In this document: piece by piece, positions 1 through 64,000 of the stretch
Layout of the letters: each line of letters opens with the position of its first letter
Position numbering within the stretch: position 1 is the first letter of the stretch
Assembly: GCA_019671135.1 (NCBI GenBank)
Contig: JAHRHY010000004.1
Span: 1 to 64,000, forward strand
DNA length: 64,000 nt
Source of the DNA: Linnemannia hyalina
Taxonomy: Eukaryota > Mortierellomycota > Mortierellomycetes > Mortierellales > Mortierellaceae
Direction of reading: 5' to 3'
The notes under the pieces: model-generated
Told to the model about the DNA's origin: nothing
Databases searched by the model: none
The model's input: only the letters and a program-made list of their open reading frames with translations
Translations under genes and position numbers: made by a program

Positions 1-571
1 AAACCCTAAAAAACCCTAAAAAACCCTAAAAAACCCTAAAAAACCCTAAAAAACCCTAAAAAACCCTAAAAAACCCTAAAAAACCCTAAAAAACCCTAAA
101 AAACCCTAAAAAACCCTAAAAAACCCTAAAAAACCCTAAAAAACCCTAAAAAACCCTAAAAAACCCTAAAAAACCCTAAAAAACCCTAAAAAACCCTAAA
201 AAACCCTAAAAAACCCTAAAAAACCCTAAAAAACCCTAAAAAACCCTAAAAAACCCTAAAAAACCCTAAAAAACCCTAAAAAACCCTAAAAAACCCTAAA
301 AAACCCTAAAAAACCCTAAAAAACCCTAAAAAACCCTAAAAACCCTAAAAAACCCTAAAAAACCCTAAAAAACCCTAAAAAACCCTAAAAAAACCCTAAA
401 AAAACCCTAAAAAACCCTAAAAAACCCTAAAAAACCCTAAAAAACCCTAAAAACCCTAAAAAACCCTAAAAAACCCTAAAAAACCCTAAAAAACCCTAAA
501 AAACCCTAAAAAACCCTAAAAAACCCTAAAAAACCCTAAAAAAACCCTAAAAACCCCCTAAAAACCCCTAA
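1..571. repeat. Telomere: C-strand repeat CCCTAAAAAA (TTTTTTAGGG)
   Basis: The window starts with a head-to-tail array of the 10-bp unit CCCTAAAAAA. It is perfect for about 340 bp, then includes 9-bp and 11-bp units and ends in degenerate units (extra C near 555-560). The C-rich strand reads 5' to 3' from the left edge, as expected for a left chromosome end, so the G strand is TTTTTTAGGG. This variant has six T where the common repeats have two to four. Confidence 0.95.
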
Positions 572-792
572 ACCCATTCCCTCTCCAATAGATTATCAAG
601 CAACTATGGAAGTTATTTTCGCGTTGGTGTTTCAGCAGTATCTGTCTCCATAATGTCTTTTTCTGCTAACTGGGTAAATATCTCAATTATTCCCATTCAT
701 TCCCAGATATGTCATATTAAGAAATGATGGGCATAGCTTAACAAAAGACGAGAAAAATGGTGTACTCCCTCGCCCAAAAAAAAGCGTACTCC
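572..792 (-). mobile_element. Relic of an A element (A0) cut by the telomere
   Basis: Just inside the telomere is a diverged copy of the 5' end of the family A transposase gene (about 585-651, start codon complement at 649-651). It is followed by the A subterminal region (652-761) and the first 25 bp of an A terminal module (762-786). The telomere array therefore sits on a broken transposase gene. The module is interrupted at 793 by element A4, and TCC at 790-792 is its left target duplication. The interrupted module resumes, diverged, at 38432. Confidence 0.8.
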
Positions 793-1071
793 GGGAATCG
801 TCTTGGGTCGAAATAGATGAATATGTTATGGAATACCAATGGAGGTTGCAAGAATTTGTACAGACAATTATGGAAGGAGTTTTTAAAAAGATAACAAATA
901 CATCTATAAAGAGTACATATACAAAAGCAAAAGAATCCAAATGGACATAGTTATCTAGCAGTATTACAAGAGCAAAACGTAAGGAGAGAGTATCAACATA
1001 AACATATTTTACATATCGGTAATCGGGCAGGACAAAAAGGTTGGAGCGCTTTTTTTTGGGCGAGGGAGTAC
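793..1071 (-). repeat. A terminal module, left end of A4
   Basis: 279-bp module in reverse orientation, from the outer tip GGGAATCGTC to the inner GGGCGAGGGAGTAC. It is followed at 1072-1242 by the A subterminal sequence of the zinc-ribbon end, with no gene. It carries a central TTTTTAAAAA palindrome, as all copies do. Short open frames in the module are repeated with it and are not supported as genes. Confidence 0.85.
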
Positions 1072-1245
1072 ATCTGTTTTCTCGTCTTTTGTTAAGCTAT
1101 GCCCACCATTTTAAAACACCTACGTTCATATAACATATATAGCATTTATACGTGTGTCCCCGGTGAATCTCATGCATATACATCATGATGATAATGGTAC
1201 CAGCTTGGTTGACAGTACATGAATTTCCTGGGAATAATTCCCATA

Positions 1246-1524
1246 GGGAATCGTCTTGGGTCGAAATAGATGAATATGTTATGGAATACCAATGGAGGTT
1301 GCAAGAATTTGTACAGACAATTATGGAAGGAGTTTTTAAAAAGATAACAAATACATCTATAAAGAGTACATATACAAAAGCAAAAGAATCCAAATGGACA
1401 TAGTTATCTAGCAGTATTACAAGAGCAAAACGTAAGGAGAGAGTATCAACATAAACATATTTTACATATCGGTAATCGGGCAGGACAAAAAGGTTGGAGC
1501 GCTTTTTTTTGGGCGAGGGAGTAC
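1246..1524 (-). repeat. A terminal module, left end of the A1-A3 compound
   Basis: 279-bp module in the same orientation as 793-1071. The following stretch (1525-1740) repeats the subterminal sequence at 1072-1245, so about 453 bp is tandemly duplicated here as a by-product of the nested insertion. No gene is visible in 1525-1740. Confidence 0.85.
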
Positions 1525-1740
1525 ACCTGTTTTCTCGTCTTTTGTTAAGCTATGCCCACCATTTTAAAACACCTACGTTCATATAACATATATAGCATTT
1601 ATACGTGTGTCCCCGGTGAATCTCATGCATATACATCATGATGATAATGGTACCAGCTTGGTTGACAGTACATGAATTCCCTGGGAATAATTCCCATAAT
1701 ACTACTTATGGAAGGTATATATATTGCACATTTTAAAAGT

Positions 1741-2133
1741 TTATTCCGATAGCTCAACAACATTGGCTGTATCTAATTCTTCCTCTTGATTTACCATGAG
1801 ACCACTGGCAAATCCTTTGATCAAGGCATTTATTATATAAATCTCCCTCTTCTGCTGGGAAATAATTTGGTTCATCTTATCCATTTCTTTCTCCAATTTT
1901 CTGACACGTTTCTTTAACTTCTTATTCTCATACTGTAAATCATCATCGGATTGTTGCACATCCTCATCTTTCTTACATCTCCCAGATTTCACATGCTTTC
2001 CACCATTCTTTTTTGCCTGATAGCTCTCCTTGGAAGACTTTATCTTGCATTCCTTACATGTATTTCTGGAATCATCGTAGAAATCATATGAAGGCTTCTT
2101 TTGGTCACACCTGTTGCAAATCCTTTTTGGCAT
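1741..2133 (-). CDS. Zinc-ribbon and coiled-coil protein, 130 aa (A1)
   Basis: The N-terminus has two CxxC pairs (Cys6/Cys9 and Cys26/Cys29) in a KxCxRC-QKKP-x-YDFY-x-CKEC arrangement. This is a small zinc ribbon of a style common in phage, giant-virus and mobile-element proteins. A basic Lys/Ser-rich linker follows, then a heptad-like charged helix (about residues 62-105) likely to form a coiled coil, then an acidic tail. It is read divergently from the 90-aa gene, with 196 bp between the starts. Three copies in the window are nearly identical. DNA binding as a dimer is an inference; the family is not one I can name. Confidence 0.75.
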   Translation of the reverse strand: MPKRICNRCDQKKPSYDFYDDSRNTCKECKIKSSKESYQAKKNGGKHVKSGRCKKDEDVQQSDDDLQYENKKLKKRVRKLEKEMDKMNQIISQQKREIYIINALIKGFASGLMVNQEEELDTANVVELSE

Positions 2134-2329
2134 ATTAGGCGGAATGGTGATCTCTTGATAGTTGATATACCACGTTTTTTCCCGGGAATATTTCTCTCAA
2201 TGTTTGTGTTTGAGGGCATACACAACAATATCTAATATAGATGTCAAGTTGTATCTATTCAAGGGAGTAATTGACAAATAGGTATATAGGGGGATGACCA
2301 TTTAGACGTCTTATCGCCGCAAATATATT
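2134..2329. promoter_or_regulatory. Divergent intergenic region of element A
   Basis: 196 bp separate the starts of the 130-aa gene (leftward) and the 90-aa gene (rightward), so promoters for both should lie here. A TATA-like GGTATATAGG lies at about 2281-2290, some 45 bp before the 90-aa start. In A4 the same interval diverges near the 90-aa gene and lacks that TATA-like stretch, so the assignment is tentative. Confidence 0.35.
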
Positions 2330-2602
2330 ATGCCCAGGCCTACACGTTTAACCAAAGCACGCCAGCAGGAAGTTGTTGCAGATTTTATTTATGAGAAGAA
2401 TCTGGAATTGTGTATGTTTGTCTATTTGGATGAATTTTTAGATCATCATCGTAACCTCTTTCCACAAGATGCCACTATATTTGGCACTAACGGCATAAAA
2501 AAGTTATTAGAGGCATCTTATCAACTCCTACGTGACAAAATACGTGCAGATGGATTACTTACCGAGAAAGACGCTGGTGAATATATGCTTAGAAAAAAAT
2601 GA
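2330..2602 (+). CDS. Small hypothetical protein, 90 aa (A1)
   Basis: No recognised family. The protein starts with a basic segment (MPRPxRLTKxRQ) and looks mostly helical, with a Leu/Tyr/Phe-rich middle and a basic end. It is always found between the zinc-ribbon gene and the Rep-like gene, 45 bp upstream of the latter and on the same strand. The copy at 23611 differs at many positions yet keeps the frame, which suggests selection for the protein. Its place matches that of the 81-aa gene in family B, so the two may play the same role, although I see no clear sequence similarity. Confidence 0.65.
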   Translation: MPRPTRLTKARQQEVVADFIYEKNLELCMFVYLDEFLDHHRNLFPQDATIFGTNGIKKLLEASYQLLRDKIRADGLLTEKDAGEYMLRKK

Positions 2603-2619
2603 CGACCTAAATTATAGAC

Positions 2620-2628
2620 TTTTTAAAA
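2620..2628. terminator. TTTTTAAAA motif after the 90-aa gene
   Basis: AT palindrome 18 bp after the 90-aa stop and 20 bp before the Rep-like start. It is part of the pattern in which every A, B and C gene is followed by this motif. Confidence 0.4.
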
Positions 2629-2647
2629 CCTAAGTATACCTTTTATT

Positions 2648-4351
2648 ATGTCGCCAACAAAAGAATCTCTGATAAACAAAGCCATCAACGAAATTTCCCA
2701 TTTGCTGTCAAATGTGGGTAATCTACAGTCAGCACCATTTGGCAGTGTGGAGAGAAAAGGATTCACCAAATTCTCCAAACTCTTTTGCGATTCCATCATC
2801 TTTTGGGGTATATATAACTTTGCTGACGATACCACTAAAGGTACAGCAATTGGAAAGTACATTGCTGAACTGCGCGATGCATTTAACCACACCGATTTAA
2901 ATGTGGAATCTGTAAAGTTGGTCGATGCTAGGCAGGTTAAAATGGATGATAACTATTTTTCTCCGCGCATGGTCAAACGCCATAGAAAGTTGTTTGTTGG
3001 AAAAGAATACCAACAGGGATTTATTGCCATCAAGGTTTCTTTAGATTTTTCCCGCGCAAAGATTGTTGTGCCAATTTTGACGAACATGTTGTCTAGCTTG
3101 AACGAGAGCGGCATTGCTTTACATGACATAGACTTTGCCTATGATTGTACACGTATTACCACACGACTGCACGTGGAGAGATTGCTAAAACAAACGAAAA
3201 CTACAAAAATTGTCGATGATGTGGGAAGAGTAGGACATCATTGTATTTCATGGAGAGGTCGAAAAGGGGATACAAAGAATATCCGATATAAGGTGTATAA
3301 CAAATTTGTCCAGATTTTGGAAAGTGCCGAGGTGCGAAAGAGCCTTGGTTCACGTTTGGAGGATTTGGTGGAGAAAGAAACAGCATTTGGACGACGAGTT
3401 AAAAAATATAAAAAGCATGGTTATAGTCGTATCGAGCTGACGTTTGAAGGTTCATCTTTGAGATCTCTTCAGTCATATCAAGACGAAATGGACAAGACAA
3501 AGAATCTCTTGAAGAAATGTAAAACATTTAAATGTTCCTTTGAGATGCAGTGGGAGGAACGTGCAAAATGCATTACCTCGATGGTGGCTGTACATTTTCC
3601 ACATGAGAAACTGTTTGCTTATTGTCACTGGTGGAATTCGGTAACCTCTAAGAAGTATGGATATATGTGGCAAAACTTTAAGAACCCCGAGCTTATTACA
3701 CTTTTGCTGGCTAACTATTCCTTTAACGATAGACCTATATATTTTGTGGAAGGACATGTAGAAGAGGTAAATGGGAAAGATGAAGTTATTTTGGGCGAAA
3801 TAAGGACATTTAAGCGCGAGCCTGGATGTACTGCCATCACGCTAGTTGCTGGCTCGCAAAAAGGAATGTTTCCTTCGAGGGATGCATCTTCTAACGTCAT
3901 TCGTAAATTTAGCAAAGTTGGAATTGTGGAAGTTGACAACATCTCTATTGCCTGGCCAAAGCGTGTTCATAACAGGTATAGTGCCCCACTTGCAGATATC
4001 TTCGAATATGATGAAGATACAGTAGATACAAATGTATTACATCTGAAAACTATTCATGTTTCGATGTATACTGCAGCCGACCGAATTCTAAAGCCTGATG
4101 AGGAGTATACCATTGTAGCGGCCGGTCTCAAAGAATTTCGTTCTGAACATCGTTGGCATTTTATTACAGCATGTGGCATAAAGGTGCGCGCAGGAAAATC
4201 GTTGGCAAAGATTTGGACACCATGGCGTGTGGAGCATCTTCAAGGTCTACAGAGAATTGGTAGTGTGAAAGGTGTGCCGTTCATGACATTTCGAGCGATT
4301 AGAGTGGTTAATTCACATAATATACTTGATATGAAGTGCGAGCGCGTTTGA
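2648..4351 (+). CDS. Rep-like protein, 567 aa (A1)
   Basis: Long conserved protein of unknown family with the motif order of rolling-circle initiators of the Rep_trans (pT181) and phage RstA type. Residues 158-166 hold an acidic strand (LHDIDFAYD; Asp160, Asp162, Asp166). Residues 194-219 hold a Gly/His/Ser segment leading to KVYNK (Tyr217, Lys219), followed by Glu225, and residues 260-264 hold SRIEL. The second half has strongly conserved blocks (CHWWNSVT at 326-333, ANYSFNDRPIYF at 355-366, ECTAITLVAG-like at about 391-402) that I cannot assign. The start is the ATG after TATTAT at 2648, matched in the copies at 28662 and 42916. It converges on the transposase gene with 35 bp between stops. 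No classical HUH motif is evident; a DNA-binding accessory role is the main alternative. Confidence 0.7.
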   Translation: MSPTKESLINKAINEISHLLSNVGNLQSAPFGSVERKGFTKFSKLFCDSIIFWGIYNFADDTTKGTAIGKYIAELRDAFNHTDLNVESVKLVDARQVKMDDNYFSPRMVKRHRKLFVGKEYQQGFIAIKVSLDFSRAKIVVPILTNMLSSLNESGIALHDIDFAYDCTRITTRLHVERLLKQTKTTKIVDDVGRVGHHCISWRGRKGDTKNIRYKVYNKFVQILESAEVRKSLGSRLEDLVEKETAFGRRVKKYKKHGYSRIELTFEGSSLRSLQSYQDEMDKTKNLLKKCKTFKCSFEMQWEERAKCITSMVAVHFPHEKLFAYCHWWNSVTSKKYGYMWQNFKNPELITLLLANYSFNDRPIYFVEGHVEEVNGKDEVILGEIRTFKREPGCTAITLVAGSQKGMFPSRDASSNVIRKFSKVGIVEVDNISIAWPKRVHNRYSAPLADIFEYDEDTVDTNVLHLKTIHVSMYTAADRILKPDEEYTIVAAGLKEFRSEHRWHFITACGIKVRAGKSLAKIWTPWRVEHLQGLQRIGSVKGVPFMTFRAIRVVNSHNILDMKCERV

Positions 4352-4355
4352 GAGG

Positions 4356-4365
4356 TTTTTAAAAA
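4356..4365. terminator. TTTTTAAAAA between the converging Rep-like and transposase genes
   Basis: A perfect 10-bp palindrome in the 35-bp gap between the two stop codons, so it can serve both strands. The same sequence lies in the same gap in each A copy (8097, 20849, 26947, 36299, 41201, 58570 regions) and at 13491 in B1. Confidence 0.5.
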
Positions 4366-4386
4366 CTTTGGAAAGACTTTTGTTAA

Positions 4387-5667
4387 TTATAGACTGGTAT
4401 TATCATCTTCGTGGTTTGACATTTCCTCGTCATCATCCTTATTTGACGTTTGTTCATCATCATCATCTGAAGCAACATCTATTCCTACAAATTTCTCTTG
4501 CATTCTTTGTAACTCAAGACCATTTTCCAGTTTGTTTTGTACTGTAACGGTTTGAGTTAACTCTGGGACAAGTTGCCTTTCTCGTGGATAATCTACTCCT
4601 TCTTCCATCCATCCACGATGATGTGGCTGCTCTTCGATGTCCACTGCTTTAACAAAGTTGCGAATATTTAGCAACAGAAGACAAAGGCGGAATGTAAGAT
4701 TAAACTCCTTTTTGGATCCAACTCTTACAATCTCCTTGTTATTAAACTTGGCGAATGTTTTCATGAGATCACCAAAGACAGCCTCTGACGTAGATCGAAA
4801 TCCACCAAACATAGCATTAAAGTTGGATTCCTCTTCGTGGAGTTGCTGTAGTCGTTTCTTACGGATGGGAAAACAGAAGTTACGCTCGTCCAACTTTTCT
4901 TTTTCCACAATATCGCCAATGTATTGTGTATATCCTCCATCGAGAGCAATACAGTCCATGCTGTCCATCTTCTTGCCAATGCCCATCTCTTGTAACATTT
5001 TCCCATCGTTGTTATCACGACATGACGCTGATTTGGATACAAAGAGAACCATTCCATTGGCATCGATGGACACTTGCGTTCTCAAACCCGATTTCTTTAA
5101 CTTATAAGAATACATTGCTGCTTTATCTTCCCCATATGTTGCTCGAGAGTCATGACCATCCAAGTAGAGAGTTACATGCTTGAACATTGGGGGATTTTTC
5201 CAATTGGCTGTTCGAATACGAATTTCCAACGAAGAGAACATAGATGCAAAACAGCGTGTAATCTCCTTCTCAAATAATGCACGTTCCACCTTGACGAATG
5301 TGCTGTATATCAAATGGAATGTGGACTTTGGCATATACTGTGCCATGGAATCCATAGTCTCTCCAGCGACGAAAAAGTACAAGAATGCAATTCCTTTCTC
5401 AAGTGCGTTATATGGACCAGGGAAATAGTGTTTACTCCAGATGGTAGATAGAAAGAAAAACACTGGTATGGCTCCAAGTCTCTTCATCAACACCTTTTTC
5501 ATATCCTGTATTCTTGCAATTGGTTTCAACTCTGAACGATGAAATGTCTTGACCTTTGGGCACATTGGCCACGGTTCATCAAGAAATCCCCATTCGTTCT
5601 CCAACAGATTATCAAGCAGCCGTGCAAGTTTCTTTGGCGTAGGGTTTACGATGGTATCAGTCTCCAT
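4387..5667 (-). CDS. DDE transposase, family A, 426 aa (A1)
   Basis: Likely catalyses excision and integration of element A. The catalytic triad can be read as Asp170 (LYLDGHD), Asp243 (CIALDGGY) and Glu295 (RSTSEAVFGD). This has the spacing and RxxxE context of PIF/Harbinger and IS5-type transposases. A helix-turn-helix-like segment (MPKSTFHLIYSTF, about 112-124) precedes it, as in Harbinger enzymes. The tail is very acidic (401-422). I take the ATG at 5667 (METD) as the start because it aligns with the starts of the B and C enzymes; the frame is open 12 codons further upstream. The 3-bp target duplications fit this superfamily. The copies at 20880 and 25643 differ by Ser to Ala at residue 200. 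Confidence 0.85.
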   Translation of the reverse strand: METDTIVNPTPKKLARLLDNLLENEWGFLDEPWPMCPKVKTFHRSELKPIARIQDMKKVLMKRLGAIPVFFFLSTIWSKHYFPGPYNALEKGIAFLYFFVAGETMDSMAQYMPKSTFHLIYSTFVKVERALFEKEITRCFASMFSSLEIRIRTANWKNPPMFKHVTLYLDGHDSRATYGEDKAAMYSYKLKKSGLRTQVSIDANGMVLFVSKSASCRDNNDGKMLQEMGIGKKMDSMDCIALDGGYTQYIGDIVEKEKLDERNFCFPIRKKRLQQLHEEESNFNAMFGGFRSTSEAVFGDLMKTFAKFNNKEIVRVGSKKEFNLTFRLCLLLLNIRNFVKAVDIEEQPHHRGWMEEGVDYPRERQLVPELTQTVTVQNKLENGLELQRMQEKFVGIDVASDDDDEQTSNKDDDEEMSNHEDDNTSL

Positions 5668-5792
5668 AATGTCGTTTTCTGCAAAAATAGGGATTATACA
5701 CACGTAATTATGTCAATTATTCCCTAGAATTCCCCAGATATGTCATATTAAGACATGGTGGGCATAGCTTAACAAAAGACGAGAAAACAGGT

Positions 5793-6484
5793 GTACTCCC
5801 TCGCCCAAAAAAAAGCGCTCCAACCTTTTTGTCCTGCCCGATTACCGATATGTAAAATATGTTTATGTTGATACTCTCTCCTTACGTTTTGCTCTTGTAA
5901 TACTGCTAGATAACTATGTCCATTTGGATTCTTTTGCTTTTGTATATGTACTCTTTATAGATGTATTTGTTATCTTTTTAAAAACTCCTTCCATAATTGT
6001 CTGTACAAATTCTTGCAACCTCCATTGGTATTCCACAACATATTCATCTATTTCGACCCAAGACGATTCCCATTTAGATGTGTATTTTGTTTTACAGATT
6101 GGCTTTGATATCCGCGACAAATATATTCCCCACGTTGACCTATTATGTATCTCTTATTTTATAATCTACTCTTGATCTACTTTAATATTCCAATGCGTGG
6201 GTTGGGTACTCCCTCGCCCAAAAAAAAGCGCTCCAACCTTTTTGTCCTGCCCGATTACCGATATGTAAAATATGTTTATGTTGATACTCTCTCCTTACGT
6301 TTTGCTCTTGTAATACTGCTAGATAACTATGTCCATTTGGATTCTTTTGCTTTTGTATATGTACTCTTTATAGATGTATTTGTTATCTTTTTAAAAACTC
6401 CTTCCATAATTGTCTGTACAAATTCTTGCAACCTCCATTGGTATTCCACAACATATTCATCTATTTCGACCCAAGACGATTCCC
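5793..6484 (+). repeat. Array of two A terminal modules with spacer (right end of A1)
   Basis: Modules at 5793-6071 and 6206-6484 (279 bp each) are separated by a 134-bp spacer, giving a 413-bp period. The last module runs directly into codon 34 of a second Rep-like gene at AGT, which would be its target duplication; the matching left copy is missing from the window. The 90 bp before the array (5703-5792) is the A subterminal region shared in inverse with 1525-1565. Confidence 0.85.
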
Positions 6485-8092
6485 AGTGTGGAGAGAAAAG
6501 GATTCACCAAATTCTCCAAACTCTTTTGCGATTCCATCATCTTTTGGGGTATATATAACTTTGCTGACGATACCACTAAAGGTACAGCAATTGGAAAGTA
6601 CATTGCTGAACTGCGCGATGCATTTAACCACACCGATTTAAATGTGGAATCTGTAAAGTTGGTCGATGCTAGGCAGGTTAAAATGGATGATAACTATTTT
6701 TCTCCGCGCATGGTCAAACGCCATAGAAAGTTGTTTGTTGGAAAAGAATACCAACAGGGATTTATTGCCATCAAGGTTTCTTTAGATTTTTCCCGCGCAA
6801 AGATTGTTGTGCCAATTTTGACGAACATGTTGTCTAGCTTGAACGAGAGCGGCATTGCTTTACATGACATAGACTTTGCCTATGATTGTACACGTATTAC
6901 CACACGACTGCACGTGGAGAGATTGCTAAAACAAACGAAAACTACAAAAATTGTCGATGATGTGGGAAGAGTAGGACATCATTGTATTTCATGGAGAGGT
7001 CGAAAAGGGGATACAAAGAATATCCGATATAAGGTGTATAACAAATTTGTCCAGATTTTGGAAAGTGCCGAGGTGCGAAAGAGCCTTGGTTCACGTTTGG
7101 AGGATTTGGTGGAGAAAGAAACAGCATTTGGACGACGAGTTAAAAAATATAAAAAGCATGGTTATAGTCGTATCGAGCTGACGTTTGAAGGTTCATCTTT
7201 GAGATCTCTTCAGTCATATCAAGACGAAATGGACAAGACAAAGAATCTCTTGAAGAAATGTAAAACATTTAAATGTTCCTTTGAGATGCAGTGGGAGGAA
7301 CGTGCAAAATGCATTACCTCGATGGTGGCTGTACATTTTCCACATGAGAAACTGTTTGCTTATTGTCACTGGTGGAATTCGGTAACCTCTAAGAAGTATG
7401 GATATATGTGGCAAAACTTTAAGAACCCCGAGCTTATTACACTTTTGCTGGCTAACTATTCCTTTAACGATAGACCTATATATTTTGTGGAAGGACATGT
7501 AGAAGAGGTAAATGGGAAAGATGAAGTTATTTTGGGCGAAATAAGGACATTTAAGCGCGAGCCTGGATGTACTGCCATCACGCTAGTTGCTGGCTCGCAA
7601 AAAGGAATGTTTCCTTCGAGGGATGCATCTTCTAACGTCATTCGTAAATTTAGCAAAGTTGGAATTGTGGAAGTTGACAACATCTCTATTGCCTGGCCAA
7701 AGCGTGTTCATAACAGGTATAGTGCCCCACTTGCAGATATCTTCGAATATGATGAAGATACAGTAGATACAAATGTATTACATCTGAAAACTATTCATGT
7801 TTCGATGTATACTGCAGCCGACCGAATTCTAAAGCCTGATGAGGAGTATACCATTGTAGCGGCCGGTCTCAAAGAATTTCGTTCTGAACATCGTTGGCAT
7901 TTTATTACAGCATGTGGCATAAAGGTGCGCGCAGGAAAATCGTTGGCAAAGATTTGGACACCATGGCGTGTGGAGCATCTTCAAGGTCTACAGAGAATTG
8001 GTAGTGTGAAAGGTGTGCCGTTCATGACATTTCGAGCGATTAGAGTGGTTAATTCACATAATATACTTGATATGAAGTGCGAGCGCGTTTGA
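6485..8092 (+). pseudogene. Rep-like gene lacking its first 33 codons (A2)
   Basis: It joins the A module at SVERKGF (codon 34 of the intact gene) and then matches A1 to the stop. The native start, the 90-aa gene and the 130-aa gene are absent. An open frame enters from the module (ATG at 6410), so a chimeric protein is formally possible but has no other support. The acidic, YNK and RxE motifs are all retained. Confidence 0.8.
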
Positions 8093-8127
8093 GAGGTTTT
8101 TAAAAACTTTGGAAAGACTTTTGTTAA

Positions 8128-8784
8128 TTATAGACTGGTATTATCATCTTCGTGGTTTGACATTTCCTCGTCATCATCCTTATTTGACGTTTGTTCATCA
8201 TCATCATCTGAAGCAACATCTATTCCTACAAATTTCTCTTGCATTCTTTGTAACTCAAGACCATTTTCCAGTTTGTTTTGTACTGTAACGGTTTGAGTTA
8301 ACTCTGGGACAAGTTGCCTTTCTCGTGGATAATCTACTCCTTCTTCCATCCATCCACGATGATGTGGCTGCTCTTCGATGTCCACTGCTTTAACAAAGTT
8401 GCGAATATTTAGCAACAGAAGACAAAGGCGGAATGTAAGATTAAACTCCTTTTTGGATCCAACTCTTACAATCTCCTTGTTATTAAACTTGGCGAATGTT
8501 TTCATGAGATCACCAAAGACAGCCTCTGACGTAGATCGAAATCCACCAAACATAGCATTAAAGTTGGATTCCTCTTCGTGGAGTTGCTGTAGTCGTTTCT
8601 TACGGATGGGAAAACAGAAGTTACGCTCGTCCAACTTTTCTTTTTCCACAATATCGCCAATGTATTGTGTATATCCTCCATCGAGAGCAATACAGTCCAT
8701 GCTGTCCATCTTCTTGCCAATGCCCATCTCTTGTAACATTTTCCCATCGTTGTTATCACGACATGACGCTGATTTGGATACAAA
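8128..8784 (-). pseudogene. Family A transposase, C-terminal part (A2), split by B1
   Basis: Matches the A1 transposase from about residue 209 to its end and so keeps the second Asp and the Glu. B1 interrupts it after AAA (8782-8784); the 5' part resumes at 17380. The open frame running on into the B1 hairpin adds a meaningless N-terminus. Confidence 0.9.
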
Positions 8785-9235
8785 GGAGGCCATCCATGTT
8801 CGGCTCCACCAACCATAGACTACAGTATAAAAATATCTGTCAACACCTATTAAAACAGTGTGTTCCTTGAGAGTACAACAAATCTCATCAGCTTTTTCCT
8901 TCCACCAGTCTCCATTTTCTACATTCACCACCACTACTTTGTAACATCATCTACTTTAGCTGAGAAAGCCTTGGACATGATCATCTCATATTGGATCCTG
9001 GATATTACAGATAGTAATTTCCTTTCCAATATGAGATGATCATGTCCAAGGCTTTCTCAGCTAAAGTAGATGATGTTACAAAGTAGTGGTGGTGAATGTA
9101 GAAAATGGAGACTGGTGGAAGGAAAAAGCTGATGAGATTTGTTGTACTCTCAAGGAACACACTGTTTTAATAGGTGTTGACAGATATTTTTATACTGTAG
9201 TCTATGGTTGGTGGAGCCGAACATGGATGGCCTCC
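8785..9235. repeat. B hairpin cap, left end of B1
   Basis: 451-bp foldback with 211-bp arms and a 29-bp loop at 8996-9024 (reading TCCTGGATAT on the + strand). It begins GGAGGCC and ends GGCCTCC, so it has the same tip on both sides. A free copy occurs at 62114. The flank on the inner side is TAG. Confidence 0.9.
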
Positions 9236-11374
9236 TAGTAGAGCATTTGTTTTCGTGTTTATATAATTAGCGATGGTTACTAATATCTCCTTTTCATGAT
9301 ATATCCTATGTGTATATCCAATATAGCACTCGTGATACTGGTGATGATGTAGTGGTAGTTTTAAAAAAAAAGTTGGATCCCGATTTTTTTAAAAAGTAGC
9401 ATAGTGGCTTTAACAAACATTGGTTGTTGGAAAGAAAGGGTAGCTGATACGTTTTTAATGGCGTTATTGCTACACTTTCTCAACAATATTCGACATTCGA
9501 CATTTGACATTCGGCATTCGATTCGACAGCTGACAAACTGTAGTTATTACCATAGTTATGATATTTGATATGAACGCATTTTGGATGACCTCGTGATTAT
9601 CGTGATGTTTAATTTTAATACATTCTTGATAAACTCGTAAGTATTACAATGTTTAATGTTGACATACTTTAGGTAAGCCCACGATTTGCACGACGTTTAA
9701 TATTATTACACTTTGGTTAACTTACAATTGTTATAGCATTTATTGTTATACAGATTGTAGGTAATTACGACAATGGTAAAAACAGAGATATCGCAATTAG
9801 ACCATGCATTGTGGGTAGTTGTAGATATAACAATTATATCGTTTAAAATAGACGTTTCTTAAAACACATCACATATTTTATAATGCAAATGGCTATTATA
9901 TTACAACGTTTCTATTGCATTTTGTGTGATAACAAGATAGAAAAAATGTATTGTTAATAGAGTAATTATGTCGTTAAAAACAGACGTTTCTTAAAACACA
10001 TCACATATTTCGTGATGCAAATGGATATAAACATCGTGGCGTTTCTATCGCATTTTGTGTGATAATAAGGTAGAGAAAATGTGTTGTTAACAGAGTAATT
10101 ATGTCGTTTAAAATGGACGTTTCTTAAAACGTATCACATATTTCGTGATGCCAATGGGTATAAACATTGTGACATTTCTATCGCATTTTGTGTGATAATA
10201 AGATAGAAAAAATGTGTTGTTAACAGAGTAATTATGTCGTTTAAAATAGACGTTTCTTAAAACTTATCACATATTTCGTGATGCAAATGGGTATGAACAT
10301 TGTGACATTTCTATCGCATTTTGTGTGATAATAAGATAGAAAAAATGTGTTGTTAACAGAGTAATTATGTCGTTTAAAATAGACGTTTCTTAAAACTTAT
10401 CACATATTTCGTGATGCAAATGGGTATGAACATTGTGACATTTCTATCGCATTTTGTGTGATAATAAGGTAGAGAAAATGTGTTGTTAACAGAGTAATTA
10501 TGTCGTTTAAAATGGACGTTTCTTAAAACGTATCACATATTTCGTGATGCCAATGGGTATAAACATTGTGACATTTCTATCGCATTTTGTGTGATAATAA
10601 GATAGAAAAAATGTGTTGTTAACAGAGTAATTATGTCGTTTAAAATAGACGTTTCTTAAAACTTATCACATATTTCGTGATGCAAATGGGTATGAACATT
10701 GTGACATTTCTATCGCATTTTGTGTGATAATAAGGTAGAGAAAATGTGTTGTTAACAGAGTAATTATGTGGTTTAAAATGGACGTTTCTTAAAACGTATC
10801 ACATATTTCGTGATGCAAATGGGTATGAACATTGTGACATTTCTATCGCATTTTGTGTGATAACAAGACAGAAAAAAGAAGTTGTTAACAGAATAGTTAT
10901 GTCGTTTAAAATAGACGTTTCTTAAAACACATTACATATTTCGTGATGCAAATGGGTATGAACATTGTGACATTTCTATTGCATTTTGTGTAATAATAAG
11001 GTAGAGAAAATGTGTTGTTTAAAGAGCAACTATGTCTTTAAAAATAGACGTTTCTTAAAACGTACCCCATATTTCGTGATGCAAATGGGTATGAACATTG
11101 TGACATTTCTATCGCATTTTGTATGATAACAAGACAGAAAAAAGAAGTTGTATAAATAAAAGTTATGTAGACTTAGGAAATGTCTATAAAATATCGTTTG
11201 TATACTTTGGTGGTTGGGAGAAAATTGGTGGTTACAAAAAAGTTGTCGCAAAACCGCCATGATGAAATACTTTGACATCTGGTTGAGGGGCTTGCTCCCC
11301 TATCGTGTTTATCGTTAATAGTTTTAAAAAATCCAAAAGTGTGTTATATAAAGGAATTTTTGCTAATAGTTTAC
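9236..11374. repeat. B1 left inverted arm with 133-bp tandem units
   Basis: There is no gene in this stretch. 9236-9845 does not fit the 133-bp unit and includes a cluster of CATTCGA-type heptamers (about 9489-9531). From about 9845 to 11180 are ten head-to-tail units of about 131-134 bp, each marked by GACGTTTCTTAAAAC (near 9851, 9983, 10114, 10248, 10382, 10514, 10648, 10780, 10913 and 11046). The whole is repeated in inverse at 14790-16928. Confidence 0.88.
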
Positions 11375-11520
11375 GTTTAAATTCTCTTGAAATAGATGAT
11401 ATATGCATTATATTTCTATCCAATCTATCATGGAATATGAGATAACTTCTTTTATAGTGCAACAAATCTAAAAGTGTATTGTAGTATAGGCATTTTTCCT
11501 AATGGTTTACTAGTTATGCA

Positions 11521-11766
11521 ATGCCAACACTTAAAGAAATTAAGCAAATAATAGCCATTTATATACATGAGCATCATATGGATCCTACAATGGCAATGTA
11601 CTTGAGAGCTGTTTTGTTACGTGGTAAGTCTCAGCAAGAACTAAATGGTATGTCAAAGGAAGAACTGTGGGGATTGGTAGACTTTTTTGCACCAGATTTA
11701 CAAAAACATATGCATGCAATTGGAGCATTATCATGGTCAGCACACAGAAAATTTGCTTCAGAGTAA
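11521..11766 (+). CDS. Small hypothetical protein, 81 aa (B1)
   Basis: Short, probably helical protein with no recognised family. It begins MPTLKEIKQII and has a central LxxxSQQELNGMSKEELWGLVDFF-type helical stretch. It is the first gene of a two-gene run with the Rep-like gene 55 bp downstream. The second copy (53334-53579) differs at only two residues. Its position matches that of the 90-aa gene of family A. Confidence 0.6.
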   Translation: MPTLKEIKQIIAIYIHEHHMDPTMAMYLRAVLLRGKSQQELNGMSKEELWGLVDFFAPDLQKHMHAIGALSWSAHRKFASE

Positions 11767-11771
11767 AGTGG

Positions 11772-11781
11772 TTTTTAAAAA
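11772..11781. terminator. TTTTTAAAAA after the 81-aa gene
   Basis: Perfect palindrome 5 bp after the 81-aa stop and 40 bp before the Rep-like start. It may end the small transcript rather than start the next, since the divergent starts in element A have no such motif. Confidence 0.4.
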
Positions 11782-11821
11782 GTTTGTAGTACATATCTCT
11801 GCAAACAGTAAGCTATTCAAC

Positions 11822-13474
11822 ATGTCCGCTATACCTAAATCCATTAACAAGGCGCTGAACTCATATGCCCATCTTATCTCTGATGTGGGCAAAGAGATTG
11901 CATTGCCTGGCAAACCGAAGACGGGCTGGAAAAAGTACTCAGAGATATTCTGCGATAGTTTAATACTCTGGGGATTGCACAACCGGGCTGCACTTGTTGA
12001 CGAGCAGCGCAAAAACACCACTTCCAATATTCGCGAAGCTTTTAAAGGCCTCGATGTTAGCCACTCCATGGTTAAAGTTGTTAACGAGGGTTATATCAAA
12101 GACAATAGTTTTTTTAGCTCTAAACTACTAGAAAAACATAGAAAAAAGTTTAGAAGTTCGGCCTTATACCATGCTGGTTACTTTAGCATTAAGGTAACGC
12201 TCCATGAACTAGAGGCCATATCTCTAATATCCGAGATAATACCAATACTTGATGAACTGGAGGTTGACTACGTTATCCTTCATGATATAGATATTGCTAC
12301 GGATTGTAGATATGTCACAAGCCGTCCAATTCTTCAACAGTACCTTCAAGAGAGATTTGGAGAAAATTTAGATATTGCCAACGATCTCCATAAGGTTGGT
12401 AACCACTGTCTTTCTTGGTTTGGAGTCACCGAAAAAGACCAAAAGGTCCGTTGTAAGGTCTACAACAAACTTGTACAGATGTTGGAGAGTGCTGAAGTAA
12501 AAATGTCGTTGGGTTCAAGAATGGAGAATTTTGTCATGGATGTGGATAAGGACCTACATAAGAGACTTCGAAAGGCAAAGAAAACAGGTCTAACAAGACT
12601 TGAACTTACCTTTTATGGACAGGAGATATATACATTCTCCTATTATAAAGGAGTTTTGGATGCCATAAAGGAAGAGATCCAAGAATGTCCCACCTTCTGC
12701 GTAAAGCACAAGGCATATTGGAAGTACATAGTTGGCAATATATCATCCATGGTAGGTATTCATGTAACAATGGGTGAAAAATCGGCATTCGCATATTGCC
12801 ATTGGTGGAACTCTGTTACAGGTAAGAAGTATGGTTCATATCGTAACAATGTCGAGAAAGAGGAAGCAATGACGTTGTTAGCCAACTATAGCTTCAACGA
12901 TAGACCAATATACTTTTTGGAGGTTGAGATGGATGAGAATAGCATCAAGGATATTACAGTTACCAAGTACAAACGGCCTGACGAATGTACAGCAATAACA
13001 CTTGTTGCAGGAGCACATAAAGGCATGTACCCATACATTTACGATGATGATGTTTTACAATTCGAGGATATGGGTATAGTGGAGGTAGATAATGTAAAGA
13101 TCCAATGGCCTGAGAGAAGAATCCGCAAAGGTGCACCACCAATTGTTGATATTCATCTAGAAAACATGAATGGTGAGAATTTTATACAAGTCCATGATAG
13201 AGCTATCCACAAAGCAACATATAAAGCTGGATATAATGTACTTGAAATAAATACCAGCTATACAGTCATAGCAATTGCAATGGATATGTATCACAACAAA
13301 GAATATATTTTTGCAACATTGTCCAATGGTATTAAAGTACGATGTGGACTTAGTTTAGAAATAAAGATCGTTGCATGGCTGGAAGAATATCCCGATGGCC
13401 AAGTTCCGTATATGAATTTCACCACATTGCAATGCAGAACTGTTCGCGGGTTCAAGGATATTTATATACGTTAA
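11822..13474 (+). CDS. Rep-like protein, 550 aa (B1)
   Basis: Homologue of the 567-aa protein of family A. It keeps every candidate motif: LHDIDIATD at 153-161 (Asp155, Asp157, Asp161), KVYNK at 212-216 with Glu222 following, and TRLEL at 258-262. It also keeps the blocks CHWWNSVTGKKYG, ANYSFNDRPIYFLE and ECTAITLVAG. Conservation of exactly these blocks between diverged families argues that they are functional. I take the ATG at 11822 because it aligns with the A start; the frame is open 45 codons further upstream and would overlap the 81-aa gene. The gene converges on the transposase with 37 bp between the stops. Confidence 0.72.
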   Translation: MSAIPKSINKALNSYAHLISDVGKEIALPGKPKTGWKKYSEIFCDSLILWGLHNRAALVDEQRKNTTSNIREAFKGLDVSHSMVKVVNEGYIKDNSFFSSKLLEKHRKKFRSSALYHAGYFSIKVTLHELEAISLISEIIPILDELEVDYVILHDIDIATDCRYVTSRPILQQYLQERFGENLDIANDLHKVGNHCLSWFGVTEKDQKVRCKVYNKLVQMLESAEVKMSLGSRMENFVMDVDKDLHKRLRKAKKTGLTRLELTFYGQEIYTFSYYKGVLDAIKEEIQECPTFCVKHKAYWKYIVGNISSMVGIHVTMGEKSAFAYCHWWNSVTGKKYGSYRNNVEKEEAMTLLANYSFNDRPIYFLEVEMDENSIKDITVTKYKRPDECTAITLVAGAHKGMYPYIYDDDVLQFEDMGIVEVDNVKIQWPERRIRKGAPPIVDIHLENMNGENFIQVHDRAIHKATYKAGYNVLEINTSYTVIAIAMDMYHNKEYIFATLSNGIKVRCGLSLEIKIVAWLEEYPDGQVPYMNFTTLQCRTVRGFKDIYIR

Positions 13475-13490
13475 GAATGCTAATAGATAG

Positions 13491-13500
13491 TTTTTAAAAA
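13491..13500. terminator. TTTTTAAAAA between the converging B1 genes
   Basis: Perfect palindrome in the 37-bp gap between the stops of the Rep-like gene and the transposase. Confidence 0.5.
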
Positions 13501-13511
13501 TTACAATGGGC

Positions 13512-14771
13512 TTACTTTGTACGCTTATATGATGGAATCTCCACTCCTGCAAAAATTTCACGTCGCTTATTAGTCGGCTCTTCCCGTTGTTTATCCTCGA
13601 CATCCATAGTAGTCATCTCCAAGAACTGCTCTTGTAACTTTGTTATATCTCGTGCATCATGCAACATCTCATCCACTGGAATATAATCCAAGATTTGTTC
13701 CATTGCACCATTGGCATATGGAAAGTCGAAGCCATCTCTAATCCAGGCACTATGAATGGGTTCCAGATTTAACTGCAGTAGTGCCACCATCTTCTTGATG
13801 TTCATAAGTAAGAGACACAATCGCAATTGCAAATTATATGTTTCTATCTTGGTTACCAACACTGGTTTCCTATTGTTGTGCTTCTCAAAGGTTGCTCCAA
13901 GATCTCCAAATTCGGCTTCTATCTGAGAGCGGAAACTGCCGAAAATCTTATTGTAGTTAGTTTCATCTTGTGCAAGATCTTTCCCACGGCTTTTGCGAAT
14001 TGGATAACAAAAGTTTTTCTTGCTCATGCTTGTTTCTTCTACTATTTTCTTAATGTATTGTGTGTACCCTCCATCCAATGCAATACAATCTAGCTCGTGG
14101 ATGTGCTTATGTATCTTCATACCAACCAACATAGTACCATCGTTGTTATCCTTGCAAGGTAGCGATTTAGAGACTAGTATTGCCATGCCATTGCAATCGA
14201 CACACACTTGCGTTCTTACACCAGATTTCTTCAGCTTGTAAGAGTACATGTCTGAGCTAGACTTTTCTTCACATGAAAGACGTGTATCATGACCATCCAA
14301 ATGCAATGTTACATGTGGGAATAGTGGTGGATTCCTGAGTTTAGCAGACATCAAGCGTATAGGAAATGTGGAGAACATATTCGCAAGTGCATGGTTAATA
14401 TGCTTCGAATGCACATTATAGTTAGTCTTGTAGAACTCTGTATGAATGGAGTGGAAACTACTTTTTGGTATGTGGGTTGACATTCCATCCATTGCCAAGC
14501 CTGCAACTAAGTGGTACAATATCAACAATCCTTTGTCGACTTCTCTGTATGGACCTGGATACTGCTTGAGAGACCAAATAACTACAAGAAAGTAGAATAC
14601 AGGAATTGCACCTAATCTTCTTATAAGTAAGTCTTTAACAGTTTTCATATGTGCTACTAGCTTCAACGCAGTCCTATGATTATTAGATGGTTCTTGCGTA
14701 GGCCATTCTACATCCAAAAAAGTCCATTCATCCTCTAACAACCGTTGAAATAGGCGCTTTAAGTTTGCCAT
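13512..14771 (-). CDS. DDE transposase, family B, 419 aa (B1)
   Basis: Diverged relative of the family A enzyme with the same layout: N-terminal block ending in EWTFLDVEWP, helix-turn-helix-like IPKSSFHSIHTEF (101-113), Asp159 (LHLDGHD), Asp233 (CIALDGGY) and Glu285 (RSQIEAEFGD). It ends in a basic tail rather than the acidic tail of A. The start MANLKRLF (14771) aligns with the A and C starts. Presumably it acts on the B tips GGAGGCC, and the solo hairpin at 62114 suggests that the hairpin alone is enough as substrate. Confidence 0.85.
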   Translation of the reverse strand: MANLKRLFQRLLEDEWTFLDVEWPTQEPSNNHRTALKLVAHMKTVKDLLIRRLGAIPVFYFLVVIWSLKQYPGPYREVDKGLLILYHLVAGLAMDGMSTHIPKSSFHSIHTEFYKTNYNVHSKHINHALANMFSTFPIRLMSAKLRNPPLFPHVTLHLDGHDTRLSCEEKSSSDMYSYKLKKSGVRTQVCVDCNGMAILVSKSLPCKDNNDGTMLVGMKIHKHIHELDCIALDGGYTQYIKKIVEETSMSKKNFCYPIRKSRGKDLAQDETNYNKIFGSFRSQIEAEFGDLGATFEKHNNRKPVLVTKIETYNLQLRLCLLLMNIKKMVALLQLNLEPIHSAWIRDGFDFPYANGAMEQILDYIPVDEMLHDARDITKLQEQFLEMTTMDVEDKQREEPTNKRREIFAGVEIPSYKRTK

Positions 14772-14789
14772 GACTGTAATTACAACCTG

Positions 14790-16928
14790 GTAAACTATTA
14801 GCAAAAATTCCTTTATATAACACACTTTTGGATTTTTTAAAACTATTAACGATAAACACGATAGGGGAGCAAGCCCCTCAACCAGATGTCAAAGTATTTC
14901 ATCATGGCGGTTTTGCGACAACTTTTTTGTAACCACCAATTTTCTCCCAACCACCAAAGTATACAAACGATATTTTATAGACATTTCCTAAGTCTACATA
15001 ACTTTTATTTATACAACTTCTTTTTTCTGTCTTGTTATCATACAAAATGCGATAGAAATGTCACAATGTTCATACCCATTTGCATCACGAAATATGGGGT
15101 ACGTTTTAAGAAACGTCTATTTTTAAAGACATAGTTGCTCTTTAAACAACACATTTTCTCTACCTTATTATTACACAAAATGCAATAGAAATGTCACAAT
15201 GTTCATACCCATTTGCATCACGAAATATGTAATGTGTTTTAAGAAACGTCTATTTTAAACGACATAACTATTCTGTTAACAACTTCTTTTTTCTGTCTTG
15301 TTATCACACAAAATGCGATAGAAATGTCACAATGTTCATACCCATTTGCATCACGAAATATGTGATACGTTTTAAGAAACGTCCATTTTAAACCACATAA
15401 TTACTCTGTTAACAACACATTTTCTCTACCTTATTATCACACAAAATGCGATAGAAATGTCACAATGTTCATACCCATTTGCATCACGAAATATGTGATA
15501 AGTTTTAAGAAACGTCTATTTTAAACGACATAATTACTCTGTTAACAACACATTTTTTCTATCTTATTATCACACAAAATGCGATAGAAATGTCACAATG
15601 TTTATACCCATTGGCATCACGAAATATGTGATACGTTTTAAGAAACGTCCATTTTAAACGACATAATTACTCTGTTAACAACACATTTTCTCTACCTTAT
15701 TATCACACAAAATGCGATAGAAATGTCACAATGTTCATACCCATTTGCATCACGAAATATGTGATAAGTTTTAAGAAACGTCTATTTTAAACGACATAAT
15801 TACTCTGTTAACAACACATTTTTTCTATCTTATTATCACACAAAATGCGATAGAAATGTCACAATGTTCATACCCATTTGCATCACGAAATATGTGATAA
15901 GTTTTAAGAAACGTCTATTTTAAACGACATAATTACTCTGTTAACAACACATTTTTTCTATCTTATTATCACACAAAATGCGATAGAAATGTCACAATGT
16001 TTATACCCATTGGCATCACGAAATATGTGATACGTTTTAAGAAACGTCCATTTTAAACGACATAATTACTCTGTTAACAACACATTTTCTCTACCTTATT
16101 ATCACACAAAATGCGATAGAAACGCCACGATGTTTATATCCATTTGCATCACGAAATATGTGATGTGTTTTAAGAAACGTCTGTTTTTAACGACATAATT
16201 ACTCTATTAACAATACATTTTTTCTATCTTGTTATCACACAAAATGCAATAGAAACGTTGTAATATAATAGCCATTTGCATTATAAAATATGTGATGTGT
16301 TTTAAGAAACGTCTATTTTAAACGATATAATTGTTATATCTACAACTACCCACAATGCATGGTCTAATTGCGATATCTCTGTTTTTACCATTGTCGTAAT
16401 TACCTACAATCTGTATAACAATAAATGCTATAACAATTGTAAGTTAACCAAAGTGTAATAATATTAAACGTCGTGCAAATCGTGGGCTTACCTAAAGTAT
16501 GTCAACATTAAACATTGTAATACTTACGAGTTTATCAAGAATGTATTAAAATTAAACATCACGATAATCACGAGGTCATCCAAAATGCGTTCATATCAAA
16601 TATCATAACTATGGTAATAACTACAGTTTGTCAGCTGTCGAATCGAATGCCGAATGTCAAATGTCGAATGTCGAATATTGTTGAGAAAGTGTAGCAATAA
16701 CGCCATTAAAAACGTATCAGCTACCCTTTCTTTCCAACAACCAATGTTTGTTAAAGCCACTATGCTACTTTTTAAAAAAATCGGGATCCAACTTTTTTTT
16801 TAAAACTACCACTACATCATCACCAGTATCACGAGTGCTATATTGGATATACACATAGGATATATCATGAAAAGGAGATATTAGTAACCATCGCTAATTA
16901 TATAAACACGAAAACAAATGCTCTACTA
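14790..16928. repeat. B1 right inverted arm with ten 133-bp units
   Basis: Inverse copy of 9236-11374, with ten tandem units of about 133 bp (about 14975-16310) and the same CATTCGA cluster near 16640-16680. There is no gene. The two arms look essentially identical, so B1 is either a recent insertion or its arms are kept alike by conversion. Confidence 0.88.
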
Positions 16929-17379
16929 GGAGGCCATCCATGTTCGGCTCCACCAACCATAGACTACAGTATAAAAATATCTGTCAACACCTATTAAAAC
17001 AGTGTGTTCCTTGAGAGTACAACAAATCTCATCAGCTTTTTCCTTCCACCAGTCTCCATTTTCTACATTCACCACCACTACTTTGTAACATCATCTACTT
17101 TAGCTGAGAAAGCCTTGGACATGATCATCTCATATTGGATCCTGGATATTACAGATAGTAATTTCCTTTCCAATATGAGATGATCATGTCCAAGGCTTTC
17201 TCAGCTAAAGTAGATGATGTTACAAAGTAGTGGTGGTGAATGTAGAAAATGGAGACTGGTGGAAGGAAAAAGCTGATGAGATTTGTTGTACTCTCAAGGA
17301 ACACACTGTTTTAATAGGTGTTGACAGATATTTTTATACTGTAGTCTATGGTTGGTGGAGCCGAACATGGATGGCCTCC
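16929..17379. repeat. B hairpin cap, right end of B1
   Basis: 451 bp with 211-bp arms and the loop at 17140-17168. The loop reads in the same direction on the + strand as in the left cap, although the surrounding arms are inverted, so the two caps are loop-inverted relative to the element ends. Confidence 0.9.
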
Positions 17380-18006
17380 AAAGAGAACCATTCCATTGGC
17401 ATCGATGGACACTTGCGTTCTCAAACCCGATTTCTTTAACTTATAAGAATACATTGCTGCTTTATCTTCCCCATATGTTGCTCGAGAGTCATGACCATCC
17501 AAGTAGAGAGTTACATGCTTGAACATTGGGGGATTTTTCCAATTGGCTGTTCGAATACGAATTTCCAACGAAGAGAACATAGATGCAAAACAGCGTGTAA
17601 TCTCCTTCTCAAATAATGCACGTTCCACCTTGACGAATGTGCTGTATATCAAATGGAATGTGGACTTTGGCATATACTGTGCCATGGAATCCATAGTCTC
17701 TCCAGCGACGAAAAAGTACAAGAATGCAATTCCTTTCTCAAGTGCGTTATATGGACCAGGGAAATAGTGTTTACTCCAGATGGTAGATAGAAAGAAAAAC
17801 ACTGGTATGGCTCCAAGTCTCTTCATCAACACCTTTTTCATATCCTGTATTCTTGCAATTGGTTTCAACTCTGAACGATGAAATGTCTTGACCTTTGGGC
17901 ACATTGGCCACGGTTCATCAAGAAATCCCCATTCGTTCTCCAACAGATTATCAAGCAGCCGTGCAAGTTTCTTTGGCGTAGGGTTTACGATGGTATCAGT
18001 CTCCAT
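17380..18006 (-). pseudogene. Family A transposase, N-terminal part (A2)
   Basis: Continues the gene broken at 8784: residues 1 to about 209, including Asp170, with Ser at residue 200 as in A1. Together with 8128-8784 it accounts for a full-length enzyme. Translation from the native start (18006) would run into the B1 hairpin and end there. Confidence 0.9.
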
Positions 18007-18131
18007 AATGTCGTTTTCTGCAAAAATAGGGATTATACACACGTAATTATGTCAATTATTCCCTAGAATTCCCCAGATATGTCATATTAAGACATGGTGG
18101 GCATAGCTTAACAAAAGACGAGAAAACAGGT

Positions 18132-19236
18132 GTACTCCCTCGCCCAAAAAAAAGCGCTCCAACCTTTTTGTCCTGCCCGATTACCGATATGTAAAATATG
18201 TTTATGTTGATACTCTCTCCTTACGTTTTGCTCTTGTAATACTGCTAGATAACTATGTCCATTTGGATTCTTTTGCTTTTGTATATGTACTCTTTATAGA
18301 TGTATTTGTTATCTTTTTAAAAACTCCTTCCATAATTGTCTGTACAAATTCTTGCAACCTCCATTGGTATTCCACAACATATTCATCTATTTCGACCCAA
18401 GACGATTCCCATTTAGATGTGTATTTTGTTTTACAGATTGGCTTTGATATCCGCGACAAATATATTCCCCACGTTGACCTATTATGTATCTCTTATTTTA
18501 TAATCTACTCTTGATCTACTTTAATATTCCAATGCGTGGGTTGGGTACTCCCTCGCCCAAAAAAAAGCGCTCCAACCTTTTTGTCCTGCCCGATTACCGA
18601 TATGTAAAATATGTTTATGTTGATACTCTCTCCTTACGTTTTGCTCTTGTAATACTGCTAGATAACTATGTCCATTTGGATTCTTTTGCTTTTGTATATG
18701 TACTCTTTATAGATGTATTTGTTATCTTTTTAAAAACTCCTTCCATAATTGTCTGTACAAATTCTTGCAACCTCCATTGGTATTCCACAACATATTCATC
18801 TATTTCGACCCAAGACGATTCCCATTTAGATGTGTATTTTGTTTTACAGATTGGCTTTGATATCCGCGACAAATATATTCCCCACGTTGACCTATTATGT
18901 ATCTCTTATTTTATAATCTACTCTTGATCTACTTTAATATTCCAATGCGTGGGTTGGGTACTCCCTCGCCCAAAAAAAAGCGCTCCAACCTTTTTGTCCT
19001 GCCCGATTACCGATATGTAAAATATGTTTATGTTGATACTCTCTCCTTACGTTTTGCTCTTGTAATACTGCTAGATAACTATGTCCATTTGGATTCTTTT
19101 GCTTTTGTATATGTACTCTTTATAGATGTATTTGTTATCTTTTTAAAAACTCCTTCCATAATTGTCTGTACAAATTCTTGCAACCTCCATTGGTATTCCA
19201 CAACATATTCATCTATTTCGACCCAAGACGATTCCC
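18132..19236 (+). repeat. Array of three A terminal modules
   Basis: Modules at 18132-18410, 18545-18823 and 18958-19236 with 134-bp spacers (413-bp period). They are the same subtype (ACAAC variant) as the array at 5793. The extra unit relative to 5793-6484 shows that copy number changes at this end, as expected from unequal exchange. Confidence 0.88.
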
Positions 19237-20844
19237 AGTGTGGAGAGAAAAGGATTCACCAAATTCTCCAAACTCTTTTGCGATTCCATCATCTTTTGGG
19301 GTATATATAACTTTGCTGACGATACCACTAAAGGTACAGCAATTGGAAAGTACATTGCTGAACTGCGCGATGCATTTAACCACACCGATTTAAATGTGGA
19401 ATCTGTAAAGTTGGTCGATGCTAGGCAGGTTAAAATGGATGATAACTATTTTTCTCCGCGCATGGTCAAACGCCATAGAAAGTTGTTTGTTGGAAAAGAA
19501 TACCAACAGGGATTTATTGCCATCAAGGTTTCTTTAGATTTTTCCCGCGCAAAGATTGTTGTGCCAATTTTGACGAACATGTTGTCTAGCTTGAACGAGA
19601 GCGGCATTGCTTTACATGACATAGACTTTGCCTATGATTGTACACGTATTACCACACGACTGCACGTGGAGAGATTGCTAAAACAAACGAAAACTACAAA
19701 AATTGTCGATGATGTGGGAAGAGTAGGACATCATTGTATTTCATGGAGAGGTCGAAAAGGGGATACAAAGAATATCCGATATAAGGTGTATAACAAATTT
19801 GTCCAGATTTTGGAAAGTGCCGAGGTGCGAAAGAGCCTTGGTTCACGTTTGGAGGATTTGGTGGAGAAAGAAACAGCATTTGGACGACGAGTTAAAAAAT
19901 ATAAAAAGCATGGTTATAGTCGTATCGAGCTGACGTTTGAAGGTTCATCTTTGAGATCTCTTCAGTCATATCAAGACGAAATGGACAAGACAAAGAATCT
20001 CTTGAAGAAATGTAAAACATTTAAATGTTCCTTTGAGATGCAGTGGGAGGAACGTGCAAAATGCATTACCTCGATGGTGGCTGTACATTTTCCACATGAG
20101 AAACTGTTTGCTTATTGTCACTGGTGGAATTCGGTAACCTCTAAGAAGTATGGATATATGTGGCAAAACTTTAAGAACCCCGAGCTTATTACACTTTTGC
20201 TGGCTAACTATTCCTTTAACGATAGACCTATATATTTTGTGGAAGGACATGTAGAAGAGGTAAATGGGAAAGATGAAGTTATTTTGGGCGAAATAAGGAC
20301 ATTTAAGCGCGAGCCTGGATGTACTGCCATCACGCTAGTTGCTGGCTCGCAAAAAGGAATGTTTCCTTCGAGGGATGCATCTTCTAACGTCATTCGTAAA
20401 TTTAGCAAAGTTGGAATTGTGGAAGTTGACAACATCTCTATTGCCTGGCCAAAGCGTGTTCATAACAGGTATAGTGCCCCACTTGCAGATATCTTCGAAT
20501 ATGATGAAGATACAGTAGATACAAATGTATTACATCTGAAAACTATTCATGTTTCGATGTATACTGCAGCCGACCGAATTCTAAAGCCTGATGAGGAGTA
20601 TACCATTGTAGCGGCCGGTCTCAAAGAATTTCGTTCTGAACATCGTTGGCATTTTATTACAGCATGTGGCATAAAGGTGCGCGCAGGAAAATCGTTGGCA
20701 AAGATTTGGACACCATGGCGTGTGGAGCATCTTCAAGGTCTACAGAGAATTGGTAGTGTGAAAGGTGTGCCGTTCATGACATTTCGAGCGATTAGAGTGG
20801 TTAATTCACATAATATACTTGATATGAAGTGCGAGCGCGTTTGA
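19237..20844 (+). pseudogene. Rep-like gene lacking its first 33 codons (A3)
   Basis: Same junction with the module at codon 34 as in A2 (6485), and the same protein sequence. The identical breakpoint shows that A2 and A3 are tandem copies of one already-truncated unit, not two separate truncations. Confidence 0.82.
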
Positions 20845-20879
20845 GAGGTTTTTAAAAACTTTGGAAAGACTTTTGTTAA

Positions 20880-22160
20880 TTATAGACTGGTATTATCATC
20901 TTCGTGGTTTGACATTTCCTCGTCATCATCCTTATTTGACGTTTGTTCATCATCATCATCTGAAGCAACATCTATTCCTACAAATTTCTCTTGCATTCTT
21001 TGTAACTCAAGACCATTTTCCAGTTTGTTTTGTACTGTAACGGTTTGAGTTAACTCTGGGACAAGTTGCCTTTCTCGTGGATAATCTACTCCTTCTTCCA
21101 TCCATCCACGATGATGTGGCTGCTCTTCGATGTCCACTGCTTTAACAAAGTTGCGAATATTTAGCAACAGAAGACAAAGGCGGAATGTAAGATTAAACTC
21201 CTTTTTGGATCCAACTCTTACAATCTCCTTGTTATTAAACTTGGCGAATGTTTTCATGAGATCACCAAAGACAGCCTCTGACGTAGATCGAAATCCACCA
21301 AACATAGCATTAAAGTTGGATTCCTCTTCGTGGAGTTGCTGTAGTCGTTTCTTACGGATGGGAAAACAGAAGTTACGCTCGTCCAACTTTTCTTTTTCCA
21401 CAATATCGCCAATGTATTGTGTATATCCTCCATCGAGAGCAATACAGTCCATGCTGTCCATCTTCTTGCCAATGCCCATCTCTTGTAACATTTTCCCATC
21501 GTTGTTATCACGACATGACGCTGATTTGGATACAAAGAGAACCATTCCATTGGCATCGATGGCCACTTGCGTTCTCAAACCCGATTTCTTTAACTTATAA
21601 GAATACATTGCTGCTTTATCTTCCCCATATGTTGCTCGAGAGTCATGACCATCCAAGTAGAGAGTTACATGCTTGAACATTGGGGGATTTTTCCAATTGG
21701 CTGTTCGAATACGAATTTCCAACGAAGAGAACATAGATGCAAAACAGCGTGTAATCTCCTTCTCAAATAATGCACGTTCCACCTTGACGAATGTGCTGTA
21801 TATCAAATGGAATGTGGACTTTGGCATATACTGTGCCATGGAATCCATAGTCTCTCCAGCGACGAAAAAGTACAAGAATGCAATTCCTTTCTCAAGTGCG
21901 TTATATGGACCAGGGAAATAGTGTTTACTCCAGATGGTAGATAGAAAGAAAAACACTGGTATGGCTCCAAGTCTCTTCATCAACACCTTTTTCATATCCT
22001 GTATTCTTGCAATTGGTTTCAACTCTGAACGATGAAATGTCTTGACCTTTGGGCACATTGGCCACGGTTCATCAAGAAATCCCCATTCGTTCTCCAACAG
22101 ATTATCAAGCAGCCGTGCAAGTTTCTTTGGCGTAGGGTTTACGATGGTATCAGTCTCCAT
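20880..22160 (-). CDS. DDE transposase, family A, 426 aa (A3)
   Basis: Intact copy with Asp170, Asp243 and Glu295. It differs from A1 at residue 200 (Ala for Ser) and is the same there as A5. It lies in a unit without its own complete Rep-like, 90-aa or 130-aa genes, so any activity would act in trans on other ends. The start at 22160 was chosen as for A1. Confidence 0.85.
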   Translation of the reverse strand: METDTIVNPTPKKLARLLDNLLENEWGFLDEPWPMCPKVKTFHRSELKPIARIQDMKKVLMKRLGAIPVFFFLSTIWSKHYFPGPYNALEKGIAFLYFFVAGETMDSMAQYMPKSTFHLIYSTFVKVERALFEKEITRCFASMFSSLEIRIRTANWKNPPMFKHVTLYLDGHDSRATYGEDKAAMYSYKLKKSGLRTQVAIDANGMVLFVSKSASCRDNNDGKMLQEMGIGKKMDSMDCIALDGGYTQYIGDIVEKEKLDERNFCFPIRKKRLQQLHEEESNFNAMFGGFRSTSEAVFGDLMKTFAKFNNKEIVRVGSKKEFNLTFRLCLLLLNIRNFVKAVDIEEQPHHRGWMEEGVDYPRERQLVPELTQTVTVQNKLENGLELQRMQEKFVGIDVASDDDDEQTSNKDDDEEMSNHEDDNTSL

Positions 22161-22285
22161 AATGTCGTTTTCTGCAAAAATAGGGATTATACACACGTAA
22201 TTATGTCAATTATTCCCTAGAATTCCCCAGATATGTCATATTAAGACATGGTGGGCATAGCTTAACAAAAGACGAGAAAACAGGT

Positions 22286-22977
22286 GTACTCCCTCGCCCA
22301 AAAAAAAGCGCTCCAACCTTTTTGTCCTGCCCGATTACCGATATGTAAAATATGTTTATGTTGATACTCTCTCCTTACGTTTTGCTCTTGTAATACTGCT
22401 AGATAACTATGTCCATTTGGATTCTTTTGCTTTTGTATATGTACTCTTTATAGATGTATTTGTTATCTTTTTAAAAACTCCTTCCATAATTGTCTGTACA
22501 AATTCTTGCAACCTCCATTGGTATTCCATAACATATTCATCTATTTCGACCCAAGACGATTCCCATTTAGATGTGTATTTTGTTTTACAGATTGGCTTTG
22601 ATATCCGCGACAAATATATTCCCCACGTTGACCTATTATGTATCTCTTATTTTATATTCTACTCTTGATCTACTTTAATATTCCAATGCGTGGGTTGGGT
22701 ACTCCCTCGCCCAAAAAAAAGCGCTCCAACCTTTTTGTCCTGCCCGATTACCGATATGTAAAATATGTTTATGTTGATACTCTCTCCTTACGTTTTGCTC
22801 TTGTAATACTGCTAGATAACTATGTCCATTTGGATTCTTTTGCTTTTGTATATGTACTCTTTATAGATGTATTTGTTATCTTTTTAAAAACTCCTTCCAT
22901 AATTGTCTGTACAAATTCTTGCAACCTCCATTGGTATTCCATAACATATTCATCTATTTCGACCCAAGACGATTCCC
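22286..22977 (+). repeat. Array of two A terminal modules, right end of the A1-A3 compound
   Basis: Modules at 22286-22564 and 22699-22977. They carry the ATAAC variant shared with the module at 1246, the opposite end of the insertion. ATA at 22978-22980 is the right target duplication. Confidence 0.88.
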
Positions 22978-23022
22978 ATAATACTACTCATGGAAGGTAT
23001 ATATATTGCACATTTTAAAAGT

Positions 23023-23415
23023 TTATTCCGATAGCTCAACAACATTGGCTGTATCTAATTCTTCCTCTTGATTTACCATAAGACCACTGGCAAATCCTTT
23101 GATCAAGGCATTTATTATATAAATCTCCCTCTTCTGCTGGGAAATAATTTGGTTCATCTTATCCATTTCTTTCTCTAATTTTCTGACACGTTTCTTTAAC
23201 TTCTTATTCTCATACTGTAAATCATCATCGGATTGTTGCACATCCTCATCTTTCTTACATCTCCCAGATTTCACATGCTTTCCACCATTCTTTTTTGCCT
23301 GATAGCTCTCCTTGGAAGACTTTATCTTGCATTCCTTACATGTATTTCTGGAATCATCGTAGAAATCATATGAAGGCTTCTTTTGGTCACATCTATTGCA
23401 AATCCTTTTTGGCAT
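23023..23415 (-). CDS. Zinc-ribbon and coiled-coil protein, 130 aa (A4)
   Basis: Protein sequence identical to the A1 copy (1741-2133), with only a few silent base changes. It belongs to element A4. The zinc-ribbon cysteines and the charged helix are intact, and the first bases after the ATA duplication lie 43 bp beyond its stop. Its strong conservation contrasts with the divergence of the neighbouring 90-aa gene in the same element. Confidence 0.75.
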   Translation of the reverse strand: MPKRICNRCDQKKPSYDFYDDSRNTCKECKIKSSKESYQAKKNGGKHVKSGRCKKDEDVQQSDDDLQYENKKLKKRVRKLEKEMDKMNQIISQQKREIYIINALIKGFASGLMVNQEEELDTANVVELSE

Positions 23416-23610
23416 ATTAGGCGGAATGGTGATCTCTTGATACTTGATATACCACGTTTTTTCCCGGGAATATTTCTCTCAATGTTTGTGTTTGAGGGCC
23501 ATATACAACAATATCTAATATAGATGTCAAGTTGTATCTATTCAAGGGAGTAATTGACAAAGCAGTACATTATGGAACACGGATCTTAAAGTCTTAACTC
23601 CGTAATTATT

Positions 23611-23883
23611 ATGCCCAGGCCATCACGTTTAACTAAATCGCGCCAGCGGGAAGTTGTTGCCGATTTTATCTATGCAAAGAATCTGGAATTGTGTATGTTT
23701 ATCTATTTGGATGAATTTCTGGACTATCATCGTAATCTCTTTCCACAAGACGCCACTACATTTGGGACAAACGGCATAAAGAAACTATTGGAGGCATCCT
23801 ATCAACTCATCCGTGAGAAAATACGTAATGCGGGATTGCTTACAAATAAGGATGCTGGTGAATACATGCTTAGAAGAAACTGA
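23611..23883 (+). CDS. Small hypothetical protein, 90 aa (A4, diverged allele)
   Basis: Homologue of 2330-2602 with about fifteen amino-acid changes spread along the protein and the same length. The region from about 23550 to 24560, which includes this gene and the first part of the Rep-like gene, is diverged from the other A copies, while both sides are nearly identical to them. A4 thus looks like a mosaic. Confidence 0.65.
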   Translation: MPRPSRLTKSRQREVVADFIYAKNLELCMFIYLDEFLDYHRNLFPQDATTFGTNGIKKLLEASYQLIREKIRNAGLLTNKDAGEYMLRRN

Positions 23884-23929
23884 CAACCTAAATCTTACAC
23901 TTTTTAAAACCTTAAGTATACCTTTTATT

Positions 23930-24825
23930 ATGTCGCTAACAAAAGAATCTATTGTAAATACAGCTTTCAACGAAGTTTCCCACTTGCTGTCAAATGTGGG
24001 TAGCCTAAAGTCTGCTCCACCTGGAAGTATAGAGAGAAAAGGGTTTACTAAGTTTTCGAAGCTCTTCTGCGATTCCATCATCTTTTGGGGTATATATAAT
24101 TTTGCTGACAATTCCACTAAAGGTACGGCAATTGGAAAGTACATTGCGGAACTGCGCGATGCATTTAACCACATGGATTTAGATGTGGAATCCGTAAAGT
24201 TTTTGGATGCTAGGGCTGTTAAAATGGATGACAACTATTTTTCTGTACGCATGGTCAAACGCCATAGAAGGCTGTTTGTTGGAAAGGAATACCAGCATGG
24301 CTTTATTACCATTAAGGTTTCTCTAGATTTTTCACGAGCTAAGATTGTTGTGCCAATTTTGGACGGCATGTTGCCTATCTTGAACGAGAGTGGCATTGCT
24401 TTACATGACATAGACTTCGCCTATGATTGTACGCGTATTACCACACGGTTTTATGTAGAGAAATTACTAAAAGAAGGTAATAATACGGAAATTGTAGATG
24501 ATTTAGGAAGAGTTGGACATCATTGCATTTCATGGAGAAGTTTAGAAGATGATAGAAAGAATATCCGATATAAGGTGTATAACAAATTTGTTCAGATTTT
24601 GGAAAGTGCCGAGGTGCGAAAGAGCCTTGGTTCACGTTTGGAGGATTTGGTGGAGAAAGAAACAGCATTTGGACGACGAGTTAAAAAATATAAAAAGCAT
24701 GGTTATAGTCGTATCGAGCTGACGTTTGAAGGTTCATCTTTGAGATCTCTTCAGTCATATCAAGACGAAATGGACAAGACAAAGAATCTCTTGAAGAAAT
24801 GTAAAACATTTAAATGTTCCTTTGA
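23930..24825 (+). pseudogene. Rep-like gene, N-terminal part (A4), split by A5
   Basis: Starts MSLTKESIVN and is diverged from A1 up to about residue 210. From the block before KVYNK onward it is nearly identical. The acidic motif, YNK and RxE are all present. Element A5 interrupts it at TGA (24823-24825), in the codons after KCSFE; the rest is at 35517-36294. Confidence 0.88.
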
Positions 24826-25517
24826 GGGAATCGTCTTGGGTCGAAATAGATGAATATGTTATGGAATACCAATGGAGGTTGCAAGAATTTGTACAGACAA
24901 TTATGGAAGGAGTTTTTAAAAAGATAACAAATACATCTATAAAGAGTACATATACAAAAGCAAAAGAATCCAAATGGACATAGTTATCTAGCAGTATTAC
25001 AAGAGCAAAACGTAAGGAGAGAGTATCAACATAAACATATTTTACATATCGGTAATCGGGCAGGACAAAAAGGTTGGAGCGCTTTTTTTTGGGCGAGGGA
25101 GTACCCAACCCACGCATTGGAATATTAAAGTAGATCAAGAGTAGAATATAAAATAAGAGATACATAATAGGTCAACGTGGGGAATATATTTGTCGCGGAT
25201 ATCAAAGCCAATCTGTAAAACAAAATACACATCTAAATGGGAATCGTCTTGGGTCGAAATAGATGAATATGTTATGGAATACCAATGGAGGTTGCAAGAA
25301 TTTGTACAGACAATTATGGAAGGAGTTTTTAAAAAGATAACAAATACATCTATAAAGAGTACATATACAAAAGCAAAAGAATCCAAATGGACATAGTTAT
25401 CTAGCAGTATTACAAGAGCAAAACGTAAGGAGAGAGTATCAACATAAACATATTTTACATATCGGTAATCGGGCAGGACAAAAAGGTTGGAGCGCTTTTT
25501 TTTGGGCGAGGGAGTAC
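24826..25517 (-). repeat. Two A terminal modules, transposase end of A5
   Basis: Modules at 24826-25104 and 25239-25517 with a 134-bp spacer, in reverse orientation. As in the other copies, the doubled modules are on the transposase side and the single one is on the zinc-ribbon side. Confidence 0.88.
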
Positions 25518-25642
25518 ACCTGTTTTCTCGTCTTTTGTTAAGCTATGCCCACCATGTCTTAATATGACATATCTGGGGAATTCTAGGGAATAATTGACAT
25601 AATTACGTGTGTATAATCCCTATTTTTGCAGAAAACGACATT

Positions 25643-26923
25643 ATGGAGACTGATACCATCGTAAACCCTACGCCAAAGAAACTTGCACGGCTGCTTGATA
25701 ATCTGTTGGAGAACGAATGGGGATTTCTTGATGAACCGTGGCCAATGTGCCCAAAGGTCAAGACATTTCATCGTTCAGAGTTGAAACCAATTGCAAGAAT
25801 ACAGGATATGAAAAAGGTGTTGATGAAGAGACTTGGAGCCATACCAGTGTTTTTCTTTCTATCTACCATCTGGAGTAAACACTATTTCCCTGGTCCATAT
25901 AACGCACTTGAGAAAGGAATTGCATTCTTGTACTTTTTCGTCGCTGGAGAGACTATGGATTCCATGGCACAGTATATGCCAAAGTCCACATTCCATTTGA
26001 TATACAGCACATTCGTCAAGGTGGAACGTGCATTATTTGAGAAGGAGATTACACGCTGTTTTGCATCTATGTTCTCTTCGTTGGAAATTCGTATTCGAAC
26101 AGCCAATTGGAAAAATCCCCCAATGTTCAAGCATGTAACTCTCTACTTGGATGGTCATGACTCTCGAGCAACATATGGGGAAGATAAAGCAGCAATGTAT
26201 TCTTATAAGTTAAAGAAATCGGGTTTGAGAACGCAAGTGGCCATCGATGCCAATGGAATGGTTCTCTTTGTATCCAAATCAGCGTCATGTCGTGATAACA
26301 ACGATGGGAAAATGTTACAAGAGATGGGCATTGGCAAGAAGATGGACAGCATGGACTGTATTGCTCTCGATGGAGGATATACACAATACATTGGCGATAT
26401 TGTGGAAAAAGAAAAGTTGGACGAGCGTAACTTCTGTTTTCCCATCCGTAAGAAACGACTACAGCAACTCCACGAAGAGGAATCCAACTTTAATGCTATG
26501 TTTGGTGGATTTCGATCTACGTCAGAGGCTGTCTTTGGTGATCTCATGAAAACATTCGCCAAGTTTAATAACAAGGAGATTGTAAGAGTTGGATCCAAAA
26601 AGGAGTTTAATCTTACATTCCGCCTTTGTCTTCTGTTGCTAAATATTCGCAACTTTGTTAAAGCAGTGGACATCGAAGAGCAGCCACATCATCGTGGATG
26701 GATGGAAGAAGGAGTAGATTATCCACGAGAAAGGCAACTTGTCCCAGAGTTAACTCAAACCGTTACAGTACAAAACAAACTGGAAAATGGTCTTGAGTTA
26801 CAAAGAATGCAAGAGAAATTTGTAGGAATAGATGTTGCTTCAGATGATGATGATGAACAAACGTCAAATAAGGATGATGACGAGGAAATGTCAAACCACG
26901 AAGATGATAATACCAGTCTATAA
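25643..26923 (+). CDS. DDE transposase, family A, 426 aa (A5)
   Basis: Intact, with the same sequence as A3, including Ala200, and the catalytic residues at 170, 243 and 295. The start at 25643 is preceded by the usual subterminal region (25518-25642). It converges on the Rep-like gene with 35 bp between stops and the TTTTTAAAAA palindrome in the gap. A5 is the only A element here with full-length transposase, Rep-like and 90-aa genes within proven ends; only its zinc-ribbon gene is broken. Confidence 0.87.
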   Translation: METDTIVNPTPKKLARLLDNLLENEWGFLDEPWPMCPKVKTFHRSELKPIARIQDMKKVLMKRLGAIPVFFFLSTIWSKHYFPGPYNALEKGIAFLYFFVAGETMDSMAQYMPKSTFHLIYSTFVKVERALFEKEITRCFASMFSSLEIRIRTANWKNPPMFKHVTLYLDGHDSRATYGEDKAAMYSYKLKKSGLRTQVAIDANGMVLFVSKSASCRDNNDGKMLQEMGIGKKMDSMDCIALDGGYTQYIGDIVEKEKLDERNFCFPIRKKRLQQLHEEESNFNAMFGGFRSTSEAVFGDLMKTFAKFNNKEIVRVGSKKEFNLTFRLCLLLLNIRNFVKAVDIEEQPHHRGWMEEGVDYPRERQLVPELTQTVTVQNKLENGLELQRMQEKFVGIDVASDDDDEQTSNKDDDEEMSNHEDDNTSL

Positions 26924-26958
26924 TTAACAAAAGTCTTTCCAAAGTTTTTAAAAACCTC

Positions 26959-28662
26959 TCAAACGCGCTCGCACTTCATATCAAGTATATTATGTGAATT
27001 AACCACTCTAATCGCTCGAAATGTCATGAACGGCACACCTTTCACACTACCAATTCTCTGTAGACCTTGAAGATGCTCCACACGCCATGGTGTCCAAATC
27101 TTTGCCAACGATTTTCCTGCGCGCACCTTTATGCCACATGCTGTAATAAAATGCCAACGATGTTCAGAACGAAATTCTTTGAGACCGGCCGCTACAATGG
27201 TATACTCCTCATCAGGCTTTAGAATTCGGTCGGCTGCAGTATACATCGAAACATGAATAGTTTTCAGATGTAATACATTTGTATCTACTGTATCTTCATC
27301 ATATTCGAAGATATCTGCAAGTGGGGCACTATACCTGTTATGAACACGCTTTGGCCAGGCAATAGAGATGTTGTCAACTTCCACAATTCCAACTTTGCTA
27401 AATTTACGAATGACGTTAGAAGATGCATCCCTCGAAGGAAACATTCCTTTTTGCGAGCCAGCAACTAGCGTGATGGCAGTACATCCAGGCTCGCGCTTAA
27501 ATGTCCTTATTTCGCCCAAAATAACTTCATCTTTCCCATTTACCTCTTCTACATGTCCTTCCACAAAATATATAGGTCTATCGTTAAAGGAATAGTTAGC
27601 CAGCAAAAGTGTAATAAGCTCGGGGTTCTTAAAGTTTTGCCACATATATCCATACTTCTTAGAGGTTACCGAATTCCACCAGTGACAATAAGCAAACAGT
27701 TTCTCATGTGGAAAATGTACAGCCACCATCGAGGTAATGCATTTTGCACGTTCCTCCCACTGCATCTCAAAGGAACATTTAAATGTTTTACATTTCTTCA
27801 AGAGATTCTTTGTCTTGTCCATTTCGTCTTGATATGACTGAAGAGATCTCAAAGATGAACCTTCAAACGTCAGCTCGATACGACTATAACCATGCTTTTT
27901 ATATTTTTTAACTCGTCGTCCAAATGCTGTTTCTTTCTCCACCAAATCCTCCAAACGTGAACCAAGGCTCTTTCGCACCTCGGCACTTTCCAAAATCTGG
28001 ACAAATTTGTTATACACCTTATATCGGATATTCTTTGTATCCCCTTTTCGACCTCTCCATGAAATACAATGATGTCCTACTCTTCCCACATCATCGACAA
28101 TTTTTGTAGTTTTCGTTTGTTTTAGCAATCTCTCCACGTGCAGTCGTGTGGTAATACGTGTACAATCATAGGCAAAGTCTATGTCATGTAAAGCAATGCC
28201 GCTCTCGTTCAAGCTAGACAACATGTTCGTCAAAATTGGCACAACAATCTTTGCGCGGGAAAAATCTAAAGAAACCTTGATGGCAATAAATCCCTGTTGG
28301 TATTCTTTTCCAACAAACAACTTTCTATGGCGTTTGACCATGCGCGGAGAAAAATAGTTATCATCCATTTTAACCTGCCTAGCATCGACCAACTTTACAG
28401 ATTCCACATTTAAATCGGTGTGGTTAAATGCATCGCGCAGTTCAGCAATGTACTTTCCAATTGCTGTACCTTTAGTGGTATCGTCAGCAAAGTTATATAT
28501 ACCCCAAAAGATGATGGAATCGCAAAAGAGTTTGGAGAATTTGGTGAATCCTTTTCTCTCCACACTGCCAAATGGTGCTGACTGTAGATTACCCACATTT
28601 GACAGCAAATGGGAAATTTCGTTGATGGCTTTGTTTATCAGAGATTCTTTTGTTGGCGACAT
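26959..28662 (-). CDS. Rep-like protein, 567 aa (A5)
   Basis: Full-length copy that appears identical in protein to A1. It keeps Asp160/162/166, Tyr217-Asn-Lys219 and Arg261-x-Glu263. The start at 28662 is 45 bp after the 90-aa stop, on the same strand, so the two may be co-transcribed. Together with A1 and A7 it shows that the gene is kept open in three full-length copies. Confidence 0.72.
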   Translation of the reverse strand: MSPTKESLINKAINEISHLLSNVGNLQSAPFGSVERKGFTKFSKLFCDSIIFWGIYNFADDTTKGTAIGKYIAELRDAFNHTDLNVESVKLVDARQVKMDDNYFSPRMVKRHRKLFVGKEYQQGFIAIKVSLDFSRAKIVVPILTNMLSSLNESGIALHDIDFAYDCTRITTRLHVERLLKQTKTTKIVDDVGRVGHHCISWRGRKGDTKNIRYKVYNKFVQILESAEVRKSLGSRLEDLVEKETAFGRRVKKYKKHGYSRIELTFEGSSLRSLQSYQDEMDKTKNLLKKCKTFKCSFEMQWEERAKCITSMVAVHFPHEKLFAYCHWWNSVTSKKYGYMWQNFKNPELITLLLANYSFNDRPIYFVEGHVEEVNGKDEVILGEIRTFKREPGCTAITLVAGSQKGMFPSRDASSNVIRKFSKVGIVEVDNISIAWPKRVHNRYSAPLADIFEYDEDTVDTNVLHLKTIHVSMYTAADRILKPDEEYTIVAAGLKEFRSEHRWHFITACGIKVRAGKSLAKIWTPWRVEHLQGLQRIGSVKGVPFMTFRAIRVVNSHNILDMKCERV

Positions 28663-28707
28663 AATAAAAGGTATACTTAGGTTTTAAAAAGTCTATAATT
28701 TAGGTCG

Positions 28708-28980
28708 TCATTTTTTTCTAAGCATATATTCACCAGCGTCTTTCTCGGTAAGTAATCCATCTGCACGTATTTTGTCACGTAGGAGTTGATAAGATGCCTC
28801 TAATAACTTTTTTATGCCGTTAGTGCCAAATATAGTGGCATCTTGTGGAAAGAGGTTACGATGATGATCTAAAAATTCATCCAAATAGACAAACATACAC
28901 AATTCCAGATTCTTCTCATAAATAAAATCTGCAACAACTTCCTGCTGGCGTGCTTTGGTTAAACGTGTAGGCCTGGGCAT
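28708..28980 (-). CDS. Small hypothetical protein, 90 aa (A5)
   Basis: Same protein as the A1 copy (2330-2602). It is divergent to the zinc-ribbon gene, with 196 bp between starts, and is followed by the TTTTTAAAA motif before the Rep-like start. No family recognised. Confidence 0.65.
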   Translation of the reverse strand: MPRPTRLTKARQQEVVADFIYEKNLELCMFVYLDEFLDHHRNLFPQDATIFGTNGIKKLLEASYQLLRDKIRADGLLTEKDAGEYMLRKK

Positions 28981-29176
28981 AATATATTTGCGGCGATAAG
29001 ACGTCTAAATGGTCATCCCCCTATATACCTATTTGTCAATTACTCCCTTGAATAGATACAACTTGACATCTATATTAGATATTGTTGTGTATGCCCTCAA
29101 ACACAAACATTGAGAGAAATATTCCCGGGAAAAAACGTGGTATATCAACTATCAAGAGATCACCATTCCGCCTAAT

Positions 29177-29337
29177 ATGCCAAAAAGGATTTGCAACAGG
29201 TGTGACCAAAAGAAGCCTTTATATGATTTCTACGATGATTCCAGAAATACATGTAAGGAATGCAAGATAAAGTCTTCCAAGGAGAGCTATCAGGCAAAAA
29301 AGAATGGTGGAAAGCATGTGAAATCTGGGAGATGTAA
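29177..29337 (+). pseudogene. Zinc-ribbon gene, 5' part (A5), split by C1
   Basis: Codons for both CxxC pairs and the basic linker up to GRCK, with one change in the ribbon (Leu for Ser at residue 15). C1 is inserted after TAA (29335-29337). The remaining 232 bases (34790-35021) complete exactly 130 codons plus stop. Confidence 0.9.
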
Positions 29338-29832
29338 GCGGCCCCTTCATGTGCAGAGGATATAAAAAGGCATATAAAAAATATCCAAAGTCCAAGGAAC
29401 GGAGTGTTGACTTCCATAACTGGCATATCTCTTCATAGTGGGCAACAGAACACAGAATAAAATAGCAATAGACAGCACAAGAATTTTTAAAATGTAATCT
29501 CTCCCCTGTATTTCACGACAAAGATACAGTTGAGAATACAAGTGCTTTAGATGATCACATACAAGAACTACTCTGTCGAATCTTGCAGTGAGGGTTACAG
29601 GTTAATAGTAGATGGACATATTCAAGAGTTTGGTGTGCGAAAAATAAGAAGACTTTGTTGTTTGGAGAATAGGTTGGTGTTTAGTAGGATAGTTAAACAA
29701 AAAATGTTACAATGGTTGTCTTATATGCTTGGTATCATATATACATTCTCCTCTAATGGACGCGGTGGATATCGTCAAGATCTGCAGAGATGTAACAAAC
29801 ACCATATGATAATTTGGACTTGAAAGGCCTCC
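29338..29832 (+). repeat. C terminal direct repeat, left (C1)
   Basis: 495 bp, in the same orientation as 34292-34786 and apparently identical to it. Its own two tips (GCGGCC... and ...GGCCTCC) are an imperfect inverted pair, so it may be a MITE-like unit. It contains a short TTTTTAAAA motif but no convincing gene. Confidence 0.85.
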
Positions 29833-29955
29833 TAGGTGGAAGTGTCGAAGACATGTTACATTTTTAAAAAGTTCATGCTATATATACAACCACAAATGCC
29901 AACTGTTGACAATTGGATAGTTTTTAAAATATCTACTCTTCATCTGTCTCAACAA

Positions 29956-32166
29956 CTACCAAAACTTTACATCTGGAGAGTACAATTTAGGCAATTCCTC
30001 GATCGTGAACCCCATGGCAATTAACTTCTGCTTTTGTTTGTTGTTGGTAAATTTGTCTCGACTATAGTTACTGTCACCGTTTGCAGGTATCTTATACAGC
30101 AGTCCAACAATAATGTCCTCTTCGTACCTCTTGAGCAGATGACATCCGTCGAAAAGGTAGTTGGTTGCATATTCATGCTTCTTGTCAAACGAACATGTTG
30201 TCCATTTAATTTCGTCTTTATCTATGACGATTATACCCGAAGAGCTTTTATCTTTAGGGTACCTTTTCCACATAACATCCTCAGCATCTTTATCATCCTC
30301 AGCATCTTTATCATCTTCAGCATCGTTATCACCCTCAGCATCTTTGTCATCTTCAGCATCTTTATCACCCACCGCATCTTTGTCATCCTCAGCATCTTTA
30401 TCGCCCTCAGCATCTTTATCATCCTCACATGTGCTCTCATCTTTCTGTGGCAAGCTTTGCTTATGCTCATGCGGTTTAAATCCCATAGCAAACAACTTCT
30501 CTTTTTCCTTCTGGCTAAGAGAATGACACTCTACATTCTCTGCAGCAATATGGTCATCAGTCATCAAGCCGATTACAGTGTCTTTTTTGCGCATCTTGAG
30601 AATGTGCATTCCATTTACAAGTACATTCTCGGAATATTCCAAGTACTTGTTAAGTTTTTTCCATATCACCTTGGATTTATCTGTTGGTCCTTCTACTGGT
30701 ACTTCTTCTTCTACTTCGATCTCCTCGTTGAAAAGCGTCTTTCTCTCTTCATCAGACAATGGTTGAAGTTTCATCTTGCTAAGCATGGAGCGTTCCAAGA
30801 TATCCAACTCTGGAACATCACCGACACCGCGCAGAGCATCAAGCGTAAACAGGCCAACGTATGTATTCTTTCCAGATAGCCTGACAATGTACTTGCCATT
30901 CATCGTAAACTTAGTTGCATACTCAAGCATGTCGTTATTAGGATGAATCATCCATCCTCTGTCCTTCGCACGTGCTATGTCTTTCTCTGATCTAATGTTA
31001 TGCACCGTTGTGGCCAGTGCAAATGTATGTTCATCTTTTCCATCCTTAGAAACGTCTACATTAGAAGATGGCTCTGCATTTTTGGGCATCTCTGAATGCC
31101 TTTTCTTTCGAGAAGTCTTCTTCTCATCATCCTTAGATGACTTTTTATGAGATAGTTTTTCATCAGGGTTATCCTTAGAGGTATCATCTCCAGATTCTAC
31201 ATCAGGTCTGTTATTGGACTTGCCATCATCAGAGTCTTTATCATCAGGGGAATCATCGTCAGAGCCAGCATCATCAGACGTATCACCATCATCTGTATCA
31301 TCGTCAGAATTCTCATCAGCAGAAGACTCTTCTATTTTTTCTACATCAGCAGGAGTTGCCTCTTGGAGTCCCATCTTTTGTAATATACGTACCTCTTTGT
31401 CAGATAATTTCGGTACAGGAAGATTTTTCCCCATGAGCTCAGGTGGACACAATACAATGTAGAGGTCCTTTTCCTTCAGCTTAATAATGTACTTGCCATT
31501 TACAGTATAGTTTTTTGCATACAGGAAAGCTGGATTAGTTGCATAACGCATCCATATGCCTGTATTAGCGAGTGGTACATTTTTCTTGGACGTTATGTCA
31601 ACTACCTTTGGACTCAACGGAAAGGAGACGGCAATTATATCTTCTTCATCATCATCGGACGGCTCCTCATCCGATGACTCCTGCTTGTTTCTCTTTCGCT
31701 TCTTTGGTTCTTCATCCTCGGAAGTCATATCATCATCTGAAGGGACAAACTCAGGAGTATGTGTCTTCTTGGTTATCTTGGAAGACTTGGTACGCTTGTT
31801 GGCAGGTGCCTTATTGTTACTGCTTTTCATATGACCTTTATGCTGCTCTCGATGACGTCCACAGTATGTTTCACCAAGTTTGGCTACACTACCACAATTA
31901 GCGCCCTTAATGGTTGTGCCTTGACACTTGCGCGCAGGATCGTGGACATAACAATGCATGCCTTCATCATCAACTTCCTTCATGCATTTGCGCTTGGACT
32001 TGGTGCACTTTGCACCACAAAAGTAGTATCTCTCTACTCCCTCATCCTCATCAAGCGCCTTAAAGATCTTATTTGCATCTTTCTTGGTAAACTCCACTCC
32101 CTTCTTAGAAGAAAATGTCTCGAAGGCCTTGGTGATGAGCTCGATTGTAAGCTGAACGTACTGCAT
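29956..32166 (-). CDS. Acidic multi-domain protein, 736 aa (C1)
   Basis: The N-terminus (1-45) is helical. Two Cys/His clusters follow: Cys50, Cys54, Cys61, Cys72, His75, and then Cys81, Cys91, Cys102, His105, of the type CxGTTxKGxxC...YCxxH. A basic patch and a nuclear-signal-like KKRKRNK (155-161) come next. Then four diverged copies of one 70-residue domain (about 204-268, 404-466, 501-563, 655-728), each with a YAxNxxxNGKYIxxLxxKD-like strand pair and an L-x-MGL/F helix. Asp/Glu/Ser-rich linkers lie between them, including a DAEDDK repeat at about 581-640. The style resembles giant-virus proteins, but no family can be named. It differs from the C2 copy by one residue (Pro for Ser at 361). 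Confidence 0.75.
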   Translation of the reverse strand: MQYVQLTIELITKAFETFSSKKGVEFTKKDANKIFKALDEDEGVERYYFCGAKCTKSKRKCMKEVDDEGMHCYVHDPARKCQGTTIKGANCGSVAKLGETYCGRHREQHKGHMKSSNNKAPANKRTKSSKITKKTHTPEFVPSDDDMTSEDEEPKKRKRNKQESSDEEPSDDDEEDIIAVSFPLSPKVVDITSKKNVPLANTGIWMRYATNPAFLYAKNYTVNGKYIIKLKEKDLYIVLCPPELMGKNLPVPKLSDKEVRILQKMGLQEATPADVEKIEESSADENSDDDTDDGDTSDDAGSDDDSPDDKDSDDGKSNNRPDVESGDDTSKDNPDEKLSHKKSSKDDEKKTSRKKRHSEMPKNAEPSSNVDVSKDGKDEHTFALATTVHNIRSEKDIARAKDRGWMIHPNNDMLEYATKFTMNGKYIVRLSGKNTYVGLFTLDALRGVGDVPELDILERSMLSKMKLQPLSDEERKTLFNEEIEVEEEVPVEGPTDKSKVIWKKLNKYLEYSENVLVNGMHILKMRKKDTVIGLMTDDHIAAENVECHSLSQKEKEKLFAMGFKPHEHKQSLPQKDESTCEDDKDAEGDKDAEDDKDAVGDKDAEDDKDAEGDNDAEDDKDAEDDKDAEDVMWKRYPKDKSSSGIIVIDKDEIKWTTCSFDKKHEYATNYLFDGCHLLKRYEEDIIVGLLYKIPANGDSNYSRDKFTNNKQKQKLIAMGFTIEELPKLYSPDVKFW
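30280..30435. repeat. In-frame minisatellite in the 736-aa gene (DAEDDK)
   Basis: An 18-bp unit (GATGCTGAGGATGACAAA on the coding strand and close variants) is repeated about eight times. It keeps the frame and so lengthens an acidic linker. The equivalent stretch in C2 is at about 49879-50034. Confidence 0.8.
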
Positions 32167-32840
32167 GTTTTTGGATATGAACGATATAGATTGTACTTGT
32201 GATATGGTGGGTGTGAATGACTTTTCAGTTTATGTGTGGTAGATTGCAGCTGCTTAGTACACTGATATAAAGAATTGCAATAAAAGATGGTTGTATAGGT
32301 ATGGATGGTTGTATAGATATGGATAATGGTTGGTTGGTTACTAGATAAGATAAAGATTAAGCAAGAGGGAAGTGGAGTCCTTTATTTATACTAATTCATG
32401 GGACACTGCCACACTGGATATTAATAGCGCTTGCTTATTAACACTGCTTGGCGCTTAGTAACAAAAGAGTTTTAAAAAGGCATCTAAGTGGTTAATAACG
32501 TAGTGTTCCTCGTATGACGTAGATCTTGCTTATTAAGACTGCTTGGCGTTAAAGACGGGGTTTAAAAATGGTTAAGAATGTAGTATTCTTTTATGACGTA
32601 GGTTTGTACATGTGTTTATGTATTCTTTTATGGCGTAGGTTTGTACATGTGTTTATCCTCTTTGTTAAATAAAAAGGAATGTTGTAGAATAGCATAGAAT
32701 AGCATCCGATCTACTACAATAATACCATGACTTTTAATAATAGATACCGGTGCATATTAGCGTCTAGGCAGTTAATACCGTATCTCAACGCTGACTAAAT
32801 AGGCTATGTATGTCTATTCTTTTAAAAACCTGCAATAAGT
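32167..32840 (-). promoter_or_regulatory. Intergenic region and probable promoter of the 736-aa gene (C1)
   Basis: 674 bp with no gene. A strong TATA box (TATAAATAAA on the minus strand, 32381-32390) lies about 215 bp before the 736-aa start, followed by a C/A-rich leader of the kind seen in highly expressed fungal genes. Further upstream, a 36-bp direct repeat (32583-32618 and 32620-32655) and several TTTTAAAA motifs lie between this promoter and the transposase stop. Confidence 0.55.
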
Positions 32841-34130
32841 CTACAAATTACCATTAACATCCATTTGTCGCTTCGTACCTCTAAGCTCAATGGAAAGACC
32901 GGGTTGCATTATTACTGCTTGATCCATTGGTGTGTCCTCATCAACATTAACATCAACATCACCATGAAGATTAATACCAAGAAATTTGTTCTGGAGTTGT
33001 GCCATTGTATTTCCATCCTCCACTAGCGCACCAACATCAACATATCCCATTGGTTGCTCAACGTCGTTCTCTGTTGTCGGATACTCGAATCCTTCGCGAA
33101 GCCAAGCTGTATGAATTGGTTCTGCAGAAATCTTCAACAAAGCAACCATCTTTTTCATGTTTAAGAGTAACAAAGATAACTTCAACTGCAAATTATATGT
33201 TTGTTTCTTATCCACCAACACAGGAGTACGGTTGTTGTGTTTCTCAAATGTGGAACCAAGGTCTGCAAACAGAGATTCCATCTGCGAGCGGAAACTACCA
33301 AAGGTGGTATTGTATAACGCTTCTTCCTGTGTAAGTTCCTTGTTCTTCTGTTTACGGTATGGATGAGCGAAATTTTGGATTCTAAGAGTGTCAGACTCAT
33401 CTATAAGCCTCCTTAAGAACTGTGGATACCCTCCATCGAGAGCAATGCAATCCATCTCATGCACTCTCTTGTCCAACTTCATCGTTAGCAGCATTGTTCC
33501 ATCAGCATTGTTCTTGCAAGATGCAGATTTGGAGACAAATAAAGCCATGCCATTACAATCCATTGCTACCTGTGTGCGTAATCCTGACTTTTTCAGCTTG
33601 TAAGAGTACATATCAGCACTACTCTCACCTTTGTATGTTGCTCTTGTATCATGACCATCAAGATGCAATGTAACATGCTTAAATAATGGAGGATTCTTTT
33701 CCTTTGCAGACAAAAGGCGTATTTTAATTGTGGAGAACATTGTTGCAATACAGTTGGTGATGTACTTGTTGTGCAAAGTATATTCTTTCTTATAAAACAC
33801 AGAGTGCATTGCATGAAAACTACTTTTTGGCATGTGTGGTTCCATTGCTTCCATAGACAGTCCTTTGACAAGATGATAGAGCATTAAAAGACCTTTCTCC
33901 ACTTCTTTGTATGGACCAGGATACTTAACCTTTGGCCAGATGTCAACAAGAAAGAAGTACACTGGAATAGGACCAAGGCGTCGATTTAGGGTTTCTTTTA
34001 TTTCTGGCATATACCCAATTTCCTTGCTTACAGTACGATGATTATTACGTGGTGTAATTGTTGGCCATCCAGCGTTGAGGAAAGTCCAATGGTCATCAAG
34101 CAGTTGTTGGAAGTGTTTTGTTAGATCCAT
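32841..34130 (-). CDS. DDE transposase, family C, 429 aa (C1)
   Basis: Related to the A and B enzymes over its whole length. It has the same N-terminal block (HWTFLNAGWP), a helix-turn-helix-like segment MPKSSFHAMHSVF (100-112), Asp158 (LHLDGHD), Asp232 (CIALDGGY) and Glu285 (RSQMESLF). Start MDLTKHF at 34130 aligns with the other families; the frame is open 30 codons upstream. It differs from C2 at one residue (Gln for Lys near position 8). It is preceded by a TTTTTTAAAAA stretch near 34180. Confidence 0.85.
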   Translation of the reverse strand: MDLTKHFQQLLDDHWTFLNAGWPTITPRNNHRTVSKEIGYMPEIKETLNRRLGPIPVYFFLVDIWPKVKYPGPYKEVEKGLLMLYHLVKGLSMEAMEPHMPKSSFHAMHSVFYKKEYTLHNKYITNCIATMFSTIKIRLLSAKEKNPPLFKHVTLHLDGHDTRATYKGESSADMYSYKLKKSGLRTQVAMDCNGMALFVSKSASCKNNADGTMLLTMKLDKRVHEMDCIALDGGYPQFLRRLIDESDTLRIQNFAHPYRKQKNKELTQEEALYNTTFGSFRSQMESLFADLGSTFEKHNNRTPVLVDKKQTYNLQLKLSLLLLNMKKMVALLKISAEPIHTAWLREGFEYPTTENDVEQPMGYVDVGALVEDGNTMAQLQNKFLGINLHGDVDVNVDEDTPMDQAVIMQPGLSIELRGTKRQMDVNGNL

Positions 34131-34291
34131 AATAATATTTATGTATTGGATTGTCATGACGTTAACCAACAATAACAATTTTTTAAAAAGGCTTATACTT
34201 AACTGTATACACAACAGCATGTAGGATGGTATCTATCATACAGCAAGCACATAGTTGAGAATACAAATATATTTTTATATTTTATTCGGTA

Positions 34292-34786
34292 GCGGCCCCT
34301 TCATGTGCAGAGGATATAAAAAGGCATATAAAAAATATCCAAAGTCCAAGGAACGGAGTGTTGACTTCCATAACTGGCATATCTCTTCATAGTGGGCAAC
34401 AGAACACAGAATAAAATAGCAATAGACAGCACAAGAATTTTTAAAATGTAATCTCTCCCCTGTATTTCACGACAAAGATACAGTTGAGAATACAAGTGCT
34501 TTAGATGATCACATACAAGAACTACTCTGTCGAATCTTGCAGTGAGGGTTACAGGTTAATAGTAGATGGACATATTCAAGAGTTTGGTGTGCGAAAAATA
34601 AGAAGACTTTGTTGTTTGGAGAATAGGTTGGTGTTTAGTAGGATAGTTAAACAAAAAATGTTACAATGGTTGTCTTATATGCTTGGTATCATATATACAT
34701 TCTCCTCTAATGGACGCGGTGGATATCGTCAAGATCTGCAGAGATGTAACAAACACCATATGATAATTTGGACTTGAAAGGCCTCC
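34292..34786 (+). repeat. C terminal direct repeat, right (C1)
   Basis: Second 495-bp copy in the same orientation as 29338-29832. In C2 a patch of about 140 bp near the GGCCTCC side is different, yet is the same at both C2 ends. Confidence 0.85.
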
Positions 34787-35021
34787 TAAGAAAGATGAGG
34801 ATGTGCAACAATCCGATGATGATTTACAGTATGAGAATAAGAAGTTCAAGAAACGTGTCAGAAAATTGGAGAAAGAAATGGATAAGATGAACCAAATTAT
34901 TTCCCAGCAGAAGAGGGAGATTTATATAATAAATGCCTTGATCAAAGGATTTGCCAGTGGTCTCATGGTAAATCAAGAGGAAGAATTAGATACAGCCAAT
35001 GTTGTTGAGCTATCGGAATAA
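34787..35021 (+). pseudogene. Zinc-ribbon gene, 3' part (A5)
   Basis: Starts with the TAA target duplication and then continues in frame from KDEDVQQ to the stop, coding the coiled-coil helix and acidic tail. One change in the helix (Phe for Leu). Confidence 0.9.
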
Positions 35022-35516
35022 ACTTTTAAAATGTGCAATATATATACCTTCCATAAGTAGTATTATGGGAATTATTCCCAGGGAATTCATGTACTGTCAA
35101 CCAAGCTGGTACCATTATCATCATGATGTATATGCATGAGATTCACCGGGGACACACGTATAAATGCTATATATGTTATATGAACGTAGGTGTTTTAAAA
35201 TGGTGGGCATAGCTTAACAAAAGACGAGAAAACAGGTGTACTCCCTCGCCCAAAAAAAAGCGCTCCAACCTTTTTGTCCTGCCCGATTACCGATATGTAA
35301 AATATGTTTATGTTGATACTCTCTCCTTACGTTTTGCTCTTGTAATACTGCTAGATAACTATGTCCATTTGGATTCTTTTGCTTTTGTATATGTACTCTT
35401 TATAGATGTATTTGTTATCTTTTTAAAAACTCCTTCCATAATTGTCTGTACAAATTCTTGCAACCTCCATTGGTATTCCATAACATATTCATCTATTTCG
35501 ACCCAAGACGATTCCC
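35022..35516 (+). repeat. Subterminal region and single A module, zinc-ribbon end of A5
   Basis: 35022-35238 is the subterminal sequence (a copy in inverse is at 1525-1740), and 35239-35516 is the terminal module. No gene. Confidence 0.85.
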
Positions 35517-36294
35517 TGAGATGCAGTGGGAGGAACGTGCAAAATGCATTACCTCGATGGTGGCTGTACATTTTCCACATGAGAAACTGTTTGCTTATTG
35601 TCACTGGTGGAATTCGGTAACCTCTAAGAAGTATGGATATATGTGGCAAAACTTTAAGAACCCCTTTAACGATAGACCTATATACTTTGTGGAAGGACAT
35701 GTAAAAGAGGTAAATGGGAAAGAGAAAGTTATTTTGGGCGAAATAAGGACATTTAAGCGCGAGCCTGGATGTACTGCCATTACACTAGTTGCTGGCTCGC
35801 AAAAAGGAATGTTTCCTTCAAGGGATGCATCTCCTAATGTCATTCGTAAATTTAGCAAAGTTGGAATTGTGGAAGTTGACAACATCTCTATTGCCTGGCC
35901 AAAGCGTGTTCATAACAGGTATAGTGCCCCACTTGCAGATATCTTCGAATATGATGAAGATACAGTAGACACAAATGTATTACATCTGAAAACTATTCAT
36001 GTTTCGATGTATACTGCAGCCCACCAAATTTTAGAGCCTGATGAAGAGTATACCATTGTGGCGGCCGGTCTCAAAGAATTTCGTTCTGAACGTCGTTGGC
36101 ATTTTATTACAGCATGTGGCATAAAGGTGCGCGAAGGAAAATCGTTGGCAAAGATTTGGAGACCATGGCGTGTGGAGCATCTTCAAGGTCTACAGAGAAT
36201 TGGTAGTGTGAAAGGTGTGCCGTTCATGACATTTCGAGCGATTAGAGTGGTTAATTCACATAATATACTTGATATGAAGTGCGAGCGCGTTTGA
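35517..36294 (+). pseudogene. Rep-like gene, C-terminal part (A4)
   Basis: Resumes after A5 at TGA and runs to the native stop. Apart from the split, it has a 33-bp in-frame deletion that removes ELITLLLANYS from a block conserved between families A and B, so this allele was probably already defective. It also has several substitutions not seen in A1 (for example AHQILEP and RSERRW). Confidence 0.88.
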
Positions 36295-36329
36295 GAGGTT
36301 TTTAAAAACTTTGGAAAGACTTTTGTTAA

Positions 36330-37610
36330 TTATAGACTGGTATTATCGTCTTCGTGGTTTGACATTTCCTCGTCATCATCCTTATTTGACGTTTGTTCAT
36401 CATCATCATCTGAAGCAACATCTATTCCTACAAATTTCTCTTGCATTCTTTGTAACTCAAGACCGTTTTCCAGTTTGTTTTGTACTGTAATGGTTTGTGT
36501 TAACTCTGGGACAAGTTGCCTTTCTCGTGGATAATCTACTCCTTCTTCCATCCATCCACGATGATGTGGCTGCTCTTCGATGTCCACTGCTTTAACAAAG
36601 TTGCGAATATTTAGCAACAAAAGACAAAGGCGGAATGTAAGATTAAACTCCTTTTTGGATCCAACTCGAACAATCTCCTTGTTATTAAACTTGGCGAATG
36701 TTTTCATGAGATCACCAAAGACAGCCTCTGACGTAGATCGAAATCCACCAAACATAGCATTAAAGTTGGATTCCTCTTCGTGGAGTTGCTGTAGTCGTTT
36801 CTTACGAATGGGAAAACAGAAGTTACGCTCGTCCAACTTTTCTTTTTCCACAATATCGCCAATGTATTGTGTATATCCTCCATCGAGAGCAATACAGTCC
36901 ATGTTGTTGATCTTCTTACCAATGCCCATCTCTTGTAACATTTTCCCATCGTTGTTATCACGACATGACGCTGATTTGGATACAAAGAGAACCATTCCAT
37001 TGGCATCGATGGCCACTTGCGTTCTCAAACCCGATTTCTTTAGCTTATAAGAATACATTGCTGCTTTATCTTCCCCATATGTTGCTCGAGAGTCATGACC
37101 ATCCAAGTAGAGAGTTACATGCTTGAACATTGGGGGATTTTTCCAATTGGCTGTTCGAATACGAATTTCCAGCGAAGAGAACATAGATGCAAAACAGCGT
37201 GTAATCTCCTTCTCAAATAATGCACGTTCCACCTTGACGAATGTGCTGTATATCAAATGGAATGTGGACTTTGGCATATACTGTGCCATGGAATCCATAG
37301 TCTCTCCAGCGACGAAAAAGTACAGAAATGCAATTCCTTTCTCAAGTGCGTTATATGGACCAGGGAAATAGTGTTTACTCCAGATGGTAGATAGAAAGAA
37401 AAACACTGGTATGGCTCCAAGTCTCTTCATCAACACCTTTTTCATATCCTGTATTCTTGCAATTGGTTTCAACTCTGAACGATGAAATGTCTTGACCTTT
37501 GGGCACATTGGCCACGGTTCATCAAGAAATCCCCATTCGTTCTCCAACAGATTATCAAGCAGCCGTGCAAGTTTCTTTGGCGTAGGGTTTACGACGGTAT
37601 CAGTCTCCAT
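36330..37610 (-). CDS. DDE transposase, family A, 426 aa (A4)
   Basis: Intact with all catalytic residues. It is a slightly different allele: Val for Ile at residue 6 (DTVVNP), KINNMDC in place of KMDSMDC before the second Asp, and TITVQ near residue 373. These variants are shared in part with A6, A7 and A8, placing A4 nearer to those copies than to A1-A3 and A5. The start at 37610 was chosen as for A1. Confidence 0.86.
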   Translation of the reverse strand: METDTVVNPTPKKLARLLDNLLENEWGFLDEPWPMCPKVKTFHRSELKPIARIQDMKKVLMKRLGAIPVFFFLSTIWSKHYFPGPYNALEKGIAFLYFFVAGETMDSMAQYMPKSTFHLIYSTFVKVERALFEKEITRCFASMFSSLEIRIRTANWKNPPMFKHVTLYLDGHDSRATYGEDKAAMYSYKLKKSGLRTQVAIDANGMVLFVSKSASCRDNNDGKMLQEMGIGKKINNMDCIALDGGYTQYIGDIVEKEKLDERNFCFPIRKKRLQQLHEEESNFNAMFGGFRSTSEAVFGDLMKTFAKFNNKEIVRVGSKKEFNLTFRLCLLLLNIRNFVKAVDIEEQPHHRGWMEEGVDYPRERQLVPELTQTITVQNKLENGLELQRMQEKFVGIDVASDDDDEQTSNKDDDEEMSNHEDDNTSL

Positions 37611-37735
37611 AATGTCGTTTTCTGCAAAAATAGGGATTACACACACGTAATTATGTCAATTATTCCCTAGAATTCCCCAGATATGTCATAATAAGAAATG
37701 GTGGGCATAGCTTAACAAAAGACGAGAAAACAGGT

Positions 37736-38428
37736 GTACTCCCTCGCCCAAAAAAAAGCGCTCCAACCTTTTTGTCCTGCCCGATTACCGATATGTAAAA
37801 TATGTTTATGTTGATACTCTCTCCTTACGTTTTGCTCTTGTAATACTGCTAGATAACTATGTCCATTTGGATTCTTTTGCTTTTGTATATGTACTCTTTA
37901 TAGATGTATTTGTTATCTTTTTAAAAACTCCTTCCATAATTGTCTGTACAAATTCTTGCAACCTCCATTGGTATTCCATAACATATTCATCTATTTCGAC
38001 CCAAGACGATTCCCATTTAGATGTGTATTTTGTTTTACAGATTGGCTTTGATATCCGCGACAAATATATTCCCCACGTTGACCTATTATGTATCTCTTAT
38101 TTTATAATCTACTCTTGATCTACTTTAATATTCCAATGCGTGGGTTGGGTACTCCCTCGCCCAAAAAAAAGCGCTCCAACCTTTTTGTCCTGCCCGATTA
38201 CCGATATGTAAAATATGTTTATGTTGATACTCTCTCCTTACGTTTTGCTCTTGTAATACTGCTAGATAACTATGTCCATTTTGGATTCTTTTGCTTTTGT
38301 ATATGTACTCTTTATAGATGTATTTGTTATCTTTTTAAAAACTCCTTCCATAATTGTCTGTACAAATTCTTGCAACCTCCATTGGTATTCCATAACATAT
38401 TCATCTATTTCGACCCAAGACGATTCCC
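37736..38428 (+). repeat. Two A terminal modules, right end of A4
   Basis: Modules at 37736-38014 and 38149-38428; the second has one extra T. The tip is followed by TCC, the duplication paired with 790-792. Confidence 0.88.
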
Positions 38429-38681
38429 TCCCCCAATTGTCATCTTGGACTACCAATAGTTATATATGTCAAGGGATACCAAAGGAAATTGTAAGGATAG
38501 GTAAAGGTAATGGGAATCGTCTTGGGTCGAAATAGATGAATATGTTATGGAATACCAATGGAGGTTGCAAGAATTTGTACAGACAATTATGGAAGGAGTT
38601 TTTAAAAAGATAACAAATACATCTATAAAGAGTACATATACAAAAGCAAAAGAATCCAAATGGACATAGTTATCTAGCAGT
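38429..38681. repeat. Module relic and partial reverse A module
   Basis: 38429-38511 continues the old module interrupted by A4, but is much diverged. 38512-38681 is the outer 170 bp of a reverse A module (GGGAATCGTC...CTAGCAGT), cut at AGT by the next module. No gene is present. Confidence 0.7.
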
Positions 38682-39493
38682 GGGAAATGTCTTGGGTCGA
38701 AATAGGTAAATATGTTATGGAATACCAATGGAAGTTGCAAGAATTTGTACAGACAATTATGGAAGGAGTTTTTCAAAAGATAACAAACATATCTATAAAG
38801 AATACATATACAAAAGCAAAAGAATCCAAATGGACATAGTTATCTAGCAGGATTACAAGAGCAAAACGTAAGGAAAGAGTATTAACATAAACGTATTTTA
38901 CATATCGGTAATCGATGAATAGAATTGGGGGAGTGCGCTTTTTTTTGGGCGAGGGAGTACACCTGTTTTCTCGTCTTTTGTTAAGTTATGCCCACCATTT
39001 CTTAATATAACATATCTGGGGAATTCTAGGGAATAATTGACATAATTACGTGTGTGTAATCCCTATTTTTGCAGAAAACGACATTATGGAGACTGATACC
39101 GTCGTAAACCCTACGCCAAAGAAACTTGCACGGCTGCTTGATAATCTGTTGGAGAACAAATGGGGATTTCTTGATGAACCGTGGCCAATGTGCCCAAAGG
39201 TCAAGACATTTCATCGTTCAGAGTTGAAACCAATTGCAAGAATACAGGATATGAAAAAGGTGTTGATGAAGAGACTTGGAGCCATACCAGTGTTTTTCTT
39301 TCTATCTACCATCTGGAGTAAACACTATTTCCCTGGTCCATATAACGCACTTGAGAAAGGAATTGCATTTCTGTACTTTTTCGTCGCTGGAGAGACTATG
39401 GATTCCATGGCACAGTATATGCCAAAGTCCACATTCCATTTGATATACAGCACATTCGTCAAGGTGGAACGTGCATTATTTGAGAAGGAGATT
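38682..39493 (+). mobile_element. Element A6, left part only (subtype A')
   Basis: It begins with a 279-bp module of a second subtype (38682-38960). The tip is GGGAAATGTC, and the inner part has CCAATTC-type sequence in place of the GCTCCAACC of the main subtype. The transposase-side subterminal region follows, then the start of a transposase gene, cut at 39493 by A7. Confidence 0.82.
39086..39493 (+). pseudogene. Family A transposase, first 136 codons (A6)
   Basis: Matches the A4 allele (DTVVNP) from the native start up to LFEKEI. A7 is inserted after ATT (39491-39493). It includes the helix-turn-helix-like segment but none of the catalytic residues. The rest of the gene is not in the window. 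Confidence 0.88.
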
Positions 39494-39897
39494 GGGAAAT
39501 GTCTTGGGTCGAAATAGTTAAATATGTTATGGAATACCAATGGAAGTTGCAAGAATTTGTACAGACGATTATGGAAGGAGTTTTTAAAAAGACAACAGAT
39601 ATATCTATAAAGAATACATATACAAAAGCAAAAGAATCCAAATGGACATAGCTATCTAGCAGTATTACAAGAGCAAAACGTAAGGAAAGAGTATCAACAT
39701 AAACATATTTTACATATCGGTAATCGAGGAATAGAATTGGGGGAGTGCGCTTTTTTTTGGGCGAGGGAGTACACCTGTTTTCTCGTCTTTTGTTAAGCTA
39801 TGCCCACCATTTCTTAATATGACATATCTGGGGAATTCTAGGGAATAATTGACATAATTACGTGTGTATAATCCCTATTTTTGCAGAAAACGACATT

Positions 39898-41177
39898 ATG
39901 GAGACTGATACCATCGTAAACCCTACGCCAAAGAAACTTGCACGGCTGCTTGATAATCTGTTGGAGAACGAATGGGGATTTCTTGATGAACCGTGGCCAA
40001 TGTGCCCAAAGGTCAAGACATTTCATCGTTCAGAGTTGAAACCAATTGCAAGAATACAGGATATGAAAAAGGTGTTGATGAAGAGACTTGGAGCCATACC
40101 AGTGTTTTTCTTTCTATCTACCATCTGGAGTAAACACTATTTCCCTGGTCCATATAACGCACTTGAGAAAGGAATTGCATTCTTGTACTTTTTCGTCGCT
40201 GGAGAGACTATGGATTCCATGGCACAGTATATGCCAAAGTCCACATTCCATTTGATATACAGTACATTCGTCAAGGTGGAACGTGCATTGTTTGAGAAGG
40301 AGATTACACGCTGTTTTGCATCCATGTTTTCTTCGCTGGAAATTCGTATTCGAACAGCCAATTGGAAAAATCCCCCAATGTTCAAGCATGTAACTCTCTA
40401 CTTGGATGGTCATGACTCTCGAGCAACATATGGGGAAGATAAAGCAGCAATGTATTCTTATAAGTTAAAGAAATCGGGTTTGAGAAGCAAGTGGCCATCG
40501 ATGCCAATGGAATGGTTCTCTTTGTATCCAAATCAGCGTCATGTCGTGATAACAACGATGGGAAAATGTTACAAGAGATGGGCATTGGTAAGAAGATCAA
40601 CAACATGGACTGTATTGCTCTCGATGGAGGATATACACAATACATTGGCGATATTGTGGAAAAAGAAAAGTTGGACGAGCGTAACTTCTGTTTTCCCATT
40701 CGTAAGAAACGACTACAGCAACTCCACGAAGAGGAATCCAACTTTAATGCTATGTTTGGTGGATTTCGATCTACGTCAGAGGCTGTCTTTGGTGATCTCA
40801 TGAAAACATTCGCCAAGTTTAATAATAAGGAGATTGTTCGAGTTGGATCTAAAAAGGAGTTTAATCTTACACTCCGCCTTTGTCTTCTCTTGCTAAATGT
40901 TCGCAACTTTGTCAAAGCAGTCGACATCGAAGAGCTGCCACATCATCGTGGATGGATGGAAGAAGGAGTAGATTATCCACGAGAAAGGCAACTTGTTCCA
41001 GAGTTAACACAAACCGTTACAGTACAAAACAAACTGGAAAATGGTCTTGAGTTACAAAGAATGCAAGAGAAATTTGTAGGAATAGATGTTGCTTCAGATG
41101 ATGATGATGAACAAACGTCAAATAAGGATGATGACGAGGAAATGTCAAACCACGAAGATGATAATACCAGTCTATAA
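39898..41177 (+). pseudogene. Family A transposase with a 1-bp deletion (A7)
   Basis: One base is missing near 40485 (GAGAAGCAAG where the intact copies read GAGAACGCAAG). The frame shifts just after residue 196, between the first catalytic Asp (170) and the second (243). The correct frame is open again from 40491 to the stop at 41177, with Asp243 and Glu295 intact there. No other break is visible, so inactivation is recent. Confidence 0.9.
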
Positions 41178-41212
41178 TTAACAAAAGTCTTTCCAAAGTT
41201 TTTAAAAACCTC

Positions 41213-42916
41213 TCAAACGCGCTCGCACTTCATATCGTCCTCGCCATGAATACGAACCTTTTTTACTGCACGAAATGTCATCAACGGTACACCTTCGACT
41301 CTGCCAATTCTCTGTAGACCTTGAAGATGCTCCACACGCCATGGTGTCCAAATCTTTGCCAACGATTTTCCTGCGCGCACCTTTATGCCACATGCTGTAA
41401 TAAAATGCCAACGATGTTCAGAACGAAATTCTTTGAGACCGGCCGCTACAATGGTATACTCTTCATCAGGCTTTAGAATTCGGTCGGCTGCAGTATACAT
41501 CGAAACATGAATAGTTTTCAGATGTAATACATTTGTATCTACTGTATCTTCATCATATTCGAAGATATCTGCAAGTGGGGCACTATATCTGTTATGAACA
41601 CGCTTTGGCCAGGCAATAGAGATGTTGTCAACTTCCACAATTCCAACTTTGCTAAATTTACGAATGACGTTAGAAGATGCATCCCTCGAAGGAAACATTC
41701 CTTTTTGCGAGCCAGCAACTAGCGTGATGGCAGTACATCCAGGCTCGCGCTTAAATGTCCTTATTTCGCCCAAAATAACTTTCTCTTTCCCATTTACCTC
41801 TTCTACATGTCCTTCCACAAAGTATATAGGTCTATTGTTAAAGGAATAGTTAGCCAGCAAAAGTGTAATAAGCTCGGGGTTCTTAAAGTTTTGCCACATA
41901 TATCCATACTTCTTAGAGGTTACCGAATTCCACCAGTGACAATAAGCAAACAGTTTCTCATGTGGAAAATGTACAGCCACCATCGAGGTAATGCATTTTG
42001 CACGTTCCTCCCACTGCATCTCAAAGGAACATTTAAATGTTTTACATTTCTTCAAGAGATTCTTTGTCTTGTCCATTTCGTCTTGATATGACTGAAGAGA
42101 TCTCAAAGATGAACCTTCAAACGTCAGCTCGATACGACTATAACCATGCTTTTTATATTTTTTAACTCGTCGTCCAAATGCTGTTTCTTTCTCCACCAAA
42201 TCCTCCAAACGTGAACCAAGGCTCTTTCGCACCTCGGCACTTTCCAAAATCTGGACAAATTTGTTATACACCTTATATCGGATATTCTTTGTATCCCCTT
42301 TTCGACCTCTCCATGAAATACAATGATGTCCTACTCTTCCCACATCATCGACAATTTTTGTAGTTTTCGTTTGTTTTAGCAATCTCTCCACGTGCAGTCG
42401 TGTGGTAATACGCGTACAATCATAGGCAAAGTCTATGTCATGTAAAGCAATGCCGCTCTCGTTCAAGCTAGACAACATGTTCGCCAAAATTGGCACAACA
42501 ATCTTTGCACGGGAAAAATCTAAAGAAACCTTGATGGCAATAAATCCCTGTTGGTATTCTTTTCCAACAAACAACTTTCTATGGCGTTTGACCATGCGCG
42601 GAGAAAAATAGTTATCATCCATTTTAACCTGCCTAGCATCGACCAACTTTACAGATTCCACAATTAAATCGGTGTGGTTAAATGCATCGCGCAGTTCAGC
42701 AATGTACTTTCCAATTGCTGTACCTTTAGTGGTATCGTCAGCAAAGTTATATATACCCCAAAAGATGATGGAATCGCAAAAGAGTTTGGAGAATTTGGTG
42801 AATCCTTTTCTCTCCACACTGCCAAATGGTGCTGACTGTAGATTACCCACATTTGACAGCAAATGGGAAATTTCGTTGATGGCTTTGTTTATCAGAGATT
42901 CTTTTGTTGGCGACAT
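41213..42916 (-). CDS. Rep-like protein, 567 aa (A7)
   Basis: Full length with all motifs. It differs from A1 by scattered changes (Ile for Asn at 86, Ala for Thr at 145, NNRPIY) and by a cluster in the last 30 residues (RVEGVPLMTFRAVKKV, then HGEDDMKCERV) that is shared with the A8 fragment. The open frame runs upstream into the B2 hairpin, but the native ATG is at 42916. B2 lies 17 bp upstream and has probably removed its promoter or co-transcribed 90-aa gene. Confidence 0.72.
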   Translation of the reverse strand: MSPTKESLINKAINEISHLLSNVGNLQSAPFGSVERKGFTKFSKLFCDSIIFWGIYNFADDTTKGTAIGKYIAELRDAFNHTDLIVESVKLVDARQVKMDDNYFSPRMVKRHRKLFVGKEYQQGFIAIKVSLDFSRAKIVVPILANMLSSLNESGIALHDIDFAYDCTRITTRLHVERLLKQTKTTKIVDDVGRVGHHCISWRGRKGDTKNIRYKVYNKFVQILESAEVRKSLGSRLEDLVEKETAFGRRVKKYKKHGYSRIELTFEGSSLRSLQSYQDEMDKTKNLLKKCKTFKCSFEMQWEERAKCITSMVAVHFPHEKLFAYCHWWNSVTSKKYGYMWQNFKNPELITLLLANYSFNNRPIYFVEGHVEEVNGKEKVILGEIRTFKREPGCTAITLVAGSQKGMFPSRDASSNVIRKFSKVGIVEVDNISIAWPKRVHNRYSAPLADIFEYDEDTVDTNVLHLKTIHVSMYTAADRILKPDEEYTIVAAGLKEFRSEHRWHFITACGIKVRAGKSLAKIWTPWRVEHLQGLQRIGRVEGVPLMTFRAVKKVRIHGEDDMKCERV

Positions 42917-42933
42917 AATAAAAGGTATACTTA

Positions 42934-43384
42934 GGAGGCCATCCATGTTCGGCTCCACCAACCATAGACTACAGTATAAAAATATCTGTCAACACCTATT
43001 AAAACAGTGTGTTCCTTGAGAGTACAACAAATCTCATCAGCTTTTTCCTTCCACCAGTCTCCATTTTCTACATTCACCACCACTACTTTGTAACATCATC
43101 TACTTTAGCTGAGAAAGCCTTGGACATGATCATCTCATATTGGAAAGGAAATTACTATCTGTAATATCAAGGATCCAATATGAGATGATCATGTCCAAGG
43201 CTTTCTCAGCTAAAGTAGATGATGTTACAAAGTAGTGGTGGTGAATGTAGAAAATGGAGACTGGTGGAAGGAAAAAGCTGATGAGATTTGTTGTACTCTC
43301 AAGGAACACACTGTTTTAATAGGTGTTGACAGATATTTTTATACTGTAGTCTATGGTTGGTGGAGCCGAACATGGATGGCCTCC
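42934..43384. repeat. B hairpin cap, left end of B2
   Basis: 451 bp with the loop at 43145-43173, which reads AAGGAAATTA, the reverse of the B1 left loop, and has one substitution. Confidence 0.9.
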
Positions 43385-44858
43385 TAGTAGAGCATTTGTT
43401 TTCGTGTTTATATAATTAGCGATGGTTACTAATATCTCCTTTTCATGATATATCCTATGTGTATATCCAATATAGCACTCGTGATACTGGTGATGATGTA
43501 GTGGTAGTTTTAAAAAAAAAGTTGGATCCCGATTTTTTTAAAAAGTAGCATAGTGGCTTTAACAAACATTGGTTGTTGGAAAGAAAGGGTAGCTGATACG
43601 TTTTTAATGGCGTTATTGCTACACTTTCTCAACAATATTCGACATTCGACATTTGACATTCGGCATTCGATTCGACAGCTGACAAACTGTAGTTATTACC
43701 ATAGTTATGATATTTGATATGAACGCATTTTGGATGACCTCGTGATTATCGTGATGTTTAATTTTAATACATTCTTGATAAACTCGTAAGTATTACAATG
43801 TTTAATGTTGACATACTTTAGGTAAGCCCACGATTTGCACGACGTTTAATATTATTACACTTTGGTTAACTTACAATTGTTATAGCATTTATTGTTATAC
43901 AGATTGTAGGTAATTACGACAATGGTAAAAACAGAGATATCGCAATTAGACCATGCATTGTGGGTAGTTGTAGATATAACAATTATATCGTTTAAAATAG
44001 ACGTTTCTTAAAACACATCACATATTTTATAATGCAAATGGCTATTATATTACAACGTTTCTATTGCATTTTGTGTGATAACAAGATAGAAAAAATGTAT
44101 TGTTAATAGAGTAATTATGTCGTTAAAAATAGACGTTTCTTAAAACACATCACATATTTCGTGATGCAAATGGATATAAACATCGTGGCGTTTCTATCGC
44201 ATTTTGTGTGATAATAAGGTAGAGAAAATGTGTTGTTAACAGAGTAATTATGTCGTTTAAAATGGACGTTTCTTAAAACGTATCACATATTTCGTGATGC
44301 AAATGGGTATGAACATTGTGACATTTCTATCGCATTTTGTGTGATAACAAGACAGAAAAAAGAAGTTGTTAACAGAATAGTTATGTCGTTTAAAATAGAC
44401 GTTTCTTAAAACACATTACATATTTCGTGATGCAAATGGGTATGAACATTGTGACATTTCTATTGCATTTTGTGTAATAATAAGGTAGAGAAAATGTGTT
44501 GTTTAAAGAGCAACTATGTCTTTAAAAATAGACGTTTCTTAAAACGTACCCCATATTTCGTGATGCAAATGGGTATGAACATTGTGACATTTCTATCGCA
44601 TTTTGTATGATAACAAGACAGAAAAAAGAAGTTGTATAAATAAAAGTTATGTAGACTTAGGAAATGTCTATAAAATATCGTTTGTATACTTTGGTGGTTG
44701 GGAGAAAATTGGTGGTTACAAAAAAGTTGTCGCAAAACCGCCATGATGAAATACTTTGACATCTGGTTGAGGGGCTTGTTCCCCTATCGTGTTTATCGTT
44801 AATAGTTTTAAAAAATCCAAAAGTGTGTTATATAAAGGAATTTTTGCTAATAGTTTAC
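43385..44858. repeat. B2 left inverted arm, five 133-bp units
   Basis: Same order as in B1, but only five tandem units (marker positions near 44001, 44132, 44264, 44398 and 44531). No gene. Confidence 0.88.
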
Positions 44859-44876
44859 CAGGTTGTAATTACAGTC

Positions 44877-45517
44877 ATGGCAAACTTAAAGCGCCTATTT
44901 CAACGGTTGTTAGAGGATGAATGGACTTTTTTGGATGTAGAATGGCCTACGCAAGAACCATCTAATAATCATAGGACTGCGTTGAAGCTAGTAGCACATA
45001 TGAAAACTGTTAAAGACTTACTTATAAGAAGATTAGGTGCAATTCCTGTATTCTACTTTCTTGTAGTTATTTGGTCTCTCAAGCAGTATCCAGGTCCATA
45101 CAGAGAAGTCGACAAAGGATTGTTGATATTGTACCACTTAGTTGCAGGCTTGGCAATGGATGGAATGTCAACCCACATACCAAAAAGTAGTTTCCACTCC
45201 ATTCATACAGAGTTCTACAAGACTAACTATAATGTGCATTCGAAGCATATTAACCATGCACTTGCGAATATGTTCTCCACATTTCCTATACGCTTGATGT
45301 CTGCTAAACTCAGGAATCCACCACTATTCCCACATGTAACATTGCATTTGGATGGTCATGATACACGTCTTTCATGTGAAGAAAAGTCTAGCTCAGACAT
45401 GTACTCTTACAAGCTGAAGAAATCTGGTGTAAGAACGCAAGTGTGTGTCGATTGCAATGGCATGGCAATACTAGTCTCTAAATCGCTACCTTGCAAGGAT
45501 AACAACGATGGTACTAT
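44877..45517 (+). pseudogene. Family B transposase, N-terminal part (B2), split by C2
   Basis: Residues 1-214 in the B1 numbering, including Asp159. C2 is inserted after TAT (45515-45517). The remainder at 50970-51588 is in frame once C2 and one TAT are removed. The start MANLKRLF matches B1. Confidence 0.9.
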
Positions 45518-46012
45518 GGAGGCCTTTCAAGTCCAAATTATCATATGGTGTTTGTTACATCTCTGCAGATCTTGACGATATCCACCGCGTCCATTAGAGG
45601 AGAGTGTATGTATGATATCAACCATTTAAAACAACCACTGTAACATTCCTTGCGCGATTATCCTACTAAACACAACTACATTCTCCAAACAACAAAGTCT
45701 TCTTATTTTTCGCTCACCAATATCTTGAATGTGTTCATCTACTATTAAACTGTAACCCTCACTGCAAGATTCGACAGAGTAGTTCTTGTATGTGATCATC
45801 TAAAGCACTTGTATTCTCAACTGTATCTTTGTCGTGAAATACAGGGGAGAGATTACATTTTAAAAATTCTTGTGCTGTCTATTGCTATTTTATTCTGTGT
45901 TCTGTTGCCCACTATGAAGAGATATGCCAGTTATGGAAGTCAACACTCCGTTCCTTGGACTTTGGATATTTTTTATATGCCTTTTTATATCCTCTGCACA
46001 TGAAGGGGCCGC
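45518..46012 (-). repeat. C terminal direct repeat, left (C2)
   Basis: 495 bp. From about 45600 to 45740 it differs from the C1 repeats at many positions (for example CATTCCTTGCGCG where C1 has the complement of a T-rich stretch), but this patch is the same in 50472-50966. Confidence 0.85.
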
Positions 46013-46173
46013 TACCGAATAAAATATAAAAATATATTTGTATTCTCAACTATGTGCTTGCTGTATGATAGATACCATCCTACATGCTGTTGTGTATACA
46101 GTTAAGTATAAGCCTTTTTAAAAAATTGTTATTGTTGGTTAACGTCATGACAATCCAATACATAAATATTATT

Positions 46174-47463
46174 ATGGATCTAACAAAACACTTCAAACAA
46201 CTGCTTGATGACCATTGGACTTTCCTCAACGCTGGATGGCCAACAATTACACCACGTAATAATCATCGTACTGTAAGCAAGGAAATTGGGTATATGCCAG
46301 AAATAAAAGAAACCCTAAATCGACGCCTTGGTCCTATTCCAGTGTACTTCTTTCTTGTTGACATCTGGCCAAAGGTTAAGTATCCTGGTCCATACAAAGA
46401 AGTGGAGAAAGGTCTTTTAATGCTCTACCATCTTGTCAAAGGACTGTCTATGGAAGCAATGGAACCACACATGCCAAAAAGTAGTTTTCATGCAATGCAC
46501 TCTGTGTTTTATAAGAAAGAATATACTTTGCACAACAAGTACATCACCAACTGTATTGCAACAATGTTCTCCACAATTAAAATACGCCTTTTGTCTGCAA
46601 AGGAAAAGAATCCTCCATTATTTAAGCATGTTACATTGCATCTTGATGGTCATGATACAAGAGCAACATACAAAGGTGAGAGTAGTGCTGATATGTACTC
46701 TTACAAGCTGAAAAAGTCAGGATTACGCACACAGGTAGCAATGGATTGTAATGGCATGGCTTTATTTGTCTCCAAATCTGCATCTTGCAAGAACAATGCT
46801 GATGGAACAATGCTGCTAACGATGAAGTTGGACAAGAGAGTGCATGAGATGGATTGCATTGCTCTCGATGGAGGGTATCCACAGTTCTTAAGGAGGCTTA
46901 TAGATGAGTCTGACACTCTTAGAATCCAAAATTTCGCTCATCCATACCGTAAACAGAAGAACAAGGAACTTACACAGGAAGAAGCGTTATACAATACCAC
47001 CTTTGGTAGTTTCCGCTCGCAGATGGAATCTCTGTTTGCAGACCTTGGTTCCACATTTGAGAAACACAACAACCGTACTCCTGTGTTGGTGGATAAGAAA
47101 CAAACATATAATTTGCAGTTGAAGTTATCTTTGTTACTCTTAAACATGAAAAAGATGGTTGCTTTGTTGAAGATTTCTGCAGAACCAATTCATACAGCTT
47201 GGCTTCGCGAAGGATTCGAGTATCCGACAACAGAGAACGACGTTGAGCAACCAATGGGATATGTTGATGTTGGTGCGCTAGTGGAGGATGGAAATACAAT
47301 GGCACAACTCCAGAACAAATTTCTTGGTATTAATCTTCATGGTGATGTTGATGTTAATGTTGATGAGGACACACCAATGGATCAAGCAGTAATAATGCAA
47401 CCCGGTCTTTCCATTGAGCTTAGAGGTACGAAGCGACAAATGGATGTTAATGGTAATTTGTAG
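46174..47463 (+). CDS. DDE transposase, family C, 429 aa (C2)
   Basis: Intact, with catalytic residues Asp158, Asp232 and Glu285, and one residue different from C1 (Lys for Gln near position 8). A TTTTTTAAAAA stretch lies upstream at about 46115-46126, and TTTTTAAAA follows the stop at 47476-47484. The near-identity of the two C interiors shows that the two elements are recent relatives. Confidence 0.85.
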   Translation: MDLTKHFKQLLDDHWTFLNAGWPTITPRNNHRTVSKEIGYMPEIKETLNRRLGPIPVYFFLVDIWPKVKYPGPYKEVEKGLLMLYHLVKGLSMEAMEPHMPKSSFHAMHSVFYKKEYTLHNKYITNCIATMFSTIKIRLLSAKEKNPPLFKHVTLHLDGHDTRATYKGESSADMYSYKLKKSGLRTQVAMDCNGMALFVSKSASCKNNADGTMLLTMKLDKRVHEMDCIALDGGYPQFLRRLIDESDTLRIQNFAHPYRKQKNKELTQEEALYNTTFGSFRSQMESLFADLGSTFEKHNNRTPVLVDKKQTYNLQLKLSLLLLNMKKMVALLKISAEPIHTAWLREGFEYPTTENDVEQPMGYVDVGALVEDGNTMAQLQNKFLGINLHGDVDVNVDEDTPMDQAVIMQPGLSIELRGTKRQMDVNGNL

Positions 47464-48137
47464 ACTTATTGCAGGTTTTTAAAATAATAGACATACATAG
47501 CCTATTTAGTCAGCGTTGAGATACGGTATTAACTGCCTAGACGCTAATATGCACCGGTATCTATTATTAAAAGTCATGGTATTATTGTAGTAGATCGGAT
47601 GCTATTCTATGCTATTCTACAACATTCCTTTTTATTTAACAAAGAGGATAAACACATGTACAAACCTACGTCATAAAAGAATACATAAACACATGTACAA
47701 ACCTACGTCATAAAAGAATACTACATTCTTAACCATTTTTAAACCCCGTCTTTAACGCCAAGCAGTCTTAATAAGCAAGATCTACGTCATACGAGGAACA
47801 CTACGTTATTAACCACTTAGATGCCTTTTTAAAACTCTTTTGTTACTAAGCGCCAAGCAGTGTTAATAAGCAAGCGCTATTAATATCCAGTGTGGCAGTG
47901 TCCCATGAATTAGTATAAATAAAGGACTCCACTTCCCTCTTGCTTAATCTTTATCTTATCTAGTAACCAACCAACCATTATCCATATCTATACAACCATC
48001 CATACCTATACAACCATCTTTTATTGCAATTCTTTATATCAGTGTACTAAGCAGCTGCAATCTACCACACATAAACTGAAAAGTCATTCACACCCACCAT
48101 ACCACAAGTACAATCTATATCGTTCATATCCAAAAAC
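47464..48137 (+). promoter_or_regulatory. Intergenic region and promoter of the 736-aa gene (C2)
   Basis: No gene. TATAAATAAA lies at 47914-47923, about 215 bp before the ATG at 48138. The leader after it is rich in CCAACCA and CCATACC-type repeats. The upstream part holds the 36-bp direct repeat seen in C1 (about 47655-47730) and TTTTTAAAAC at 47825. Confidence 0.55.
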
Positions 48138-50348
48138 ATGCAGTACGTTCAGCTTACAATCGAGCTCATCACCAAGGCCTTCGAGACATTTTCTTCTAAG
48201 AAGGGAGTGGAGTTTACCAAGAAAGATGCAAATAAGATCTTTAAGGCGCTTGATGAGGATGAGGGAGTAGAGAGATACTACTTTTGTGGTGCAAAGTGCA
48301 CCAAGTCCAAGCGCAAATGCATGAAGGAAGTTGATGATGAAGGCATGCATTGTTATGTCCACGATCCTGCGCGCAAGTGTCAAGGCACAACCATTAAGGG
48401 CGCTAATTGTGGTAGTGTAGCCAAACTTGGTGAAACATACTGTGGACGTCATCGAGAGCAGCATAAAGGTCATATGAAAAGCAGTAACAATAAGGCACCT
48501 GCCAACAAGCGTACCAAGTCTTCCAAGATAACCAAGAAGACACATACTCCTGAGTTTGTCCCTTCAGATGATGATATGACTTCCGAGGATGAAGAACCAA
48601 AGAAGCGAAAGAGAAACAAGCAGGAGTCATCGGATGAGGAGCCGTCCGATGATGATGAAGAAGATATAATTGCCGTCTCCTTTCCGTTGAGTCCAAAGGT
48701 AGTTGACATAACGTCCAAGAAAAATGTACCACTCGCTAATACAGGCATATGGATGCGTTATGCAACTAATCCAGCTTTCCTGTATGCAAAAAACTATACT
48801 GTAAATGGCAAGTACATTATTAAGCTGAAGGAAAAGGACCTCTACATTGTATTGTGTCCACCTGAGCTCATGGGGAAAAATCTTCCTGTACCGAAATTAT
48901 CTGACAAAGAGGTACGTATATTACAAAAGATGGGACTCCAAGAGGCAACTCCTGCTGATGTAGAAAAAATAGAAGAGTCTTCTGCTGATGAGAATTCTGA
49001 CGATGATACAGATGATGGTGATACGTCTGATGATGCTGGCTCTGACGATGATTCCCCTGATGATAAAGACTCTGATGATGGCAAGTCCAATAACAGACCT
49101 GATGTAGAATCTGGAGATGATACCTCTAAGGATAACCCTGATGAAAAACTATCTCATAAAAAGTCATCTAAGGATGATGAGAAGAAGACTTCTCGAAAGA
49201 AAAGGCATTCAGAGATGTCCAAAAATGCAGAGCCATCTTCTAATGTAGACGTTTCTAAGGATGGAAAAGATGAACATACATTTGCACTGGCCACAACGGT
49301 GCATAACATTAGATCAGAGAAAGACATAGCACGTGCGAAGGACAGAGGATGGATGATTCATCCTAATAACGACATGCTTGAGTATGCAACTAAGTTTACG
49401 ATGAATGGCAAGTACATTGTCAGGCTATCTGGAAAGAATACATACGTTGGCCTGTTTACGCTTGATGCTCTGCGCGGTGTCGGTGATGTTCCAGAGTTGG
49501 ATATCTTGGAACGCTCCATGCTTAGCAAGATGAAACTTCAACCATTGTCTGATGAAGAGAGAAAGACGCTTTTCAACGAGGAGATCGAAGTAGAAGAAGA
49601 AGTACCAGTAGAAGGACCAACAGATAAATCCAAGGTGATATGGAAAAAACTTAACAAGTACTTGGAATATTCCGAGAATGTACTTGTAAATGGAATGCAC
49701 ATTCTCAAGATGCGCAAAAAAGACACTGTAATCGGCTTGATGACTGATGACCATATTGCTGCAGAGAATGTAGAGTGTCATTCTCTTAGCCAGAAGGAAA
49801 AAGAGAAGTTGTTTGCTATGGGATTTAAACCGCATGAGCATAAGCAAAGCTTGCCACAGAAAGATGAGAGCACATGTGAGGATGATAAAGATGCTGAGGG
49901 CGATAAAGATGCTGAGGATGACAAAGATGCGGTGGGTGATAAAGATGCTGAAGATGACAAAGATGCTGAGGGTGATAACGATGCTGAAGATGATAAAGAT
50001 GCTGAGGATGATAAAGATGCTGAGGATGTTATGTGGAAAAGGTACCCTAAAGATAAAAGCTCCTCGGGTATAATCGTCATAGATAAAGACGAAATTAAAT
50101 GGACAACATGTTCGTTTGACAAGAAGCATGAATATGCAACCAACTACCTTTTCGACGGATGTCATCTGCTCAAGAGGTACGAAGAGGACATTATTGTTGG
50201 ACTGCTGTATAAGATACCTGCAAACGGTGACAGTAACTATAGTCGAGACAAATTTACCAACAACAAACAAAAGCAGAAGTTAATTGCCATGGGGTTCACG
50301 ATCGAGGAATTGCCTAAATTGTACTCTCCAGATGTAAAGTTTTGGTAG
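48138..50348 (+). CDS. Acidic multi-domain protein, 736 aa (C2)
   Basis: Same protein as at 29956-32166, with Ser at residue 361. The two Cys/His clusters, the basic nuclear-signal-like patch, the four 70-residue repeats and the acidic DAEDDK linker are all present. The gene has its own TATA promoter, unlike the other element genes, and a long leader. It takes the place of the Rep-like gene of A and B, so it may be the C accessory factor (for example binding the ends), or cargo; the sequence does not decide. Confidence 0.75.
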   Translation: MQYVQLTIELITKAFETFSSKKGVEFTKKDANKIFKALDEDEGVERYYFCGAKCTKSKRKCMKEVDDEGMHCYVHDPARKCQGTTIKGANCGSVAKLGETYCGRHREQHKGHMKSSNNKAPANKRTKSSKITKKTHTPEFVPSDDDMTSEDEEPKKRKRNKQESSDEEPSDDDEEDIIAVSFPLSPKVVDITSKKNVPLANTGIWMRYATNPAFLYAKNYTVNGKYIIKLKEKDLYIVLCPPELMGKNLPVPKLSDKEVRILQKMGLQEATPADVEKIEESSADENSDDDTDDGDTSDDAGSDDDSPDDKDSDDGKSNNRPDVESGDDTSKDNPDEKLSHKKSSKDDEKKTSRKKRHSEMSKNAEPSSNVDVSKDGKDEHTFALATTVHNIRSEKDIARAKDRGWMIHPNNDMLEYATKFTMNGKYIVRLSGKNTYVGLFTLDALRGVGDVPELDILERSMLSKMKLQPLSDEERKTLFNEEIEVEEEVPVEGPTDKSKVIWKKLNKYLEYSENVLVNGMHILKMRKKDTVIGLMTDDHIAAENVECHSLSQKEKEKLFAMGFKPHEHKQSLPQKDESTCEDDKDAEGDKDAEDDKDAVGDKDAEDDKDAEGDNDAEDDKDAEDDKDAEDVMWKRYPKDKSSSGIIVIDKDEIKWTTCSFDKKHEYATNYLFDGCHLLKRYEEDIIVGLLYKIPANGDSNYSRDKFTNNKQKQKLIAMGFTIEELPKLYSPDVKFW

Positions 50349-50374
50349 TTGTTGAGACAGATGAAGAGTAGATA

Positions 50375-50383
50375 TTTTAAAAA
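50375..50383. terminator. TTTTAAAAA after the 736-aa gene
   Basis: The motif lies 26 bp after the stop; a second, TTTTTAAAAA, lies at about 50434-50443. Confidence 0.4.
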
Positions 50384-50471
50384 CTATCCAATTGTCAACA
50401 GTTGGCATTTGTGGTTGTATATATAGCATGAACTTTTTAAAAATGTAACATGTCTTCGACACTTCCACCTA

Positions 50472-50966
50472 GGAGGCCTTTCAAGTCCAAATTATCATAT
50501 GGTGTTTGTTACATCTCTGCAGATCTTGACGATATCCACCGCGTCCATTAGAGGAGAGTGTATGTATGATATCAACCATTTAAAACAACCACTGTAACAT
50601 TCCTTGCGCGATTATCCTACTAAACACAACTACATTCTCCAAACAACAAAGTCTTCTTATTTTTCGCTCACCAATATCTTGAATGTGTTCATCTACTATT
50701 AAACTGTAACCCTCACTGCAAGATTCGACAGAGTAGTTCTTGTATGTGATCATCTAAAGCACTTGTATTCTCAACTGTATCTTTGTCGTGAAATACAGGG
50801 GAGAGATTACATTTTAAAAATTCTTGTGCTGTCTATTGCTATTTTATTCTGTGTTCTGTTGCCCACTATGAAGAGATATGCCAGTTATGGAAGTCAACAC
50901 TCCGTTCCTTGGACTTTGGATATTTTTTATATGCCTTTTTATATCCTCTGCACATGAAGGGGCCGC
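50472..50966 (-). repeat. C terminal direct repeat, right (C2)
   Basis: Second 495-bp copy, the same as 45518-46012 including the C2-specific patch. Confidence 0.85.
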
Positions 50967-51588
50967 TATGTTGGTTGGTATGAAGATACATAAGCACATC
51001 CACGAGCTAGATTGTATTGCATTGGATGGAGGGTACACACAATACATTAAGAAAATAGTAGAAGAAACAAGCATGAGCAAGAAAAACTTTTGTTATCCAA
51101 TTCGCAAAAGCCGTGGGAAAGATCTTGCACAAGATGAAACTAACTACAATAAGATTTTCGGCAGTTTCCGCTCTCAGATAGAAGCCGAATTTGGAGATCT
51201 TGGAGCAACCTTTGAGAAGCACAACAATAGGAAACCAGTGTTGGTAACCAAGATAGAAACATATAATTTGCAATTGCGATTGTGTCTCTTACTTATGAAC
51301 ATCAAGAAGATGGTGGCACTACTGCAGTTAAATCTGGAACCCATTCATAGTGCCTGGATTAGAGATGGCTTCGACTTTCCATATGCCAATGGTGCAATGG
51401 AACAAATCTTGGATTATATTCCAGTGGATGAGATGTTGCATGATGCACGAGATATAACAAAGTTACAAGAGCAGTTCTTGGAGATGACTACTATGGATGT
51501 CGAGGATAAACAACGGGAAGAGCCGACTAATAAGCGACGTGAAATTTTTGCAGGAGTGGAGATTCCATCATATAAGCGTACAAAGTAA
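50967..51588 (+). pseudogene. Family B transposase, C-terminal part (B2)
   Basis: Begins with the TAT duplication, then continues from LVGMK to the native stop, carrying Asp233 and Glu285 and the basic tail. The open frame upstream, inside C2, is a read-in and not native. Confidence 0.9.
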
Positions 51589-51625
51589 GCCCATTGTAAT
51601 TTTTAAAAACTATCTATTAGCATTC

Positions 51626-53278
51626 TTAACGTATATAAATATCCTTGAACCCGCGAACAGTTCTGCATTGCAATGTGGTGAAATTCATATACGGAACTTG
51701 GCCATCGGGATATTCTTCCAGCCATGCAACGATCTTTGTTTCTAAACTAAGTCCACATCGTACTTTAATACCATTGGACAATGTTGCAAAAATATATTCT
51801 TTGTTGTGATACATATCCATTGCAATTGCTATGACTGTATAGCTGGTATTTATTTCAAGTACATTATATCCAGCTTTGTATGTTGCTTTGTGGATAGCTC
51901 TATCATGGACTTGTATAAAATTCTCACCATTCATGTTTTCTAGATGAATATCAACAATTGGTGATGCACCTTTGCGGATTCTTCTCTCAGGCCATTGGAT
52001 CTTTACATTATCCACCTCCACTATACCCATATCCTCGAATTGTAAAACGTCATCATCGTAAATGTATGGGTACATGCCTTTATGTGCTCCTGCAACAAGT
52101 GTTATTGCTGTACATTCGTCAGGCCGTTTGTACTTGGTAACTGTAATATCCTTGATGCTATTCTCATCCATCTCAACCTCCAAAAAGTATATTGGTCTAT
52201 CGTTGAAGCTATAGTTGGCTAACAACGTCATTGCTTCCTCTTTCTCGACATTGTTACGATATGAACCATACTTCTTACCTGTAACAGAGTTCCACCAATG
52301 GCAATATGCGAATGCCGATTTTTCACCCATTGTTACATGAATACCTACCATGGATGATATATTGCCAACTATATACTTCCAATATGCCTTGTGTTTTACG
52401 CAGAAGGTGGGACATTCTTGGATCTCTTCCTTTATGGCATCCAAGACTCCTTTATAATAGGAGAATGTATATATCTCCTGTCCATAAAAGGTAAGTTCAA
52501 GTCTTGTTAGACCTGTTTTCTTCGCCTTTCGAAGTCTCTTATGTAGGTCCTTATCCACATCCATAACAAAATTTTCCATTCTTGAACCCAACGACATTTT
52601 TACTTCAGCACTCTCCAACATCTGTACAAGTTTGTTATAAACCTTACAACGGACCTTTTGGTCTTTTTCGGTAACTCCAAACCAAGAGAGACAGTGGTTA
52701 CCAACCTTATGGAGATCGTCGGCAATATCCAAATCTTCTCCAAATCTCTCTTGAAGGTATTGCTGAAGAATTGGACGGCTTGTAACATATCTACAATCCG
52801 TAGCAATGTCTATATCATGGAGAATAACATAGTCAACCTCAAGCTCATGAAATATTGGTGGTAACTCGGAAATTAAAGAGATGGCCTCCAGTTCATTGAG
52901 CGTTACCTTAATGCTGAAATATCCTGCATGGTATAAGGCCGTACTTCTAAACTTTTTTCTATGTTTTTCTAGTAGTTTAGAGCTAAAAAAACTATTGTCT
53001 TTGATATAACCCTCGTTAACAACTTTAACCATGGAGTGGCTAACATCGAGGTCTTTAAAAGCTTCGCGAATATTGGAAGTGGTGTTTTTGCGCTGCTCGT
53101 CAACAAGTGCAGCCCGGTTGTGCAATCCCCAGAGTATTAAACTATCGCAGAATATCTCTGAGTACTTTTTCCAGCCAGTCTTCGGTTTGCCAGGCAATGC
53201 AATCTCTTTGCCCACATCAGAGATAAGATGGGCATATGAGTTCAGCGCCTTGTTAATGGATTTAGGTATAGCGGACAT
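51626..53278 (-). CDS. Rep-like protein, 550 aa (B2)
   Basis: Full-length copy with the acidic, YNK and RxE motifs intact. It differs from B1 at about a dozen residues, most of them clustered at 127-146 (the helix before the acidic strand) and 181-189. This suggests a conversion patch rather than even drift. The start MSAIPKS at 53278 was chosen as in B1. A TTTTTAAAAA lies in the gap to the transposase stop, and TTTTTAAAAA again before the start. Confidence 0.72.
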   Translation of the reverse strand: MSAIPKSINKALNSYAHLISDVGKEIALPGKPKTGWKKYSEIFCDSLILWGLHNRAALVDEQRKNTTSNIREAFKDLDVSHSMVKVVNEGYIKDNSFFSSKLLEKHRKKFRSTALYHAGYFSIKVTLNELEAISLISELPPIFHELEVDYVILHDIDIATDCRYVTSRPILQQYLQERFGEDLDIADDLHKVGNHCLSWFGVTEKDQKVRCKVYNKLVQMLESAEVKMSLGSRMENFVMDVDKDLHKRLRKAKKTGLTRLELTFYGQEIYTFSYYKGVLDAIKEEIQECPTFCVKHKAYWKYIVGNISSMVGIHVTMGEKSAFAYCHWWNSVTGKKYGSYRNNVEKEEAMTLLANYSFNDRPIYFLEVEMDENSIKDITVTKYKRPDECTAITLVAGAHKGMYPYIYDDDVLQFEDMGIVEVDNVKIQWPERRIRKGASPIVDIHLENMNGENFIQVHDRAIHKATYKAGYNVLEINTSYTVIAIAMDMYHNKEYIFATLSNGIKVRCGLSLETKIVAWLEEYPDGQVPYMNFTTLQCRTVRGFKDIYIR

Positions 53279-53333
53279 GTTGAAAAGCTTACTGTTTGCA
53301 GAGATATGTACTACAAACTTTTTAAAAACCACT

Positions 53334-53579
53334 TTACTCTGAAGCAAATTTTCGGTGTGCTGACCATGATAATGCACCAATTGTATGCATATGTTTTTGT
53401 AAATCTGGTGCAAAAAAGTCTACTAATCCCCACAGTTCTTCCTTTGACATACCATTAAGTTCTTGCTGAGACTTACCACGTAACAAAACAGCTCTCAAGT
53501 ACATTGCCATTGTAGGATGCATATGATGCTCATGTATATAAATGGCTATTATTTGCTTAATTTCTTTAAGTGTTGGCAT
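53334..53579 (-). CDS. Small hypothetical protein, 81 aa (B2)
   Basis: Differs from the B1 copy at two residues (His for Asp at 21, Thr for Ala near 67). It lies 55 bp upstream of the Rep-like gene on the same strand. No family recognised. Confidence 0.6.
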   Translation of the reverse strand: MPTLKEIKQIIAIYIHEHHMHPTMAMYLRAVLLRGKSQQELNGMSKEELWGLVDFFAPDLQKHMHTIGALSWSAHRKFASE

Positions 53580-53725
53580 TGCATAACTAGTAAGCCATTA
53601 GGAAGAATGCCTATACTACAATACACTTTTAGATTTGTTGCACTATAAAAGAAGTTATCTCATATTCCGAGATAGATTGGATAGAAATATAATGCATATA
53701 TCATCTATTTCAAGAGAATTTAAAC

Positions 53726-55465
53726 GTAAACTATTAGCAAAAATTCCTTTATATAACACACTTTTGGATTTTTTAAAACTATTAACGATAAACACGATAG
53801 GGGAGCAAGCCCCTCAACCAGATGTCAAAGTATTTCATCATGGCGGTTTTGCGACAACTTTTTTGTAACCACCAATTTTCTCCCAACCACCAAAGTATAC
53901 AAACGATATTTTATAGACATTTCCTAAGTCTACATAACTTTTATTTATACAACTTCTTTTTTCTGTCTTGTTATCATACAAAATGCGATAGAAATGTCAC
54001 AATGTTCATACCCATTTGCATCACGAAATATGGGGTACGTTTTAAGAAACGTCTATTTTTAAAGACATAGTTGCTCTTTAAACAACACATTTTCTCTACC
54101 TTATTATTACACAAAATGCAATAGAAATGTCACAATGTTCATACCCATTTGCATCACGAAATATGTAATGTGTTTTAAGAAACGTCTATTTTAAACGACA
54201 TAACTATTCTGTTAACAACTTCTTTTTTCTGTCTTGTTATCACACAAAATGCGATAGAAATGTCACAATGTTCATACCCATTTGCATCACGAAATATGTG
54301 ATACGTTTTAAGAAACGTCCATTTTAAACGACATAATTACTCTGTTAACAACACATTTTCTCTACCTTATTATCACACAAAATGCGATAGAAATGTCACA
54401 ATGTTCATACCCATTTGCATCACGAAATATGTGATAAGTTTTAAGAAACGTCTATTTTAAACGACATAATTACTCTGTTAACAACACATTTTTTCTATCT
54501 TATTATCACACAAAATGCGATAGAAATGTCACAATGTTTATACCCATTGGCATCACGAAATATGTGATACGTTTTAAGAAACGTCCATTTTAAACGACAT
54601 AATTACTCTGTTAACAACACATTTTCTCTACCTTATTATCACACAAAATGCGATAGAAACGCCACGATGTTTATATCCATTTGCATCACGAAATATGTGA
54701 TGTGTTTTAAGAAACGTCTGTTTTTAACGACATAATTACTCTATTAACAATACATTTTTTCTATCTTGTTATCACACAAAATGCAATAGAAACGTTGTAA
54801 TATAATAGCCATTTGCATTATAAAATATGTGATGTGTTTTAAGAAACGTCTATTTTAAACGATATAATTGTTATATCTACAACTACCCACAATGCATGGT
54901 CTAATTGTGATATCTCTGTTTTTACCATTGTCGTAATTACCTACAATCTGTATAACAATAAATGCTATAACAATTGTAAGTTAACCAAAGTGTAATAATA
55001 TTAAACGTCGTGCAAATCGTGGGCTTACCTAAAGTATGTCAACATTAAACATTGTAATACTTACGAGTTTATCAAGAATGTATTAAAATTAAACATCACG
55101 ATAATCACGAGGTCATCCAAAATGCGTTCATATCAAATATCATAACTATGGTAATAACTACAGTTTGTCAGCTGTCGAATCGAATGCCGAATGTCAAATG
55201 TCGAATGTCGAATATTGTTGAGAAAGTGTAGCAATAACGCCATTAAAAACGTATCAGCTACCCTTTCTTTCCAACAACCAATGTTTGTTAAAGCCACTAT
55301 GCTACTTTTTAAAAAAATCGGGATCCAACTTTTTTTTTAAAACTACCACTACATCATCACCAGTATCACGAATGCTATATTGGATATACACATAGGATAT
55401 ATCATGAAAAGGAGATATTAGTAACCATCGCTAATTATATAAACACGAAAACAAATGCTCTACTA
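53726..55465. repeat. B2 right inverted arm, seven 133-bp units
   Basis: Inverse of the left arm, with seven tandem units (about 53920-54850) and the CATTCGA cluster near 55175-55220. No gene. 53580-53725 between the 81-aa start and the arm is the core flank also seen at 11375-11520. Confidence 0.88.
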
Positions 55466-55823
55466 GGAGGCCATCCATGTTCGGCTCCACCAACCATAGA
55501 CTACAGTATAAAAATATCTGTCAACACCTATTAAAACAGTGTGTTCCTTGAGAGTACAACAAATCTCATCAGCTTTTTCCTTCCACCAGTCTCCATTTTC
55601 TACATTCACCACCACTACTTTGTAACATCATGTCCAAGGCTTTCTCAGCTAAAGTAGATGATGTTACAAAGTAGTGGTGGTGAATGTAGAAAATGGAGAC
55701 TGGTGGAAGGAAAAAGCTGATGAGATTTGTTGTACTCTCAAGGAACACACTGTTTTAATAGGTGTTGACAGATATTTTTATACTGTAGTCTATGGTTGGT
55801 GGAGCCGAACATGGATGGCCTCC
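55466..55823. repeat. B hairpin cap with deleted loop, right end of B2
   Basis: 358 bp. 93 bp covering the loop and the inner part of the arms are lost, at a short CAT repeat. The tip GGCCTCC is intact and followed by CAA. Confidence 0.88.
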
Positions 55824-58127
55824 CAAGACGCTGGTCTATGCTTAAAACTCGAGAAATGCTCGTTCGACAAGGACAAAGTCGAATTCCTCGGCTTTGTGAT
55901 CGGAACTGACGGTATTTCTATGGACCCCGCCAAGGTTGCCGCCATTCGCGATTGGCCCACTCCCTCTTCCGTTTCGGATGTCCAGTGCTTTCTGGGTTTC
56001 TCCAACTTCTACCGTCGTTTTGTACGGAAATACTCCCATATCGCCGCGCCTCTCACCGCGTTACTCAAGAAAAATACTAACTTTGTCTGGACCGCTATCG
56101 CACAAGCCGCTTTCACGGAGCTCAAGTCACGCTTCATGTCTGGCCCCGTCCTTCGGCATTTCCAACCAGATCGCCCCTGCATCATTGAAACTGACGCTTC
56201 TGACAAGGCCCTCGGCGCTGTCTGCAGTCAGCGTGACCAAGATGGACGCCTACATCCTATCGCTTACTACTCCCGAAAACTATTGCCTGCTGAACTCAAC
56301 TATCAGATCTACGACAAAGAACTCCTTGCCATTGTGTCTGCCTTTAAACATTGGCGACACTACCTGGAATTCTCGCCCGCTACCACGGAAGTCATCACCG
56401 ACCACAGAAATCTTGAGTACTTTACCACCACGCGCCAATTGAGCCGCCGTCAAGTCCGCTGGTCTGAAATCTTGTCTGACTACAACTTTACCATCCATTA
56501 CCGCCCTGGCTCCCAGAATGCCGCTGCCGATGCTTTGTCCCGGCGGGACAACCCTGGAGAGGGAGGTGCGGCCCAGCACGGCAAGACCGAGATGACCCTC
56601 CTACCGCCGATCCAGATTCTGAACACCATCCAGGCCCGGTCACTGCAACCAGAGACGCCAGCGATCCAGGAAAAAATCAAGACACTAATCCCCGATGATC
56701 TATACTTTGGTCCAATACTCGCCAAGACCGCAAAGTCGAACTCGGACAATGCCCAGTACTCAATTCAAGATGGGCTACTCCTGCGGGATGGCCTTGTCTG
56801 CGTCCCCGACGATCCCGAACTCAAGAAACAAATCCTTCAAGAATGTCACGACGCCCCAACCGCCGGTCATTTTGGAATTACCAAGACCTCAGACCTTGTC
56901 AGTCGAACCTTTTACTGGCCTTCCATGTGGCGTTACATCAAGGATTACATCAACGGTTGTGACACCTGCCAACGGACAAAGTCATCCACTCACAAGCCTT
57001 ATGGACTTTTACAACCCCTGCCTGTACCCGATCGCCCCTGGACCTCAGTATCGATGGATTTCATCACCCAACTCCCCCCCTCAAACGGCTATACGGCAAT
57101 CTGTGTTTTTGTGGACCGATTCACCAAGATGGCACACTTTGTCCCCACCTACGACAACATCAATGCACAGGATACGGTCTGTTTGTTCCTAGAACGCGTA
57201 TTTTCAGCCCACGGTCTCCCGGATGACATTGTTTCTGACAGAGGCGCCACCTTCACTTCAGCCTTCGTTTCCACCATGTTCAAGTCTCTGGGGATCAATC
57301 AGAAGCTTTCTACCGCCTACCACCAACGCACCGATGGACAGACCGAGAGAGTAAATTCAATACTGGAACAGTACCTACGAGGGTATATCGACTATCAGCA
57401 AACGGACTGGAGCACCCTTCTACCGATAGCAGAATTTGCATACAACAACGCAACACACTCAACAACAAAAACAACACCATTCTTTGCCAACCTCGGCTAC
57501 CATCCGAAATTCACCATCACCATCCCAAGAGTCTCGAAGGACAATGTCCCAGCCCAGGAACGCGTCCAGGCCCTAAAGAACCTCTATGCGGAGATGCAAC
57601 TCAATATCCACACCGCCATTGAACAGCATGCCAGGAACTTCGACACCAAGGCCCAACCACAACCCAATCTGCAAGTAGGAGATCTTGTATGGCTAGACGC
57701 CCGGAACCTCCAAACGAACAGACCATGCAAGAAGCTCGACCATAAGCGCATAGGCCCTTACCGTATTCTCGAAAAAATCGGCACTCGATCCTTCCGTCTC
57801 GATTTACCACCAACGACCAAGCTACATCCTGTCTTTCATGTAAACTTACTTGAGCGTGCGCATCCAGATACGATCCCCGGTCGAGCCTCAAAACGACCTC
57901 CTCCGCTTGTCGTCTCCGGCGATGAGGAGTACGAGGTTGAGGCCATTTTGGATTCACGGATCAGGCGCAACCACCTTGAATACTATATACATTGGAGAGG
58001 CTACCCCGTATCCGAACGAACCTGGGAACCGGCCGCCTGTGTCAAGAATTCCCCGGACCTTGTTCGCGAGTTCCATCTGCAACACCCTCACAAACCCAGC
58101 CAAAGGCCTCTTGGAACTCGGCCCTAG
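55824..58127 (+). pseudogene. Ty3/Gypsy pol fragment (RT end, RNase H, integrase, chromodomain)
   Basis: The open frame starts inside the B2 hairpin, but the retrotransposon part begins at 55824 with QDAGLCLKLEKCSF of the reverse transcriptase. RNase H follows (about 56160-56545; ETDASD, YDKELLA, TDHRNLEY, ADALSR). Then come the integrase zinc finger (HDAPTAGHFG...CDTCQ, about 56845-56985), the core with SMDFIT, SDRG and the Glu in NSILEQY (57050-57390), a GPY-type module (RIGPYRI, about 57745) and a C-terminal chromodomain (EYEVEAILD...YYIHWRGY...TWEP, about 57925-58040). No internal stop. The chromodomain type is typical of fungal and plant chromoviruses. Codon use is richer in G and C than in the A, B and C genes. 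Confidence 0.92.
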
Positions 58128-58136
58128 AGGGGGAGG
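58126..58136 (+). other. Polypurine tract
   Basis: AGAGGGGGAGG overlaps the pol stop codon and ends 1 bp before the LTR, the usual priming site for plus-strand synthesis. Confidence 0.8.
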
Positions 58137-58137
58137 T

Positions 58138-58334
58138 TGTCACGAGACAAGAGCTTGCTCTTGTGACTTCGCCCTAACGAGTATAAAAGGGCCTTAGATA
58201 GCAAATCTATAGCTCTTTACTTGGTATCGCCAATACAACATACTCTTTAACCTATTCCTTATACTCATTTCTTAGTCCTTGATCAAGGTTCTCTTTATCT
58301 ACTTCATTCTATTGCTTGGTCTGCTTTCTTGACA
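58138..58334 (+). repeat. 3' LTR of the Ty3/Gypsy element
   Basis: 197 bp with TGTCAC...TTGACA ends. A palindrome (ACAAGAGC/GCTCTTGT, about 58147-58166) lies near its start, and a TATA box (TATAAAA, 58182-58188) suggests the transcription start region. No second LTR is in the window for comparison. Confidence 0.85.
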
Positions 58335-58565
58335 GCCGGTCTCAAAGAATTTCGTTCTGAACATCGTTGGCATTTTATTACAGCATGTGGCATAAAGGTG
58401 CGCGCAGGAAAATCGTTGGCAAAGATTTGGAGACCATGGCGTGTGGAGCATCTTCAAGGTCTACAGAGAATTGGTAGTGTGCAAGGTGTACCGTTGATGA
58501 CATTTCGTGCAGTAAAAAAGGTTCGTATTCATGGCGAGGACGATATGAAGTGCGAGCGCGTTTGA
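58335..58565 (+). pseudogene. Rep-like gene, last 76 codons (A8)
   Basis: Begins at AGLKEFRSEHRW and runs to the native stop. The C-terminal cluster (VPLMTFRAVKKV...HGEDD) matches A7, not A1. The rest was separated by the Ty3/Gypsy insertion and is absent here. The upstream open frame starts in the LTR and is not native. Confidence 0.88.
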
Positions 58566-58600
58566 GAGGTTTTTAAAAACTTTGGAAAGACTTTTGTTAA

Positions 58601-59881
58601 TTATAGACTAGTATTATCATCTTCGTGGTTTGACATTTCCTCGTCATCATCCTTATTTGACGTTTGTTCATCATCATCATCTGAAGCAACATCTATTCCT
58701 ACAAATTTCTCTTGCATTCTTTGTAACTCAAGACCATTTTCCAGTTTGTTTTGTACTGTAACGGTTTGTGTTAACTCTGGAACAAGTTGCCTTTCTCGTG
58801 GATAATCTACTCCTTCTTCCATCCATCCACGATGATGTGGCAGCTCTTCGATGTCGACTGCTTTGACAAAGTTGCGAACATTTAGCAAGAGAAGACAAAG
58901 GCGGAGTGTAAGATTAAACTCCTTTTTAGATCCAACTCGAACAATCTCCTTGTTATTAAACTTGGCGAATGTTTTCATGAGATCACCAAAGACAGCCTCT
59001 GACGTAGATCGAAATCCACCAAACATAGCATTAAAGTTGGATTCCTCTTCGTGGAGTTGCTGTAGTCGTTTCTTACGAATGGGAAAACAGAAGTTACGCT
59101 CGTCCAACTTTTCTTTTTCCACAATATCGCCAATGTATTGTGTATATCCTCCATCGAGAGCAATACAGTCCATGTTGTTGATCTTCTTACCAATGCCCAT
59201 CTCTTGTAACATTTTCCCATCGTTGTTATCACGACATGACGCTGATTTGGATACAAAGAGAACCATTCCATTGGCATCGATGGCCACTTGCGTTCTCAAA
59301 CCCGATTTCTTTAACTTATAAGAATACATTGCTGCTTTATCTTCCCCATATGTTGCTCGAGAGTCATGACCATCCAAGTAGAGAGTTACATGCTTGAACA
59401 TTGGGGGATTTTTCCAATTGGCTGTTCGAATACGAATTTCCAGCGAAGAAAACATGGATGCAAAACAGCGTGTACTCTCCTTCTCAAACAATGCACGTTC
59501 CACCTTGACGAATGTACTGTATATCAAATGGAATGTGGACTTTGGCATATACTGTGCCATGGAATCCATAGTCTCTCCAGCGACGAAAAAGTACAAGAAC
59601 GCAATTCCTTTCTCAAGTGCGTTATATGGACCAGGGAAATAGTGTTTACTCCAGATGGTAGATAGAAAGAAAAACACTGGTATGGCTCCAAGTCTCTTCA
59701 TCAACACCTTTTTCATATCCTGTATTCTTGCAATTGGTTTCAACTCTGAACGATGAAATGTCTTGACCTTTGGGCACATTGGCCACGGTTCATCAAGAAA
59801 TCCCCATTCGTTCTCCAACAGATTATCAAGCAGCCGTGCAAGTTTCTTTGGCGTAGGGTTTACGATGGTATCAGTCTCCAT
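58601..59881 (-). CDS. DDE transposase, family A, 426 aa (A8)
   Basis: Intact, with Asp170, Asp243 and Glu295. Allele-specific changes include Ser for Ile at 136 (KESTRC), KINNMDC, and TLRLCLLLLNVRN with EELPHH in the C-terminal part; the last group is shared with A7. It is followed by the usual converging gap with the TTTTTAAAAA palindrome near 58572. Confidence 0.86.
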   Translation of the reverse strand: METDTIVNPTPKKLARLLDNLLENEWGFLDEPWPMCPKVKTFHRSELKPIARIQDMKKVLMKRLGAIPVFFFLSTIWSKHYFPGPYNALEKGIAFLYFFVAGETMDSMAQYMPKSTFHLIYSTFVKVERALFEKESTRCFASMFSSLEIRIRTANWKNPPMFKHVTLYLDGHDSRATYGEDKAAMYSYKLKKSGLRTQVAIDANGMVLFVSKSASCRDNNDGKMLQEMGIGKKINNMDCIALDGGYTQYIGDIVEKEKLDERNFCFPIRKKRLQQLHEEESNFNAMFGGFRSTSEAVFGDLMKTFAKFNNKEIVRVGSKKEFNLTLRLCLLLLNVRNFVKAVDIEELPHHRGWMEEGVDYPRERQLVPELTQTVTVQNKLENGLELQRMQEKFVGIDVASDDDDEQTSNKDDDEEMSNHEDDNTSL

Positions 59882-60006
59882 AATGTCGTTTTCTGCAAAA
59901 ATAGGGATTATACACACGTAATTATGTCAATTATTCCCTAGAATTCCCCAGATATGTCATATTAAGAAATGGTGGGCATAGCTTAACAAAAGACGAGAAA
60001 AATGGT

Positions 60007-60870
60007 GTACTCCCTCGCCCAAAAAAAAGCGATCTCCCCCAATTCTATTCCTCGATTACCGATATGTAAAATATGTTTATATTGATACTCTTTCCTTACG
60101 TTTTGCTCTTGTAATACTGCTAGATAACTATGTCCATTTGGATTCTTTTGCTTTTGTATATGTATTCTTTATAGATATATCTGTTGTCTTTTTAAAAACT
60201 CCTTCCATAATCGTCTGTACAAATTCTTGCAACTTCCATTGGTATTCCATAACATATTTAACTATTTCGACCCAAGACATTTCCCATTTCGATGTACAGA
60301 TTGGCTTGAATATCCTCGATGAACGTTTCCCCCAACTTGACCTATTATGTATCTCTTATTTTAAAATCTGTTCTTGATATACTATATAATTCCAATGGTT
60401 GGGGGGTGTACTCCCTCGCCCAAAAAAATGCGATCTCCCCCAATTCTATTCCTCGATTACCGATATGTAAAATATGTTTATGTTGATACTCTTTCCTTAC
60501 GTTTTGCTCTTGTAATACTGCTAGATAACTATGTCCATTTGGATTCTTTTGCTTTTGTATATGTATTCTTTATAGATATATCTGTTGTCTTTTTAAAAAC
60601 TCCTTCCATAATCGTCTGTACAAATTCTTGCAACTTCCATTGGTATTCCATAACATATTTAACTATTTCGACCCAAGACATTTCCCATTTCGATGTACAG
60701 ATTGGCTTGAATATCCTCGATGAACGTTTCCCCCAACTTGACCTATTATGTATCTCTTATTTTAAAATCTGTTCTTGATATACTATATAATTCCAATGGT
60801 TGGGGGGTGTACTCCCTCGCCCAAAAAAAAGCGATCTCCCCCAATTCTATTCCTCGATTACCGATATGTA
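60007..60870 (+). repeat. Array of A' terminal modules, right end of A8
   Basis: Two complete A' modules (60007-60285 and 60408-60686) and a third (60809-60870) cut by the Harbinger element. The spacers are about 122 bp, shorter than in the main subtype. The tips read CATTTCCC. This shows that end iteration also occurs in the second A subtype. Confidence 0.85.
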
Positions 60871-61072
60871 TAATAGAGAAATTGAGCACTCTGAAATTTT
60901 CACAGTGTGTGGCAGTGAAATTCCAAATACGTAGGTTTTTCTAAGCCACTGTGAACATCACTGTGAAATTTTCACTGGTTCGTTCACAAGCTGTGAAGAT
61001 GGCTTCAAATGTTCATAGTGGTTGTTTTTCTTGTTTTCTTCGTTATTTTTTTAAACATTCATCAAAAAAAAA
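60871..61072. repeat. Subterminal repeats of the Harbinger element
   Basis: Several copies of CACTGTGAA and its complement TTCACAGTG, in both orientations (about 60895-61005), upstream of the Myb-like gene. Such short repeats near an end are typical transposase or Myb-like protein binding sites. Confidence 0.55.
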
Positions 61073-62615
61073 ATGTCTTCCCAGTCTGCCATCCCCACAG
61101 CCCCACCACATCCTACCGCACCTCTTCCACTTCTTGACAATACTCCAGCTGATGCACCGCCTACCGCTCTAGCTAATGCACCAGTCATCGACGAGCCAGC
61201 TGTTAGGCGCATTGCCGGCGCCAGAATCAACCCGATCCCTGTTTCTCGCTTCGACTTTCGCAAGGAATCTATCCAAGAGCTCATTCTTCTCCGGGGCTTG
61301 GCTCTGCATCGACCGTTTGTGGCCCCGCATGGAAGCGGCACGGATGCCTGGAACAAACTTGTCGACTATCTTCACGAAACTGACCGCACCGAGCGCCCTA
61401 CAACGCCATTTTACACCAATGTCAAGCCTCGGTCTTGCAAGCTTGCTTGGGAGCGTCTGTTCAACGAGCAGAAAGCTTATGAGGCAACCATGCTTGCGGC
61501 TACCGGTATTGCCCCTCAAGAGACAGAACGACGCCGTTTGATGAAGGAGCTCAACGCTCTCAAGACAGCTGGGGCAGAGGCAGTGGCAGACGCCAGACAG
61601 GAGAAGCACCGTCAGCTTGAGGTTCAGACAGAGGACAGACGTCTAGGCCAACTTCTCCTTGACTCCGCAGAGTCCCTCTCTGTCAGAACACGTTATGGCG
61701 GCGGTTCAGACTCGGAGTCTAGTGCTGCGACATCATCGACAACCACTAAGTACGGCAAGAAACGCTTCACTCTTCAAAGCCTTGAGAAGCAGCAGCAGGA
61801 ATCATTGGAGCATGTGAAAGGGCAGACCGAGTTATTGGCGCAACAGTTGGGTTTGCAGAGGGAACAAATGGAGCACCGAAAAGATGATATCTTGAGACAG
61901 GAGGCGTTAGATCGTGAGAAGGAGGCTCGTGTTGTTGATCGAGAACGCGAGAAGGAGCAGAGGCAGCTGGAATGGGAGCGGGAGAAGGTGCGCCTTTCAG
62001 AGCTTCGGGAAGCGGAGAGAGCTAAACGACAGGATGAGGTTGAAGAACGTCGACACAAGGAGTTCATGGAGGTTCTTAAGCAGCAATCGTCAACCAACCA
62101 ACTTCTCGCCCAAGGAGGCCATCCATGTTCGGCTCCACCAACCATAGACTACAGTATAAAAATATCTGTCAACACCTATTAAAACAGTGTGTTCCTTGAG
62201 AGTACAACAAATCTCATCAGCTTTTTCCTTCCACCAGTCTCCATTTTCTACATTCACCACCACTACTTTGTAACATCATCTACTTTAGCTGAGAAAGCCT
62301 TGGACATGATCATCTCATATTGGAAAGGAAATTACTATCTGTAATATCCAGGATCCAATATGAGATGATCATGTCCAAGGCTTTCTCAGCTAAAGTAGAT
62401 GATGTTACAAAGTAGTGGTGGTGAATGTAGAAAATGGAGACTGGTGGAAGGAAAAAGCTGATGAGATTTGTTGTACTCTCAAGGAACACACTGTTTTAAT
62501 AGGTGTTGACAGATATTTTTATACTGTAGTCTATGGTTGGTGGAGCCGAACATGGATGGCCTCCCAAGTTATAACCGTTATTTCTACTCAAAGGACCGGC
62601 CCGGCTTTAATTTAA
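61073..62615 (+). pseudogene. Harbinger Myb/SANT-like DNA-binding protein, interrupted by a B hairpin
   Basis: Accessory protein of the Harbinger transposon. A Pro/Ala-rich N-terminus is followed by a trihelix/Myb-like domain (about residues 60-145; DFRKESIQELILL, AWNKLVDYLHE, SCKLAWERLFNEQKAY). A Ser-rich linker and a long Glu/Arg/Lys-rich coiled coil (about 235-340) follow. The solo B hairpin lies at 62114-62564 between codons 347 and 348. After it the original frame continues for 15 codons to a stop at 62613-62615. The interrupted gene would read into the hairpin and end at 62182, losing only this short tail, so the product could still work. Confidence 0.82.
62114..62564. mobile_element. 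Solo B hairpin (MITE-like), 451 bp
   Basis: Complete hairpin cap without the rest of element B: 211-bp arms, loop at 62325-62353 in the AAGGAAATTA orientation, tips GGAGGCC and GGCCTCC. Target duplication CAA (62111-62113 and 62565-62567). It shows that the cap alone can be mobilised, presumably by the family B transposase in trans. Confidence 0.93.
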
Positions 62616-62633
62616 ATAAATATCTATTGAATA

Positions 62634-63725
62634 TTAAAACAAATACTCTGCTGGGGATGGGCTATCGATTCGGAAACGTCTTCCTGTTTGAGAACCATAG
62701 TAGCATGTGTGAAGATTAGTAAAAAGAACGGCTATCTTAAAATGATGAGAAAGAGGGGTGGAAAGAACTCGTTGATTTGGCGAGAAATCCATAGCTGCAA
62801 AATAGCGTACGACCTTGCCCAGCGCCCATTCCACCACAATGCGTTGCTTGGCCATGTTCGTGTTGAATGTCCTTTGCCAAGGCGGCATCAAGATATGAGC
62901 GTGATATGGCCGAAGGACGTGAGCACCAAGCCTGTAAGCAGGGTCTCCGTAAATAGCAAGACGTCGCCTTCCGTCTTGAGACCAGGCATGCTCTCGAAGA
63001 ATGGCTGGTAATTGTGATCGATCAAAGATGGTCAGGTCATGGAGGTTTCCTCGTGCTGAGTTGCTTATATGAATGATGATACCATCTGGAGCTACGACGG
63101 CTTGGTATTTCAAGGCATGGAAACATTTGTGGCCATTGTACATGGATCTTTGGCCAATGGATGGTCGGCAGATTTTTCGAACCGTCCCGTCTATAAAGCC
63201 GAACACAGAACGGTGGGCGGCATTCGCGCCTACGGCCGTGCAGTACTCATCCAGCTTAGCATTACTAAGGCGGTTAACATCCCAATGTAGAGTATCGGCC
63301 CAGCGCTGAGACAAAAAACAGACCGTTGTTCGAATGATCCTAGAGATGGCCGATGGATCGCGATGGAAAATCATTTGCATACGGTTAAGGCTGCACGGGC
63401 TCGACATCCGGAAAAGCGTCAGGCATAACGCCTCTACATTGGTGGCTGAGTCTCGTTTCCCGGTCTTGACAACTCCAGGAAGTAGAAGTAGGTCGCAGAG
63501 CTGGAGTATGTGGCGTGGTCGGAAACGAAACTGCTCAACACATTTTTTGGCTGATAAAATGCGAATATCAAACAAGATACCCGGGAGGAAGATGGTACGT
63601 GGGATGGGCTGTTCAGCTGGGTCATCGTCGTCGTCTTCGTCGTCGGCATAGTCGTCGTCGTATTGGATAAGGTCGCGAGCGACAAGGTTGAGGAGGTATG
63701 CGTTGAATGCAACCAATGCCGCCAT
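62634..63725 (-). CDS. PIF/Harbinger DDE transposase, 363 aa
   Basis: Canonical DDE_Tnp_4-type enzyme. A helix-turn-helix-like HRDPSAISRIIRTTV (121-135) is followed by Asp179 (FGFIDGT), the conserved QRSMYNGHKCFHALKYQ block (192-208), Asp261 (IYGDPAY) and Glu299 (QRIVVEWALGKV). No internal break. The stop lies 18 bp from the stop of the Myb-like gene, in the usual two-gene Harbinger plan. It is only a distant relative of the A, B and C enzymes, but has the same order of motifs, including the RxxxE context of the last residue. Confidence 0.93.
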   Translation of the reverse strand: MAALVAFNAYLLNLVARDLIQYDDDYADDEDDDDDPAEQPIPRTIFLPGILFDIRILSAKKCVEQFRFRPRHILQLCDLLLLPGVVKTGKRDSATNVEALCLTLFRMSSPCSLNRMQMIFHRDPSAISRIIRTTVCFLSQRWADTLHWDVNRLSNAKLDEYCTAVGANAAHRSVFGFIDGTVRKICRPSIGQRSMYNGHKCFHALKYQAVVAPDGIIIHISNSARGNLHDLTIFDRSQLPAILREHAWSQDGRRRLAIYGDPAYRLGAHVLRPYHAHILMPPWQRTFNTNMAKQRIVVEWALGKVVRYFAAMDFSPNQRVLSTPLSHHFKIAVLFTNLHTCYYGSQTGRRFRIDSPSPAEYLF

Positions 63726-64000
63726 GGAGGTGTTAGAATGAGTTGAAAAGAGAAATGTACCTTTTTTTTTGATCTAGTCATGGGAAATATAGGGAAATGT
63801 CTTGGGTCGAAATAGTTAAATATGTTATGGAATACCAATGGAAGTTGCAAGAATTTGTACAGACGATTATGGAAGGAGTTTTTAAAAAGACAACAGATAT
63901 ATCTATAAAGAATACATATACAAAAGCAAAAGAATCCAAATGGACATAGTTATCTAGCAGTATTACAAGAGCAAAACGTAAGGAAAGAGTATCAACATAA
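63726..64000 (-). mobile_element. Start of another A' element (A9), running off the window
   Basis: 63726-63791 is the remaining upstream part of the Harbinger transposase. From 63792 a reverse A' module begins (tip GGGAAATGTC, preceded by ATA) and continues to the end of the window. Confidence 0.8.

Follow-up and report, generated by a model that had tools for sequence, protein, structure and literature searches.

The PHIS transposons, among them PIF/Harbinger, Pangu, Nuwa, ISL2EU and Spy, are characterized by a DDE_Tnp_4-type transposase, a two-gene layout and, in several groups including PIF/Harbinger, Pangu and Nuwa, a 3-bp target site duplication (TSD). Four groups are described with a Myb/SANT second protein, whereas that of ISL2EU is a YqaJ exonuclease protein and Spy has none; the role of the second protein is stated as unknown in that account (PMC4482050). 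Initiator proteins that nick DNA through a tyrosine include the Rep_trans enzymes (PF02486; pT181 RepC, RstA, ICEBs1 NicK), whose motif scheme is outlined in PMC5714925 and which, according to a 2026 paper (PMC13107129), seem to occur in bacteria only, their distant relatives being found in archaeal viruses and plasmids. Filamentous phages use the gene II protein, G2P (PF05144, Phage_CRI; phrog_702). The pairing of a DDE enzyme with a replicon is represented by Spiroplasma plectrovirus R8A2B (SpV1), which carries an annotated IS30-family putative transposase and another ORF that we take to be a Rep_trans initiator; unlike the elements considered here, it is a phage of a wall-less bacterium and its transposase belongs to a different DDE family. 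Helitrons are eukaryotic transposons with a rolling-circle-type nuclease, but this is an HUH nuclease accompanied by a helicase and no DDE enzyme. Target duplications are missing in Helitrons as they are described in PMC5714925.

The present analysis concerns a window of 64,000 nucleotides (positions 1 to 64,000 of contig JAHRHY010000004.1), a subtelomeric stretch of the genome of Linnemannia hyalina, a soil fungus (Table 1). Elements A and B of this window are genuine DNA transposons: they end in inverted repeats, are flanked by 3-bp target duplications, and encode an intact DDE_Tnp_4 transposase together with a protein of 550-567 aa in convergent orientation, referred to here as Rep-like. 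In the most probable reading, both belong to one kind of fungal DDE transposon (PHIS, PIF/Harbinger-like), of which they form two lineages, and its regular accessory protein is a tyrosine nickase akin to the G2P initiator of filamentous phages. Support at the sequence level extends to the ends, TSDs, open genes, purifying selection, old co-inheritance, G2P profile similarity and conserved catalytic positions. The 3-bp duplications, the convergent transposase and the five full-length open Rep-like ORFs (three in A, two in B) reported by an earlier sequence-only reading were all recovered, and PF13359 was above the cut-off for A, B and C. The A triad is D182, D255 and E307, assigned by eye in an alignment of the A, B and C transposases with that at 62634-63725. 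The stretch 24826-35516, with TGA on either side, proved to be a single A copy that is split by the nested element C and itself interrupts the Rep-like gene of a further A copy. The A unit, some 5240 bp long, has matches in other copies too. Of 40 A cores from 20 genome loci (some overlapping) and the window, 12 could be recognised at both outer ends; five of these 12 had identical 3-bp flanks and seven had no matching TSD. The TSDs of A (TGA, ACA, AAA, ATA, AAT) and of B (AAA) are not TWA, and a Pfam scan of both Rep-like proteins gave no Myb/SANT match; in both respects A and B differ from PIF/Harbinger proper. Their terminal inverted repeats, which span hundreds to about 2600 bp and contain tandem repeats, are also unlike those of known PHIS elements; in B they reach about 2.59 kb and are 99.4% identical. 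The contrast with a Myb-like partner in the element at 60871 could not be confirmed, as Pfam gave nothing for its protein at 61073-62182 even with E values of up to 10. Two small A ORFs are widely retained, the 130-aa one complete in 17 of 20 A loci and the 90-aa one in all 20 (85-100% identity); a Pfam scan found nothing above the cut-off in either and no Myb/SANT domain.

Table 1. Features of the window (positions counted from its first nucleotide; TSD, target site duplication)
Feature	Position	Strand	Remarks
Element A, copy 1	1246..6484	+	Rep-like 2648-4351 (+), DDE 4387-5703 (-); flanks ATA/AGT mismatched
A ORF, 130 aa	1741..2133	-	Cys-rich (zinc-finger-like by eye) and coiled coil
A ORF, 90 aa	2330..2602	+	
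A Rep-like protein	2648..4351	+	full length, open; used as query
A Rep-like ORF, 5'-truncated	6410-8092		
Element B, 8595 bp	8785..17379	+	TSD AAA; inserted in A DDE gene
B left tip, near-perfect palindrome, 451 bp	8785..9235	.	against own reverse complement: 438 identities, 11 mismatches, 4 gaps
B Rep-like protein, 550 aa	11822..13474	+	full length, open, from ATG
B DDE transposase, 437 aa	13512..14825	-	PF13359 2.4e-7
B right tip, palindrome, 451 bp	16929..17379	.	
A Rep-like ORF, 5'-truncated	19162-20844		
Host A copy, Rep-like ORF, 5' part	23813..24825	+	broken by A insertion
TSD TGA, left of A 24826-35516	24823..24825	.	
Element A, named copy	24826..35516	-	GGGAATCG... termini; end motifs and flanks; element C nested within
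A DDE transposase, 438 aa	25607..26923	+	PF13359 1.4e-11 for near-identical copy 4387-5703
A Rep-like (G2P-like) protein, 567 aa	26959..28662	-	full length, open
Element C, nested, 5449 bp	29338..34786	-	without Rep; TSD TAA 29335-29337/34787-34789, by eye
C ORF, 736 aa	29956-32166		
C DDE	32841-34220		
TSD TGA, right of A 24826-35516	35517..35519	.	
Host A copy, interrupted Rep-like ORF, 3' part	35520..36294	+	
Third full-length A Rep-like ORF	41213..42961	-	open
Second B Rep-like protein	51626..53278	-	98% identical; full length, open, from ATG

The Rep-like gene is a regular neighbour of the transposase gene. Of the Rep 3' ends examined, namely those of the rows that reach the C-terminus (49 of 79 A and 40 of 48 B), 47 in A and 38 in B faced a DDE gene, and the convergent gap was 41 bp in 42 of the 47 linked A ends and 43 bp in all 38 linked B ends. 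Of the B Rep genes scored as unlinked, one (C33:51629) in fact faces a piece of a DDE gene, located at 50878-51588 of the window. Elsewhere, Rep and DDE genes carry adjacent locus tags (BGZ52_005334/005333 and BGZ67_010185/010186), and Rep-DDE matches on same-source contigs of equal length numbered 11, as against a mean of 1.0 (maximum 5) at shifted lengths, P0100 being omitted as it came without a contig. A mirror-tree comparison of Rep and DDE distances gave r = 0.944 for 12 pairs, a value reached in none of 9999 permutations; two of its ten foreign pairs were defined by adjacent locus tags and eight by equal contig size and source alone, and P0068 (contig as long as that of P0048) and P0089-P0121 (different sources) were omitted. 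Judged from these comparisons, the pairing is old. Moreover, both genes are under purifying selection, with dN/dS of 0.25-0.38 for the A Rep-like gene (five comparisons), 0.09 for that of B (one) and 0.09-0.21 for the DDE gene (five).

In the mechanism proposed for A and B, the DDE enzyme would be responsible for cut-and-paste insertion with a 3-bp duplication, and the Rep-like protein would make a sequence-specific nick within the element through Tyr217, with a metal bound by D48, D162 and E263. The 3'-OH of the nick would serve as a primer for host DNA synthesis, by which the element or its excised form would be copied, and this copying would raise the copy number independently of excision-gap repair. 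We infer both nicking and replication by the Rep-like protein from sequence. As a tentative reading, the transposon might also be a nuclear replicon, a eukaryotic counterpart of integrating filamentous phages, excised and inserted by the DDE enzyme and copied as an episome by the phage-type nickase through rolling-circle synthesis or, in B with its palindromic tips, hairpin-primed synthesis. Head-to-tail A units on one contig (C16; L047, L048, L050) were considered as rolling-circle concatemers. Their common junction joins the A right end to A position 1637, with flank CAT; it was not counted as evidence of replication, since the same junction would arise if unequal crossing-over came after a nested insertion. 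No origin, circle junction or episome turned up.

It is also conceivable, although rather unlikely, that the nickase serves transposition and not replication, aiding the DDE enzyme by nicking or opening the long repeat-rich or palindromic termini, or a subtelomeric target. The co-evolution of the two genes is consistent with such a role, as are the palindromic ends of B, which could fold into hairpins, and the location of the Rep genes towards contig ends, 34 of 40 in A and 13 of 15 in B lying no more than 100 kb from one (13 of 50 contigs, those of known length; 9 A and 25 B rows omitted). However, the A ends tested are non-palindromic, other PHIS elements are described with a DNA-binding partner or none (PMC4482050), and element C has TSDs of its own (TAA and TAT) without Rep, though Rep could act in trans. 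C is a related DDE transposon, Rep-less in both window copies, and in a genome search whose copy numbers are lower bounds it was at least as numerous as A (at least 92 rows, compared with 74 for the A DDE gene at >=77% identity). Because the Rep-less C is abundant, Rep seems dispensable for transposition. A recent gain of Rep in A and B, to which its absence from C could point, was rejected, as the DDE tree favours loss in C. Rep-linked DDE genes are spread over the A clade, the B clade and the outer chromodomain clade of that tree, and C falls inside, so that loss in C is the simpler account. Linkage was recognised in only 10 of the 109 tips, and its absence from all 19 C-clade tips says little by itself.

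The Rep-like protein has more than 100 relatives, of which the named ones belong to Mortierellomycota and one to Mucorales; most come from metagenome sources, so that the description as fungal rests on the named relatives. The protein searches scored only word-sharing candidates (7999, 6035 and 6496), and the DDE set comprises the best 120 of 223 matches. In the alignment of 105 family proteins (gapped rows omitted), the predicted catalytic positions are nearly invariant: D48 in 92/92, D162 in 103/105, D166 in 104/105, Y217 in 104/104, K219 in 98/105, R261 in 103/104 and E263 in 104/104. The claim that the motifs follow the Rep_trans/RstA order is borne out for D, D, Y-x-K and R-x-E, but Gln replaces the Glu of motif III (YxKxxE) in 101 of 105 proteins, motif II is not evident and RstA profiles were non-significant. 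The motif blocks, which the earlier reading took as the best-conserved parts, are better conserved between A and B (48-57% identity) than the N-terminal (37%) and C-terminal (32%) parts, yet the top block, FAYCHWW...LLANYSF (65%), lies outside the motifs. It is improbable that this descendant of a G2P-type nickase is now a DNA-binding accessory only, replacing the Myb/SANT protein of other PHIS elements. Such a role would match the second protein in most PHIS groups, which is reported to be DNA-binding, its role being given as unknown (PMC4482050), and the large extra C-terminal region conserved in the family; the catalytic positions, however, are near-invariant even in members 27% identical to A, which is unexpected for a dead enzyme.

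The relationship of the nickase to G2P was supported by several profile comparisons. P0087 from Apophysomyces, one of 70 members scanned, matches phrog_702 at 1.6e-6 over residues 133-288, and pII of phage I2-2 matches both phrog_702 (1.7e-94) and PF05144, hence PHROG 702 is the G2P family. Alignment of the 105 family proteins with 19 G2P sequences (including near-duplicates, and M13's in part) by hhalign gave a score of 35.0 over 113 columns with motifs I, III and IV in register, a score reached by 0/294 column-shuffled and 0/298 block-shuffled controls; the E-value of 0.0021 (one comparison) and probability of 13% are modest, and smaller alignments gave E 0.05-0.1. With the G2P HMM, 57 of 105 family proteins outscored the best of 1050 shuffled sequences; the window A protein scored 9.6 bits and that of B 2.7 bits, under the shuffled maximum of 5.0. 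The median spacings N'-I, I-III and K-R are 112/55/43 in the family, 121/53/31 in G2P and 116/64/13 in RstA. RstA/Rep_trans, the relative originally proposed, was rejected as the nearest one: with 11 phage proteins neither hhalign nor HMM was significant, 1/105 exceeded the shuffled maximum, and a PF02486 search of the genome was empty. The nearest relative found is, on this support, the filamentous-phage gene II protein rather than RstA. It shares motifs N', I, III and IV, their residues and similar spacing with the Rep-like family, which differs from it in the missing PF05144 match, a longer III-IV insertion, a different C-terminal half, a fungal nuclear host and linkage to a DDE gene. The proposed coupling of a DDE transposon to a Rep-type protein holds with that change of relative, given the motif invariance and spacing, the PHROG 702 match, the profile tests and the transposase linkage.

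That the resemblance to G2P/Rep_trans is convergence or chance in an unrelated fungal transposon protein is very improbable, although absolute scores are low, the family HMM run in the reverse direction separates only 1/19 of the G2P sequences, and Pfam gave no usable match. Across 70 members the best Pfam E was 0.003, to an unrelated family, with PF02486 and PF05144 absent among the 25 listed of 49 families; both were also absent for P0087, P0082, P0086, P0088 and P0078, each scanned at E up to 10. BLASTP of P0087 against I2-2 pII gave no alignment spanning the motifs, tblastn found no phage match for P0100 and P0087 and two plasmid matches for P0087 (E 3 and 6), and the family profile found none in viral contigs or by PDB sequence search, where P0100 had one match to an unrelated protein (E 0.89). 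Against chance stand six residues whose order and spacing are as expected, the library match, the 57 of 105 proteins above all 1050 shuffled sequences, and the absence of any equal among the 592 shuffled profiles. Finally, a separate element or captured hitch-hiking gene without a lasting tie to the transposon, for which the Rep-less C might speak, is hardly tenable and already contradicted by the convergent layout with its fixed gap, the pairs matched across species, the mirror-tree correlation and the purifying selection.

If the replicon reading is true, the Rep-like protein would give eukaryotes their first known initiator of the Rep_trans/G2P type, and its source may have been a phage or plasmid from the endobacteria of the fungus. 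A fungal lineage of the Rep_trans/G2P superfamily that is both old and widespread would carry this superfamily into eukaryotes. The second protein of A and B also sharpens the question of the function that such proteins have in PHIS transposons, and because it has predicted catalytic residues, its role should be accessible to single-residue inactivation.

The accessory Rep-like proteins of the DDE transposon families A and B comprise 567 and 550 aa, respectively, and are 38% identical. Among 5.8 billion proteins searched, 102 relatives were listed, most from metagenomes and none with a precomputed Pfam domain; the named ones belong to Mortierella, Linnemannia, Podila, Actinomortierella, Haplosporangium, Gryganskiella and the mucoralean Apophysomyces. 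A second query with the relative P0100 listed 14, 11 of them new. The Rep_trans active site consists of an N' aspartate and motifs I (RxD), II (T/SxY/ExG), III (YxKxxE) and IV (W/LxRxE), and similar motifs occur in Phage_CRI proteins, according to a review (PMC5714925). In an alignment of 105 family proteins, D48 (Rep-like A numbering) is aspartate in 92/92 and D162 in 103/105, and Y217 (104/104), K219 (98/105), R261 (103/104) and E263 (104/104) are kept as well. The family has Q in place of the motif III glutamate in 101/105 proteins, and motif II as written for Rep_trans is not evident in this alignment. The motif spacings agree with those of 19 filamentous-phage gene II proteins (G2P; Phage_CRI) and 11 RstA proteins, and the family is nearer to G2P both between motifs I and III (55, against 53 in G2P and 64 in RstA) and between III and IV (43, against 31 and 13). 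The sequence-only reading held the nickase motif blocks to be the best-conserved parts between A and B; among the blocks compared, that place falls to FAYCHWW...LLANYSF (65%, residues 316-365), which lies outside these motifs in the C-terminal domain.

When 70 members were scanned against PHROGs, one (P0087, from Apophysomyces) matched the G2P family phrog_702 at 1.6e-6 over residues 133-288, the next-best family reaching 0.0058 (best 25 of 62 families). The gene II protein of phage I2-2 belongs to phrog_702 (1.7e-94) and to Phage_CRI in Pfam; the other G2P sequences were drawn from viral contigs and bacterial genomes (PF05144 in 11 of 398 sampled genomes). In hhalign, the alignment of the 105 family proteins with that of the 19 G2P gave a score of 35.0, across 113 columns in which motifs I, III and IV line up, against 16.2 for reversed G2P. 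This score was reached by 0 of 294 column-shuffled (maximum 26.9) and 0 of 298 block-shuffled controls (maximum 31.7; 300 runs per type, six and two unscored), and the accepted G2P-RstA relation gave 50.8 in the same test. With the G2P HMM, 57/105 family proteins outscored every one of 1050 shuffled sequences; the window's B protein gained only 2.7 bits. The hhalign probability was 13%, smaller alignments gave E of 0.05-0.1, one of 19 G2P stood out in the HMM test run in reverse, and the Pfam scan of Rep-like members returned no usable match. Judged from these comparisons, common descent of the Rep-like protein and G2P is quite likely, though not proven. The catalytic residues, with their order and spacing, support the proposed Rep-type identity; tests against RstA gave no signal or almost none (1/105), and G2P is the nearest relative found.

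Copies of A share termini starting GGGAATCG, with an inverted repeat of ~320 bp, often multiplied in steps of ~413 bp. The Rep-like gene is convergent with that of a 438-aa DDE transposase (PF13359, 1.4e-11); two small ORFs, one of 130 aa (complete in 17/20 loci) and one of 90 aa (20/20), are also present. Both outer termini were recognised in 12 of 40 A cores (20 loci and the window), and their 3-bp flanks match in five and differ in seven; the 3-bp target duplications reported earlier hold for B and for 5/12 A cores, but not for 7/12. In B, which encodes a 437-aa DDE transposase, the inverted repeats (~2.59 kb, 99.4% identity) contain 133-bp tandem arrays.

Features of the window
Feature	Position	Remarks
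Telomere-like array	1-572	10-bp unit AAACCCTAAA, 57 copies; opens the window
Element B	8785-17379	TSD AAA; in A transposase gene
Tips of B	8785-9235; 16929-17379	near-perfect palindromes of 451 bp; 438 positions identical with the reverse complement
A copy	24826-35516	TGA on either side; inside Rep-like gene of another A copy; broken by C
Element C	29338-34786	TSD TAA; nested in the A copy
Element C, inverted copy	near 45518-50967	
Ty3-type fragment	55674-58127	RNase H, integrase, chromodomain
ORF of 369 aa	61073-62182	adjoins Harbinger-type transposase
Solo palindrome, 451 bp	62114-62564	TSD CAA; near-identical to B tips, MITE-like insertion
Separate Harbinger-type transposase	62634-63725	PF13359, 2.7e-20

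Between locus L060 (contig C22) and window 2648-5703, dS is 0.18 for Rep and 0.038 for the DDE gene of the same element. With such unequal values, A elements look like mosaics from recombination between subfamilies. Head-to-tail A units at three loci of contig C16 (L047, L048, L050) meet at one common junction (A position 1637), for which nested insertion plus unequal crossing-over is a sufficient explanation.

Among Rep ends reaching the C-terminus in this genome, 47/49 in A (gap 31-47 bp; 41 bp in 42/47) and 38/40 in B (gap 43 bp) face a DDE end. In Haplosporangium bisporale and Mortierella alpina the two genes carry adjacent locus tags. Equal contig size and a common source link 11 Rep-DDE matches, against 1.0 on average and at most 5 when the sizes are shifted. 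Over 12 pairs (those of A and B plus 10 foreign ones, eight of which rest solely on equal contig size and source), the correlation between Rep and DDE protein distances is 0.944, higher than in any of 9999 permutations. In a 109-tip DDE tree, Rep-linked genes fall in A, B and outer chromodomain clades. The dN/dS values of 0.25-0.38 (A) and 0.09 (B) for Rep and 0.09-0.21 for DDE indicate purifying selection on both genes. Taken together, these data make the pair look like an old unit. A chromodomain (PF00385) occurs in many distant DDE relatives (among P0189-P0233), possibly as a targeting module.

The transposase of C is 47% identical to that of A and 53% to that of B. A Rep gene is absent from both window copies, and the second protein of C (736 aa, acidic, with a Cys-rich start) gave nothing over the cut-off in a Pfam search. 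Given the distribution of Rep-linked DDE genes, Rep was most likely lost in C. C is at least as abundant as A, with at least 92 rows against 74 A DDE rows (identity of at least 77%).

Nested repeats densely fill the window, which is the end of contig C33 in a 51.5-Mb genome; its 10-bp telomere-type period is unusual among fungi. A B-tip palindrome (55466-55823) overlaps the 5' side of the Ty3-type retrotransposon fragment. The Myb-like partner proposed for the element near 60871 is not supported by Pfam, where the adjoining 369-aa ORF has no match. On 13 contigs of known size, 34/40 A and 13/15 B Rep genes are no more than 100 kb away from a contig end, and the remaining six A and two B form one internal cluster on contig C12. 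This large A/B/C cluster occupies 1.86-1.94 Mb, midway along the 3.8-Mb contig; it may mark a place where a chromosome once ended or a site resembling a centromere, or result from a misjoin.

Reported partner proteins of PIF/Harbinger-like (PHIS) transposons are Myb/SANT or YqaJ, with a role given as unknown (PMC4482050), and TET/JBP in some fungal Harbingers (PMC12730594); A and B, in contrast, carry a G2P-like Rep protein. A third paper describes Rep_trans enzymes as seemingly confined to bacteria, with remote relatives in archaeal viruses (PMC13107129). Among the titles and abstracts listed by searches of openly licensed PMC literature, none concerned a G2P/Rep_trans-type protein in a eukaryotic transposon. 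The family of the DDE enzyme and the 3-bp duplications suggest that it would insert the element by cut-and-paste. The Rep-like protein is predicted to nick a single strand through Tyr217, which would offer a 3'-OH to host polymerases. That it serves replication of the element is, for this step alone, favoured tentatively, at somewhat less than even chances; the main rival is that it helps in end processing. Element C is a hint that such transposons can move without Rep, provided that Rep is not acting in trans, and so favours a separable function for the Rep-like protein.
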